The notes beneath the pieces were generated by a model. The model had not been told where the DNA came from and searched no databases. It saw only the letters and a program-made list of their open reading frames with translations. From assembly GCA_040754625.1 (NCBI GenBank), contig JBFMCF010000122.1, positions 1-51,839 on the forward strand: a stretch of 51,839 nt of DNA, given 5' to 3'. Position numbers and translations under genes: made by a program. Below are positions 1-51,839 of this stretch, in pieces. The first letter of the stretch is position 1. Each line of letters opens with the position of its first letter. The stretch comes from a bacterium (GTDB lineage Bacteria; JACRDZ01; JAQUKH01).

Positions 1-127
1 TAAAAAAGTATCCCCATTTTTTTGAAAAATATAAAAAATTATGCTTTTACACTTCCTTTTTTTATTTATTCCTTATTTCACAACTACTTACTGTTTTCTA
101 TGTCTATTTTTTGGGGATAGTCCTTTT

Positions 128-1423
128 CTATAACAAATTCACCGCGAGCGAGGACAAATGGCTTCTCTCGCTTTTTTCAAGCGTGATATGCCCGAATAGT
201 TCTTCACCCTTGAAACGTTCCGCGACGTATGTTAACCCGTTGCTGTTTGAGTCGAGGTAAGGGTTGTCGATTTGATAAGGGTCCCCCGTGAGGATTACTT
301 TCGTGTTTTCTCCCGCCCGGCTTATGATGGTTTTTACCTCATGCGGGGTTAAGTTTTGCGCCTCATCAACAATAAAAAACTGGTTAGGAAGCGTCCTTCC
401 GCGTATATAAGTTACGGCCTCGAGTTCCATCCTGCTGGATTTAGTGATGGACTCATAAGTTTCATCCGTGTTTTTATTCATATACATCAGATATTCCAGG
501 TTGTCGAATATAGGCTGCATCCAATGCGAGAGTTTTGCTTCTTTATCTCCGGGAAGAAAACCTATATCTTTCCCAAGCGGGATAATCGGCCGGGATATTA
601 AAATTTTGTTATATTTGTTTTCATTGAATGTTTTATGGAGCCCGGCGGCAATCGCAAGAAGCGTTTTTCCCGTGCCCGCGGTGCCGACGAGGGTCACAAG
701 TTTGATTTCCTCGCAGAGCAAAAGCTCAACCGCGAATTGCTGCTGCATATTAAGGGGCCTTATTCCCCATACGTTTGTTTTTTGATGGAATAGAGGCACT
801 ATTTTATTAAACCTCTTTAAATATTTTCCGAGGGCAGTTTTATCCGGATTTTCATTACTTTTTAAAAGAACGAATTGATTATTGTTGAGGTCAGTGTCTT
901 TTAAGGCAAGTTCTTTTTTTAAATAGAAACTGTCCACTTTTTCTTTGGGGACTAAAATTTCTTTCCAGCCGGAATACAATTCTTCAATATTGACCTTTTG
1001 TTTTTCAAAATCCCGCGCTTCTATTCCCAATGCATCCGCTTTGATTCTCGCATTTATGTCCTTGGTCACAAAAAATACTTTTTCGCCTTTTTTCTGCAGT
1101 TTCAGGGCTGTCATTAAAATCTTATTGTCGGAGGCCGCATGGTTCATTCCCGACGGCAGGTCGGATTCATAATTCAATTCTATTCTAAGTCTTCCTCCAT
1201 TTTCTAAAGGCACGCCTTCGCTGAGTTTAGCTCCGCTTCGCAGGCTGTCCAAAAACCTTGTAACGATTCTCGCGTTCCTGCCGCGTTCATCCGAGGAACT
1301 TTTAAACCTATCCAGCTCCTCTATGACGGTAATTGGGAGCACAACGTCGTTGTCCGCGAAAGACGTCAATGCGTCGGGATTATGTATCAGGACATTGGTA
1401 TCGATCACAAAGGTTTTTTTCAA
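128..1423 (-). CDS. PhoH family protein with N-terminal PIN domain
   Basis: 431-aa protein joining a PIN-type ribonuclease domain (residues about 4-140) to a PhoH-type P-loop ATPase (about 220-425). The PIN part starts VIDTNVLIH with acidic D8, and E35/E36 follow in VIEELDRF. The ATPase has Walker A GTAGTGKT at 247-254, Walker B FFIVDEAQN near 349-357 (D353, E354) and a sensor-like VILTGDP near 376. Known family: PIN-PhoH (YlaK-like, PhoH2-related) proteins are RNA helicase/RNase candidates; the substrate is unknown. The start is supported by AGGAGG just upstream on the minus strand. It is transcribed divergently from the small gene at 1521. No key residue looks lost. Confidence 0.93.
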   Translation of the reverse strand: MKKTFVIDTNVLIHNPDALTSFADNDVVLPITVIEELDRFKSSSDERGRNARIVTRFLDSLRSGAKLSEGVPLENGGRLRIELNYESDLPSGMNHAASDNKILMTALKLQKKGEKVFFVTKDINARIKADALGIEARDFEKQKVNIEELYSGWKEILVPKEKVDSFYLKKELALKDTDLNNNQFVLLKSNENPDKTALGKYLKRFNKIVPLFHQKTNVWGIRPLNMQQQFAVELLLCEEIKLVTLVGTAGTGKTLLAIAAGLHKTFNENKYNKILISRPIIPLGKDIGFLPGDKEAKLSHWMQPIFDNLEYLMYMNKNTDETYESITKSSRMELEAVTYIRGRTLPNQFFIVDEAQNLTPHEVKTIISRAGENTKVILTGDPYQIDNPYLDSNSNGLTYVAERFKGEELFGHITLEKSERSHLSSLAVNLL

Positions 1424-1467
1424 ATTAAATCCTCCTATGCCAAAAAATAAATATTTGGATGATTATA

Positions 1468-1476
1468 TGCTATAAT
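1468..1476 (+). promoter_or_regulatory. Extended -10 promoter element (TGCTATAAT)
   Basis: TGnTATAAT extended -10 motif in the divergent gap, about 45 bases before the small gene at 1521. No convincing -35 is seen, as is common for extended -10 promoters. A TATAAT on the minus strand (1462-1467) overlaps it and could serve phoH. Confidence 0.5.
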
Positions 1477-1520
1477 ATCGGTTAAAAAAATTGATTATAT
1501 AGAAAAAAAAAGGATATTTT

Positions 1521-1694
1521 ATGCCCGAGTTAAAAATTCCAATATCAGAGCGGAAAGAAATTGAAAAAAATATTAACTGGTTTTCCAGGCTTTCACCCGA
1601 AAAGAAAATTAAGGCTGTTGAAAAACTGAATAAAGCGCAAAAGAAATTGCTTCATGCAACCAGAAAACTTCGTCGACCCGATAAAATTCATTAA
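1521..1694 (+). CDS. Small hypothetical protein, toxin-antitoxin-like partner
   Basis: 57-aa charged, Lys-rich protein preceded by AAAGGA. The central segment SRLSPEKKIKAVEKLNKAQ resembles the ADLPIEEKIRRLVKLQK segment of the small protein at 2367, which pairs with an intact nucleotidyltransferase. Its 3' end overlaps, in another frame, the start of a decayed nucleotidyltransferase-like ORF (1654). I infer it is the surviving small partner of a broken toxin-antitoxin-like module. The family is not securely recognised; biochemical function is unknown. Confidence 0.6.
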   Translation: MPELKIPISERKEIEKNINWFSRLSPEKKIKAVEKLNKAQKKLLHATRKLRRPDKIH

Positions 1695-1814
1695 AACTTT
1701 AAATAAAGAAAAGATAAAGAGGATATAAAATATATTGAAATTTTAATGGAAAAATATGGGAAAAATAGATATTTCTTACCAACGAAACCATTTACTGGAA
1801 GAAAAAATAAATGA
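1654..1814 (+). pseudogene. Remnant of a nucleotidyltransferase-like gene
   Basis: ATG at 1654 opens a 24-aa frame (MQPENFVDPIKFIKTLNKEK...) that stops at 1726-1728. This resembles the N-terminus of small nucleotidyltransferase partners ('FVDPIKFIKTLNKEKI'). A second frame from 1722 to 1814 continues with DIKYIEILMEKYGKNRYF, which resembles the C-terminal part of the same kind of protein. The middle, where the GG...D-x-D active site would be, is missing and the frames are shifted by one. Inference: internal deletion plus frameshift. The matches are short, so confidence is modest. Confidence 0.5.
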
Positions 1815-1867
1815 TAGAATATGTTAATATTAAAATATGGATGCGTAAAAAATAATTAAATAAATTT

Positions 1868-2389
1868 ATGGAAAAGACTCTACGGGTAATCAACCAGATG
1901 CAGAGTGACGGGATATTAAAGAAATATGCCGTGGCGGGGGGAATTGCCGCGATTTTTTATGTTGAACCTTTTGCCACTTTTGATCTGGATATTTTCGTTG
2001 TTTTGCCTGAAGAGAATAACATATTGGTGTCGCTTTCGCCGATATATGAATGGCTAAAAGAAAAAGGATATAAACCGGGAAAAGAATATATTATCATTGA
2101 AGATATTCCCGTGCAATTTATTCCTGCTTATAATGAGCTTGTAAAAGAGGCGGTAATTAACGCGTTGGCACGAAATTACAAGAAAACTCCGGTATTTGTT
2201 TTACAAAAAGAATATTTACTGGCGATTATGCTTCAGACTAACAGGCCGAAGGATATAGCCAGAATGATAAAATTCTTTGACGAAACGGAGGTTTCCGATA
2301 ACTTATTAAAAAAAATTCTTGTTAAACACAATCTGGAAAACGCGTTTGAGGAGTTTAAAAGGAAATATGATATATCCGAAAAACATTAA
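1868..2389 (+). CDS. Small nucleotidyltransferase (toxin-antitoxin/AbiEii-like fold)
   Basis: 173 aa. The N-terminal half has the polymerase-beta-like nucleotidyltransferase pattern: GGIAAIFY (about residues 24-31) followed by TFDLDIFVVL (about 37-46), giving the GG and D-x-D metal-binding motifs. Such short proteins are often part of two-gene systems (MNT/HEPN, AbiE-type) and transfer nucleotides to a target; the target here is unknown. The next gene overlaps its end by 23 bases with its own good Shine-Dalgarno, suggesting coupling. The ribosome site at 1868 itself is weak. Confidence 0.75.
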   Translation: MEKTLRVINQMQSDGILKKYAVAGGIAAIFYVEPFATFDLDIFVVLPEENNILVSLSPIYEWLKEKGYKPGKEYIIIEDIPVQFIPAYNELVKEAVINALARNYKKTPVFVLQKEYLLAIMLQTNRPKDIARMIKFFDETEVSDNLLKKILVKHNLENAFEEFKRKYDISEKH

Positions 2390-2546
2390 AAAAATATTTG
2401 AAAATAAAAACAAATTTCATAAACGTCAAGCTGATCTGCCCATTGAAGAAAAAATACGCCGGCTTGTGAAATTGCAAAAAATAGTTTTGGATATTAAAAA
2501 ACCGGAAGAAAAAAACAACCGCAAATATCATCTTTGGACTATATGA
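2367..2546 (+). CDS. Small partner protein of the nucleotidyltransferase
   Basis: 59 aa, highly charged. I chose the ATG at 2367 because AAGGA lies just before it; a longer frame upstream has no such site. The central segment LPIEEKIRRLVKLQK and a C-terminal Trp (HLWTI) match a recurrent pattern of small proteins encoded beside nucleotidyltransferases. It overlaps the end of the nucleotidyltransferase gene and ends 3 bases before the next gene. A role as antitoxin or regulator is inference from context only. Confidence 0.6.
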   Translation: MIYPKNIKKIFENKNKFHKRQADLPIEEKIRRLVKLQKIVLDIKKPEEKNNRKYHLWTI

Positions 2547-2549
2547 AAT

Positions 2550-4052
2550 ATGTCTAAAAAATTATTTAATGAAATATTTTTTATTTTTTCTCTATTTTTT
2601 ATTTTAAGTTTGCCGCTAAAGGTGTTATTCAGCGCTGAAAAACCGGTATTGGAAAGGATTAAGGAACGCGGTTCACTTATATGGGGGGCGGACGCGGAGG
2701 GCGGGGCGCCTTATATTTTCCCGGATCCTGGAAATCCCGAACAGTATATAGGTTTTGAAGTTGATCTCGCGGAGGCGATTGCCAATAAATTAGGCGTCAA
2801 GGCGAAACACGGGCAGAACGCGTGGGACGGGCTTGTCCCGGCGCTTGAGCGCGGCGATTTTGATATCGCGATGAACGGCATTGAAATCACGGACCAGCGC
2901 AAGGAAAAGATTTTATTTTCAAAACCTTATTATGTTTATGTTGAACAACTGGTGGTCCGGAAGGAAGAAGAAAAAATAAATGACGTTAATGACCTTAAAG
3001 GCAAAAAAGTCGGGACGCTTTCCGGCACTGTCGCGCAGGACATTCTTCAGAATTTGGGAGGAGTTGATGTCCGGATATATCCGGGCCAGGTTGAACCTTA
3101 TGAAGACCTTGCCATCGGAAGGATTGACGCGGTGCTTCTGGACCTGCCGATCGCGGCGTTTTACGGGAAACCCAATCCAAAACTGAAATACGCGGGAAAG
3201 CCGATGGGAGAAGGTTTATACGGGATATGCATCCGGCAGGAGGATGAGGATTTAAAAATTAAGATCGATGAAATCCTCGCTGAGCTTCTTAAATCGGGTG
3301 AATTAAAAAAGATATATGAAAAATGGGATTTATGGAATGATGCCCAAGATAAGCTTTTTGAAAAAATACAGGTTGAAAGCGGTTACGCAGATTTAGAAAA
3401 AAGCCGGAAGGCCCCTGTTTACACATTTTTGCCGTCTTTATTCAAGGGCGCCGGAATAACAATTGTTGTTTCGGTTGTCTCAATGGCATTAGCCGTTACA
3501 ATCGGGTTATTTCTTACTTTGATACGTTTATACGGCCGGCCTCCATTGACTTATTTATCAACCGCGTATATTGAAATTTACCGCGGGACTCCGCTTTTAA
3601 TCCAGCTTTATATTATTTATTACGGCCTTCCGAATATCGGTATTTCATTAAGCCCGATACTTGCCGCTTTTATCGGTCTTGGAATGAATTACGCGGCTTA
3701 TGAAGCTGAACTTTACAGGGCGGGGATTTCGGCAATCCCAAAAGGCCAGATGGAGGCCGCTCTGTCCCTGGGTATGTCCCGGAACCTCGCGATACGGAAA
3801 ATAATTTTACCCCAGGCGTTAAAGATTGCGCTTCCGGGAATTACAAATGATTTCATAGCGCTTTTCAAAGATTCATCCCTTGTTTCGATTATCGCGATGG
3901 TTGAATTGACAAAGACTTTCAGTATCCACGCGGCATCGACACTGAGGTATTTTGAACTGGGACTGATAACGGCGCTTTTATATTTTGGAATGAGTTATCC
4001 TCTGTCGATTATGGCGAGAAGGCTGGAAGGCAGGTTAAAAAGAAAAAAGTAG
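2550..4052 (+). CDS. Polar amino acid ABC transporter, fused binding protein and permease
   Basis: 500 aa. Residues 1-29 are a signal/anchor segment. Residues about 35-265 form a type 2 periplasmic binding domain (SBP_bac_3), with GFEVDLAEAIANKLG and FDIAMNGIEITDQRKEKILFS. Residues about 290-495 form a BPD_transp_1 permease with several membrane helices and the EAA loop (EAALSLGMSRNLAIRKIILP). Such fusions tether the receptor to the channel in glutamine/polar amino acid importers. The substrate cannot be fixed from sequence. The ATPase partner is encoded about 100 bases downstream at 4157. Confidence 0.92.
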   Translation: MSKKLFNEIFFIFSLFFILSLPLKVLFSAEKPVLERIKERGSLIWGADAEGGAPYIFPDPGNPEQYIGFEVDLAEAIANKLGVKAKHGQNAWDGLVPALERGDFDIAMNGIEITDQRKEKILFSKPYYVYVEQLVVRKEEEKINDVNDLKGKKVGTLSGTVAQDILQNLGGVDVRIYPGQVEPYEDLAIGRIDAVLLDLPIAAFYGKPNPKLKYAGKPMGEGLYGICIRQEDEDLKIKIDEILAELLKSGELKKIYEKWDLWNDAQDKLFEKIQVESGYADLEKSRKAPVYTFLPSLFKGAGITIVVSVVSMALAVTIGLFLTLIRLYGRPPLTYLSTAYIEIYRGTPLLIQLYIIYYGLPNIGISLSPILAAFIGLGMNYAAYEAELYRAGISAIPKGQMEAALSLGMSRNLAIRKIILPQALKIALPGITNDFIALFKDSSLVSIIAMVELTKTFSIHAASTLRYFELGLITALLYFGMSYPLSIMARRLEGRLKRKK

Positions 4053-4081
4053 GGTTTTATTTTGAACGGTTCAAGCTGTTT

Positions 4082-4099
4082 AAACGGTTTAAACCGTTT
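4082..4099 (+). repeat. 18-bp perfect palindrome in the transporter operon
   Basis: Perfect palindrome AAACGGTTTAAACCGTTT followed by two more T, between the permease and ATPase genes. A related half-site GAACGGTTCAAG lies just upstream (from about 4064). It could be a weak terminator that lowers ATPase expression or a dimeric operator; the sequence cannot decide. Confidence 0.5.
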
Positions 4100-4156
4100 T
4101 TCCCATGGTCTAAAAAAGAGAGATTGAGATAAAACCAATTTGCGTAAGGAAATAAA

Positions 4157-4912
4157 ATGATTACCGTAAAAAATCTGCATAAATCATACCACCACCATCA
4201 TCTTTTTAAAGGCATAAGCCTCGATATAAAAAAAGGCGAGGTGGTTGCTTTTATAGGCCCTTCGGGAAGCGGGAAAAGCACATTTTTACGATGCGTAAAC
4301 GGCCTTGAATATTTTCAAAAGGGTGAAGTGATTGTTGATGGAATTGAACTTCATTCGATTAACAGGATAAATCCGACAAAAGAAGATCTTGAAGCTATCC
4401 GCAAAATAAGATTGAAAGTCGGAATGGTCTTTCAACAGTTTAATCTGTTCCCTCATATGACTGTTCTTGAAAATATTATCGAGGCTCCGGTAAGGGTTTT
4501 GGGTGCTGACAAAAATACAGCCTCTGAAAACGCGTTAACTCTATTACGCCGTATAAATCTTGAAAATAAGGTAAATTGTCATCCTGAAGACCTCTCGGGA
4601 GGGGAGCAACAGCGGGTTGCTATTGTCCGAGCTCTCGCGATGAAACCTGAAGCGATGCTTTTTGATGAGCCGACTTCTTCCCTTGACCCGGAGATGGTAG
4701 GCGAGGTTCTTTCCGTTATTAAAGATCTGGTCGATGGGGGAATGACAACTTTGATCGTAACCCATTTGATGCATTTTGCCCGCGAAGTGGCTGACCGTGT
4801 GGTTGTTTTTGATAAAGGCGATATTATCGAAACAGGCCTGCCCGATGAGATCTTTACAAATCCTAAAACCGAGCGTACAAAATTATTCCTGAGCAGGATA
4901 ATAAACAGGTAA
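4157..4912 (+). CDS. glnQ: Polar amino acid ABC transporter ATP-binding protein
   Basis: 251-aa ABC ATPase that would power the fused receptor-permease upstream. Walker A GPSGSGKST at 34-42, Q-loop VFQQFN near 91-96, signature LSGGEQQR at 146-153, Walker B AMLFDE ending at E171, and H-loop in LIVTHLMHFA. Length and motifs are typical of the GlnQ/HisP group. The start has GGAAATAAA upstream. Its stop codon overlaps the next start codon (TAATG). Confidence 0.93.
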   Translation: MITVKNLHKSYHHHHLFKGISLDIKKGEVVAFIGPSGSGKSTFLRCVNGLEYFQKGEVIVDGIELHSINRINPTKEDLEAIRKIRLKVGMVFQQFNLFPHMTVLENIIEAPVRVLGADKNTASENALTLLRRINLENKVNCHPEDLSGGEQQRVAIVRALAMKPEAMLFDEPTSSLDPEMVGEVLSVIKDLVDGGMTTLIVTHLMHFAREVADRVVVFDKGDIIETGLPDEIFTNPKTERTKLFLSRIINR

Positions 4913-5346
4913 TGAAAAAGATTTATCTGATAACTATCTTTTTACTATTTAATTCGATTATTTCGGCTAATGATTTATCGGGAACAATAAGAGTTGTTAT
5001 AACTGATTTCAGAAATGACAAAGGATCTCTGAAAATCGCATTGTTTAACTCTAAAGAAGGTTTTCCTGATAATGGTAAAAAGGCATTTATAAAAGAAAAA
5101 ACAACAATAAGAGACAAGAAAGCAGAATTTATTTTTAATGATATACCCTATGGAATATATGCGGTTTCTATTTACCATGACGAAAATGGAAATGATAAAT
5201 TAGACAGCAATTTTTTAGGTATTCCGAAAGAAGGCTATGGGGCTTCCAATAATCCGAATCCTTCCATGCGCCCCCCGAGATTTGATGAGGCAAAATTCAA
5301 ATTAGATTCAGCCAGTTTGAATATAGAAATAAAAGCCCAGTATTAA
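4912..5346 (+). CDS. DUF2141 exported protein
   Basis: 144 aa with a cleavable-type signal peptide (about 1-19: MKKIYLITIFLLFNSIISA). The rest matches the DUF2141 pattern: a beta-rich domain with KGSLKIALFNSKEGF, IPYGIYAVSIYHDENGN and GIPKEGYGASNN. The family is widespread and of unknown function. The start overlaps the ATPase stop by one base, so it is probably translated from the same message, but a link to amino acid transport is only positional. Confidence 0.85.
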   Translation: MKKIYLITIFLLFNSIISANDLSGTIRVVITDFRNDKGSLKIALFNSKEGFPDNGKKAFIKEKTTIRDKKAEFIFNDIPYGIYAVSIYHDENGNDKLDSNFLGIPKEGYGASNNPNPSMRPPRFDEAKFKLDSASLNIEIKAQY

Positions 5347-5349
5347 ATT

Positions 5350-5580
5350 ATGAAAAAAATAAATATCAAAGTCATTCCCAACGCTCGCAAGAACAGTGTT
5401 TCGGAAGAAGACGGCATTTTTAAAGTACGAGTGACGGCGCCGGCGGTTGACGGCAAGGCGAACAAAGCGGTTATTGAAGTCCTAAGCGAATTTTACCAGG
5501 TCAAAAAACGGGACATTAAGATTATTCGCGGCGAAAAATCCCGCGAAAAACTTATTGAAATATCTCCAAATAAGAATTAA
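5350..5580 (+). CDS. DUF167 / YggU family protein
   Basis: 76-aa protein with the YggU signature: KVIPNARKNSV near the N-terminus, VRVTAPAVDGKANKAVIEVL in the centre and IIRGEKSREKLIEI at the end. It is full length for the family, which is conserved and without a proven function. It follows the DUF2141 gene by 3 bases and precedes the ABC exporter by 11, so it is likely co-transcribed with both. Confidence 0.92.
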   Translation: MKKINIKVIPNARKNSVSEEDGIFKVRVTAPAVDGKANKAVIEVLSEFYQVKKRDIKIIRGEKSREKLIEISPNKN

Positions 5581-5591
5581 TATTACTTTAA

Positions 5592-7337
5592 ATGCCCCCA
5601 ATAATCGAAATAAAAAACCTGAACAAGAGTTTTACCTCGTATAATTATTTTGGATTTAAAACAGAAATCACAACCGCGCTTTCAGGCATAAATCTTGATA
5701 TTGAAGAAGGCAGATGTTACGGGTTGTTAGGCCCGAACGGCGCCGGCAAAACCACTCTTTTAAAAATAATATCCACATTAATCCTCCCGGATAATGGTAC
5801 TGTGGCCGTAAAAGGCCATGAGTTAAACAAACATGATGAGAAGATCAAGTCCTTGATAGGCCTTGTGGCAAATGAGGAAAGAAGTTTTTACTGGAGGCTT
5901 ACCGGGATCCAGAATTTGGAATTTTTCGCCGGTTTATATGGTTTAAATAAAAAGGAAAGCGGGGCCAGAATAAAAGATCTTTTTGATTTGTTTAAAATAG
6001 ATTACGGTGAACGAAGGTTTGATTCTTATTCCGCGGGAATGAAAAGAAAAATGGCTTTTGTCAGGGCGCTTATCCATAATCCCCAAATCCTTCTTCTGGA
6101 TGAACCAATGGAAAATCTGGATTACAATTCAGTGGAAGAGATGAAGAAGTATGTAAAAATTCTTATAAATAACGGCAAAACGATAATCCTCGCCACTCAT
6201 CATTTGCATGAAGCCGGGGAACTCTGTGATTTGTTTATTGTAATTCATAAGGGTAGAATATGCGGGTCAGGGACAAAAAGCGAACTTGGAACCCGGGCGA
6301 ATTGCAGCGGAAAAAATCTGGCGGATATTTACCTGGAGCTCACAAAAAATGTTTACCCCGTTAGAGAAAACCGCCAGCTTCAAGCTGATAATAGTTCAAA
6401 AGCGACTTCAACACAATTAGAAACTGAGCATAACAAGAGTGATTCAGTAAAAGAAAATTTTTCTGACAAGAGCAACGAGTATTTTCTTAAGGAATTAACG
6501 CAAACTGTTAAAGGACGAAGTTCTCTAACGGGGCTTAGAGAAGTATATTCCTTGATAAAAAAAGATTTTCTGCTGGAAACAAGTTATAAGCTGAATTTCC
6601 TGATGAATGTTTTTACCACGGGAATTACATTATTGACGTATTTTTTTATCGACAGGCTGTTCGGCCATAGAATTACGCCTTATATGGAGGAATTCGGCGT
6701 GAATTATTTTTCTTATGTGCTTTTAAGTATGGCGTTTTTTAATTTCATCGGGACAGGTATCGGTTCTTTTTCCTACCAAATAAGAAATGAACAGATGCAG
6801 GGAACCCTGGAATCCCTGTTGGTTACGCCCGCCAATATTTATGTGATAATCCTTGGGATGGGTTTATGGAATTTTATTTTCGCCGTGCTGGATGTTTTGA
6901 TTTATTTTCTTTCAGGGCAGTTTTTATTCAGGATAGATTTTTCAAATATAAATATTTTCTCAAGTTTAGTGGTCCTTGTGCTTACGGTTATTTCTTTCTC
7001 GTGCCTTGGAATAATTTCGGCCAGTTTTATCATGGTTTTTAAAAGGGGTAATCCGGCCGGGTGGCTGCTGAACACACTGGAAGGTTTGGTCGGCGGGGTC
7101 TATTTCCCTGTTAACGTGATGCCGCAGTTCCTTCAAAACCTCGCAAACTTGTTCCCGGTAACCTATGCGATTAAAGCCATGGAACTCTCGGTTTACAAGG
7201 GTTACCCGTTATACCGGATACAAAAAGAATGCGCGATTCTTTTAATATTTTCTGTTTTTCTTGTCCCCCTTGCCAAATTTTCATTCAGGTATGCCCTGGA
7301 TACCGCGCGGAAACAGGGAAGCCTTATTCAATATTAA
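5592..7337 (+). CDS. ABC-2 type exporter, ATPase and permease in one chain
   Basis: 581 aa. Residues 1-~250 are an ABC ATPase with Walker A GPNGAGKT at 47-54, an atypical signature YSAGMKRK at 146-153, Walker B ILLLDEP ending D170/E171, and ATHHLHEA as H-loop. Residues ~330-581 are an ABC-2 permease with about six helices and an internal segment NEQMQGTLESLLVTP typical of the family. Most bacterial relatives (NatA/NatB type) are two proteins. The linker, residues about 255-314, is polar, low in hydrophobic residues and encoded between 13-bp inverted repeats. Substrate unknown. Confidence 0.88.
   Translation: MPPIIEIKNLNKSFTSYNYFGFKTEITTALSGINLDIEEGRCYGLLGPNGAGKTTLLKIISTLILPDNGTVAVKGHELNKHDEKIKSLIGLVANEERSFYWRLTGIQNLEFFAGLYGLNKKESGARIKDLFDLFKIDYGERRFDSYSAGMKRKMAFVRALIHNPQILLLDEPMENLDYNSVEEMKKYVKILINNGKTIILATHHLHEAGELCDLFIVIHKGRICGSGTKSELGTRANCSGKNLADIYLELTKNVYPVRENRQLQADNSSKATSTQLETEHNKSDSVKENFSDKSNEYFLKELTQTVKGRSSLTGLREVYSLIKKDFLLETSYKLNFLMNVFTTGITLLTYFFIDRLFGHRITPYMEEFGVNYFSYVLLSMAFFNFIGTGIGSFSYQIRNEQMQGTLESLLVTPANIYVIILGMGLWNFIFAVLDVLIYFLSGQFLFRIDFSNINIFSSLVVLVLTVISFSCLGIISASFIMVFKRGNPAGWLLNTLEGLVGGVYFPVNVMPQFLQNLANLFPVTYAIKAMELSVYKGYPLYRIQKECAILLIFSVFLVPLAKFSFRYALDTARKQGSLIQY
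6356..6533 (+). repeat. In-frame inverted-repeat insert in the exporter linker
   Basis: CCCCGTTAGAGAA (6356-6368) and its exact reverse complement TTCTCTAACGGGG (6521-6533) bracket about 150 bases that encode the polar linker between the ATPase and permease parts. A smaller palindrome CAGCTTCAAGCTG sits near the left arm. This is compatible with a palindromic element that became coding. Confidence 0.6.
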
Positions 7338-7394
7338 TTTCTATTATATTTTTCTGGCAAAAAACCGATATTTTGTTGTATGTGTGTCAATTTC

Positions 7395-7403
7395 TGGTAT
7401 ATA
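7395..7403 (+). promoter_or_regulatory. Possible -10 element of the prepilin operon
   Basis: TGGTATATA resembles an extended -10 element, about 25 bases before the likely start at 7428. The only -35-like hexamer (TTGTTG, 7373-7378) is 19 bases away. Weak call from motif alone. Confidence 0.35.
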
Positions 7404-7427
7404 AACTAAACAGGAGTGGGTGTTACC

Positions 7428-10400
7428 ATGAGGGAAAAAGTTGTCCTTTCCAATCAAGAAGGATTTGGTTTAATTGAACTTCTTGTCGCGATGACTGTCC
7501 TGATTACACTTGTTTTAGGCCTGGAAATTTTGTATATAAATACACTGCGGATGACACAAAAAAACAAGATAAAGAATCAGGCGCAGGTACTGGCGCGAAA
7601 AACAATGGAGGAATACAAGTCCCTGGATTTTACGAAACTAAAAGCTATTGACGGGGGCGTAATTGACGGCCGTACCGACAATATACCGGGTACCGGTTTT
7701 GAACAGCAGATCACTGTGGATTTTGTTGACCAGGACTGGGCTGATGAGGACGGTGACGGCGATCAAATAGAACTTGTTAAAACCGACAACGAAACAAACA
7801 TTATGAGGCTGAGGGTGGTAATATCGGATAAAAAATCACCTAAAAGAATAGACGATATTATCCTTGAAAGCCTGGTTTCATCCGGCGGCCACACTAACCT
7901 GCCCCAGTTTAAAATTACTGCCAGTCCCGAAATTACAAATGAAGGCAATATAATTATTACAGTCCTTGCTTCAGAAGCTCTCGACCCGTCGGCTGCTTCC
8001 GGCAACCCGATAGACGTAAGCATACTTTTCCCCGACGGGACAAACAGCGGTAATATTTTTACTTCAGGGGCGTTTACGCCAACAGGGACACCAAATGAAT
8101 GGAGAGGTTTTTTTACTGTCACAGACGACGGCAATCCTATACATAACCCGGGTGATACCGTGGAAGGCAACGCAACGATAACTGTTAAAGGCAGAAATAT
8201 GCCGGGACAGGTCGTGGGATTATGGGGCATAGAGAAAAAAGGGGTCCTTATTGATACTTATGATCCTACCTATCGTAATCTGGTCCCTTCCCCGAGCAGT
8301 TCACTGGGCGACCGGAGGCCGTTAATTTCTGTTATATTTAAAGATGAGGGGAACCCGAGTTACAGCGGGCCAAATGTTCCAAAACCAAGCCTGCTTGACC
8401 CTGACTCCCTGATAATCACAATAAATGGAAACCCATTGTCAGGTGAGGAGCTTGCAAATATAAGTAAAATCACACAGGCGACAGACGGAAGCCTGAATGA
8501 ATATGAATTAAAAATAAATTACACCCCGGGCACAGACTTATTGGATGGGTCTTATGTTGTTAACTTGACGATATCCGATATCGCCGGAAATGCCGCGACA
8601 GCTTCGACAGACTTTACTATTACAGGCCCAAGTTCTCCTGATAATGTAAAACCGGTAATATATGCAAGTGCTCCGGTTAACACGGTTACAGGGCAAATAT
8701 CAACGGATCCCGCGGTGCCAGCTATTCTCACAGACTTACGCCCGACTATATCCGCTGTCCTGGAAGACCATCCTCATGTTTGCGACAGTTGCACTTGCGC
8801 TACTGAAGGCGCTTCAGGGATAGACCCTTCTTCCGTTGTGTTAAAATTGGACGGGGCCCCCGTCAGCCATACATATTCCGGCGGGCTTGTATATTTTACA
8901 CCGCCTTCCGATTTGACAATGGATTATGTTTATGAAGTAATACTGGATGCTAAAGATAACGGGTTGGATTTTACCGACAATACGGGAACAGGGGGACCTG
9001 ACGGGGATAAAGACGATACCGCGGACAATATTAATGAAACAACCTATGGCGTGGATATTAACGGCGACGGAACATTGAATGTTCTAAACGGTGTATGGGA
9101 ACATCCAAATTACGCCGACCAGGCCAAATGGTATTTTAAGATAACGACCCATCCGGTAATAACGTCGGTTTACCCCGCAAACGGCCAGAACAATATCGCT
9201 TTAAATTCCGAAATAATAGTATATTTCAATAAAGAAATGGATGTTCAGTCAATAAAGGACGGGCTTTCTGTTATAGGAAGCTCGAGCGGGGATATTACTT
9301 CCGCGCTATTGTCCCAGAGTACAAACTGGTCATCCCTGAACAAAACCATAACATTTAATGATAACCAGGCAGATATTTTTCAAAATAATGAAACTTATAC
9401 TTTTACCATTAATACCACAGCCAGGGATACCGACGGCCTTAACATGGAAATTGCGTATACCTGGATGCTTTCAACACCGGATACCCTGCCCCCTGTTTTC
9501 TGGCACAATGACCACACCCCGCCCCCGAACGGGCAGATCAGGAATACGGCAGTTACAATCCGCGCGCGCGTAAAGGATAATGTTAATCTGCCTCAAAACA
9601 AGGTTTTTCTTTATTATCAAAATAAAATAGATGACGGGTTTGGCGGGTGGACATGGAGCAGATGGTATAACGCGCAGATGACATTTTTAAGCTGGAACGA
9701 AACAAATAAAGACGCCGAATTCAGCGCGATTATTGACCCAAGTTATGTAACTATTCCCAGTATTCTGCCGGAAGGCATGATACAATACTATTTTAAGGCT
9801 GAAGATGCGGCGTCAAACATTTCTTATTTCGATATGGTAAGTGTGGATGGAAATTATACATCCTCGCCGACAAACCCTTATAGTTTTACAATCGGCCCGC
9901 CTCCTTTTATATTTTTTGACGACTATGACGGAGGGATTATGGGTAATTATACAGGGACGTGGACGCATTATAAAAACGGTTTTCTCGGGGTCGATGACTG
10001 GCAGGTCGGTCCGCCCCAGGCAAAAGGCGGCACATACCGCGGCAACCCGGATCCCGGCAGCGCCCATTCAGGGGCTAATTGTTATGGAAATGATTTAACA
10101 GGTGACGGCGATTATGAGCCCAACTCCGAAAATTATTTAGTGTCCCCTGTTATTGACTGCACGGGGCATACCAATATTTATTTGACATACTACCGCTGGT
10201 TAAACGTTGATAAACGTGGAAGGGATAAGGCGTATGTGGACATAAATAATGGCGGCGGCTGGTTCAGGCTGTTTGAAAACAGCACGGACACCGCGACCGT
10301 TGACAACAGCTGGATCAAAGAAACAATCGATATTTCCACCTGGGCGAATAATAAACCCAATGTGCAAATAAGGTTTGAACTTAAAAGCAACGGCAGCAAC

Positions 10401-10451
10401 AATTACAGCGGCTGGAATATTGATGATATAACAATCAAGGAAGGATTATAA
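7428..10451 (+). CDS. Large prepilin-like protein with Ig-like and C-terminal adhesion-type domains
   Basis: About 1007 aa. The N-terminus carries a type IV prepilin motif: a short charged leader, then G-FGLIELLVAMTVLI with the conserved Glu after the cleavage Gly, and a hydrophobic helix. The rest is a long exported region of beta-sandwich repeats. One (about residues 575-685) matches SbsA Ig-like/Big_5 (PVITSVYPANGQNNIALNSE, VYFNKEMD). The C-terminal ~180 residues resemble a MAM/jelly-roll-like domain (WNIDDITI). I chose ATG 7428, with GGAG 11 bases upstream; a GTG at 7416 overlaps that site. Likely a minor pilin or pseudopilus tip protein with a surface role. Confidence 0.8.
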   Translation: MREKVVLSNQEGFGLIELLVAMTVLITLVLGLEILYINTLRMTQKNKIKNQAQVLARKTMEEYKSLDFTKLKAIDGGVIDGRTDNIPGTGFEQQITVDFVDQDWADEDGDGDQIELVKTDNETNIMRLRVVISDKKSPKRIDDIILESLVSSGGHTNLPQFKITASPEITNEGNIIITVLASEALDPSAASGNPIDVSILFPDGTNSGNIFTSGAFTPTGTPNEWRGFFTVTDDGNPIHNPGDTVEGNATITVKGRNMPGQVVGLWGIEKKGVLIDTYDPTYRNLVPSPSSSLGDRRPLISVIFKDEGNPSYSGPNVPKPSLLDPDSLIITINGNPLSGEELANISKITQATDGSLNEYELKINYTPGTDLLDGSYVVNLTISDIAGNAATASTDFTITGPSSPDNVKPVIYASAPVNTVTGQISTDPAVPAILTDLRPTISAVLEDHPHVCDSCTCATEGASGIDPSSVVLKLDGAPVSHTYSGGLVYFTPPSDLTMDYVYEVILDAKDNGLDFTDNTGTGGPDGDKDDTADNINETTYGVDINGDGTLNVLNGVWEHPNYADQAKWYFKITTHPVITSVYPANGQNNIALNSEIIVYFNKEMDVQSIKDGLSVIGSSSGDITSALLSQSTNWSSLNKTITFNDNQADIFQNNETYTFTINTTARDTDGLNMEIAYTWMLSTPDTLPPVFWHNDHTPPPNGQIRNTAVTIRARVKDNVNLPQNKVFLYYQNKIDDGFGGWTWSRWYNAQMTFLSWNETNKDAEFSAIIDPSYVTIPSILPEGMIQYYFKAEDAASNISYFDMVSVDGNYTSSPTNPYSFTIGPPPFIFFDDYDGGIMGNYTGTWTHYKNGFLGVDDWQVGPPQAKGGTYRGNPDPGSAHSGANCYGNDLTGDGDYEPNSENYLVSPVIDCTGHTNIYLTYYRWLNVDKRGRDKAYVDINNGGGWFRLFENSTDTATVDNSWIKETIDISTWANNKPNVQIRFELKSNGSNNYSGWNIDDITIKEGL

Positions 10452-10459
10452 AAAAAGAA

Positions 10460-11374
10460 ATGCTCAATTATGCAAACAAACACCGTCAAAAAGGAATTTC
10501 TCTAATGGAATTAATGGTGGCTATAGGTATATTTTCAATTGTTATGGCCATGGCCACGGGAATATTCCAGTATTTTTTCAAGACAAAAAGGAAAATAGAT
10601 GTAAAACATACCCTCCAGAGCCAGATAAAATTAGGGCTGGACATGATGTGTAAAGATTTAAGGGAAATGACAATGCTTATTGACAATGAATTCAAGCCAT
10701 TGACGAGAAACATGCCAAGCGGCGCAAATAATGATGTCGATATTACAAACACGGGAACAGTGGATGACGATAATGACGGTGACAGTTATTGCAATGAGGA
10801 CCCCATCGGGGACATGGATAATCCCAACACGCCGGAAATCGATGAAAGCGGCGACGGCAATCCCGACGACGATGCTGACGGGACTATTGACGAAGATGAT
10901 ATAGACCTTGATTCCAACGATTCAATAATATTCAATGACTATGATGTATCCGGTCGGGCCGCCGCCGAAGGGTTGGCCCCGGGAGTCCTCTATACATCAA
11001 ATGTTATCGATGACGATAATGACGGCCAGACGAACGAAGATACGGTTATCGATGCCACAGATAACGATATGGATGGATTTGACGGCGAAGATCCCGACCA
11101 TGGCATCGGCATTGGTTATAAAGTAAGATACCGTATTTTAAACGGGAATTTAATAAGAGAAAATATAACTCTCGGTACCAGCAAGACTTTAGTTGAAAAT
11201 GTTGTGGGACTTAGCATCATATGCCGGGACGACACGGAAAAAACTGTTAATATTAATGCCAGCATTGGAAATGTCCGGAGCATAGAAGTAATAATTGCCG
11301 TATCCAGGGATAATGCGCTTGAATATCTGAGTTCTAAAGTCTATCCCCGGATATTACAGCCTGGAGGTGGATAA
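10460..11374 (+). CDS. Prepilin-type protein with Asp-rich calcium-binding-like repeats
   Basis: 304 aa. Prepilin N-terminus: positively charged leader, G-ISLMELMVAIGIF with the Glu at +5, then a hydrophobic helix to about residue 40. Residues about 95-215 are extremely acidic, with repeats such as DDDNDGD, DGNPDDDADG and DDDNDGQTNED. These resemble thrombospondin type 3/dockerin-like calcium-binding loops. The C-terminus returns to a PulJ-like pseudopilin pattern (VVGLSIICRDD, RSIEVIIAVS). It sits 8 bases after the large prepilin gene and 2 before the PilX-like gene, so the three form one operon. Confidence 0.85.
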   Translation: MLNYANKHRQKGISLMELMVAIGIFSIVMAMATGIFQYFFKTKRKIDVKHTLQSQIKLGLDMMCKDLREMTMLIDNEFKPLTRNMPSGANNDVDITNTGTVDDDNDGDSYCNEDPIGDMDNPNTPEIDESGDGNPDDDADGTIDEDDIDLDSNDSIIFNDYDVSGRAAAEGLAPGVLYTSNVIDDDNDGQTNEDTVIDATDNDMDGFDGEDPDHGIGIGYKVRYRILNGNLIRENITLGTSKTLVENVVGLSIICRDDTEKTVNINASIGNVRSIEVIIAVSRDNALEYLSSKVYPRILQPGGG

Positions 11375-11376
11375 AT

Positions 11377-12831
11377 ATGAAAAAAACAAATAAAGAAAAA
11401 GGCATCGCTTTAATTATAGTGCTGAGCATAGCCGGAATCCTTACAATATTTGGAATAGTTTTATTAAAAACAAGCAATATTCAATACCAGCAGACTGAAC
11501 AATCCAAAGGAAAAGAAAGGGCGTTGTTTTACGCGGAAGCGGGAGTAGAAGAAGCCCGGTGGTTTATCCTGGAACGCGGGACAAATTGGCTGAACAGCAA
11601 GGCCCCCAGTGTTGACGGCCAATTTCACCTGGGCTTTGACCATGCCATAGACAGCACGCAGGGAAATGTCCGTGTTGAAGTGGAAAATATCAATGACATC
11701 GCGGGCCAGGACCTTTACACAATAACCTCCGTCGGCACATATTTTATTTCCGACAATAATAATGACGGGGATTATGATGATGCAGGCGACAAAAAGATCC
11801 AGAGAAAGATTGTGGCGACTGCCGCGGCTGTCCAGCAGTCATCCATGAGCGACATATTCCTTTTCGTCGGCAATTCCAACCAGAATGTAGGTAGTTCTTA
11901 CAATGTTTTTGGGCCGATGCATGTAAACGGTGATATAAATTTTGTGGACAAGGGAGCCCTTTTTCATAATAAATTAACGGTTACAGGAAAATTCAGAAAT
12001 TCAAGCGGGAGTGTAATTACAGCCGGTGCCGCCGGGCAGGTAGTATCCCAGGGCTGGGGTGTTTTTGACGATATAAACCCCGCGGACGGGACAGTGGATA
12101 TGCCGCCGCTTGACAGCCAGGCGAGGATAAATCCGGTATCAAATGATTTTAATCAATCCCGTTATAAAGCCATCTCCGGCGGAATTCATTCCAGCGGCGA
12201 TTTAATAGTTGATTTCTTTGAAGAAGATTCTCCCGGCCTTGGAGGTTATGTTATACTCAATAACGACCCGGCCCAAAAATATTACCTTAATGAACTCAGC
12301 CAGAAAACAATTTATTCCGATACCAATGTTTATGTCCAGGGGACCCTGCAGGGACAGGTGACAGTCGCGGCCACAAGCAATGTTTATATACAGGGGAATA
12401 TTCTTTATTCCGCGTATGCCCCTCCATTAAATGAACCCCATATTATGGGGCTGATGGCCAGAAATAATGTTGTTATTCCTCAGGACATTAACTCAACTCT
12501 CGATTTTGCCAACGAACAGGGGCAGGGTACCCCGGCGTCCCCCCAGTCTGACGGGATAACAGGCGATTTAATAATTTCCGCCGCGCTTTTCGCGGGGAAC
12601 CAGGTGTATTTTAAACTGGATTTTTCTACGCCCAAGAAAGGGACCTTGATAATAAACGGGTCGATGGCAAGCAATTTATATGTATATTTTAAAATGACAA
12701 GCGGGCCGAACTACTGGGGATTTAAACAAAGGTTTTATAATTACGATAATAATTTCAGGCTTTTTGCGCCGCCAAACTATATTTCGTATTCCCCGCCTTG
12801 TATCTGGAATTGGCACGAAGAAGGAGTATAA
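11377..12831 (+). CDS. PilX/GspK-like pilus assembly protein
   Basis: 484 aa. N-terminus KEKGIALIIVLSIAGILTIFG is the PilX_N pattern (prepilin-like but without the usual Glu), followed by QTEQSKGKERALFYAEAGVEEARW, the conserved amphipathic continuation of PilX proteins. The remainder is a long beta-helix-like exported region (VNGDINF, SSGDLIVDFF, YVQGTLQGQVTVAATSNVYI) like the bactofilin/DUF7305-type repeats that often follow PilX_N. GGAGG lies before the ATG. In related systems PilX-type proteins help prime pilus or pseudopilus assembly; no assembly ATPase or platform gene is in the window. Confidence 0.83.
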   Translation: MKKTNKEKGIALIIVLSIAGILTIFGIVLLKTSNIQYQQTEQSKGKERALFYAEAGVEEARWFILERGTNWLNSKAPSVDGQFHLGFDHAIDSTQGNVRVEVENINDIAGQDLYTITSVGTYFISDNNNDGDYDDAGDKKIQRKIVATAAAVQQSSMSDIFLFVGNSNQNVGSSYNVFGPMHVNGDINFVDKGALFHNKLTVTGKFRNSSGSVITAGAAGQVVSQGWGVFDDINPADGTVDMPPLDSQARINPVSNDFNQSRYKAISGGIHSSGDLIVDFFEEDSPGLGGYVILNNDPAQKYYLNELSQKTIYSDTNVYVQGTLQGQVTVAATSNVYIQGNILYSAYAPPLNEPHIMGLMARNNVVIPQDINSTLDFANEQGQGTPASPQSDGITGDLIISAALFAGNQVYFKLDFSTPKKGTLIINGSMASNLYVYFKMTSGPNYWGFKQRFYNYDNNFRLFAPPNYISYSPPCIWNWHEEGV

Positions 12832-12832
12832 T

Positions 12833-13162
12833 ATGAAAAATCAGAACCCCGAAATATGGTATTACGCTGCCGCTGCAGTAATAATAATTATAATTATCAG
12901 TTTGTTTGATATTCAAAGTAAAAAAGAGTTAACGGAAAAAAGTTATGACAGTACCATTGAGAAAATAATAATTGAAAGCAAATCAGGGACGGAAATTAAT
13001 ACCGGTATAAAACCTGAAGGCAGGATTGTTCCGCCCGCGTCACAATACGAAATAAGCCTGCTCAGGCAAAAATTAAACCTGCCCGAAGAGGAAGCGAAAG
13101 ATACCAGGCAGGCGCATGAAGAAGTGCTGAAAAAAGACCCGCAGGCTAAATTTATTTTCTAA
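12833..13162 (+). CDS. Small single-pass membrane protein, unknown
   Basis: 109 aa. I chose ATG 12833, with AGGAG upstream and 1 base after the PilX-like stop. Residues about 9-25 form one membrane helix (YYAAAAVIIIIIISLF); the rest is charged and soluble. No family recognised. Its place at the end of the prepilin operon suggests a function in the same apparatus, but this is only positional. Confidence 0.7.
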   Translation: MKNQNPEIWYYAAAAVIIIIIISLFDIQSKKELTEKSYDSTIEKIIIESKSGTEINTGIKPEGRIVPPASQYEISLLRQKLNLPEEEAKDTRQAHEEVLKKDPQAKFIF

Positions 13163-13198
13163 AAAAGCTTAAAAACTGGAATAGTAATTGATAATATC

Positions 13199-13207
13199 TG
13201 GTATAAT
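13199..13207 (+). promoter_or_regulatory. Extended -10 promoter (TGGTATAAT)
   Basis: TGGTATAAT, a perfect extended -10, lies 34 bases before the ATG at 13241 in the short gap after the prepilin operon. No clear -35. It would start a new transcript for the HD-GYP-like gene and those after it. Confidence 0.6.
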
Positions 13208-13240
13208 AGAATTGTTTACGCATTAAAAGGGGTAAAATTT

Positions 13241-14260
13241 ATGGTACGGATGGCGGATATCCTGAAAAAACAGGCCGATAAAAAAGAAGTATACGATAAT
13301 TTGCTTAAGAAAACGGATGAAAAGACTGAAATCCAGACTCCTGTTATGGAAAACGGGAAAATTTACAGCAGGGGTGAGCTTGAAAAAATATATTATATTG
13401 TTGCCGACTTTGTTGAATATATTTATGATAAAATAAAAGAGAAAAAAAGCATTAATGGAAAAGACGAGGAGTATATTTTTTTATATATTGAGACATTTGT
13501 TGACCAATTGCTGCAGGGGAATGACGAACTCCTGGGGCTTTTTAATTTGCCGTCAAAAGAAGTTTTTATATATAACCATGTTGTAAATGTGTGTATTTTG
13601 TCTATCGATGTAGGCATTGGTTTGGGATATGATAAATCCAGGCTGACAAGGCTTGGGATACTTGCTTTATTTCACGATATCGGGATAACACAATTTTATA
13701 ATTTAATTACCCAGCCGCGCAAGCTGACGGATGATGAATATTGCGAGGTAAAAAATGGCAGTATCACTGTCCGGGAATATTTATCTAATTTAAAAGACGG
13801 CAGGGAAATAATCAATTGGGTTAATTCGGTTATAGACCAGAACCTCGCAATTTTAGAAAATATGAATAGAAAGCCCGATGAAAGTACTTACATAATAACG
13901 ATAGTTGAAATTTACGAGGCAATGACTCATATGCGGCCGTACCGGGAAAAAATACATCCGTTTGAAGCGCTCAGGGAACTTATAGAGAGAAAGGAATCCT
14001 ATGAGGAAAAAATACTCAAGGTCTTAATTGAAAGAATCGGAGGGCCGTATCCCGTTGACACCAATGTTAAAATGAATTCGGGGGAAGACGGGAGGGTGAT
14101 AAAAAGGAATTTGGGTTTTTTGCTGAGGCCTGTTGTTGAAATCACCCATGATGTAAACGGGAAAAAGCTGAATAAATCCAAAATAATCGATTTGATTAAA
14201 CAACCCACGCAATTTATTAAAAGGCATTTGAAAGAAGAAGAAATACACAAAGAAAGCTGA
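13241..14260 (+). CDS. Degenerate HD-GYP-like domain protein
   Basis: 339 aa. The middle follows the HD-GYP frame: NHVVNVCILSIDVGIGLG, then LGILALFHDIGITQF (HD intact) and later IVEIYEAMTHMRPYREKI, which matches the usual 'a.DaYdAmts.RpYr' strand. The motifs that define catalysis are missing: the GYP loop and HHE are replaced by VIDQNLAILENMNRKPDES, and the His after the HD helix is replaced (EVKNGSITVREYL). I infer loss of c-di-GMP phosphodiesterase activity, with possible retention as a binding or scaffold protein. AGGGG precedes the ATG, and an extended -10 is 34 bases upstream. Confidence 0.75.
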   Translation: MVRMADILKKQADKKEVYDNLLKKTDEKTEIQTPVMENGKIYSRGELEKIYYIVADFVEYIYDKIKEKKSINGKDEEYIFLYIETFVDQLLQGNDELLGLFNLPSKEVFIYNHVVNVCILSIDVGIGLGYDKSRLTRLGILALFHDIGITQFYNLITQPRKLTDDEYCEVKNGSITVREYLSNLKDGREIINWVNSVIDQNLAILENMNRKPDESTYIITIVEIYEAMTHMRPYREKIHPFEALRELIERKESYEEKILKVLIERIGGPYPVDTNVKMNSGEDGRVIKRNLGFLLRPVVEITHDVNGKKLNKSKIIDLIKQPTQFIKRHLKEEEIHKES

Positions 14261-14266
14261 AACGCG

Positions 14267-15277
14267 ATGCAAAGTTTAATATCTTTGCTTAATGTGAAGG
14301 AACCCGCGGGTATATTAGACTGGAAAAAAATTTTATTATCCGCCCGATATCATAAAGTCTCACCTCTTTTGTTTTATAAAATTAAAGATTTTAAGAAAAT
14401 ATCCGTACCCTGCGATATTTATCTTTACCTGGAAAAAACTTATAAAATAAATTCAATAAGGAATACATTTATCCTTGATGAGTTTGAACAAATCCGCTCA
14501 TCATTTCAAAAAGAAAATATACCTGTTATTTTATTAAAGGGCATATTCTTTTTACATACGGTTTACAATGTCCATATCGGGACAAGAAGAATGGAAGATG
14601 TGGATATTTTAATAAGGGAAGAGGATGTGGAAAGGGCCGATGGTGTTCTCAAATCTTTTGGATACATCCCACCCTGTGGAGGCGGATACAGAAAAGTCAA
14701 GATGTATTTTAAACATGAAAAAGACCGGCCTGTGCTTGCGCCCTTACACCTTCATTGGCATATTGTGAATTTATCCGGGGATTTTATTGAATTAAACTGG
14801 CCGAAAATTAATATTCCGGAAATCTGGCAATTTGCAAAACCAGCGGATAAAGAAAAAAATATTTATATTATGTCTCCGGAATATATGCTTCTGTCTTTGT
14901 GCGAACACGGCCTGAGGCATGGTTTTTGCAGGATAAATATTATATACGATATTCATTCCTATGTTACGCGATATAAGAATTCTCTGGATTGGGACAAACT
15001 TCAAAATCTATCCTGCTCCTGGAACTTGATTGTCCCGCTGTATTTAGGGCTTTTTTTAAGCAATGAGATGTTTTACACCGGCCTCCCGGAAAAATTTCTC
15101 AATGATTTAAGGCCGGAAGGAATTTCTTTATGGGAAAAATGCGTCATAAATTATATCAGGAAAAGCAGGGTCCCAAACGAGGATATTTGTATTCTTTTGT
15201 ATATGGCGGTAAATAAAAAATTTTCAGATAAGGCTAGATTTATTTTTACGGGATTATCTTTAAGGTTGAATAATTGA
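14267..15277 (+). CDS. NTP_transf_5 family nucleotidyltransferase-like protein
   Basis: 336 aa, matching the uncharacterised nucleotidyltransferase family (NTP_transf_5). The key segment is IPVILLKGIFFLHTVYNVHIGTRR then MEDVDILIREEDVERADGVL, which gives the K-G, R and D-x-D pattern. The C-terminal half is helical with LLSLCEHGLRHGF. Members are often found beside PqqD, HPrK-like and S24/S26 genes in peptide or polysaccharide clusters, and those genes do follow here. The nucleotide acceptor is unknown. It starts 6 bases after the HD-like gene, so they share a message. Confidence 0.82.
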   Translation: MQSLISLLNVKEPAGILDWKKILLSARYHKVSPLLFYKIKDFKKISVPCDIYLYLEKTYKINSIRNTFILDEFEQIRSSFQKENIPVILLKGIFFLHTVYNVHIGTRRMEDVDILIREEDVERADGVLKSFGYIPPCGGGYRKVKMYFKHEKDRPVLAPLHLHWHIVNLSGDFIELNWPKINIPEIWQFAKPADKEKNIYIMSPEYMLLSLCEHGLRHGFCRINIIYDIHSYVTRYKNSLDWDKLQNLSCSWNLIVPLYLGLFLSNEMFYTGLPEKFLNDLRPEGISLWEKCVINYIRKSRVPNEDICILLYMAVNKKFSDKARFIFTGLSLRLNN

Positions 15278-15283
15278 TATAAT
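15275..15283 (+). promoter_or_regulatory. Extended -10 promoter (TGATATAAT)
   Basis: TGATATAAT overlaps the end of the NTP_transf_5 gene, about 22 bases before the GTG at 15305. It is the third extended -10 in this window and may start the transcript of the peptidase/radical SAM operon. Confidence 0.5.
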
Positions 15284-15304
15284 ATAACATAATAAGAAAA
15301 GATT

Positions 15305-18300
15305 GTGTTCAAAATGGGAATTAATAATAAATCAATAAAAATAATTTTAAATGTTTTAATTATATTCAGGGTTATAACAATCAGCCAGGCAATCTCATCG
15401 GGGGGTGACGGGAAAATTATCTATGGGAATGTAACTGCGCCCGCTAACCAGCCAAAAACACGTGATTTTTCTGTCGGCGGCAGCTGGGGGGCGGTGAACA
15501 GTCTGCCCGCCGCGGAAACAGTTATCAATCGCGTGATTGTAAAGGTATCGCCCCAGGATGATGAGTATGTTGCGGGTGTGCTTACCTCGGCCAATACCCG
15601 GCTTACCGTTTATACGTATTCAGGAGGAAGCTGGACATTGAGCTGGTTTGACAATGCCCCTCCTTCTGCGCTTTTTGGGAATTTTGACATTGAATATGAA
15701 CAGGACTCGGGGGACTGCCTTGTGGTTTATTCAAACGGGGGGACAACTAATGAGCTTTCTTATAGAAAACGCGTGGACGGTGTCTGGGATATCTCTTCTT
15801 CAACATTAGAATCTAACAGGACCACCAATAGGGTAGAGTGGGTGGTAATGGAGGCAAGGCCCGGCATTGATGAGATTGCCCTTGCTTTTTCTGACGCCAA
15901 CGATGACCTGAATGCCTTTATCTGGGACGGTTCTGCATGGACCGCGGAGCCAGCCGTGTTATTGAGCGGGACATTAGTTAATACAAATACCAAAAAATTT
16001 GATATTGCTTATGAACAGTCGAGCGGCGATGTCCTGCTTGTATACAGTATTAACGGGACCGCGGGTGTGGGTGCCGCGACCAAGGCCGCGGGTTCAACTG
16101 TATGGAATAATACTGCTGATGACGGAGTGTTTCGTGATGTTTCCAATATTATTGACCTGGGTTCTGAACCAGGCACGGATTATATCGCCTTTGGATCTTA
16201 CGCTACCGGGACAAACGACACGCAGGTGGGAATTTGGAATGGTTCCGGCGGGATAAGCCTGTTTAATAATGCCGATACAGGCGGCGGCGCCGCGGCATAT
16301 TATGAAGCTGTGGCCTGCGGCTGGGCAGGCACGGGGGCAGGCAGGAGGGCGGTTGTTGTTTATACAGACGCGGCCGCTTTGAACTTAAGCTATTTTACAT
16401 GGTTAAAAAGCTCGGCGTCGTGGGAGCAGGCGGCAAATAACCCGGCAAGGACTCCGAATTATTTTGTTTCAGGCGTAAAGCGGCATCTAAAAGTAAATCA
16501 CGACCCGAATTTTGCAACTAACGGCCTGATGTGGTTAAGTGCGATAGATTCCAATTCCGATTTATGGGTATTGAATTATGACGGTGTAACAGGCGCCTCG
16601 AATTGGACGGTTATAGATGATGGAACAGCGGGAGATAATCCTATTGAAAACAGTCTGAGTAATGCCGCGTATCCATGCGCGGGTATTGCCTTCACTAATT
16701 TTGATCCCACATTGGTTGAGTTAATCGCTTTTCAGGCGGTATCCCGGGACAGGCAAGCGGTGATTACATGGAAAACCGCATCGGAATTGCGCACACGCGG
16801 CTTCAAAATATACCGCACTTTTTCACCGGATAATCCAAACAGCTATGAAGAAATTACACAAAAAATTATCCCTGCTTTTGGTAATCCCTTTTCAGGCAGG
16901 GAATATCAATATATTGATGAAAATCCTCCCTTGAATATTTGTTACATATTGGAAGAGGTAATGAAGGATGGGCGGGTGAAACGTCTTGCTTCCGCGCGGC
17001 TGGATGACGGGACAAACTTTCCGGAACAAACATCCCCTGAATCTCCGGAAAACAAAAAGCCTGTTCTTTCCCGGAGCAAAAAGCCGGATTTTAAAGGGAA
17101 GGCATTAACTTCCGCAAGCAAAGAAAAAGATTATGTGAAAATGAAGATGAGAAAACATAATTATGAAAGTTTTAATCCTTTAAAAATAGAAGTCGAAGAA
17201 GAAGGGATTTACCGGATTACGGCACAAGACCTGATTGATTGCGGCTGGGACATTGACAAGATTAATCCCCGGCGGGTAAGTATGTCCAGCCGGGGGAAAA
17301 CGGTTCCTATCCATATTTTTGGCGAAAAAGACAAAAAGCTTGATGAAACAGATTATATCGAGTTTTATGGAAAACCTAATTTGACACGGTATACCCCCGT
17401 TAATATTTATTGGCTTAGACTTGACCAGCCGGATGTTTTGGGGATAAAACCTTTAAATCTTAATTACAGTGAACCAGTTGCTGCGGATTATATTGAGACA
17501 GTCCGTTGTGAGGAAAATATTTCTTATTACCCGGAATTTAAAGGCGGTGAACACTGGTTTTTTGAGGAAGAATTTATTTCACCCGCGTGTTTTGATTTTA
17601 AAATTAATCTGGACCGTATTGTTTATGCCGGGGATGAGGCCGTTTTAAGAGTTAATTTTATGGGCGGGTCAGGGTGGGGATTTGGTGCGGGCTATAATCG
17701 TCAAAAGGCGGTTATTTACCTGAATGATAATTTAATAGGAGAGGCCGGATGGGTTAATGACGAGGCGTTTACTTTTAACGAGAAAATATCCGTGAATCTT
17801 TTATTGGAAGGAGAAAATAAACTAACGATTAAGTCGCCTGATGAAGGAGGCAGACTTTCTCAAATTTTTCTTTTGAACTGGTTTGAGATTATTTACCCGC
17901 GCGAACTTTACGCGAAAGAAAATAAAATTATTTTTAATGCCGGGACTGGTTCAGATGAAACTTCTTTTAAAATCAGGGGTTTTTCTTCGCCGGATATCGA
18001 AGTATTTGCACATGAAAGGGGAAAAGTATTTAGTCTTACTAATATTAAGGTTAGCGGGGAAACAGAAGATGATTATTCAGTTATTTTTAAAGGGCTCGAT
18101 TCGAAAAATACCCGTTATCTTGTTTTTGCCGACAGCGCCGTAATCGAACCTTATATATATCCGGATAGGGCGTCGAATCTTAGAGGCAGGAATAATCAGG
18201 CGGATTATCTGGTTATTTTTCCTCGTGATTTTAAGGAGGTTTTACAGCCGCTTATTGAGCACCGGAGGGCGCAGGGCCTTAATGTCAAATTAGTTGATGC

Positions 18301-19348
18301 CGAAGACATTTATGATGAGTTCAATTCCGGAATATTTTCGCCTGAGGCAATCAAAGATTTTTTGAAATACGCTTACCAAAAGTGGCGCAGTCCAAGGCCC
18401 GTATTTGTGCTTTTGGCCGGGGACGGCACATTTGATTATCGGGATTTCTGGCAGTCAGGAGAAAAAAATCTGGTTCCCGTTTTTTTAACGGATACACCTG
18501 ATTTTGGCGAGACCGTGTCGGATAACTGGTTTGTGGATTTTAATAATGACATAATGCCTGAAATGTTTATTGGAAGGCTGCCGGTCAAAAATAATACCCA
18601 GCTTGGTTCGGTTATTGAAAAAATCCTGAGCTATGAAAATATAAATCATACCGTGGACTGGAGTAAAAAACTTCTTTTTGCAGCGGACATCGGCGCTCAA
18701 TTTGAAATAGCTTCGGATGAATTGGCTGGTATATTTTCCTCTTCCGGTTATTCCGCAATCAAATTATATTTAAGCCGGTCCACACCTGAAATTATAAGGC
18801 AGTCAATCATTAATAATATAAATGACGGCATTTTAATGTTTAACTATTCAGGGCACGCGGGAATAAGCCTTTTATCAAGCAGCCGTATATTCCAAGATTC
18901 CGACATAGAATATCTTAACAATAATGGGTCACCGATTATATTTTTAGCAATGGATTGTGCCACGGGTTATTTCATTTATCCCGGAGGCCTGGATTGCCTT
19001 GCTGAAATACTGCTTGCCGCGGATGGAAAAGGGTCGGTTGCCTGTGTCGCTCCAAGCGGACTTTCTTCTGTTTTAGAACAGAAGATATTCGGAGAGGGTT
19101 TTTACAGGCCATTTTTTGAGGAAGGTGAATATGTATTGGGAGCGCTTCATTACAGGGCAAAACATAATTTATATCAAAAGAAAAGTATGATAGGTTCCAG
19201 TAATAAAGTGGAAAATGTTATCCAGACTTTTAATCTTTTGGGAGATCCTGCTTTGCTTATAAGGCGGGAAGGCGGGGACTATAATTATCCCCGTTCCTTG
19301 ATTTTTCATTTGCAGGAAATGCTAAAGCAGGATAAAAGACAAAAATGA
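15305..19348 (+). CDS. Exported C25 (gingipain-like) cysteine peptidase, 1347 aa
   Basis: N-terminal signal segment (about 1-30), then about 420 residues of repeated beta strands with WxW/DxxY patterns such as FDIAYEQSSGDVLLVYS, suggesting a beta-propeller-like or lectin-like region. An Fn3-like strand follows (AVITWKTASELRTRGFKIYR), then a linker and a C25 peptidase domain from about residue 955. The catalytic pair is visible: His1184 in NYSGHAG and Cys1218 in LAMDCATGYF. The active site appears intact. GTG 15305 is used; ATG 15314 is an alternative. The stop overlaps the radical SAM start (ATGA), so it belongs to the peptide-maturation operon, where it could cleave a secreted product. Confidence 0.82.
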   Translation: MFKMGINNKSIKIILNVLIIFRVITISQAISSGGDGKIIYGNVTAPANQPKTRDFSVGGSWGAVNSLPAAETVINRVIVKVSPQDDEYVAGVLTSANTRLTVYTYSGGSWTLSWFDNAPPSALFGNFDIEYEQDSGDCLVVYSNGGTTNELSYRKRVDGVWDISSSTLESNRTTNRVEWVVMEARPGIDEIALAFSDANDDLNAFIWDGSAWTAEPAVLLSGTLVNTNTKKFDIAYEQSSGDVLLVYSINGTAGVGAATKAAGSTVWNNTADDGVFRDVSNIIDLGSEPGTDYIAFGSYATGTNDTQVGIWNGSGGISLFNNADTGGGAAAYYEAVACGWAGTGAGRRAVVVYTDAAALNLSYFTWLKSSASWEQAANNPARTPNYFVSGVKRHLKVNHDPNFATNGLMWLSAIDSNSDLWVLNYDGVTGASNWTVIDDGTAGDNPIENSLSNAAYPCAGIAFTNFDPTLVELIAFQAVSRDRQAVITWKTASELRTRGFKIYRTFSPDNPNSYEEITQKIIPAFGNPFSGREYQYIDENPPLNICYILEEVMKDGRVKRLASARLDDGTNFPEQTSPESPENKKPVLSRSKKPDFKGKALTSASKEKDYVKMKMRKHNYESFNPLKIEVEEEGIYRITAQDLIDCGWDIDKINPRRVSMSSRGKTVPIHIFGEKDKKLDETDYIEFYGKPNLTRYTPVNIYWLRLDQPDVLGIKPLNLNYSEPVAADYIETVRCEENISYYPEFKGGEHWFFEEEFISPACFDFKINLDRIVYAGDEAVLRVNFMGGSGWGFGAGYNRQKAVIYLNDNLIGEAGWVNDEAFTFNEKISVNLLLEGENKLTIKSPDEGGRLSQIFLLNWFEIIYPRELYAKENKIIFNAGTGSDETSFKIRGFSSPDIEVFAHERGKVFSLTNIKVSGETEDDYSVIFKGLDSKNTRYLVFADSAVIEPYIYPDRASNLRGRNNQADYLVIFPRDFKEVLQPLIEHRRAQGLNVKLVDAEDIYDEFNSGIFSPEAIKDFLKYAYQKWRSPRPVFVLLAGDGTFDYRDFWQSGEKNLVPVFLTDTPDFGETVSDNWFVDFNNDIMPEMFIGRLPVKNNTQLGSVIEKILSYENINHTVDWSKKLLFAADIGAQFEIASDELAGIFSSSGYSAIKLYLSRSTPEIIRQSIINNINDGILMFNYSGHAGISLLSSSRIFQDSDIEYLNNNGSPIIFLAMDCATGYFIYPGGLDCLAEILLAADGKGSVACVAPSGLSSVLEQKIFGEGFYRPFFEEGEYVLGALHYRAKHNLYQKKSMIGSSNKVENVIQTFNLLGDPALLIRREGGDYNYPRSLIFHLQEMLKQDKRQK

Positions 19349-20406
19349 CAGACTCAAATTCAGGGAAAATATTTAATAATATTCTGGCAAATGCCGAATT
19401 AAAAAAGATTCCTTTATGGGCGCACCTTGACCTTACATACAAGTGCAACCTTAATTGTGTCCACTGTTACTGCCAGAACCTTTCGAAAGATTTTTCCCGC
19501 AGTCAAAGGGAAATGGAAACGCGGGAAATATTTAGTTTAATAGATCAATTGGCTGAAACGGGGTCTTTATATCTTACGCTTTCCGGGGGGGAACTTTTTA
19601 CGCGCCCTGATTTTTTTGAAATAGCTTTTTACGCCAAAAAAAGAAATTTCGCGCTTAATATATTTACTAACGGCACGTTAATAAATGAAGAAACAGCAAA
19701 CCGCCTCGCGGAATTACAGCCCCTTGTAATCGAAATGAGCATTTACGGGGCTGATGCGGGTGTTCACGACGCCATTACCCGGGTGCCAGGTTCTTTTAAT
19801 AAATTGCTGGAGGCGGTAAAAATGTTGAAAAAAAATAATTTAAAAGTCGGCCTTAAATCCACCTTAATGAAACCTAATTTTCACTCCTCGGAAGAAATTT
19901 CAAAATTTTCTTTAGAAAGCGGCGCGGATGATTACCATTTTAATATTGAAATATCCCCTAAGAATGACGGTTCAAGGTTGCCGCAGGAATACCAGCTTGA
20001 TGAAAAAGAGATGAAATATGTTTTATCTCAAACAAACGAATTCACGGCAAAAAAACATGAATATTGGAATGAACCTCTCTCAAAACCTCTCTGCGGGACA
20101 GGTTCTATCGGGTGTTATATATCCCCGTACGGCGATGTTTATCCATGCATTCAATTGCTTATTCCAATGGGAAACATCAGGCAAAAGTCTTTCAGGGAAA
20201 TATGGTATTCCGCCTCGGTTTTACGTTCGCGGTTAAACTCGCTTCATACATATGCCGATTTGCCTTTATGCCGTTCCTGTGAATATGTAAAATCCTGCAA
20301 AAAATGTATCGGGTTGTCTCATTTAGAGAAAAAAGACATGGAAGCATGTTATAATACGTTAAAAAGTATTTCGAAGATAGATTATGAACTATCAGGAGGC
20401 GGGTAA
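19345..20406 (+). CDS. Radical SAM/SPASM peptide-modifying enzyme
   Basis: 353 aa. The 4Fe-4S motif is C34-NLN-C38-VH-C41, followed by LTLSGGELFTRPDF (GGE motif) and the TIM-barrel strands. The C-terminal SPASM region has many Cys: GCYISPYGDVYPC, then CRSCEYVKSCKKC and a last C, enough for one or two auxiliary clusters. SPASM enzymes usually modify ribosomal peptides, for example with thioether or C-C links. The gene overlaps the C25 peptidase by 4 bases, and a 52-aa Cys-containing peptide gene begins 3 bases after its stop. Confidence 0.9.
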   Translation: MTDSNSGKIFNNILANAELKKIPLWAHLDLTYKCNLNCVHCYCQNLSKDFSRSQREMETREIFSLIDQLAETGSLYLTLSGGELFTRPDFFEIAFYAKKRNFALNIFTNGTLINEETANRLAELQPLVIEMSIYGADAGVHDAITRVPGSFNKLLEAVKMLKKNNLKVGLKSTLMKPNFHSSEEISKFSLESGADDYHFNIEISPKNDGSRLPQEYQLDEKEMKYVLSQTNEFTAKKHEYWNEPLSKPLCGTGSIGCYISPYGDVYPCIQLLIPMGNIRQKSFREIWYSASVLRSRLNSLHTYADLPLCRSCEYVKSCKKCIGLSHLEKKDMEACYNTLKSISKIDYELSGGG

Positions 20407-20408
20407 CC

Positions 20409-20567
20409 ATGCAGAATAAAAAAAAGATTTATGGAAAACCAAAACTGGAACCGGTTAAAATGCTGGAAGTGGGTGCTTTGCTTTGCTGCCGCGCAACTAT
20501 ATTTACCTGTTCCGTTGCGAACAGGAACAGCAAAGGTAAATCGCGGCGGGGAAGAGACTCGTCGTAA
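20409..20567 (+). CDS. Candidate RiPP precursor peptide, 52 aa
   Basis: Short gene with a strong AGGAGG 8 bases before the ATG. Leader-like N-terminus KKIYGKPKLEPVKMLEVGA matches the 'K-Y-x-K-P-x-L' start common in precursors that use PqqD-type recognition. The second half has Cys26, Cys27 and Cys34 with small and hydrophobic residues (ALLCCRATIFTC), then a basic tail (SKGKSRRGRDSS). It lies directly between the radical SAM enzyme and an S26-type peptidase, whose start overlaps its stop (TAATG). The identity of the modified residues is unknown. Confidence 0.75.
   Translation: MQNKKKIYGKPKLEPVKMLEVGALLCCRATIFTCSVANRNSKGKSRRGRDSS
20488..20547 (+). other. Imperfect hairpin inside the precursor gene
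   Basis: Nested complementary segments: 20488-20493 with 20542-20547 (GCCGCG/CGCGGC), 20501-20507 with 20535-20541 (ATTTACC/GGTAAAT), and the inner CCTGTTC/GAACAGG at 20506-20512 and 20519-20525. The stem covers codons from the CC pair to the basic tail. It could stabilise or attenuate the message before the downstream enzyme genes, or be a small palindromic element that supplied the tail. Confidence 0.5.
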
Positions 20568-21037
20568 TGGCAGAATATACAATTGATAACTTTGTTAATG
20601 GCTGGCTTTTAAAAGAGGCAGTCTGTAAAAACAGGTCCGTCTGGGTAAAAGTCAATGGCAGGAGTATGTTTCCTTTTTTTGATAATGGCACTCTTGTCCA
20701 GGTTATTTTATGTTCCCTTGAAGACGTTCACAGGGGCGATATTGTTATATTTGAAGATGTAACGGACATTGTTTGTCACCGTGTTTTAAAAAGAATAAAA
20801 TTAAAAGGCGAATTGTTTTTAAAAACAAAGGGGGACACTTCTTTTTATTTTGATTCCCCGGTTAAACAAGAAAAAGTGATTGGTAAAATTTTGATTTTTA
20901 AAAGGATGGGATTCAATATAAATATAAACAACCCTGGTGCGCGCTCTATTGGACTTTTCCTGAGTTATTTACTGCCGTTTGTTGCCCGTTCAGTTTATTA
21001 TTTAAAAAAAATATGCATTTTGTCAGAATCAGCATAG
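20567..21037 (+). CDS. S26 signal peptidase-like protein (SipW/ER type)
   Basis: 156 aa. Family motifs: VNGRSMFPFFDNGTLV with nucleophile Ser33, HRGDIVIF, then VCHRVLKRI with His71 in the place where ER-type (SipW/Sec11) enzymes use His rather than Lys, and KTKGDTSFYFDSPV as the GD...D box. A hydrophobic C-terminal stretch (SIGLFLSYLLPFVARSVYYL) may anchor it. In PqqD/HPrK clusters this protein is usual and is thought to cleave the leader; that is inference here. Its start overlaps the precursor stop. Confidence 0.8.
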   Translation: MAEYTIDNFVNGWLLKEAVCKNRSVWVKVNGRSMFPFFDNGTLVQVILCSLEDVHRGDIVIFEDVTDIVCHRVLKRIKLKGELFLKTKGDTSFYFDSPVKQEKVIGKILIFKRMGFNININNPGARSIGLFLSYLLPFVARSVYYLKKICILSESA

Positions 21038-21804
21038 CTGATATTGTATTTGAAATTTTAAGCCCCAGCAAAAGATTTATAATTTGGCTTGAAGAAAATT
21101 ACAAACCGTTTTTTTCTAAAAAAAATGCGGAATTTAAACTATTTCTAAAATTTGACAAAAAAAAGGGAAATAACATTTCTTCGTCATCCATCAGCAAATG
21201 GTCAGGTACGCAATTCTATGCGGAAACAGATTTTTTTGATGTGGATATGGATTATTCACGGGGGGAAATTACCGCGTCTTTTAATTCCGGATCAGGGATT
21301 GTCGATTTACTGAAACTCTTATGCGGAGTGATACTCGCAAAAAAAGGCGGGTTTTTATTGCACAGCTGTGGTGTGATAGAAAAAGAATTTTCTTATATTT
21401 TTTTCGGGCCTTCGGGAAGCGGAAAAACAACTATCGCGGGTTTATCCGGGGGCAGGACAATTTTAAGCGATGAAACAACAGCCGTAATTCCCAAAAATGG
21501 TTTTTATTATGCTTATGCCACCCCTTTTTTTGGAGAATTCGGCCAGGTAAAAAATAATACCGGCGCTCCTGTAAAGGCATTTTTTAACATAAAAAAAGAT
21601 ACTTGTTTTAAGCTTTTCCCGGTTAAACCTGTCAGCGCGGCAAAGGAGATGCTTTGTCATACCGTGTTAAATATACTTGACTGCCAGACAACCGGCCATT
21701 TATTAAATACGCTGGATTCGCTTGTAAAAAAAATACCCAGCTATGAACTTCATTTTAAAAAAGAACCTGAAATATGGGAGTATATAAATGGATTTGTCAG
21801 ATAG
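21013..21804 (+). CDS. HPr kinase-like P-loop ATPase
   Basis: 263 aa. C-terminal half has the HprK-type core: GGFLLHSCGVI, Walker A FFGPSGSGKTT at 131-140, then LSDETTAVIP. The N-terminal half is a poorly conserved beta domain. Such stand-alone HPrK-like proteins accompany PqqD and S26-type genes in ribosomal peptide clusters and may phosphorylate the peptide or a partner; the true target here is unknown. It overlaps the previous gene by 25 bases and the PqqD gene by 17. Confidence 0.82.
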   Translation: MHFVRISIADIVFEILSPSKRFIIWLEENYKPFFSKKNAEFKLFLKFDKKKGNNISSSSISKWSGTQFYAETDFFDVDMDYSRGEITASFNSGSGIVDLLKLLCGVILAKKGGFLLHSCGVIEKEFSYIFFGPSGSGKTTIAGLSGGRTILSDETTAVIPKNGFYYAYATPFFGEFGQVKNNTGAPVKAFFNIKKDTCFKLFPVKPVSAAKEMLCHTVLNILDCQTTGHLLNTLDSLVKKIPSYELHFKKEPEIWEYINGFVR

Positions 21805-22063
21805 GCGCGTAAAAAAGAATGATAATATCGCGTGGAGAATTATTGAGGAAGAAGCGCTTTTAGTAAGCCCGAAAGACAGCCTTATTTATCCTTTGAATAA
21901 TGTCGGCACAAGGGTCTGGGAATTACTTAATGGTGAAAAAACATGTAAAGATATTATCGATATTATAAATGAAGAATTTGAGGGTGAAAAGACAGAAATA
22001 AATGAAGATATTTTGGATTTTATTAAAAAGTTAACGGACAACGGCCTGGCATCTTTAATTTGA
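21788..22063 (+). CDS. PqqD family peptide-recognition protein
   Basis: 91 aa, typical PqqD/RRE length. Pattern: IIEEEALLVSPKDSLIYPLNNVGTRVWELLNGEKTCKDII, the winged-helix fold that binds leader peptides, followed by ILDFIKKLTDNGLASLI. In known systems PqqD-type proteins hand the leader to the radical SAM enzyme. It is the last gene of the operon; its stop codon lies within a strong hairpin (22061-22086). Confidence 0.9.
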   Translation: MDLSDRRVKKNDNIAWRIIEEEALLVSPKDSLIYPLNNVGTRVWELLNGEKTCKDIIDIINEEFEGEKTEINEDILDFIKKLTDNGLASLI

Positions 22064-22086
22064 CAAGGGGTCCTGACCCCTTGTCA
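22061..22086 (+). repeat. REP-like palindrome
   Basis: TGACAAGGGGTC, two bases, then the exact reverse complement GACCCCTTGTCA. The first three bases are the PqqD stop codon. No T-run follows, so it looks more like a REP-type palindrome than a classical terminator, though it may stabilise the 3' end of the message. Confidence 0.65.
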
Positions 22087-22155
22087 TGCAGGGATAATAA
22101 TAAAACATCAATTTTTTAAGAAAAGTTGACGATAATTCAGGATAAGTGAGAAAAT

Positions 22156-22971
22156 ATGTACGAAGAATATTGGAAATTGAGCAGTAAACCATTTAATAAC
22201 ACACCTGACCCGAAGTTTTTTTATAAATCTCAAAGCCATGAAGAGGTTTTAATGCGGCTGCATTATACAATTGAGCAAAACCTCGGCGCGGCCGTGCTGA
22301 CCGGTGTGTTCGGGTGCGGGAAAACGGTTGTGGGGCAGGTGCTGTGCGACGAACTTCCTCTTGATAAATACAGGGTCGCGTTTATCAATAATCCCCAGCT
22401 TGATTACGTCGATTTGCTAAGGTCGGTTGTCCGCAGTTTAAAGTCCATAGATTTGCCCGCCAAAAAATCAGAGCTTTCGGCGGATTATTTACTGGAACTT
22501 TTGGGGGATATCCTGGAAAATAACCTTCGCGACGGCCGTGAAACAATAATCATTATTGATGAAGCCCACATTATAAAAAACGAGCAGACCCTTGAAGGAC
22601 TGCGCCTCCTTCTTAATTTCCAGAGCAGGGACAGGTTCTTATTGACTTTATTCCTTTTCGGCCAGCCTGAATTAAAACAGCAGATTGAGGACAACAAACA
22701 ACTGGACCAGAGAATTGCCATAAAATGTCACCTGGGGCCTTTCAGCCTGGAGGAAGTCAGTGATTATATAAATTACAGGATAAATATCGCCGGAGTAAAG
22801 AACCCGATGTTTGATGAAAGCGCCATTAAATCAATAAGCAATTATTCAGGCGGGATACCGAGAAGGATTAACAGGGCGTGTGATTTAAGTTTACTGCTTG
22901 GGATGTATAAAAATGCCGCTGTGATAAACGGGGAAATGGTAAATGAGAGCCTGCAGAACCTGGGAAACTGA
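22156..22971 (+). CDS. ExeA-like AAA ATPase
   Basis: 271 aa. Begins YEEYWKLSSKPFNNTPDPKFFY, the usual start of ExeA/GspA-type and exopolysaccharide-associated ATPases. Walker A GVFGCGKT at 50-57, Walker B ETIIIIDEAHII, and the arginine-finger region YSGGIPRRINRACD. Family members assist secretin assembly or polysaccharide export; here it stands ahead of the Wzz-kinase gene, favouring the polysaccharide role. No C-terminal peptidoglycan-binding domain is present. Confidence 0.87.
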   Translation: MYEEYWKLSSKPFNNTPDPKFFYKSQSHEEVLMRLHYTIEQNLGAAVLTGVFGCGKTVVGQVLCDELPLDKYRVAFINNPQLDYVDLLRSVVRSLKSIDLPAKKSELSADYLLELLGDILENNLRDGRETIIIIDEAHIIKNEQTLEGLRLLLNFQSRDRFLLTLFLFGQPELKQQIEDNKQLDQRIAIKCHLGPFSLEEVSDYINYRINIAGVKNPMFDESAIKSISNYSGGIPRRINRACDLSLLLGMYKNAAVINGEMVNESLQNLGN

Positions 22972-22978
22972 TAGAGTC

Positions 22979-22993
22979 CTCTGGCAAATTAAT
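22979..22993 (+). repeat. 15-bp direct repeat, copy 1
   Basis: CTCTGGCAAATTAAT, 8 bases after the ExeA-like stop. The same 15 bases occur at 26276-26290, so the pair brackets the Wzz-kinase and Wzy genes. Confidence 0.6.
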
Positions 22994-22999
22994 TGTCAG

Positions 23000-23047
23000 G
23001 TGTTATGACAGTTTGAATTTGTTGCCAAATCCAAACCGTCATAACAC
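23000..23047 (-). repeat. Hairpin element copy 3 (core-less)
   Basis: 22-bp arms 23000-23021 and 23026-23047 around a 4-base loop. The arms resemble the outer arms of the large element at 30634-30825: 16 of 22 positions agree and all differences are transitions. The two mismatches are A opposite C, which become U-G wobbles on the minus strand. CATAAC-AC followed by TATAAATTA is shared with the right flank of that element. It appears to be the same outer stem without the conserved core. Confidence 0.6.
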
Positions 23048-23102
23048 TATTATAAATTAACTTTACACTAGAGGTTTTTTTGATTAATTAGAGGAGAACT
23101 TC

Positions 23103-24992
23103 GTGCCTCAGTATGAATTAAACATAAGGGATTATTTAAGGATTTTTCGCCGCAGAAAAATCATAATAATTTTGACTTTTTTTGCCGTTACCCTGGGAAG
23201 CGCCGTTTTTATTTCCATGCAGACAGAGGTGTTTCAGGCCTCCAGTACAGTAAAGATACTTGAAAGAAAAACAGTCGCGGGTTTGCTTACGGAATGGGTC
23301 ACTTATAATCCCGCGGATATGATGTCTTCCCAGACTAAGATAATCAAAGGTTTTTCGATTGTGCAAAAAGTGGCCGTGAGGATGGGGTTGATAAATGACA
23401 GCACCGCGGCTGAAAAGATTGATGAAGTTATTCTGAATTTACAGAGCAAGATAAATACGGAACGCGTTTCCGACACAAACATCATTCAGATTACAGCAAG
23501 TTCAAATAACGCGGAAGAAGTTACCAGGCTTGCAAATATGTTTGCGGAAGTGTATGTTGAAGAAAGTCTTTTAGAAAAAACCGAACAGGCGCGTAATGCC
23601 CGGAAATTTATTGAAGACCAGCTGTCCCAGCTGGAGTCAAGGCTTGCAAAGAAGGAAAACCGTTTAAAAAAAGTTGAAGAAAAAGTAAAAAATATAAGGC
23701 TGGCAGAAGCGATCCAGAGAAATTCAGCGGATTTACAGTTTAAATTAAACACGCTTTTGCAAAAATACACGGAGGAACATCCGCGGGTAAAAGAAGCCAG
23801 GGAACAGATTAAAGACCTGGAGTCGCAGTTAAAAGATTTTTCCGGCGAAGATTTGGAATATGCCAGGCTGAGCCGTGAATTAGAGGCAGATAAAAAACTT
23901 TTTAGTATATTAAAAGAACGGCTTGAAGAAGCGCGCATTAATGAAGCGCAAAAAGTAGGAGATGTTTCTGTTGTTAATCCGGCGGTCATGCCTCTTTATC
24001 CGATTTCACCGCAAAAAAAAATAGCAACGTTTATCGGCGGATTAGCCGGGCTGCTTTTGGGAATAGTTTTTGCTTTTCTCTTTGAAACATTGGACACGTC
24101 TATAGGAACAATTGAAGATGTGGAAAAATTGCTGGGACTTCCGATTTTAGGCGTTATTCCGTCAATAACTCCTTACCTTGACAAGAACAAGGATATTTTC
24201 AGAAAGTTTAAAGATAAATTTATTAATAAGAGTGAAGTTGAAGAGGGGTATATACGTTTGATTACTCATTATAAACCCTTATCGCACATAGCGGAATCCT
24301 ACCGCAATATCCGTACCAATATTGAAATTACTCCAAACCTGAAAACTCTTCTTGTCACAAGTACAGGCCCGAGAGAAGGAAAAAGCACGGTTATGGTGAA
24401 CGTGGGCCTTACTTTTGCCCAAAAGGGATTAAAAACACTTTTGGTTTCTACTGATTTGAGACGCCCTGTTTTGGCTGAGACTTTTGGATTGTCAAATGAA
24501 CCCGGCATAATCGAAGTTGTTACAGGTTCATCAAAATTGGAAAACAGCATTAAAGGCATTTCCGATTTTATGCTGGGAAAAATGGCGCTGGAAGATGTAG
24601 TGAAAACAGGTGATTTGGAAAAGATAAGTATATTACCCAGCGGACGCGCGACAGAAAATATTTCAGAAATTTTGGGGACGCCTGAATTCGCAAAATTAAT
24701 TGAAGAACTTAAAAGCAAATTCGATATAATTATATTTGATTCTCCGCCGGTCCTTCCTATAGCGGACGCCAGTATCCTGGCCCCGAAGGTCGATGGTGTT
24801 ATCCTGTGCTATGAAATCGGGAAAACCGCGAGAGGCCCCCTCCTTCGGACTAAAATCCAGTTAGAATCAGTTGGCGCGAAACTTTTAGGTGTTATCTTAA
24901 ACCATACGGCACCTCAAACTGAAGCTGTGGAATTTCCGTATTATTACGGCAGGTATAAAAATCCGTATGGTGAGCCAATAGATAAAATATAG
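23103..24992 (+). CDS. Wzz-type chain-length regulator fused to BY-kinase
   Basis: 629 aa, GTG start with GAGGAG upstream. N-terminal Wzz domain: LNIRDYLRIFRRRK, first membrane helix about residues 20-38, long coiled coil (about 160-290), and a second helix about 305-325 after the Pro-rich VMPLYPISPQKK. C-terminal tyrosine kinase: Walker A GPREGKST at 422-429, Walker A' STDLRRP, Walker B IIIFDSPP. A Tyr-rich tail (PYYYGRY) is the expected autophosphorylation site. It controls glycan length and export in Wzx/Wzy systems, whose genes follow directly. Confidence 0.93.
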   Translation: MPQYELNIRDYLRIFRRRKIIIILTFFAVTLGSAVFISMQTEVFQASSTVKILERKTVAGLLTEWVTYNPADMMSSQTKIIKGFSIVQKVAVRMGLINDSTAAEKIDEVILNLQSKINTERVSDTNIIQITASSNNAEEVTRLANMFAEVYVEESLLEKTEQARNARKFIEDQLSQLESRLAKKENRLKKVEEKVKNIRLAEAIQRNSADLQFKLNTLLQKYTEEHPRVKEAREQIKDLESQLKDFSGEDLEYARLSRELEADKKLFSILKERLEEARINEAQKVGDVSVVNPAVMPLYPISPQKKIATFIGGLAGLLLGIVFAFLFETLDTSIGTIEDVEKLLGLPILGVIPSITPYLDKNKDIFRKFKDKFINKSEVEEGYIRLITHYKPLSHIAESYRNIRTNIEITPNLKTLLVTSTGPREGKSTVMVNVGLTFAQKGLKTLLVSTDLRRPVLAETFGLSNEPGIIEVVTGSSKLENSIKGISDFMLGKMALEDVVKTGDLEKISILPSGRATENISEILGTPEFAKLIEELKSKFDIIIFDSPPVLPIADASILAPKVDGVILCYEIGKTARGPLLRTKIQLESVGAKLLGVILNHTAPQTEAVEFPYYYGRYKNPYGEPIDKI

Positions 24993-24999
24993 CAAAAAA

Positions 25000-26289
25000 A
25001 TGGGGTTTAATTTTCCTTTTCAAGTGCCTATAGTTATTATTTTGGGTTTAGTCCTTTTTTTGATTGCCTTTATAAAAATAGACATAGCCCTTATTATTTT
25101 CGTTTTCTCGATGCTGCTCTCGCCGGAAATTAACATAGGAGGCATCCCGGGAAGGGCCGTGGTTATCCGCTTTGATGATATTCTGCTGCTCATGATTTTT
25201 ATAGGCTGGCTGGCTAAGATGTCCATAAATAAAGAAATAGGGCTGATAAGAGTCAATCCAATCAATACGCCCGTCCTTTCCTATATTGTTGTTTGTTTAT
25301 TGTCAACAACCATAGCAGTTTTACAGGGAATTGTAAACCCTGTACACAGTATATTTTATATTCTGAAATATACGGAATATTTTTTAGTTTTTTTTATGGT
25401 AAGCAATAATATCAAGGACGAAAAACAGGTAAAAAAATTTGTTTTTTATATGCTACTTGTGTGCTTTATTGTAAGTATATTTGCTTTAATAACGTCTTTG
25501 AAAACAGGGCTTAGGGCTACTGCCCCTTTTGAAGGAAAGGAAGGAGAACCTAACACGTTTGCAGGGTATCTGATTTTAATGATGGGATTGGCTCTTGGAA
25601 TTTTCATTTATGCCGGTTCAATGGAGTTACATCTTGCATCAGGCTGTTTTTTCCTGTTTCTGCTGGCCCCTTTTATTTATACTTTTTCCAGGAGCGGCTG
25701 GCTCGGATTCTTCGGGATGTACCTGGCCTTTATATTTTTTTCAAAGAAACATAAAAAAATTTTAACGCTCGGCCTTATTTTATCTATTTTTATTTCCCCT
25801 TTTGTCCTGCCCGGCGCGGCCCAGAAACGTTATGACGCTACATTTGTCGGCAGAGACAATTATTATATTTTAGGGAAAAAAGTGACATTAGATGAATCAG
25901 CGGCCGCGAGAATCAAAGCATGGAAATGGTCCCTGCAAAAATGGGTGGAACGGCCGCTCCTTGGATACGGGGTGCCCGGCGGCGGGACCCTTTTTGATGT
26001 CCAATATGCCCGCATATTGAGGGAAGTGGGGATTACAGGATTGTTTGTTTTCTCGTGGATGATTTTAAGGCTCTTCAGGGTCACTAAAGACAATTTTGGG
26101 AATTCTGAAATCGGCAGCTTCGGACAAGGTTTAAATTTAGGATTTTTTTGTTCATTAATAGGCCTTTTGGTTATGGGTATCGGGTCTGAGATTTTTATTA
26201 TTATCCGCATTATGGAGCCGTTCTGGTTTTTGGCGGCAATAGTGGCGGTATTACCCGAGTTGAAAAATACTAGTGCTCTGGCAAATTAA
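25000..26289 (+). CDS. O-antigen ligase/polymerase family membrane protein (Wzy-like)
   Basis: 429 aa with about 10-12 membrane helices. A periplasmic loop from about residue 265 holds the Wzy_C-type pattern ARIKAWKWSLQKWVERPLLGYGVPGGG, where relatives have 'R...W......PL.G.G'. The gene starts 7 bases after the Wzz-kinase stop and is followed by a flippase, so polymerase (Wzy) is more likely than ligase. Sugar specificity cannot be read. Confidence 0.85.
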   Translation: MGFNFPFQVPIVIILGLVLFLIAFIKIDIALIIFVFSMLLSPEINIGGIPGRAVVIRFDDILLLMIFIGWLAKMSINKEIGLIRVNPINTPVLSYIVVCLLSTTIAVLQGIVNPVHSIFYILKYTEYFLVFFMVSNNIKDEKQVKKFVFYMLLVCFIVSIFALITSLKTGLRATAPFEGKEGEPNTFAGYLILMMGLALGIFIYAGSMELHLASGCFFLFLLAPFIYTFSRSGWLGFFGMYLAFIFFSKKHKKILTLGLILSIFISPFVLPGAAQKRYDATFVGRDNYYILGKKVTLDESAAARIKAWKWSLQKWVERPLLGYGVPGGGTLFDVQYARILREVGITGLFVFSWMILRLFRVTKDNFGNSEIGSFGQGLNLGFFCSLIGLLVMGIGSEIFIIIRIMEPFWFLAAIVAVLPELKNTSALAN

Positions 26290-26290
26290 T
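26276..26290 (+). repeat. 15-bp direct repeat, copy 2
   Basis: Second copy of CTCTGGCAAATTAAT; it encodes the last codons and stop of the Wzy-like gene. The pair could be the trace of a recombination that brought in or duplicated the intervening 3.3 kb. Confidence 0.6.
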
Positions 26291-26347
26291 CTAAGTTCTA
26301 TTAACAACTAACTTTACAATGTACTGTCACTATCAGGGAATTGGGAC

Positions 26348-27892
26348 ATGCTAAAAACTGAAACTTTCGCAAAACAAAAATTCGGTTCAGGAAGGATAAT
26401 CGGAAGTGTATTATGGAATTTCTCAGGCCAGCTGTGGATAGCGGTTTTATCGTTTTTTGCGACTCCTTTTATCGTATCCAGACTTGATGTTAATTTATAC
26501 GGTATATACGGGTTAGTGGGAATAACCGTGGGGTATTTTTCATTTTTACATATGGGGATGGGGAATGCGGCGGTAAAGTATATGGCTCAGTATTTAGCGG
26601 TTACAGACGAGGAAAAAATAAGAAAAGTTTACTGGGCTTCACTATCAAGTTCTTTTCTTTTAGGGTCGGCCGGGATGGTAGTAATTATTTTTTTCAGCCG
26701 TTTAATCGCAGGGAAATTTTTTCATATAGAACCTGAATTTTTAGAAACCGCGGTGAGCGCCATTCGTTTAGGCTCTTTGGGATTTTTATTTTCTTTACTT
26801 TTAGGAGCGGTGAACAGTATTATACAGGCGGAAGGAAGGTTTGACACGTTAAACCGGGTTGGAATATTCATGAATACCCTGCAGGTATTTCTCGCGATTA
26901 TTTTGTTAAAATCCGGGTTTTCTCTTAAAGGTGTAATTTTCTCCGGGATTTTTGTACAGGTGACCGGATTTTTTATATATTTTTTGATTGTGCGGAAAAA
27001 AATGCCTTCCTTGTGTTTTCCTGTAGTGGACATTCATACAGTAAAACAACTTTTTAAATTTGGAGCATTCATCAGCGTTTCTTCGCTGGTTGCGCCCTTT
27101 TTACTGAACATAGAAAAAATATTTTTGACTTCGGTAAATTCTTTATCGAAACTTACATATTACCTTATACCGTTTTTGCTGGTAGACAGGTTATCTTTGG
27201 TCCGTTCCTCTGTTTCTTCTGTCCTTTTCCCGAGTTTCAGTTATTTCAATGACGCAGTTGATAAAGAAAAAAATGCCAATTTGCATTACCAGGGGGTAAT
27301 TTGCATTGTTTTTTTGTATGTTTTTTTTATCTCTTTTTTTATTATTTTTGCCCGGCCGTTTTTGGCTGCCTGGCTGGGAAATGATTTTGTTTTACAATCA
27401 GCGGATATACTTATTATTCTTTCATTCGGGGGCGTGATTAACGCAATGGCCGCTCCTTCCTTAGCGGCTTTACAGGGAATGGGAAAACCGCATTTGCCCG
27501 CGTTTTTTCATATAATAGAAATGGTGCTCTATATTCCTCTAAGTTATATATTAATTCTTAAATTTGCGGGTTTGGGGGCTGCCTGGGCGTGGGTATTGCG
27601 TGTTTCGGCAGATACCTTCCTTTTACACAATGCCATATGCCGTTTTTTTAATATTTCTATTTTTACGTGGTACGGAAGGATTATCTTTAAGGTTTTCCTG
27701 CCCGCGTCATTATGCGTTATATTGTTTTTTTTGATAAGCAGGCTGGATCTGCCTTTTCTGTCCGCGGCAAATCTCGGGGGTGTGGCTTTGGTGTTTGTTG
27801 TTTATATTGTTGTTGTATGGAGATACGGCTTGGACGATGTATTAAAGGAAAAAATTTTACTTTTTATAAAAGAAAATGCAAAAAATTATTAA
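26348..27892 (+). CDS. Polysaccharide flippase (Wzx-like, MATE/MVF superfamily)
   Basis: 514 aa, about 12-14 membrane helices spread over the whole length. The N-terminus (GSVLWNFSGQLWIAVLSFFATPFIVSRLDVNLYGIYGL) matches the Polysacc_synt start. It would flip lipid-linked sugar units to the periplasm. There is a 58-base gap before it with only AT-rich sequence and no clear terminator. Its 3' end overlaps the next gene by 17 bases. Confidence 0.9.
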   Translation: MLKTETFAKQKFGSGRIIGSVLWNFSGQLWIAVLSFFATPFIVSRLDVNLYGIYGLVGITVGYFSFLHMGMGNAAVKYMAQYLAVTDEEKIRKVYWASLSSSFLLGSAGMVVIIFFSRLIAGKFFHIEPEFLETAVSAIRLGSLGFLFSLLLGAVNSIIQAEGRFDTLNRVGIFMNTLQVFLAIILLKSGFSLKGVIFSGIFVQVTGFFIYFLIVRKKMPSLCFPVVDIHTVKQLFKFGAFISVSSLVAPFLLNIEKIFLTSVNSLSKLTYYLIPFLLVDRLSLVRSSVSSVLFPSFSYFNDAVDKEKNANLHYQGVICIVFLYVFFISFFIIFARPFLAAWLGNDFVLQSADILIILSFGGVINAMAAPSLAALQGMGKPHLPAFFHIIEMVLYIPLSYILILKFAGLGAAWAWVLRVSADTFLLHNAICRFFNISIFTWYGRIIFKVFLPASLCVILFFLISRLDLPFLSAANLGGVALVFVVYIVVVWRYGLDDVLKEKILLFIKENAKNY

Positions 27893-28922
27893 AACAGGGC
27901 CGTTTCCTGATTGTATGGTTTGCGGCAGGCCGGGCGCTGAAAAATACGGAGATTTGTCCGACCGTTTTGGCCTCGTGAAAGGCAGGTTTATATTAAAGGA
28001 ATGTTCATCATGCGGCTTACTCTGGCTTGACCCGCGCCCCGTTTCCAGTGCAGTAATGGATTGCTATGATGAATATTACGCGGAAGAAGAGGCGAAAAAC
28101 GGTGTGTTTATTTCATCAAAACGGTTTTTGGGCGGTTTTAGAGACGCGTTTCGGGAAGGGATTATCTGCGGTTATTACGGATACCGTAATTTTCATAACA
28201 AACACAGGTTTTGCGGATTGTACGGATTTCTTGGACATGTTCCTCTTTTACGGGCGAAAGCAATATATGAATTAGGCGGGCTTTTTCCTTTCTTTAATCC
28301 TGACCCCGGGGCTTTGTTTTTGGATGTAGGCTGCGGGAAAGGGGATTTTTTGGATTTTTTGAGGAATGCCGGATGTCCTAATCTGATGGGAATTGAACCG
28401 CATTTTGTCGCGGCAGGGCTTGCTGAAAAAAGAGGTTTAAAGGTTTTTAAAGGCACGCTGGAAGAAGCGAAATTGCCGGATTCTTCAGTTGCGCAAGTAA
28501 CAATGAACCATGTGGTTGAACATTTGCTTTCACCGGCTTTTACACTACAGGAGTGCTGGAGGATTCTTAAGCCGGGCGGGAAACTGGTTTTACGCACCCC
28601 AAACGTGAAAAGCTTCGGCCATAAGGTTTTTCATAAACACTGGATGGCTTTGGATCCGCCGCGGCATATATTTATTTTTTCGCCGCTGTCTTTGAATATA
28701 CTTTTTGGAAAATTGCCTTTTAATAAATTTTCCATTAAAACAATAACCAGGAGCGCAAGAAATAATTATAATGCCAGCAAGAGCATCTCAGAAGGAAATA
28801 AGGATAATCTGAAGAATATATTGCCGCGAAAGAGACGTTATTTTTTTGCCTTTATGGAATGGTTGGGGTGCCGGTTTGGCAAAGATTGGGGAGAGGACAT
28901 AGAACTAACAGCGGAAAAATAA
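27876..28922 (+). CDS. Class I SAM methyltransferase with N-terminal zinc ribbon
   Basis: 348 aa. N-terminal C-x2-C pairs (CMVCGRPG and CSSCGLLW, about 25 residues apart) form a small zinc ribbon usual in this sugar-linked methyltransferase group. Residues about 145-260 are the SAM fold: motif [24 protein letters not shown] and [13 protein letters not shown]. Substrate is unknown; its position in a glycan locus suggests a sugar or lipid-sugar. Confidence 0.85.
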
Positions 28923-28933
28923 GGAGGCGGGGA

Positions 28934-29527
28934 ATGGGAAAAAATTATTTAAAATTATTGATAAAAAGATTATCGTGTTTAGTAAAAGGTATAAGAAATT
29001 TTGAAGAAAACGTTTATGTCTCTCCTTTTTGCGAAATTATTCACGCTGAAAGAATTGTTTTAAAAAAAGGCGCGGTTTTAGAAAAACACAGCCGGATTTA
29101 CGCTAACGGGGAAAATGCGGCAATAGAAATTGGAAATTATACCACTATATATCCTTACGCTTTATTAAAGACAAACGGGGGCAGGATAAAAATAGGCAGG
29201 GATTGTTCGGTAAATGATTATGCCGTATTAAACGGGTTCGGCGGGATAGAGATAGGCGATGATGTGCATATCGCGCCGCATGTTGTAATTGTGGCTTCAG
29301 AGCATCAATATGAAAAATTAGGCACACCCTGTTTCAGCACTGATATGCGGGGTAATGGCATAAAAATAGAAAATAGTGTCTGGATAGGAGCAAACGCGGT
29401 GATTCTTGATGGTGTTAATATCGGAACCGGCGCGGTAATCGGCGCCGGAGCGGTAGTAACAACAGATATTCCCGCTTACACGGTGGCGGCAGGTGTTCCC
29501 GCGAGAGTAATTAAAAAATGGAAGTAA
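28934..29527 (+). CDS. Hexapeptide-repeat acyltransferase
   Basis: 197 aa. I chose ATG 28934 because AGGAGG lies 6 bases upstream; longer frames run into the methyltransferase gene. Left-handed beta-helix repeats fill residues about 45-190 ([63 protein letters not shown]) and end in the typical [18 protein letters not shown]. The catalytic-type His is in ASEHQY. It probably O-acetylates a sugar of the surface glycan. Confidence 0.92.
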
Positions 29528-29528
29528 A

Positions 29529-30593
29529 ATGAAAATTCTATTAGTTTCTCCTCAAAACCGGACCATAAGGGGGGCAATCAGCGATTATTGCAAGAGAGGA
29601 TTGGAATTTCTTGGAAATGAGGTTTATTGTTTTGATTTAGAGAATCATCCTTATGCTGAAAATAAAGTCATCGCTTTTTTTAAAAAAAAAGTAAGAAAAA
29701 TTTTTCCGTCACTGCCTTCTCCTTATGAAATTTCCGCTGCTGTTAGATCCCTTAGCGATAAAGAGACAAATAAACGGCTTATTGCTTTTGCAAGACTTTG
29801 CAAGCCTGACTTAGTTTTGGTTTTTTTAGGAGAAAATATATCTGCAGGGACAATTGATGAAATAAAGAGAGAAACAGGAACGGTTTGCGTGAATTGGATT
29901 TTTGATACCTTGCTTTTACCTTATCGCCGGGAAATTTTTTACAAGGTCAGGTCCGCTTACGATTATATTTTTCTTGTAGATTCCACTGAGATACTAAGCG
30001 ATCTTGGCGGAGATGCCAGCCGTATAATGTCTCTTCCTTTGGGCTGTGACATTTTTGTGCATAAAAAGATGTTACTATCGGAAAATGAGATGAAAAATTA
30101 CGGCAGTGATGTGGCCTTTGTAGGAACTGTCACGCCGGAAAGGGAAAAATTCCTGGAAAAATTGACATGTTTTGACTTGAAAATATGGGGCCGCTTTGAA
30201 AATTGTTCACCCGGGTTAAAACATTGCCTGCAAAAAAAAGATATATATGCCGGAGAAGCTGTAAAAGTATATAATGCGTCGAAAATTATTATTGACCATC
30301 ATATTTTATACGGCAGGAAAAAAAATATTTTTAACGTCACCCCGCGTGTTTTCGAAGTACCGGCAAGCGGAGGATTTCTTTTGACCCCGGATATTCCCCA
30401 TCTGCGTGAATTTTATAAAGCAGGCGAGGAGATTATAGTTTATCATACAGTGGAAGAATTGGTGGAATTAGTGCGTTATTATTTGTCGCGCCCGGAGGAA
30501 ATAAAGAAGATTTCTGAAAAGGCATATCAGCGGGCGCACAAGGAACACACTTATCAGAGGAGGCTGAAATATTTATTAGAAGCAGTTTCATAA
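29529..30593 (+). CDS. CgeB-like glycosyltransferase
   Basis: 354 aa. N-terminal half follows the CgeB/DUF3880 pattern (LCKPDLVLVFLGENISAGTIDEIKRETG). The C-terminal half has the Glyco_trans_1_2 motifs: VAFVGTVTPEREKFL, RVFEVPASGGFLLTPDIPHL and HTVEELVELVRYYLSRPEE. Likely a cytoplasmic GT-B enzyme adding a sugar to the growing unit. It is followed by the large hairpin element at 30634. Confidence 0.85.
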   Translation: MKILLVSPQNRTIRGAISDYCKRGLEFLGNEVYCFDLENHPYAENKVIAFFKKKVRKIFPSLPSPYEISAAVRSLSDKETNKRLIAFARLCKPDLVLVFLGENISAGTIDEIKRETGTVCVNWIFDTLLLPYRREIFYKVRSAYDYIFLVDSTEILSDLGGDASRIMSLPLGCDIFVHKKMLLSENEMKNYGSDVAFVGTVTPEREKFLEKLTCFDLKIWGRFENCSPGLKHCLQKKDIYAGEAVKVYNASKIIIDHHILYGRKKNIFNVTPRVFEVPASGGFLLTPDIPHLREFYKAGEEIIVYHTVEELVELVRYYLSRPEEIKKISEKAYQRAHKEHTYQRRLKYLLEAVS

Positions 30594-30633
30594 ATCGGTC
30601 CGTTACGAAGTTGAGCTATTAACAATTGATAAT

Positions 30634-30825
30634 GTTATGGCAATCCGGATTTATCGACTAAGTTTTTGATTAAGTATCTGTAGCTCAATTTCGCAGTGAT
30701 ATGCGCCCCCCATCCCCCATTCCGATAGTAATCGGAACGGGGTGTTTCTTCGCATATCATCTGCTCATTTCGCACAGATACTAAATCTTCGCCCTTTAAT
30801 GTCGATAAACCCAGATTGCCATAAC
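30634..30825 (-). repeat. Large structured hairpin element, copy 1
   Basis: 192-bp nested fold. Outer stem 30634-30658 with 30801-30825 (25 bp, two mismatches). Second stem 30668-30681 with 30774-30787 (14 bp, one mismatch). Third stem 30697-30705 with 30751-30759 plus 4 more pairs beyond a bulge at 30760. Terminal hairpin 30715-30726 with 30731-30742. The internal loop holds near-identical direct repeats GCTCAATTTCGCA and GCTCATTTCGCA. Mismatches in the outer stem and the terminal hairpin become U-G pairs on the minus strand. A second copy is at 39878-40057. Confidence 0.75.
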
Positions 30826-30877
30826 ACTGTCCTATAAATTATTTGTGGAAAAAACTGATAAACAAAGGATTCATCAA

Positions 30878-32008
30878 ATGGTAAATGTTTTGTATTTACA
30901 TGAGACTTCAATGCTTGCAGGCGCGGAAAACAGCCTTTGGAATTTAGTTAATAAAATTGATAAAGAACAATTTCATCCGGTATTTATTTGTCCTTGTGAA
31001 GGGCCGTTTGTTGACAAACTTAGACAACTGGGGATAAAAATATATTTTGTCAAATTCCCGCCGGTTAGAGAAATTTTAGGAATACCGCGGGCAACAGCTG
31101 AAATCCGCGGCATCACCAGGAAGGAAAAAATACATATTCTTCATTCCAATAGCATCAGGACACATATCTACGCGTCAATTGCGGGTAAATTAGATAAAAT
31201 TCCCGTAATCTGGCACCAGCGCAATATGCTTACGGGCGAAAAAATAGATCCTGACAGGCTGTTTTCTTTTTTGCCTGACAGGATTATTTGTAATTCATGT
31301 GCAATAGGAAAACGGTTTTTGGTCAAAGACAAACTTCCGGATAAAGTCAGAATAGTCCTTAATGGAGTTGATCTGGAAAAATTCAATCCATTTTTGAATG
31401 CTGTCGAAATAAAAAAAGAATTTGGCATACTCCCCGGCGAGATTGTTATCGGGATCGCGTCCCGCTTTAATGTTTTTAAAGGGCATGATACTTTTTTTAA
31501 GGCCGCGCAAATGCTTATTTATAATACGCCTTATAAACTGAAAAATTTAAAATTTTTAATTGCCGGCGGAGCGGTTTTTGAAGAAGATAAGAAAAGAGAG
31601 AAAGACTTGAGGAAAATGGTTCATGAATTGGGTATAAATGATAGAGTGGTTTTTACGGGGTTCAGGCGGGATATGCCGGAAATTTATGCGGCGATGGATA
31701 TTCTTGTGCTGCCGTCTGTTTATGAAGGATGTTCAAGGATAATTTTAGAATCAATGGCCTGCGGGAAACCGGTAGTAGCTACAAATTCGGGAGGAACACC
31801 CGAGATTTTAAAAGACGGTATCAGCGGTTTTTTGATTAAACCGGAAAATTCAGAGGCATTAGCGGAAAAAATCGCGGTCATGGTCCATGATATTGCGGCA
31901 GCAAAAAAAATGGGTGAAACAGGCAGAAAAATAGCCGAAGAAAACTTTTCTATAGAGAAAAACGTGGAGCAAATAGAAAAAATTTATCTGGAACTTATTC
32001 AAAAATGA
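30878..32008 (+). CDS. GT4 family glycosyltransferase
   Basis: 376 aa from ATG 30878, which has AAAGGA upstream; a GTG at 30845 in the same frame has no ribosome site. GT-B fold: LHETSMLAGAENSLWNLV at the N-terminus, IVIGIASRFNVFKGHD in the linker, and the C-terminal donor motif PSVYEGCSRIILESMACGKPVVATNSGG (E-x7-E type). Probably a retaining transferase for the surface glycan. It overlaps the GT9 gene by 4 bases. Confidence 0.92.
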   Translation: MVNVLYLHETSMLAGAENSLWNLVNKIDKEQFHPVFICPCEGPFVDKLRQLGIKIYFVKFPPVREILGIPRATAEIRGITRKEKIHILHSNSIRTHIYASIAGKLDKIPVIWHQRNMLTGEKIDPDRLFSFLPDRIICNSCAIGKRFLVKDKLPDKVRIVLNGVDLEKFNPFLNAVEIKKEFGILPGEIVIGIASRFNVFKGHDTFFKAAQMLIYNTPYKLKNLKFLIAGGAVFEEDKKREKDLRKMVHELGINDRVVFTGFRRDMPEIYAAMDILVLPSVYEGCSRIILESMACGKPVVATNSGGTPEILKDGISGFLIKPENSEALAEKIAVMVHDIAAAKKMGETGRKIAEENFSIEKNVEQIEKIYLELIQK

Positions 32009-33120
32009 ATAAAAATACTTACTTAACCATAAGGCGAACTTTATTATTGCCGTTTTTATTTATAAGAAAAATAAAATTCCCAAAGGATTTCGAAATTAAA
32101 AAAATACTGGTTTTACGGCATGACCGGATAGGAGACATGATATTATCGACAGGAATATTTCATGCTTTAAAGAAAAAATATCCTGACGCTTATATTATTG
32201 TGCTTGCATCAAAAACCAATAGTGATATTATTCAAAATAATCCTGATGTTGATGAAATCCTGATTTACAAAGGGATTAAGCAGTTTATAAAAGAAATTAG
32301 GAAGAAGAAAGTAGATTTAGCTGTTGATTTATTCTTTACTTATGAATTAAAACAGGCTTTTTTGGCTTATCTATCCGGGGCAAGATACAGGTTAGGGTTT
32401 GAAAACGCGGGCAGGGAGATTTTCTTTAATATAAAAGGGCCGGGCATGGACAATAGCTGTTCTATGAACGACCATCTTGCCGGGCTTATAAGTTGCCTGG
32501 ACATGGATTTTAAAGGTTATCAATTTCGCCTAAATTTATCTGATGAGGAAAAGAAATGGGCTGAAAATTATATGACTTCTCATGGCATTAAAAAGGACAG
32601 CTTTAAAATAGCGGTGCATCCTGGCGGTTTCTATCCAAGCCAGCGCTGGCCGGAAGAAAATTTTGTAAACATATCCGAGAAAATCATGGAGAATTATTCT
32701 TTTCAAATAATTCTTTTTGGAGATAAAAATGAAGAAAAGTTATTAAAAAATATAAAACATAAAATAGAAAGTGGAAATGTCAGCATATTTTGCAGTTTAA
32801 CTCTCAGGCAGGCTGTATCTTTATTAAATGAGTGTGATTTTTTTATAGGAAACAATTCCGGTTTACTGCATATCGCGTACGCTTTAAAAATACCGGCCGT
32901 GTCAATGATGGGTCCGACAGACCCTGTTCTTTGGCGGCCGGAGGGAGAGAATAATATTGTTCTCCGGAAAGATTTGGAATGCAGCCCGTGCGGCAGGGCA
33001 AAATGCGAAGATCATAAATGCATGAATTTAATATCAGCGGATGAGGTTTTTGAAGCTGTGAAAAACCTTGTGGAAGAAGTTTATGGAGCTAAAAAGTATA
33101 AAAAAGATTCTTGTAATTAA
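32005..33120 (+). CDS. GT9 (heptosyltransferase-type) glycosyltransferase, first copy
   Basis: 371 aa. GT9 motifs: KILVLRHDRIGDMILSTG, AVHPGGFYPSQRWPEENF, and the donor site FIGNNSGLLHIAYALKIPAVSMMGPTDP, followed by the family's C-terminal Cys cluster CSPCGRAKCEDHKC. Known members transfer heptose to lipopolysaccharide core, but many GT9 proteins in O-unit loci move other sugars. ATG overlaps the previous stop (ATGA). Confidence 0.9.
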   Translation: MNKNTYLTIRRTLLLPFLFIRKIKFPKDFEIKKILVLRHDRIGDMILSTGIFHALKKKYPDAYIIVLASKTNSDIIQNNPDVDEILIYKGIKQFIKEIRKKKVDLAVDLFFTYELKQAFLAYLSGARYRLGFENAGREIFFNIKGPGMDNSCSMNDHLAGLISCLDMDFKGYQFRLNLSDEEKKWAENYMTSHGIKKDSFKIAVHPGGFYPSQRWPEENFVNISEKIMENYSFQIILFGDKNEEKLLKNIKHKIESGNVSIFCSLTLRQAVSLLNECDFFIGNNSGLLHIAYALKIPAVSMMGPTDPVLWRPEGENNIVLRKDLECSPCGRAKCEDHKCMNLISADEVFEAVKNLVEEVYGAKKYKKDSCN

Positions 33121-34153
33121 CCTTGGGGGCATTGGTGATGTGCTTTTATCGCTTCCGGCTTTAAAGGCGTTAAGAAAATTTTATCCCCAGGCGGAAATTT
33201 ACGGCCTTTTTAATTATAGAAGTTGCGATTTGGTAAAAGGCCTGCCGTATTTTAATAAAATTGTAATTTTTGATATCGAATACGGGGGATTGATATTCTT
33301 TAAAAATATTTTTACCAGCTTTAAAATATTGCTGATATTGCGCAGGGAACATTTTGATTTGGCAATAAATATGCGCACGATTGTTTCTGAAAAAAGCGCT
33401 GAAAAAATGAAGTTTATATTTAATATAATTAATCCCAAAATTAAAGCAGGCAGGGATACAGATGGAAAAGGCTGTTTTTTTGACATAAAAATCCCGGAAA
33501 CACTTATTGGCAAAAAATATGAAATGGAATACGATATTGAAACAATAAAAGCTCTCGGGACAGATGTTTCTGATAAAAATATAGACTTTCAGATAGTGGA
33601 GGAAACAGCAAATAAAATCAATGAATTGCTAAAAAAAGAAGGGATATTTGCGGAAGATGTGCTTATTGGCATTCACCCCGGAGGTATGCCGACGCGGCGG
33701 TGGCCTGTGGAGAATTTTTCTAAAGCAGCAATAGAAATCAATAATATATTTAAATGTAAATTTATAATTACGGGCGGCAAGGATGATTTATATCTGGCTG
33801 ATGAATTAAAAAAAATGGCCGGCCTTAAAATGATTGATATGACCGGCCGGCTTGACATAAAAGAACTGGGCGCCCTGATTAAACGATGTAATGTATATAT
33901 TTCCAACGATACAGGACCGATGCACATGGCGGCAGTTTTGAAAACACCGTTAATAGCAATATTCGGACCGGGGGATTTGACCCGGTTTGATCCCCGGAAT
34001 ATTTCCGGGAAGGCAATTGTTTTATACACAAAAAAAGAATGTTCGCCATGTGAAAAAACAACTTGTGATTCGATGGAATGCTTAAAGGAAATTTCGGCGG
34101 GAGAAGTTGTTTCTGCGGCAAAATTATTGCTGCATAGTGATCTGTTAAATTAA
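33083..34153 (+). CDS. GT9 (heptosyltransferase-type) glycosyltransferase, second copy
   Basis: 356 aa from ATG 33083 (GGAAG upstream); a GTG at 33068 is possible. Same layout as the preceding gene: ILVINLGGIGDVLLSLPAL, GIHPGGMPTRRWPVENF, YISNDTGPMHMAAVLKTPLIAIFGPGD and Cys cluster CSPCEKTTCDSMEC. The two differ widely, so they are old paralogues with probably different acceptors. It overlaps the first copy by 38 bases. Its stop sits in a 16-bp palindrome (34144-34159). Confidence 0.9.
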   Translation: MELKSIKKILVINLGGIGDVLLSLPALKALRKFYPQAEIYGLFNYRSCDLVKGLPYFNKIVIFDIEYGGLIFFKNIFTSFKILLILRREHFDLAINMRTIVSEKSAEKMKFIFNIINPKIKAGRDTDGKGCFFDIKIPETLIGKKYEMEYDIETIKALGTDVSDKNIDFQIVEETANKINELLKKEGIFAEDVLIGIHPGGMPTRRWPVENFSKAAIEINNIFKCKFIITGGKDDLYLADELKKMAGLKMIDMTGRLDIKELGALIKRCNVYISNDTGPMHMAAVLKTPLIAIFGPGDLTRFDPRNISGKAIVLYTKKECSPCEKTTCDSMECLKEISAGEVVSAAKLLLHSDLLN

Positions 34154-34185
34154 TTTAACAATGTGCTAACGTAAAAAATAGATTC

Positions 34186-34857
34186 ATGAAAATGATGAAA
34201 AAAATTTATTACTGGTTTCACGAAAAAATGTCTGACCCCGGGGAGCGCGGCGAATATTCTGCCGGCCGGTGGCAGGATATGGTAAGAAAAGAAGCTCTCA
34301 GGTTATGCCGGAATGATAAGGGAAAATTATTGGAAGCAGGTTGCGGAGAGGGATTATTTTTAGTTAAATTGGCGTCCCTGAATAAAAAATTAGACATATA
34401 TGGAATAGATAACCGTCCGGAAATATTAGAGAAGGCGGAGAAAAAAATTGAAGATAATAATTGCAGGAATATAAAAGTAATCAAGGCTGACGCGGCATCA
34501 ATGCCTTTTGAAGATTCATATTTTGATACAGTTGTTTGTATAAATGTTATTTTTAACCTGCCGTCGGAGGACCTTTTAAAAAAAGTATTAAAAGAAATAT
34601 CAAGGGTGTGCAAAAAAGACGCAGCGTTTATACTGGATTTCAGGAATAAGAAGAACCCTTTCCTGTATTTAAAATATAAACTTGCTCCCTTTTATGACGA
34701 AACGGTAAAAAACCTGCCTTTAAAAACATATACTTTAAGAGAGATGTCCCAATTTGCGGAAGAGGCAGGTTTTACGGTGGAATGCAAAAAAATGATCGGG
34801 CCAAAGATAAGCCTATTGGCCCCGATAATAATTTTAAATTTAAGAAAGAAAAGCTAA
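34186..34857 (+). CDS. Class I SAM methyltransferase
   Basis: 223 aa. Motif I LLEAGCGEGLFLVKLA (about residues 44-59), acidic loop IYGIDNRPEILEKAEKKI, ADAASMPFEDSYFDTVVCINVIFNLP, consistent with Methyltransf_11/25. The region after the fold (about 160-223) is short and may form the substrate cap. Substrate unknown. Its stop overlaps the start of the aminotransferase gene (TAATG), so they are coupled. Confidence 0.87.
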   Translation: MKMMKKIYYWFHEKMSDPGERGEYSAGRWQDMVRKEALRLCRNDKGKLLEAGCGEGLFLVKLASLNKKLDIYGIDNRPEILEKAEKKIEDNNCRNIKVIKADAASMPFEDSYFDTVVCINVIFNLPSEDLLKKVLKEISRVCKKDAAFILDFRNKKNPFLYLKYKLAPFYDETVKNLPLKTYTLREMSQFAEEAGFTVECKKMIGPKISLLAPIIILNLRKKS

Positions 34858-36035
34858 TGATTAAAAAAATTACGCAGGTCGGACCCGGCGCGGGTTTGGA
34901 AAATCTGGTTTCAGGCTGCAGGGGCGTTTTTAATGAGCCTGTGGAAAAGTTCGCGCGGGATTTATCGGATTATTTTTACCCGGAAAAAATTTATTTGTTA
35001 AATTCGGGTTTGGCCGCGTTTTACATAATTCTTGAGACGGTAAAAAACCTATCGTCAAAAAAAGAGGTGATATTGCCGGCATATACGGCACCGAGTATGG
35101 TATTGCCGGTATTAAAGGCAAATTTAAAACCGGTTTTATGTGATATAGCCAAAGATAATTTTAATGTGGATTTAAATTCAATTTCTGAGATTATTACGAA
35201 AGATACATTATGTATCGTGCCGACACATCTTTTCGGAATACCGGTGAGCGGTATTGAAGACATGAAGGAAAGGTTTCAGGGAATATTTATAATTGAAGAT
35301 TGCGCTCAGTCATTGGGCAGTACAATAAACGGGAAAAAAACAGGGTGTTTTTCCAATGCGGGTTTTACAAGTTTCAACAGGGGGAAAAATCTATCTACAT
35401 ACGGCGGAGGGTGTATTTTTACCGGCTCATTTGAACTGGGTGAAAAGGTCAAGGCCGGGATTGACAGCCTGGCTGAGCAGGCAATATTTTCTAAATCCAT
35501 TCTCCCTTTGAAACTTACAGCATTTTCTTTAGCTGTAAATCCGTATATGTATGGATTGTTTCATTTGATTATTTCAAGGTTCAAAGATAATCAGGTGCCG
35601 GAAAATTTTTACAGCCGCAAATATTCCAATTTCCAGGCGGGTGTCGGTAAATCATTATTGGATAAAATTGATGGATTTTCGGAAAAAAGGTATAACAATG
35701 GAATGTTCCTGGCAGAAAAACTTTATGGTTTAAAAGAGATAATTGTCCCCGTAACAAGCAAAGAAGCAAAACCGGCGTTTAACAGATTTCCGGTATTATT
35801 TAAAAATTTGGAATTGCGGCAAAAAATAAAGAACGCCCTTTGGGCATCCGGTTTTGATACATCGTTTATGTATTTGAAACCCCTGCATCATATTTTTGAT
35901 TTAGGTAACAGGAAAGAGGATTTTCCGAATGCAAATTACCTGGCGGAACATTTGCTGACATTACCCGTTCATCCCTTACTTGGGAAAGACGATATGGAGA
36001 GAATAATTCAGGTAATAAAAAAGGCGGCTGGATGA
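34857..36035 (+). CDS. DegT/DnrJ/EryC1-family PLP-dependent sugar aminotransferase
   Basis: 392 aa from ATG 34857, coupled to the previous gene. Family landmarks: LLNSGLAAFYIIL, VILPAYTAPSMVLPVLKANLKPVLCDI, VPTHLFGIPVSG, IIEDCAQSLGS and the cofactor segment TSFNRGKNLSTYGGG, where the Lys in GKN is the likely Schiff-base residue. The members make amino sugars from nucleotide-keto sugars. A missing dehydratase partner is not seen in the window. Confidence 0.87.
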   Translation: MIKKITQVGPGAGLENLVSGCRGVFNEPVEKFARDLSDYFYPEKIYLLNSGLAAFYIILETVKNLSSKKEVILPAYTAPSMVLPVLKANLKPVLCDIAKDNFNVDLNSISEIITKDTLCIVPTHLFGIPVSGIEDMKERFQGIFIIEDCAQSLGSTINGKKTGCFSNAGFTSFNRGKNLSTYGGGCIFTGSFELGEKVKAGIDSLAEQAIFSKSILPLKLTAFSLAVNPYMYGLFHLIISRFKDNQVPENFYSRKYSNFQAGVGKSLLDKIDGFSEKRYNNGMFLAEKLYGLKEIIVPVTSKEAKPAFNRFPVLFKNLELRQKIKNALWASGFDTSFMYLKPLHHIFDLGNRKEDFPNANYLAEHLLTLPVHPLLGKDDMERIIQVIKKAAG

Positions 36036-37207
36036 TTCCTTTAAGAAACGCAAAAAGGTTTTTATTTAAAGCTTATAATCAGCCCTGTTACGCTTTAAAG
36101 GTCTTTAAAAAAAGACTGATGGCGTATTTATATTATTATTTGTCAAACGGCAAAAGCAGTTATCCGGAAGCTGTAACATTATTTTTAACTCACCGCTGTA
36201 ACCTGCATTGCAAAATGTGCGGGCAGTGGGGGGAGGGCGGGGTCACAAGGAAACAATCCGCGGAATATATCCGCGAAGAACTTTCTTTTGATGAATTAAA
36301 AATGGTTATTGATGATTTATCCCCGTTTGGGCCGAATATCACGCTTTTCGGCGGTGAACCCCTGATTTACAAAAATTCTATCGATACCATAAAATACATC
36401 AAAAACAAAAACATGCATTGTCTTATGATCACAAATGGTTCTTTAATTGAACCTAAGGCGCAAGAATTAGTCGATGCCGGTTTGGATGAACTTAATGTTT
36501 CGCTGGACGGCGGCCGTGAACTGCATAATGAAATAAGAGGAATGGACGGGCTTTTTGACCGGGTTCTAAATGGATTAAAAAAAATCAACCATTTCAAAAA
36601 AGAAAAAAATAAAAAAAGGCCGTTTATTAACCTGCAATGCACTATTACCAAATATAATTATGAGAATCTTGAACAACTATTGAACGCGGCAGAGGAAACA
36701 GGGGCGGATTCATTGACATTTCATAATTTAATTTTTCTTGAAAACGGCCTTATTGAAAAGCAGAAAAAATATGACAAACTTTTAAACTGTTCGTCCCTGG
36801 ACTGGAAAGGATTTATTTCCGTGCCGGACATAGACGTTTCAATTTTATTTAATAAAATGGAGGAAATCAAAAAAAAGGTAACTGAAATGGCAGAAAAAGG
36901 ATTTGATTTAAAAGTTGATTTCTACCCTAATTTTTCAAAAAAAGGACTGTTTGAATATTATCAAAATCCTTTATTTCTGCCGCGGGAATATTCGCCCCGC
37001 TGTGTAAGTCCCTGGATTAGCGCGTATATTTTTCCTGACGGCGAAACCAGGCCGTGCTTGAATTTTGATTATTCATTCGGCAATATAAAAAAAGATAAAT
37101 TTACCCTGATTTGGAATGGAGAGCGGGCAAGAAATTTCAGGAAGACCCTGAAAAGAAACAAAATATTCCCGGTTTGCATAAGATGCACCGAGCTTTACAG
37201 GTATTAA
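36032..37207 (+). CDS. Radical SAM protein
   Basis: 391 aa. 4Fe-4S motif C56-NLH-C60-KM-C63, then ITLFGGEPLIYKNSIDTIKYI and the core strands (LDELNVSLDGGRELHNEIRG). A C-terminal SPASM-like cluster is suggested by RCVSPWISAYIFPDGETRPC and VCIRCTEL. In polysaccharide loci such enzymes may modify lipid carriers or sugars, but no substrate is evident. It overlaps the aminotransferase gene by 4 bases. Confidence 0.87.
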   Translation: MIPLRNAKRFLFKAYNQPCYALKVFKKRLMAYLYYYLSNGKSSYPEAVTLFLTHRCNLHCKMCGQWGEGGVTRKQSAEYIREELSFDELKMVIDDLSPFGPNITLFGGEPLIYKNSIDTIKYIKNKNMHCLMITNGSLIEPKAQELVDAGLDELNVSLDGGRELHNEIRGMDGLFDRVLNGLKKINHFKKEKNKKRPFINLQCTITKYNYENLEQLLNAAEETGADSLTFHNLIFLENGLIEKQKKYDKLLNCSSLDWKGFISVPDIDVSILFNKMEEIKKKVTEMAEKGFDLKVDFYPNFSKKGLFEYYQNPLFLPREYSPRCVSPWISAYIFPDGETRPCLNFDYSFGNIKKDKFTLIWNGERARNFRKTLKRNKIFPVCIRCTELYRY

Positions 37208-37210
37208 AAA

Positions 37211-38377
37211 ATGCCAAAAAAAATCAAAATCGCGCAAGTTATAACACGGTTAGACTGGGGAGGTTCGCCTGATGTTGTCCGGGCAATCTGTCTCGGGGCG
37301 GATAAAGAAAAGTATGATGTCAGGCTCATTACAGGCCCTTCAAAAAATCTAAGCTCAAATACAAAATTTTTTTTAGAAGAGTTTAAAGAAAATACTTTCA
37401 TTATTCCTGATTTGAAACGGGATATCAGTCCGGCCGGTGATTTTAAAGCCTTTATCAAACTATTTTTGTTGTTCCGGAAGGAAAAATTCGGCATTGTCCA
37501 CACGCATACCGCGAAGGCCGGAATATTGGGAAGGAAAGCCGCGTGGCTTGCAGGCGTAAATTATATTATTCATACCTCTCACGGGCATAATTTTTATGGT
37601 TATTTCGGGGCGATGGGGAGCAGGCTCGTAGTTGTTTTAGAAAAAATAATGGATATTTTCACAAGCAAGGTTATTGCCCTGACTGAACTGGAAAAAGAGG
37701 ACCTTGTGAAATTTAAGATAAGCAGGCCGGATAAAATTATTGTGTTTGACAGCGGGATAGAATTGGACAAATTTAAAAAAACAAGTCCGGACATTTTTAA
37801 AAAAAAAGAAGAATTTAATATAAGGCCGGGTGAAATGGTGGTCGGGATGATTAACCGTTTAGAAACAGTCAAGGGCCCCGAATATTTTATAGAGGCGGCG
37901 AAGATTATAAGCGATGCAATTCCAGGAGTAAAGTTTTTGATTGTCGGAGAAGGTTCTCTTAGAAAAAAACTTGAAAGCATGTGCCGGGGATTTGGAATCC
38001 ATGATAAAACAAATTTTACGGGGTGGAGGGAGGATGTCCCGGAAATCCTCCCGGTTTTAGATTTACTGGTGCTCCCGTCCTTAAATGAGGCGGTAGGGAG
38101 AATACTAATTGAAGCCGGGGCCTGCGGGGTCCCCGTTGTTGCCGCGAATGTCGGCGGGATTCCGGAAATTGTCCAAAATAATGAAACAGGATTATTGGTT
38201 GTTCCAAAATCTTCCGGTGATTTGGCGGAAGCGGTAATCAGCCTGCTGAAAGATAAAAATAAGCGGATAAAGATGGGTAATTCAGCCGCGGTATGGGTAA
38301 ATAATAAATTTAATATTGAAAATCTGGTTAAAAATATTTATGGATTATACAGTGAAATTTATAAAAATAAAAATTGA
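37211..38377 (+). CDS. GT4 family glycosyltransferase
   Basis: 388 aa. GT-B motifs: IAQVITRLDWGGSPDVVRAI, FGIVHTHTAKAGILGRKAAWLAGV, VGMINRLETVKGPEYF, and donor site PSLNEAVGRILIEAGACGVPVVAANVGGIPEI. The HTHTAKAG segment is common in WbnK/EpsD-like enzymes of exopolysaccharide loci. It follows the radical SAM gene by 3 bases. Confidence 0.92.
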   Translation: MPKKIKIAQVITRLDWGGSPDVVRAICLGADKEKYDVRLITGPSKNLSSNTKFFLEEFKENTFIIPDLKRDISPAGDFKAFIKLFLLFRKEKFGIVHTHTAKAGILGRKAAWLAGVNYIIHTSHGHNFYGYFGAMGSRLVVVLEKIMDIFTSKVIALTELEKEDLVKFKISRPDKIIVFDSGIELDKFKKTSPDIFKKKEEFNIRPGEMVVGMINRLETVKGPEYFIEAAKIISDAIPGVKFLIVGEGSLRKKLESMCRGFGIHDKTNFTGWREDVPEILPVLDLLVLPSLNEAVGRILIEAGACGVPVVAANVGGIPEIVQNNETGLLVVPKSSGDLAEAVISLLKDKNKRIKMGNSAAVWVNNKFNIENLVKNIYGLYSEIYKNKN

Positions 38378-39866
38378 TAAAAATTTTCGCATGGCAGTAA
38401 TATTATTTTTTTTAACTTCTGCCGGAACAGGCACAAATGCGGGTGGAAATCTTTTGCAGGCCCAATCGGTTATCCAAATCAGTTCTGACATAACTGACGG
38501 TAAATACTCGATCCAGGAAATTATTGACATCGCGAAGATTAATGACATAAAAGTTGTCATGTTGACCGACAGGGATTTTATGAGCTGGGAATACGGGTTT
38601 TGGCCCCTCAGGAAAATCATTAAAAAAAAAGTGGAATCGAATTCCATGCAAAGTTACGGGATTGAAAAATACCTCAGGGAAATTGAAGAAATACAAAAGA
38701 AAAATCCGGATATTGTTTTGATCGCAGGGGTTGAATCCGCGCCGTTTTATTACTGGGATGGGAAGCCTTTCAGGGATAATTTTAAGATAATTGACTGGCA
38801 TAAGCATATGCTGGTTTTTGGATTAAATAAGGCGGAAGATTATAAAAACCTTCCGTCCGTTGCCAATAAAAAAAGTTTATTGCTGCCTTTTAAATTAAAA
38901 AATATATATTTATTCTGGCCCGTGCCGGTTTTGATTGTTGGTTTTCTATGTTTAAGAAAAAGAAAATTCAAATATAAAGACTCACAGGGAAATTCTTTAG
39001 GGCCGTATTCACTGCCATGGCAGGTTTTCGGCGGTTTGTGCCTGTTCGCGGGACTGATATTTTTCATTAATAATTATCCCTTTCATGATTTTAAATATGA
39101 CCAGTATCATGGTGCACAGGGTATATCCCCCTACCAAAATTTTATTAATTATGTTAACCAAAAAGGCGGGATGAGTTTTTGGGCGCACCCTGAAATAGAA
39201 AATATAATGCAATATGATGAGGCAAAAGTTGAAACAAAGGAATATCCGGAATATTTATTGGAATCGAGAAATTATACGGGATGGACAATATTTTACGAAG
39301 GCGATGAAAAGGTAGGCCCGCCTGGCGGGATATGGGATAAGGTCTTGAAAAACTATTGCATGACCGGTGGAGGCCTCCCTGTTTGGGCGATTGGAGGATT
39401 GGGATTTGACCAGGCAGGTAACTTTAACGAGGCGGTAAAGGATTTAAGAACAGTATTTTTGGTCCCCCAAATAAATAGAGAGTCAATTTTAAGCGCGTTA
39501 AAAAACGGGAAAATGTATGTAGTAAAAGGCAGGGACTGCGGGAATTTTATCCTGGAAAGTTTTGTTGTAAAAGACAGCCTTTCAGGTGTTAATGGGACTA
39601 TCGCGGATGAATTAAATTTAAAAGGCAAACCGGTAATTAATATTAAAGGCCGGATAATTAATTGGAAAAATAACGAAAAAATAACAGTTAAATTGATAAA
39701 AGACGGCGTTATTGTTAAACTGTATGAAGTCAACAGCCCTTTTGAAGTAAGTTATACCGACGAATATTTTTATGAAAATAAGAAAAGTTATTATCGCCTG
39801 GAAATTAATACGCCTGAGAGGGTTTTGGTGAGTAATCCCGTATTTGTAAGTACTCTGTTACGTTAA
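38340..39866 (+). CDS. Membrane protein with PHP-like metal-dependent domain
   Basis: About 508 aa. The start is uncertain: ATG 38340 and GTG 38352 give a basic n-region before a hydrophobic segment (MAVILFFLTSAG), while ATG 38391 lacks it; none has a clear ribosome site. PHP-like traces are QISSDITDGKYSIQEIIDIAKINDIKVVMLTDRD, LIAGVESAP, FWAHPEI and WAIGGLGFD. The usual first His pair is replaced (SSDITDG, TDRDF), so activity is doubtful. Two membrane helices (about residues 185-205 and 225-245) interrupt the domain, a layout seen in other exported PHP-like proteins. Function unknown. Confidence 0.65.
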   Translation: MDYTVKFIKIKIDKNFRMAVILFFLTSAGTGTNAGGNLLQAQSVIQISSDITDGKYSIQEIIDIAKINDIKVVMLTDRDFMSWEYGFWPLRKIIKKKVESNSMQSYGIEKYLREIEEIQKKNPDIVLIAGVESAPFYYWDGKPFRDNFKIIDWHKHMLVFGLNKAEDYKNLPSVANKKSLLLPFKLKNIYLFWPVPVLIVGFLCLRKRKFKYKDSQGNSLGPYSLPWQVFGGLCLFAGLIFFINNYPFHDFKYDQYHGAQGISPYQNFINYVNQKGGMSFWAHPEIENIMQYDEAKVETKEYPEYLLESRNYTGWTIFYEGDEKVGPPGGIWDKVLKNYCMTGGGLPVWAIGGLGFDQAGNFNEAVKDLRTVFLVPQINRESILSALKNGKMYVVKGRDCGNFILESFVVKDSLSGVNGTIADELNLKGKPVINIKGRIINWKNNEKITVKLIKDGVIVKLYEVNSPFEVSYTDEYFYENKKSYYRLEINTPERVLVSNPVFVSTLLR

Positions 39867-39877
39867 TTTTTAATAGA

Positions 39878-40057
39878 GTTGCAATGGTTCAGATTTGTCG
39901 ACAAAGGCTCACGATTAAGTATCTGTAGCTCAATTTCGCAGTGATATTCGCCCCCCATCCCCCATCTTCGATGGGGTGTATCCGAATATCATCTGCTTAT
40001 TTCGCACAGATACTAAATCTTGTTCCTTTAATGTCGTCAAATCTGAACCATTGCAAC
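39878..40057 (-). repeat. Large structured hairpin element, copy 2
   Basis: 180-bp fold with the same order of stems as copy 1. Outer stem 39878-39902 with 40033-40057 (25 bp, one mismatch). Second stem 39913-39926 with 40006-40019. Third stem 39942-39950 with 39983-39991. Terminal hairpin 39960-39966 with 39970-39976. The first 35 bases of the core are identical to copy 1. The outer arms differ from copy 1 at 10 of 25 positions yet stay complementary to each other. Confidence 0.75.
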
Positions 40058-40138
40058 TCATGACAAGAGTGCCAATAATTTGCGTAACAGTGTAGTAGAC
40101 TTTAAGATTTAGGAGGATATTAACGATAATAGTAAAAA

Positions 40139-40423
40139 ATGAACCCAGCACCTCAAAAATATCATTATGTATATATACTAAACAGTACTAAAAAAGATTT
40201 TCTATATATTGGAGCAACTTCTGATTTAAAAAATAGATTAAATGAACACAGAGAGGGTAAATGTTATTCAACTAAAAAATATTTGCCCGTAAAACTAGTA
40301 TATTATGAAGCATTCTTATCGAAAAGCGATGCTTTTGATAGAGAAAAGAAATTGAAATATCATGGTAAGAGCCTAAAATTACTAAAAAATAGAATATGTA
40401 ATTCTTTAAGAGGTGCTGGGTGA
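40139..40423 (+). CDS. GIY-YIG nuclease domain protein
   Basis: 94 aa. Single-domain GIY-YIG protein: YHYVYILNSTKKDFLYIGATSDLKNRLNEH gives the Y-V-Y and Y-I-G strands with the conserved Arg; KLVYYEAF and DAFDREKKLKYHGKS follow, with the catalytic-type Glu in DREKKLK. Function of stand-alone members is unknown. The first and last codons lie in a 12-bp inverted repeat, which fixes the ends of the gene as a unit. AGGAGG is 22 bases upstream of ATG, too far for normal use. Confidence 0.87.
   Translation: MNPAPQKYHYVYILNSTKKDFLYIGATSDLKNRLNEHREGKCYSTKKYLPVKLVYYEAFLSKSDAFDREKKLKYHGKSLKLLKNRICNSLRGAG
40143..40421 (+). repeat. 12-bp inverted repeat bounding the GIY-YIG gene
   Basis: ACCCAGCACCTC at 40143-40154 and GAGGTGCTGGGT at 40410-40421 are perfect reverse complements. 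They encode the second to sixth residues (NPAPQ) and the last residues (RGAG). The right arm also provides a GAGGTG ribosome-site-like sequence and the GTG start of the next gene. Confidence 0.7.
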
Positions 40424-41139
40424 AAATATCGGTCCATCAACCTCAATATATACCCTGGCTGGGTTATTTTGACAAAATAGACAAAAGCGACGCTTTTGTA
40501 TTTTTGGATAAAGTGCAGTATAAGGCGAGGGAATTCCAGAACAGGAATAAAATACGCACCGGTAACGGCTGGCTGATGCTTACGGTTCCTGTAATATCCA
40601 GGGGCCTTGGCAGGCAGGAAATCAGTAAGGTTGAAATAGATAATTCGACAGATTGGCAGAAAAAACACTGGGGAAGTATAGAACAGAATTATCATAGAGC
40701 TCCTTATTTTAAAAACTATTCCGGTTTTTTTAAAGAGGTTTATTCCTGTCCATGGGAAAGACTGATGGATTTGAATATCCATATAATTAAATATCTTCTA
40801 AAAGAGCTTAAAATACAGACACCGTTGTATTATGAATCTGTAGTGGGCAGTTCCAGCAATAAAACCGATAGAATTATAGAAATATGTAAAAAACTCAATG
40901 CCGATATTTATTTATCCGGGATCGGCGGCAGGGATTATTTAGAAGAAGAAAAGTTTACCAGGGAAGGAATCAAATTGGAATACCAGAGTTTTAATCATCC
41001 TGTGTATCACCAGCTTTACAGGAAGGGGGCGGGTTCTTTTATGCCCTATTTGTCGGTAGTTGATTTATTGTTTAACGAGGGCGAAAAAAGTATAGATATA
41101 TTGAGGGGCAGAGTGAAATATGCGGGGAATCAGGGGTAG
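40420..41139 (+). CDS. WbqC-like family protein
   Basis: 239 aa, GTG start overlapping the GIY-YIG stop (GTGA). Starts ISVHQPQYIPWLGYFDKIDKSDAFVFLDKVQYK, the hallmark of the WbqC family, with NRNKIRTGNGWLMLTVPV and YLSGIGGRDYLEEEKF further on. The family occurs in O-antigen loci and is thought to act in acyl or amide transfer to sugars; the reaction is not established. Confidence 0.9.
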   Translation: MKISVHQPQYIPWLGYFDKIDKSDAFVFLDKVQYKAREFQNRNKIRTGNGWLMLTVPVISRGLGRQEISKVEIDNSTDWQKKHWGSIEQNYHRAPYFKNYSGFFKEVYSCPWERLMDLNIHIIKYLLKELKIQTPLYYESVVGSSSNKTDRIIEICKKLNADIYLSGIGGRDYLEEEKFTREGIKLEYQSFNHPVYHQLYRKGAGSFMPYLSVVDLLFNEGEKSIDILRGRVKYAGNQG

Positions 41140-41164
41140 TTCAGATTAATAAGGAGGCAGAAAG

Positions 41165-41779
41165 ATGAATATACTGGCTATCGGTGCGCACCCGGATGAT
41201 ATTGAATTCGGCTGCGGCGGGACTTTAATGAAATATATAGAAAAGGGGGCAGGTGTATATCTTCTGGTCCTGACCAGGGGAGAGATTGGTGGCAATCCGG
41301 AAACCAGGACCAAAGAGCAGGAAGAAGCTGGGAAATTTATGAAAGTAAAAAAAATCTTTTGGGGAGATTTCAAAGACACAGAACTTCCGTTAAATAAACC
41401 TTTGATTTCCAATATCGAAAAAGTGATAAATAAAGTCAAACCTCAAATAGTTTTATTCAATTATTCTGAGGATATTCACCAGGACCACCGCGCGCTGGCT
41501 AAAGCAGGTATTTCGGCAACGCGGTATATTAAGGAAGTGTTGTGTTACGAGGTCCCAACGAGCAAAAATTTTGAGCCGAGTATATTTGTAAATATAGAAG
41601 ATGTTTTTGATAACAAACTAAAACTTTTAAAAATCCATGCATCGCAGGTTCATAAAACTAACGTGGAAAATCTGACAATACTTGACAGTATTCAGGCATG
41701 CGCTGTTTTCCGCGGCTATCAGGGGAGGGTAAAATACGCGGAAGGTTTTATCCCTCTCCGGATGATGAAAGAAATCTGA
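41165..41779 (+). CDS. PIG-L/LmbE family deacetylase
   Basis: 204 aa. Zinc site motifs: AHPDD at residues 8-12 (His9, Asp12) and HQDHRALAKAG in the second half, with TRGEIGGNPETRTKEQEEA after strand 2. These enzymes remove acetyl groups from GlcNAc-containing lipids or sugars. It follows the WbqC gene by 25 bases with AAGGAGG before the ATG, and a WecA-type gene comes next, consistent with trimming of an N-acetylated sugar. Confidence 0.92.
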   Translation: MNILAIGAHPDDIEFGCGGTLMKYIEKGAGVYLLVLTRGEIGGNPETRTKEQEEAGKFMKVKKIFWGDFKDTELPLNKPLISNIEKVINKVKPQIVLFNYSEDIHQDHRALAKAGISATRYIKEVLCYEVPTSKNFEPSIFVNIEDVFDNKLKLLKIHASQVHKTNVENLTILDSIQACAVFRGYQGRVKYAEGFIPLRMMKEI

Positions 41780-41781
41780 TC

Positions 41782-42813
41782 ATGAATTTGTTATTTATTT
41801 TTATATTTTTTTCCCTGTTAACATTTTTATTGACATATATTTGCAGAACACTGGCTTTTAAGTTTAATATCCTGGACATCCCGGGGGAAAGAAAAATACA
41901 TGAATTTCCTACACCTCTTTTAGGGGGATTGGCGATATATGTAAGTGTAATTTCAGGATTGATATTCGGACCTGTTGGCTTAACCAAAGTTTTAGGCCTG
42001 GTTATCAGTTCGACTATTATTTTTACTGTTGGTATAATTGATGATATCCGGGATTTATCTGCCGAGATCAGGCTTGCGGCGCAATTGATTGCTTCATTTA
42101 TTGTAATGATTTTTGGTGTAAGTATCAGTTTTTTGCCAAATGATTCATATGGCAGGCTGGGGGAGATAATTTTAACCTACATCTGGATAATAGGTATTAC
42201 AAATGCCCTGAATTACCTTGATGGTGTGGACGGTCTGGCCGCCGGCATAACGGCAATATGCGCGGGTTTTTTTCTTGTTATTTCTTATCATACCGGCCAA
42301 ATTCTTGTAAGTTTTATAAGTATTATAATAATGGCCGGGTGTCTGGGATTTTTACCGCATAATTTTAAAAGAGATAAAATATTTTTGGGAGACGGGGGAA
42401 GTACATTTTTAGGTTTTTCAATTGCCTGCCTTGCGATAATGGGCGACTGGGCTGAATATAATGTAATAAGCCTGGTCACCCCGGTTTTAATCCTGGGGAT
42501 TCCTATTTTTGATATGGTTTTTACTACAATTATGAGAATCAAGGAAAGAAAAATTAAAACGGTTATTGAATGGTTTGAGTATGCCAGTACAGACCATTTT
42601 CATCACAGGCTTATGCATCTGGGCATGGGGCCGAGGGGAGTGGTGGTTTTTATTTATTGCATAAATATTTCTTTGGGTATAGGCGCGTTGATGGTCAGCA
42701 ATGAAAAACCGCTGATTGGGTTCCTGTCGATTTTACAGGGTGTTATTATTTTCACGCTTATTGCTATCCTGACAGTTTTAGGAAAAAGACAAAGCATAAA
42801 AGTTAAAGATTAA
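41782..42813 (+). CDS. WecA/MraY-family glycosyl-1-phosphate transferase
   Basis: 343 aa from ATG 41782, 2 bases after the PIG-L stop; longer frames overlap that gene. About 10-11 membrane helices. Family motifs: GIIDDIRDLSAEIRL, NALNYLDGVDGLAAG, KIFLGDGGSTFLGF and HFHHRLMHLG. It transfers a sugar-1-phosphate to undecaprenyl phosphate and so would start the O-unit or polymer made by this locus. The sugar is not predictable from these motifs. Confidence 0.92.
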   Translation: MNLLFIFIFFSLLTFLLTYICRTLAFKFNILDIPGERKIHEFPTPLLGGLAIYVSVISGLIFGPVGLTKVLGLVISSTIIFTVGIIDDIRDLSAEIRLAAQLIASFIVMIFGVSISFLPNDSYGRLGEIILTYIWIIGITNALNYLDGVDGLAAGITAICAGFFLVISYHTGQILVSFISIIIMAGCLGFLPHNFKRDKIFLGDGGSTFLGFSIACLAIMGDWAEYNVISLVTPVLILGIPIFDMVFTTIMRIKERKIKTVIEWFEYASTDHFHHRLMHLGMGPRGVVVFIYCINISLGIGALMVSNEKPLIGFLSILQGVIIFTLIAILTVLGKRQSIKVKD

Positions 42814-42840
42814 TGCTGTGTGCTGCTTAATTTTAAGACA

Positions 42841-43087
42841 TTGTAAAGATTTTGCCTGTTTTTTTGCGGAATTAAAACATTTTTGTTAATAAATCTTGGC
42901 GAAATTAATGAAGACATCCCGATATGTTTCGGGATAGTCTGAATTAACCCCGCACCGTATGGTGCGGGGTCCAATTCGAACTATTATCCACATAGGATAA
43001 TGTTCTCATTGGAGAAATCGTCCAAAATGAGCCTTAGATTTATCAAAAATGTTGACTAAAGCAAAAAAACAGGCAAAATCTTTACAA
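42841..43087 (+). repeat. Multi-hairpin structure closed by a perfect 27-bp inverted repeat
   Basis: Arms 42841-42867 and 43061-43087 are exact reverse complements. Inside lies a second stem 42876-42896 with 43036-43053 (three-base bulge), then four hairpins: 42913-42939, 42948-42969 (CCCCGCACC-GTAT-GGTGCGGGG), about 42978-43005, and 43005-43031. It fills the gap between converging genes. It may act as a terminator for both, but its size and order go beyond that. Core differs from the element at 30634. Confidence 0.7.
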
Positions 43088-43105
43088 AAAAAGTTACACA
43101 TGAGG

Positions 43106-44596
43106 TTAAGGATTAGCCCTTTTATAATAATCATACCGTTCTTTAACATGGGCGGCCTCATAGACTTTAAGATAGGTGTCTAAGACAGGATTAATATCTG
43201 TAAAGAAGAATTTTACAAAATCTCCGACTTTAGCAATAAATTTTTTTGGCACATAAACCACATCTCCGGTAATCAGGGCGATATCATCTTCCATCAGGCC
43301 TTTATCAACCGCCTTGGCCAAATCTAATTTTTTTATTGAAGGTTCGCTGCCTTCGTTGTTTTTCCTGATAAGCATAACGCTTTTTAATGAAGCGGAAGTT
43401 TTAAAACCGCCCGCGCGTGAAATAATCTCTATGGCGCTAAGTCCGTCATCCAGGGAATAAACACCCGGGCTGTTTATTTCTCCGAGGATATAAACTTTAT
43501 TGGACGACTTCGGCACATAGACAATATCTCCCTTTTTAATGGGCATATTCTGGTAAGGGTCGCCCATTTCGATGAATTTTCCAAGGTCGACAGTCGATGT
43601 CGCTTTTTCTATCGCGTCCCTTCGGACAACCATAATTCTTTTCATGTCGGCGGATTCACCCTTATACCCCCCGGCATAAGTGATTGCTTCAATAATACCC
43701 GCGTCATCTTCCAGATTATAGACTCCCGGGATTTTAACTTCCCCCAGGACATAAACCTTTTTAAACACCTTTGGAAGATAAATGATATCTTCATTTTTTA
43801 TTTCGGCGTCTCCGGCTGTATCGCCGCTTAAAATAAATTGTTTCAGGTTAATCTCTTTTCTTATTTCTTTTTGAGTCGCGTCGTCTTTCCTGATAATAAA
43901 AATGGCGCTTAAATCGGCAGTTTCATCTTTATATCCTCCTGCTTTCGCGATAGCTTTTATAAGCGAGGTTTCCCTGTCCAGAATATATTCCCCGGGGGTT
44001 TTTACTTCTCCAAGGATATATATTTTTTCAACATTTTTTTCTATAGTGACCTTTGAGATTTTAGGGATATAAATTATATCATCGGCGCTTATTCCGATGT
44101 TTTGTCCGCTATCGCCGTCCAAAAGGAATTTTTTTAAATTTACCCCTATTCTTGTGTCTTTCTTTATTATAAAGATGGAGGTTAAGTCCGCAGTTTCTTC
44201 CTTGTGCCCGCCGGCTTTGCTTATTGCCTTCAGGAGAGTGGTATTTTCGTCAAGGGTATATTCACCGGGACGCGCGATTTCTCCTGAAATATAAAATTTC
44301 TCGGCCATCATTTCTTTAATGGTTATTGTTACTTCCGGGTTTTTAATATGTTTGGATAATTTTTGGTTGAATAATTCAGTTAATGACTTTATGTCGAGGC
44401 CCCTTGCCTCGATACTCCCGATTAAGGGGAACGATATATTCCCGTTGGCATCGACCGTCACAAGCTTGCTTAATTCAGGCTCCTGCCAGACATATATCTC
44501 CAGGACATCGCCGATGTTTATGTTATACGCTTTCGCAGGTGTAATTAAGAAAATTAATAAGACAATAACTGAAAATATAGAAAGGTTTTTTTTCAT
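43106..44596 (-). CDS. Polysaccharide export protein with multiple SLBB repeats (Wza-like)
   Basis: 496 aa on the minus strand. Signal peptide about 1-23. Residues about 25-95 are the Poly_export domain (NINIGDVLEIYVWQEPELSKLVTVDANGNISFPLIG). Then come four SLBB repeats, each with a 'xYILGEVKxPGEYxLDxxxxLIxAIxxAGG' outline (about 100-175, 190-270, 275-350, 365-450), more than the two in Wza. No lipobox Cys is visible. It would form the outer-membrane channel for the polymer made by the converging genes. Confidence 0.92.
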   Translation of the reverse strand: MKKNLSIFSVIVLLIFLITPAKAYNINIGDVLEIYVWQEPELSKLVTVDANGNISFPLIGSIEARGLDIKSLTELFNQKLSKHIKNPEVTITIKEMMAEKFYISGEIARPGEYTLDENTTLLKAISKAGGHKEETADLTSIFIIKKDTRIGVNLKKFLLDGDSGQNIGISADDIIYIPKISKVTIEKNVEKIYILGEVKTPGEYILDRETSLIKAIAKAGGYKDETADLSAIFIIRKDDATQKEIRKEINLKQFILSGDTAGDAEIKNEDIIYLPKVFKKVYVLGEVKIPGVYNLEDDAGIIEAITYAGGYKGESADMKRIMVVRRDAIEKATSTVDLGKFIEMGDPYQNMPIKKGDIVYVPKSSNKVYILGEINSPGVYSLDDGLSAIEIISRAGGFKTSASLKSVMLIRKNNEGSEPSIKKLDLAKAVDKGLMEDDIALITGDVVYVPKKFIAKVGDFVKFFFTDINPVLDTYLKVYEAAHVKERYDYYKRANP

Positions 44597-44816
44597 ATTA
44601 TGAATTCGGCACTTAACTGTTAGTTTTGGTTTTTATTATAGATAACTAAGAAATGTATGTCAAGATATAATTATTGTATATGGCTTAAGAGTATGATATT
44701 ATTTGCACTATAATTGTAATTCATCAATAGTTAAATCAATTAATAACTTGGAGATAAAAAGTGAATTTTATCAACAATGTTATCCCATCAGGAAGTCTCC
44801 GGAAAGCGTAATAAAT
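44597..44816. promoter_or_regulatory. Divergent promoter region before the Cmr operon
   Basis: 220 very AT-rich bases between the SLBB gene (minus) and cmr1 (plus). A TATAAT at 44709-44714 points to cmr1, about 100 bases upstream of its ATG, but no good -35 is seen. Nothing resembling a CRISPR repeat or a gene is present. Confidence 0.4.
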
Positions 44817-45857
44817 ATGGAAAAATTAACGGATGCTTTGAAAGTGATTGAATTTAAAATTAAATTCATTACACCGCTCCTTATTCATGGAGAGAATTCA
44901 AGAGCAGATACTATTGGATTAACCGGCAAAGCATTAAGAGGATGCTGGAGATTCTGGTTCAGAGCATTAATAGGTGGGCTAATAGATAATATTGAACCAA
45001 AAAAATTGTTAGAACTTGAAAGCAAAATATTTGGGTCTGCAGATGATAAAGTTGGGGCAAAATTTAGAATTTATTTACAAGAACTCGGTCAACGAGAAAA
45101 AATCGAAGCTTATGTGGGATTTAAATATACAGAAGGCCGTAAAAGAGGAGAAGAAGCAAAATCTGAAGGTTATAAAGAAGGGATTGAATATAAAATAACA
45201 ATCATTCCAAGAAAAGAAGAATTCCCAAAAGAAATTCTTCTTTCTGCAATCTGGCTTTGGGCTAATCTTGGGGGTGTTGGGCAAAGAGCCAGAAGAGGTT
45301 TTGGATCACCTGCAATTGAATTGATTGATAAGATTGCCAATCCTTTCAAAACTGAAAATCTCGAATTACATACAAAATCAGAATTCCAAACGTCAGAAGA
45401 AATAAAAGGACATCTAACTGACGGACTAAAAAAAGTTTGGCAAATTTTTGAACAATGGATTCCTAATAATAGTGGACATAAAATTACGGGAGATATATCA
45501 AAAAATGATGAACCTGCAAATGCTAATTATTTCATTTTAAAGAGTATAAAACAGATAGGGGTTGGTAATGAGGTGTTTAGTGATTTGAAAGAGGCAATTG
45601 AAGCTATTCACGGAAATCACAATTGTGATGAGCTGGGCTGGGTAGATTTACATAATAATAAACCTTCGAAACGTATGGCTTCACCTGTTTTAACAAGATT
45701 ATACAAGGTTAATAGTGGTTTTATTCCTATTATTACTTGGTGTAACCAAAACGGTGTATTACCGAATTGCAACAGTCCAACGGGTTGTGTACAACTTTAT
45801 CTTAAGAAAGCAAAGTTTGATAATAGTAGCTGGCTTACTGGGAGTCCAAATGAGTAA
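44817..45857 (+). CDS. cmr1: Type III-B CRISPR RAMP protein Cmr1
   Basis: 346 aa from ATG 44817 (GGAAAG upstream); an upstream TTG frame lacks support. RAMP fold cues: IEFKIKFITPLLIHGENSRA at strand 1, LRGCWRFWFRALIGG, and the Gly-rich loop GGVGQRARRGFGSP. Cmr1 sits at the head of the Cmr complex and helps hold the target RNA. First gene of a six-gene operon in the standard order; overlaps cmr2 by 8 bases. Confidence 0.9.
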   Translation: MEKLTDALKVIEFKIKFITPLLIHGENSRADTIGLTGKALRGCWRFWFRALIGGLIDNIEPKKLLELESKIFGSADDKVGAKFRIYLQELGQREKIEAYVGFKYTEGRKRGEEAKSEGYKEGIEYKITIIPRKEEFPKEILLSAIWLWANLGGVGQRARRGFGSPAIELIDKIANPFKTENLELHTKSEFQTSEEIKGHLTDGLKKVWQIFEQWIPNNSGHKITGDISKNDEPANANYFILKSIKQIGVGNEVFSDLKEAIEAIHGNHNCDELGWVDLHNNKPSKRMASPVLTRLYKVNSGFIPIITWCNQNGVLPNCNSPTGCVQLYLKKAKFDNSSWLTGSPNE

Positions 45858-47748
45858 AGATATTTTTGAAAAGTTATCAAAAAAATTTGGTAATGATAAA
45901 AATCTTTATCTTTTAAATGTTTCAATCGGTCCTGTCCAAGAATTTATTAAAGAAGCAAGGAAAACAAAAGATTTATGGACAGGAAGTTACCTCTTATCTC
46001 AAATTGCATATCAAACCATGAGGCCAATCCTTGAACATTTTAATAAAGATGTATTTATTTATCCCAGGATTGAAAATTCTGCGTCCACATCTCAATTTTC
46101 AAAAGTTCCAAATCATTTTCTTGCGATAGTTGATGATGTAATTATTAGTAAATTTAAAAACAATGAAATTCAAAAACCAGTATATAAATATTGGAGTGAT
46201 TTATCAAAAAATATCTATGATTATATTGCTGAAAAAAATAATAAGAAATTTAAGTGGAATGAAAATGATTTATGGAATAAACAAATAAATGATTGTTTCC
46301 AAATCTATTGGGTAGCAAAAACAATAAAACTTAGCGATCTTAAGGGTAATTACATTGAAACACATAACAATATCCAACAGTTTATGGAAGAAAGGAAATT
46401 GACAAGGACATTCAACCAATGGGATGGAAACTCAGCTTTTAAATGTCCGCAATGCGGGCATAGGGAAATTATTGGTCCAATCAAAGATAATAAAAATTTT
46501 TGGGAGGAATTAAGGAAAGACAAAAAAATATTTTTTAAAATAAAAGAAAATGAGAAATTATGTGCAGTATGTTTGGTAAAAAGGTTTGTTGAGGACAAAA
46601 TTCCTTTTGAATCTTCAAGTGATATTGCTTCAAAAAATTTTAAAGATTTTCTTATAGGAAAGAAAATCGATGAGGAAATTAATAATTTTTTAACCAACAT
46701 AAAAAAGCTTTTTGAAATATTGAATATTGAAAAAATAAATTCCATTAGCGAAATACCCGGGGACTGGCTTTATGAAGAAAGGTTCAACTTTAAAAAATTG
46801 GAAAAAGAATTTCCACATGTGCGCAATACAAAAATTATAGATACATTAAAAGCATTAAAAGAAAATTTAAAAGAATCAAAAGAAAAGTATAAAATATCTC
46901 CTCAAAAATATTACGTCTTACTGATGATGGATGGAGACAAAATAGGGGACTTAATGTCGCGTAAAGATATTTATGGCCAAATAGCTTGCAGTGATGCAAT
47001 TGGTGAATTGGGAAACAAAATATTACCGGATATAATTTATAGATGGGGTGGCTATCCAGTTTACTCAGGCGGAGACGATCTTCTCGCTTTTGGCCCTATA
47101 GAAAAATCGATCTCCACTGCTTTTAAATTACAAAAGTCCTTTAGTGAAAAATTAGAAACGACATGCAGTATAAGTCTTGTAATCGTTCATTATCAGGATT
47201 CTTTGCGAAGAGCGATGGAAGAATGCAGGCAATCTCTCGAAAGTGCAAAAGAGCATTATGGACGAAATTCTCTCTGTATAACCTTAATGCTTTCTTCGGG
47301 AACACTTACAAGTGGCGGATGCAAATGGTATTTACCAATTTATGATTTTTCTGTTGGATTTACAGATTTTATGAATAATTTAATAAAATGGATGGGCAAG
47401 GAAAAAGATGGACTTAGTTCAAGCTTTATATATGATATATTAAAAGAATTGCCTGCTTTTTATAAATTTCATAAAAATATTCAACCTTATTTTTCAATTG
47501 AAATGTTTGAATCAGAAATCACCAGACTTTTAGACCGCCATATTCCAGAAGAGTCTTTTTTTAAAACGGCTCCGGATTACAAAAAAAAATCTGAAATATT
47601 TGTGAAAATTATTTCTTCGTTGGGAGACCCAAAATATATTAATAAGTTTAATGGCTGGAGAACAGATATTATCGATACTAAAGACAATTTGGAATCCATA
47701 CTTAGAATTTGTGCATTCCTTAATCGTGAAGGTTTAAAGGAGATATAA
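45850..47748 (+). CDS. cmr2: Type III-B Cas10 (Cmr2) with intact GGDD, no HD domain
   Basis: 632 aa from ATG 45850. Starts LNVSIGPVQEFIKEARKTKDLWTGSYLLS, the Cmr2 opening. Zinc finger C199-PQ-C202 and C238-AV-C241. First palm motif MMDGDKIGDLM (about 359-369) and cyclase motif Y-SGGDD with GGDD at 407-410 are intact. No HD dipeptide is present and no N-terminal HD domain precedes the opening, so no DNase is expected. I infer a cyclic-oligoadenylate-producing Cas10 that works through the CARF gene downstream. Confidence 0.92.
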   Translation: MSKDIFEKLSKKFGNDKNLYLLNVSIGPVQEFIKEARKTKDLWTGSYLLSQIAYQTMRPILEHFNKDVFIYPRIENSASTSQFSKVPNHFLAIVDDVIISKFKNNEIQKPVYKYWSDLSKNIYDYIAEKNNKKFKWNENDLWNKQINDCFQIYWVAKTIKLSDLKGNYIETHNNIQQFMEERKLTRTFNQWDGNSAFKCPQCGHREIIGPIKDNKNFWEELRKDKKIFFKIKENEKLCAVCLVKRFVEDKIPFESSSDIASKNFKDFLIGKKIDEEINNFLTNIKKLFEILNIEKINSISEIPGDWLYEERFNFKKLEKEFPHVRNTKIIDTLKALKENLKESKEKYKISPQKYYVLLMMDGDKIGDLMSRKDIYGQIACSDAIGELGNKILPDIIYRWGGYPVYSGGDDLLAFGPIEKSISTAFKLQKSFSEKLETTCSISLVIVHYQDSLRRAMEECRQSLESAKEHYGRNSLCITLMLSSGTLTSGGCKWYLPIYDFSVGFTDFMNNLIKWMGKEKDGLSSSFIYDILKELPAFYKFHKNIQPYFSIEMFESEITRLLDRHIPEESFFKTAPDYKKKSEIFVKIISSLGDPKYINKFNGWRTDIIDTKDNLESILRICAFLNREGLKEI

Positions 47749-47750
47749 AA

Positions 47751-48890
47751 ATGTCTTTATATGTTTACATTGAACCGCGGGACACCGTTTTTTTTAGGGA
47801 TAATCGTCCTTTTGATGCTGGAGTAGACACAATTGCTGAATCAATAATCCCCTCTCCATTAACTCTGTTTGGAGTAATTGGAAACTATTATCTCGATATT
47901 AATGGAATATCATTAAAGGATTTTAAAGATAACGGTAATACTAAACTTGGCAACTATGATCCTGAGCTTAAGAATACCCGTTTAAAAATTAAAGGCCCGT
48001 TTTTTGAATATGATGAAAAAGTATATTTATCGACACCGGCCAATATATGGGCATCGGGAGCAGAGTCTTATGTTTTAAAACCAAGGGATAGAAATAATTT
48101 AGAGTGGGATATCACTCAGCCTGATTTGCAGTCACTGGAAATTCCAAGATTCGGATATGGAATCCAACCTGAAACATTGGGAGGCTTTCTTTCTTTAGAA
48201 GGTATTCGTCAATATTTATCTATGGATGAGATTGATATATATAATAATGGGAAGAAAGAAGAAGATTTATTTATAAAAGAAAATCGATATGGTCACCAAC
48301 TAAACGATTTTTCCCAAACTGTAGAGGAAGGACAGTTATATTCGGCAAGACATATTAGATTTAAGGATAGCTTATCTAATAAAAAAATTAATAAAACTAA
48401 GTTTATGCTTGTAGTAGACGGACTTGAGGGATCAGATTTTACAGAAAAGGTGACACGCGTTGGTGGTGAAGGTAAATTAACAGGAATTTATACTGAAGAA
48501 AAAAATGAAAAATTAATTCCTGATAACAACAGAGTGTTAGAAAAAATAAAAAAAGGGAAAAAATTTCTGTTGTATTTTATTACGCCAGCTATATTTAAGG
48601 AAGGATGGGATAGAAATTGGCCGGTTGAATTTAAAGATACAAAAATGGTTGGAGCATGTGTCAATAAACCTGTTTTTATTAGCGGTTGGCAGAAAAGTGG
48701 AAAGGGAATGAAAGGGAATCCTCGTTCGTTATTTAAAACGGTTCCAGCAGGCAGTGTTTATTTTTTTAAAGCCGACACTTGGGATGACAATAGTTTCCAA
48801 GCTTTATATGAAAAATATAATTTTAGAGAAAGTCTTTCGGATTTTTATCCTTGTGCTGGTTTTGGAACAGCTCTTATTGGAGCATGGTAA
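47751..48890 (+). CDS. cmr3: Type III-B CRISPR protein Cmr3
   Basis: 379 aa. Family opening YVYIEPRDTVFFRDNRPFDAG, then IIPSPLTLFGVIGNYYL and the closing Gly-rich segment CAGFGTALIGAW. Cmr3 pairs with Cas10 at the base of the complex and binds the crRNA 5' handle. It begins 2 bases after the cmr2 stop with AAAGGAG upstream. Confidence 0.9.
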   Translation: MSLYVYIEPRDTVFFRDNRPFDAGVDTIAESIIPSPLTLFGVIGNYYLDINGISLKDFKDNGNTKLGNYDPELKNTRLKIKGPFFEYDEKVYLSTPANIWASGAESYVLKPRDRNNLEWDITQPDLQSLEIPRFGYGIQPETLGGFLSLEGIRQYLSMDEIDIYNNGKKEEDLFIKENRYGHQLNDFSQTVEEGQLYSARHIRFKDSLSNKKINKTKFMLVVDGLEGSDFTEKVTRVGGEGKLTGIYTEEKNEKLIPDNNRVLEKIKKGKKFLLYFITPAIFKEGWDRNWPVEFKDTKMVGACVNKPVFISGWQKSGKGMKGNPRSLFKTVPAGSVYFFKADTWDDNSFQALYEKYNFRESLSDFYPCAGFGTALIGAW

Positions 48891-48911
48891 GAATCAAAAG
48901 GAGAAAAGAAT

Positions 48912-49895
48912 ATGGCAAAATATGGTTTAATGTTTATCAGTGCGATAACCCCATTAAATAATGGGTCAGGAGAAGGTTTGGGAATAGTTGATAATCCTGT
49001 AATAAGAGAGAGGACAACGCAATTTCCAATTATTCAATCTTCATCTATTAAAGGTGTATTAAGAGATAAATTTGGTGAAGACGCCTCCCCTGAGGTCCGG
49101 GTGCTATTTGGGCCGCCATCTGGTCAAGGTGATTCCCATGCAGGAGCTGTCTGTATAAGTGATGCCCAAATTATTGCTTTTCCAATTAGGTCTCTAAAGG
49201 GCGCTTTTGTATGGGCTACATCACCACTGACGCTTTATAGATTTTGGCGTAATGTTGAAATGTCAGGATTTAATTCTACATTTCCAAAGCTAAAAAATCT
49301 CATCGACAAGATTAATAGTTCTTTTAATAATTTAGATAGTGTTGTATTATGCCCATCGGGAAAAAATTATTTAGAAATTAGTAGTAAAATAATTCTTGAG
49401 GAGTTTCCTAAAACCATACGAAATTCCCCTGATTTGGCGTCATTATTGGAGAATTTTGCTAAGGAAATTGGCCTAAAAATTTTTACCCCTGTTGATACAT
49501 TTTTAAAGGACGAATTTGAAAAGAAACTTGTTTTACTTACCGAGGATTCATTTCGATATTTCGTTTCAAATGCCACGGAGATAATGCCCAATATAAAAAT
49601 TAACGAAAAAGGGACAACGGAAAAGGGTTCGTTAAGGTATACAGAATTTCTTCCATCAGAAACTATTCTCTATAGTTTAATGTCTTATGAGAATCCAAAA
49701 CTGCCAGTTGATGAACCTGATGTTTTAAAAAAAATCGAAAATATTGAAATTAAAAAGAGTGATAATTCCGTTTGGAAGTTTGAAAGTAAAGATGTTTTTG
49801 TGGAAGCTTTATTTGAACAAAAAATACCGGATATTATTCAGGTTGGCAGTGACGAAACAACAGGTAAAGGAATTGTTAAATTGAAATTAATTTAA
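48912..49895 (+). CDS. cmr4: Type III-B backbone RAMP protein Cmr4
   Basis: 327 aa. RAMP pattern TPLNNGSGEGLGIVDNPVIRERTTQFPIIQSSSIKGVLR; the Asp in VDNP is the likely target-RNA cleavage residue of Cmr4/Csm3 proteins. The usual His in 'LHxG' is replaced by Asn (NNGSG). C-terminal Gly-rich GSDETTGKGIVKLKL. Several copies line the crRNA in the complex. Good AAGGAG before the ATG. Confidence 0.9.
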   Translation: MAKYGLMFISAITPLNNGSGEGLGIVDNPVIRERTTQFPIIQSSSIKGVLRDKFGEDASPEVRVLFGPPSGQGDSHAGAVCISDAQIIAFPIRSLKGAFVWATSPLTLYRFWRNVEMSGFNSTFPKLKNLIDKINSSFNNLDSVVLCPSGKNYLEISSKIILEEFPKTIRNSPDLASLLENFAKEIGLKIFTPVDTFLKDEFEKKLVLLTEDSFRYFVSNATEIMPNIKINEKGTTEKGSLRYTEFLPSETILYSLMSYENPKLPVDEPDVLKKIENIEIKKSDNSVWKFESKDVFVEALFEQKIPDIIQVGSDETTGKGIVKLKLI

Positions 49896-49904
49896 GGAGA
49901 GAGC

Positions 49905-50348
49905 ATGCCAGAACAAGAAAGAAATTTAGAACATAAAAGAGCAGAATATGCTTTTAAATGTATTTCTGAAATTATTGAATTAAAAAATCCAAAATATGAA
50001 GCACAGTACAGAAGTGTTGCGCTTTCGTCCGGGGTGTTAATTCAAAAGTCAGGTCTTATGCAGGCATTGGCTTTTTATATAAGCAAAAAAGAACATCACA
50101 AAAAGCTTGCAGAGCATATTTTAAAATGGATACAATGTCCGGGCATAAATGTTGAACTTCAATTCCAATGTCTTTTAAATATTAGTGACGAAGACATGGT
50201 TCGGAAAACAATGGAAACCCGGGATTTTATCTCATGGCTAAAGAGATTTGCTGAAGGCAGGCTCAGAAAAGAAGAAGACAATGTAATAATAACGTCAGGA
50301 AATTCTCAAGAAAAGGTTGAACAAAATGTCAATAATACCGGGTTGTAA
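49905..50348 (+). CDS. cmr5: Type III-B small subunit Cmr5
   Basis: 147 aa, nearly all helical, as expected for the small subunit that lines the target RNA. Pattern RAEYAFKCISEIIE, YRSVALSSGVLIQKSGLMQALAFYISK and LAEHILKWI fit Cmr5. AAGGAGAG precedes the ATG. A C-terminal tail of about 25 residues (EEDNVIITSGNSQEK...) is longer and more polar than the core. Overlaps cmr6. Confidence 0.87.
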   Translation: MPEQERNLEHKRAEYAFKCISEIIELKNPKYEAQYRSVALSSGVLIQKSGLMQALAFYISKKEHHKKLAEHILKWIQCPGINVELQFQCLLNISDEDMVRKTMETRDFISWLKRFAEGRLRKEEDNVIITSGNSQEKVEQNVNNTGL

Positions 50349-51129
50349 GTGGATAAAAGAGAATACAACAACTTTAAATAGAATTATACAGGATGTATCG
50401 GAAAATAAAGTTAATGCTTCCCTGATACTTGACAAATTTATCACATGGGAATCAATTGATTTTAATAAAAAACGTTCTGAACTACTCGATAAAAAATCAA
50501 ATTTCAAAAAAATAAAACCAATTATAAATAAAACCGACGATTATGAACAATTCAAAGGTAGAAAGAATTTGCTGCCCGGTTTGATTAAATTTATTTTAGT
50601 TGCTGAAACGTGTCTGATCGTTAATCATGGCGGGGAATCTGTTTTAGATAATTCGATAGCAATTCATCCGTATTACGGATTTCCTGTAATACCAGCCTCT
50701 GCCATAAAGGGTGTTACAAGGCATTTTTGTGGGAAAGAATTTAAACACCTATCGGAAGATGAAATTTTAAAGATATTCGGTAATAATCCCGGTCATAAAA
50801 ATGCAAACGAAGGAAGTGTAGTATTTCTTGACGCCTGGCCGGTAAAATCAGATAATCCATATGAATTGGATATTTTTACACCTCATTATCAGGAATATTA
50901 TAATGGTAATGACCATCCTAAAGATAATCAAAGCCCTATTCCAATACCCTTTTTGTCTGTTAAAAAAGACATTGAATTTGAGTTTGCAATTGCACCTTCG
51001 TCAAATTGCAAGGAACTAGAAGTGAATGAATTTTTAAATGAAGTGAAAGAATTAATAATACAGGCTCTTACCACTTTTGGTATAGGAGCAAAAACAGGCT
51101 CAAACTATGGATATTTTGAAAGGAGATGA
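50326..51129 (+). CDS. cmr6: Type III-B CRISPR RAMP protein Cmr6
   Basis: About 267 aa from ATG 50326 (AAGG upstream); TTG 50317 is possible. RAMP cues: LVAETCLIVNHGGESVLDNSIAIHPYYGFPVIPASAIKGVTRHFC, EGSVVFLDAWPV, and C-terminal FGIGAKTGSNYGYF. Cmr6 caps the backbone near Cmr1. It overlaps cmr5 by 23 bases and is followed by the CARF gene after 5 bases. Confidence 0.88.
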   Translation: MSIIPGCKWIKENTTTLNRIIQDVSENKVNASLILDKFITWESIDFNKKRSELLDKKSNFKKIKPIINKTDDYEQFKGRKNLLPGLIKFILVAETCLIVNHGGESVLDNSIAIHPYYGFPVIPASAIKGVTRHFCGKEFKHLSEDEILKIFGNNPGHKNANEGSVVFLDAWPVKSDNPYELDIFTPHYQEYYNGNDHPKDNQSPIPIPFLSVKKDIEFEFAIAPSSNCKELEVNEFLNEVKELIIQALTTFGIGAKTGSNYGYFERR

Positions 51130-51134
51130 ATATT

Positions 51135-51839
51135 ATGTCAAGAATAATCATAACAACATGTGGAACAAGCCTCTATAAATCAAGCTGTTGGAAATGGAAT
51201 AGTCTTAATAATATTCCCATATCAACTTTGAATTCCGAACCTAAAAGATTGAGAGATAGGCAGTTTAAATGTGAAGAGGCAATTATTCAAGCACAAAACA
51301 GTGATAAAAGCGGTAAAATCCTTGCTGAAACTTTTGATAAAAGCTCATGGGATGATTTAGGCAGATTAAGAGATCTGCCGGCAGAATTAGCATCTTTGAG
51401 AGTTATTCAGAATTTTTGTGAAAAAAACGGGAAGCCATTAAATAATACTGATAAATTGTATCTATTATATGCAGATAATGAAGAGGCTCAATATTGTGCA
51501 AATATTTTACATAAAGTTCTGATTGATTTTAACCTGTTAAATAACATTGTTATAGAGACACCATGGAAAATAGAAGATCTTGACCCTAAAGATATTGGTA
51601 GGTTTCAAACATCAATTAAAAGTTTTTGGGAAAAACTAATTAAAATAATGCCGGATAATTCGGGCAATAGATATTATTTAAATCTAACCGGAGGTTATAA
51701 ATCTACTGTTATCCTAAGTTCCGCAGTTTTAAAATCAAGCTTCTTATTTTTCAAGGGGTTGCGGGTTTTACCCCCTCAAATTCTGCACTACATTTTGTAT
51801 AAAAACCGGACGATTAGGGATCTTTATTCCCAGCCTTGC
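51135..51839 (+). CDS. CARF-domain protein (Csm6/Csx1-related), cut by window end
   Basis: 235 codons open at the window edge. Starts IIITTCGTSLY, the ligand-binding strand of CARF domains; LRDLPAELASLRVI and YYLNLTGGYKSTVILSSAVLKSS (about 187-209) complete the fold. ATG has AGGAG upstream, within the Cmr operon. It would bind cyclic oligoadenylate made by Cas10. After SSF the sequence (LFFKGLRVLPPQILHYILYK...) no longer resembles the family continuation and the DNA becomes richer in GC; this may be an insertion or assembly artefact. The effector domain is not visible. Confidence 0.75.
   Translation, partial: MSRIIITTCGTSLYKSSCWKWNSLNNIPISTLNSEPKRLRDRQFKCEEAIIQAQNSDKSGKILAETFDKSSWDDLGRLRDLPAELASLRVIQNFCEKNGKPLNNTDKLYLLYADNEEAQYCANILHKVLIDFNLLNNIVIETPWKIEDLDPKDIGRFQTSIKSFWEKLIKIMPDNSGNRYYLNLTGGYKSTVILSSAVLKSSFLFFKGLRVLPPQILHYILYKNRTIRDLYSQPC

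Follow-up and report, generated by a model that had tools for sequence, protein, structure and literature searches.

Several kinds of bacterial MITE, among them Correia/NEMIS, ERIC and RUP, measure 100-200 bp, end in TA and form long stem-loops (PMC2229807; reviewed in PMC10969869). The enterobacterial ERIC element (IRU, RU-1) is a palindrome of ~127 bp that forms one long stem-loop, has TA ends, is intergenic and is co-transcribed with its neighbours (PMC2229807). An effect on mRNA stability is reported for ERIC. In the Correia/NEMIS element of Neisseria, terminal repeats of ~24 bp with TA ends enclose a conserved core, and an RNA hairpin is described (PMC2229807; PMC2649163). RUP of Streptococcus pneumoniae is small and has a TA target; its presumed mover is an IS630 transposase (PMC2229807).

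The hairpin elements described here, found in a 51,839-nucleotide stretch of DNA (the window) from a member of an uncultured bacterial phylum, are best classed as a new family of palindromic MITEs, similar in kind to ERIC, Correia and RUP, apparently undescribed and referred to here as family A. Like ERIC, they are dispersed palindromes in a long stem-loop with TA ends, but their terminal repeats are ~30 bp as against the 7 bp listed for ERIC, several interiors share these terminal repeats, and blastn (E <= 0.01) found no match in 5,426 E. coli genomes. Compared by description, Correia/NEMIS likewise has a conserved core within TA-ended terminal repeats, whereas in family A the variation of the arms from copy to copy is co-ordinated. 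RUP shares the small size and the TA target, but an IS630-type DDE_3 transposase, the sole transposase family searched for, is absent from the window's genome. By analogy, family A probably works like known bacterial MITEs; our sequence comparisons lend no support to membership by descent in any of their families. It is a recognisable kind of genomic parasite and no new class of gene, with an unusually sharp contrast between a frozen core and co-varying arms.

With moderate confidence, we favour the reading that the two hairpins of the window, W30 and W39, are copies of a non-autonomous palindromic MITE of ~230-260 bp in which pairing of the minus strand may matter. Their parts are as follows.

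30634-30825 (192 nt), minus as the putative structured strand: full hairpin W30, around which terminal repeats are not clearly recognisable
30634-30658: left outer arm of W30 (five-copy alignment)
30801-30825: right outer arm of W30 (five-copy alignment)
30670-30785, minus strand: conserved core of W30, comprising an internal loop (minus strand GCGAAATGAGC ... GCGAAATTGAGC) and the terminal hairpin
39878-40057 (180 nt), minus strand: full hairpin W39 (fold and sequence)
39848-40097, minus strand: whole mobile element around W39, from terminal repeat to terminal repeat
39848-39877, plus strand: left terminal repeat of W39, AAGTACTCTGTTACGTTAATTTTTAATAGA
40068-40097, minus strand: right terminal repeat of W39, TACTACACTGTTACGCAAATTATTGGCACT

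Both hairpins, which the initial annotation had reported at these positions, are far more stable than shuffled sequence. Folded with 13-14 nt of flank, W30 has a minimum free energy of -88.7 and W39 of -95.8 kcal/mol, against means of ~-39 for dinucleotide shuffles (z of -13.4 and -14.2, respectively; 0 of 200 shuffles equally good). Alignment also bears out the details recorded at the time: the left arms, each 25 nt long, have diverged at 10 positions with pairing kept in each copy, the third-stem pair G30703-C30753 is replaced by T39948-A39985 (alignment columns 71/121), and the terminal hairpin changes length, being shorter in W39. Seven mirrored changes that separate W30 from W39 form a contiguous run at arm positions 4-10.

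The window's genome (2.75 Mb, 138 contigs) contains five full family A copies in a non-exhaustive scan with BLAST and a covariance model. This genome search, of the kind that the initial annotation had proposed, brought in the three beyond W30 and W39, and full copies occur on both contig strands.

C33, 81483-81675, plus strand: full copy (BLAST and covariance model)
C90, 5522-5714, minus strand: full copy (BLAST and covariance model)
C55, 151-342, minus strand: full copy (BLAST and covariance model)

Truncated copies on two further contigs, C42 and C67, are 94-96% identical to the left arm of W39, and the sequence of C67 suggests that a deletion has joined two GTA triplets. Separately, a 24-bp stretch at C7:2710-2733 (locus L011) matches the conserved 3' connector, CTAAATCTTGATCCTTTAATGTC, and is a possible remnant. 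The other three genomes of the phylum that were searched, one of them from the same genus, had no family A copy, leaving one positive genome of four. The exact core 21-mer had no match in GTDB contigs, and no match to the element appeared in the viral contigs, plasmids and phages searched. Two sets of candidates were set aside: 16 loci retrieved from GTDB contigs with a loose internal-loop pattern, which lacked covariance model support (best 7.9 bits, E of 4.6), and a first batch of weak left-end matches, which were low-complexity T-runs. The initial annotation had recognised no RNA family in the hairpins; in agreement, the whole window had nothing above the gathering threshold in Rfam, and permissive scans of W30 and C33 gave matches that were all far below gathering scores.

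The five-copy alignment of full hairpins (73 pairs) keeps 94.1% of cells paired. In the covariation test that had been proposed, both sides have changed in 16 of the 73 pairs, against a shuffle mean of 7.9 (0 of 500 shuffles as high), and double changes fall to four or fewer when the partner is slid by one to three columns. Twelve of the 16 double changes are pure transitions, a route through G.U. Within a copy, left and right arms are Watson-Crick paired at 92% of positions, versus 62% across copies. Variation is concentrated in the outer arms (32 of 50 columns variable versus 5 of 86 in the core; Fisher p = 2e-13), with between-copy identities of 54-78% for arms and 94-100% for cores; the 5' connector varies in 11 of 12 columns and the 3' connector in 4 of 15. 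The near-invariant core may be the recognition target of some protein or process.

Similarity between family A copies extends beyond the hairpin. The hairpins of C33, C55 and W39 are enclosed by inverted repeats near TAGTGCTCTGTTAAnTTAATTTTTAATAGA, which are less regular in C90 and not clear in W30. The terminal repeats end in or close to TAGTGC (end motif TAGTGCTCTGTTAA), and TA is present at the ends in C33, C55, W39 and the related family B, introduced below. At C33, the stop codon between a histidine-kinase gene and a GAF-like gene is the site of the whole element; in the genome of a sister species of the same genus (G001), only 25 bp separate that stop codon from the next ATG, giving an empty site. 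An empty site was found at this one locus only, the tgt locus being non-syntenic. The element is flanked by AATAG on both sides in C33 and by ACTAG on both sides in C55; W39 has AGTAC on the left and AGTAG on the right, and C90 has no clear target duplication. From these sequences the duplication could be either 5-bp ANTAG or TA, and the element ends given here are provisional. The elements are dispersed, ~230-260 bp long and free of a transposase gene, with TA-containing terminal repeats in most copies and an empty site at one locus, as expected of a bacterial palindromic MITE. Their insertion at TA-containing sites would be carried out by a transposase that is supplied in trans and acts on their ends.

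Shorter members in the window share the terminal repeats.

22972-23071: short element W23, with terminal repeats and a 44-nt arm hairpin (23002-23045) and without the core
26271-26326: short element W26, in which the two terminal repeats nearly abut
34135-34168: minimal 34-bp element W34, TAGTGATCTGTTAAATTAATTTAACAATGTGCTA

W23 was also detected by the covariance model. Such members may arise by slippage, through which the palindrome would tend to lose its centre.

Mobility is shown or strongly supported by the terminal repeats, the empty site, the core-less members and the occurrence of another interior within the same ends. A stationary structured non-coding or cis-regulatory RNA family present in several copies by chance would also give a conserved core, variable helices and covariation, which together are the pattern of structured RNA, but it is very improbable in view of the empty site, the ends shared with other interiors, the fragments and the neighbours, which differ at each copy and place the copies among unrelated genes. 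The original description of the hairpins as structured RNA or single-stranded DNA stands as regards structure; the empty site and shared ends make them the interior of a larger mobile element rather than free-standing units.

The other interior, also palindromic, defines family B, whose elements are ~260-276 bp long. A search with the terminal-repeat pattern located seven copies in the window's genome and two in that of the sister species.

L094 (1501-1764), L097, L100, L102, L103, L104 and L105: family B loci in the window's genome
L095 and L098: family B loci in the sister genome G001
L096, about 300-400 and 1500-1590: inverted pair of element copies in G002, a genome from another family of the same phylum; they lie 1.2 kb apart and their ends are unrelated

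Covariation in the family B arms affects 13 of 30 columns and includes transversions, and the mismatches in these arms (5 A.C and 3 G.T) have no strand bias. Both G002 elements enclose the 3' part of the family B interior, within ends that are entirely different (GGGGTCGTCATGAAATAA...). More speculatively, ends could be interchangeable carriers of several structured, near-frozen single-stranded RNA or DNA cores, with stems evolving via G.U on one defined strand and cores swapping ends across families of the phylum; we regard this as unlikely at present.

The pairing defects of family A are distributed unevenly between the strands. On the window strand, the 20-bp hairpin arms contain eight A.C and no G.T mismatches (two-sided p = 0.008), two each in W30, C33, C90 and C55, and these A.C mismatches are G.U pairs on the minus strand. 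The core-less W23 was excluded from this count, since only the mismatches themselves would reveal its orientation. In each of the five full copies the minus strand folds more stably, with energies (minus versus plus, kcal/mol) of -101.7 versus -82.9 for W30, -94.5 versus -89.8 for W39, -104.9 versus -84.4 for C33, -94.4 versus -69.0 for C90 and -95.7 versus -75.3 for C55. Its internal loop places GCGAAAUGAGC opposite GCGAAAUUGAGC, with GA/AG oppositions flanking AAU/AUU, where GA/AG pairs could form around AAU/AUU. In the outer repeats of family A, A.C and G.T mismatches are roughly even when compared by eye. Because the deviations in the arms become G.U on the minus strand, we infer that pairing is important in this strand, either in a transcript or in single-stranded DNA, though with less certainty than the other steps proposed here. 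The asymmetry hints at selection on the minus strand as RNA or single-stranded DNA, a suggestive result drawn from eight mismatches in related copies of one genome; if one-strand selection exists, the data favour the minus strand, on which the initial annotation was silent.

Neither promoter nor terminator scans produced a signal clearly exceeding that of shuffles. The only long reading frame through the core, on the minus strand (MTTLNGQDLVSVRNEQMICEE...), is open in several copies and broken in W39, and was rejected as coding; its C33 and C90 versions had no Pfam match.

The divergence of paired arms had been taken to mean selection rather than recent duplication. A recent simple duplication is indeed contradicted, but selection does not follow: maintained pairing alone is no proof of it, because template switching yields the same outcome and because family B co-varies without a strand preference. 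DNA template switching creates and maintains hairpin stems with multibase compensatory changes (PMC8794818), and the same mobile element could owe its covariation to this process (quasipalindrome correction) or to exchange between lineages, without selection on RNA or single-stranded DNA and with the core conserved through recent spread or a need of mobility. This account is possible but doubtful. It draws on a documented maker of compensatory stem changes (PMC8794818; also the quasipalindrome literature). The contiguous run of seven mirrored changes between W30 and W39 fits a copying event, and the covariation of family B, with its transversions and no strand bias, speaks for this account as well; the 8:0 asymmetry of A.C versus G.T and the transition bias in family A would not be expected from strand-neutral copying. 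Copying probably contributes to the covariation, given the lack of strand bias in family B, the documented process and the mirrored block in W30/W39, and for selection specifically we regard the strand asymmetry of the hairpin arms as the principal evidence. With strand-specific mismatches in the arms of family A and none in those of family B, a single genome and a single element class provide a natural test case for whether hairpin covariation comes from RNA selection or DNA template switching, and a warning that covariation between two copies is no proof of a functional RNA.

Gene context was read from mechanical open reading frames. Many elements lie in short gaps at the 3' ends of genes, and the structured strand is antisense to an adjacent gene end in all seven family A copies that can be oriented; a read-through mRNA would therefore carry the other strand, a point against the favoured reading. 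C90 has gene ends on both sides, one of them sense to the structured strand. Among the eight family B copies that have a gene end nearby, seven point the same way. Position and orientation may reflect either targeting or survivorship.

This fixed orientation relative to neighbouring genes, together with strand-specific pairing, imperfect but constant internal loops and variable stems of constant shape, would suit a folded single-stranded DNA substrate for recombination or transposition with one strand used, in the manner of IS200/IS605-type ends or integron attC sites. A double-strand cut-and-paste transposase would be a better fit to terminal repeats that are nearly symmetric and have TA at each side, and the copies are dispersed and form no cassette arrays, making such a substrate a remote prospect beside the favoured palindromic MITE.

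In nine elements, drawn from both families, the element supplies the stop codon of the upstream reading frame. The stop is the TAG of the element end in C33, C90 and two family B copies (B_C97 and B_G1C7), and a TAA at the same place in C42; in W26, W34, W39 and a further family B copy (B_G1C30) the frame runs a few codons into the terminal repeat before stopping, the left end of W39 thereby terminating the gene at 38316-39866. Insertion near a gene end would be tolerated because the terminal repeat itself provides the stop codon, and these loci document gene-end insertion with termination by the element's own end.

Directly downstream of W39 is a gene for a small GIY-YIG domain protein (40139-40423); nothing suggests an action of this protein on W39. 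Further along, adjoining the polysaccharide locus, 44703-51129 encodes a Type III-B CRISPR module in the order cmr1, cas10/cmr2, cmr3, cmr4, cmr5, cmr6.
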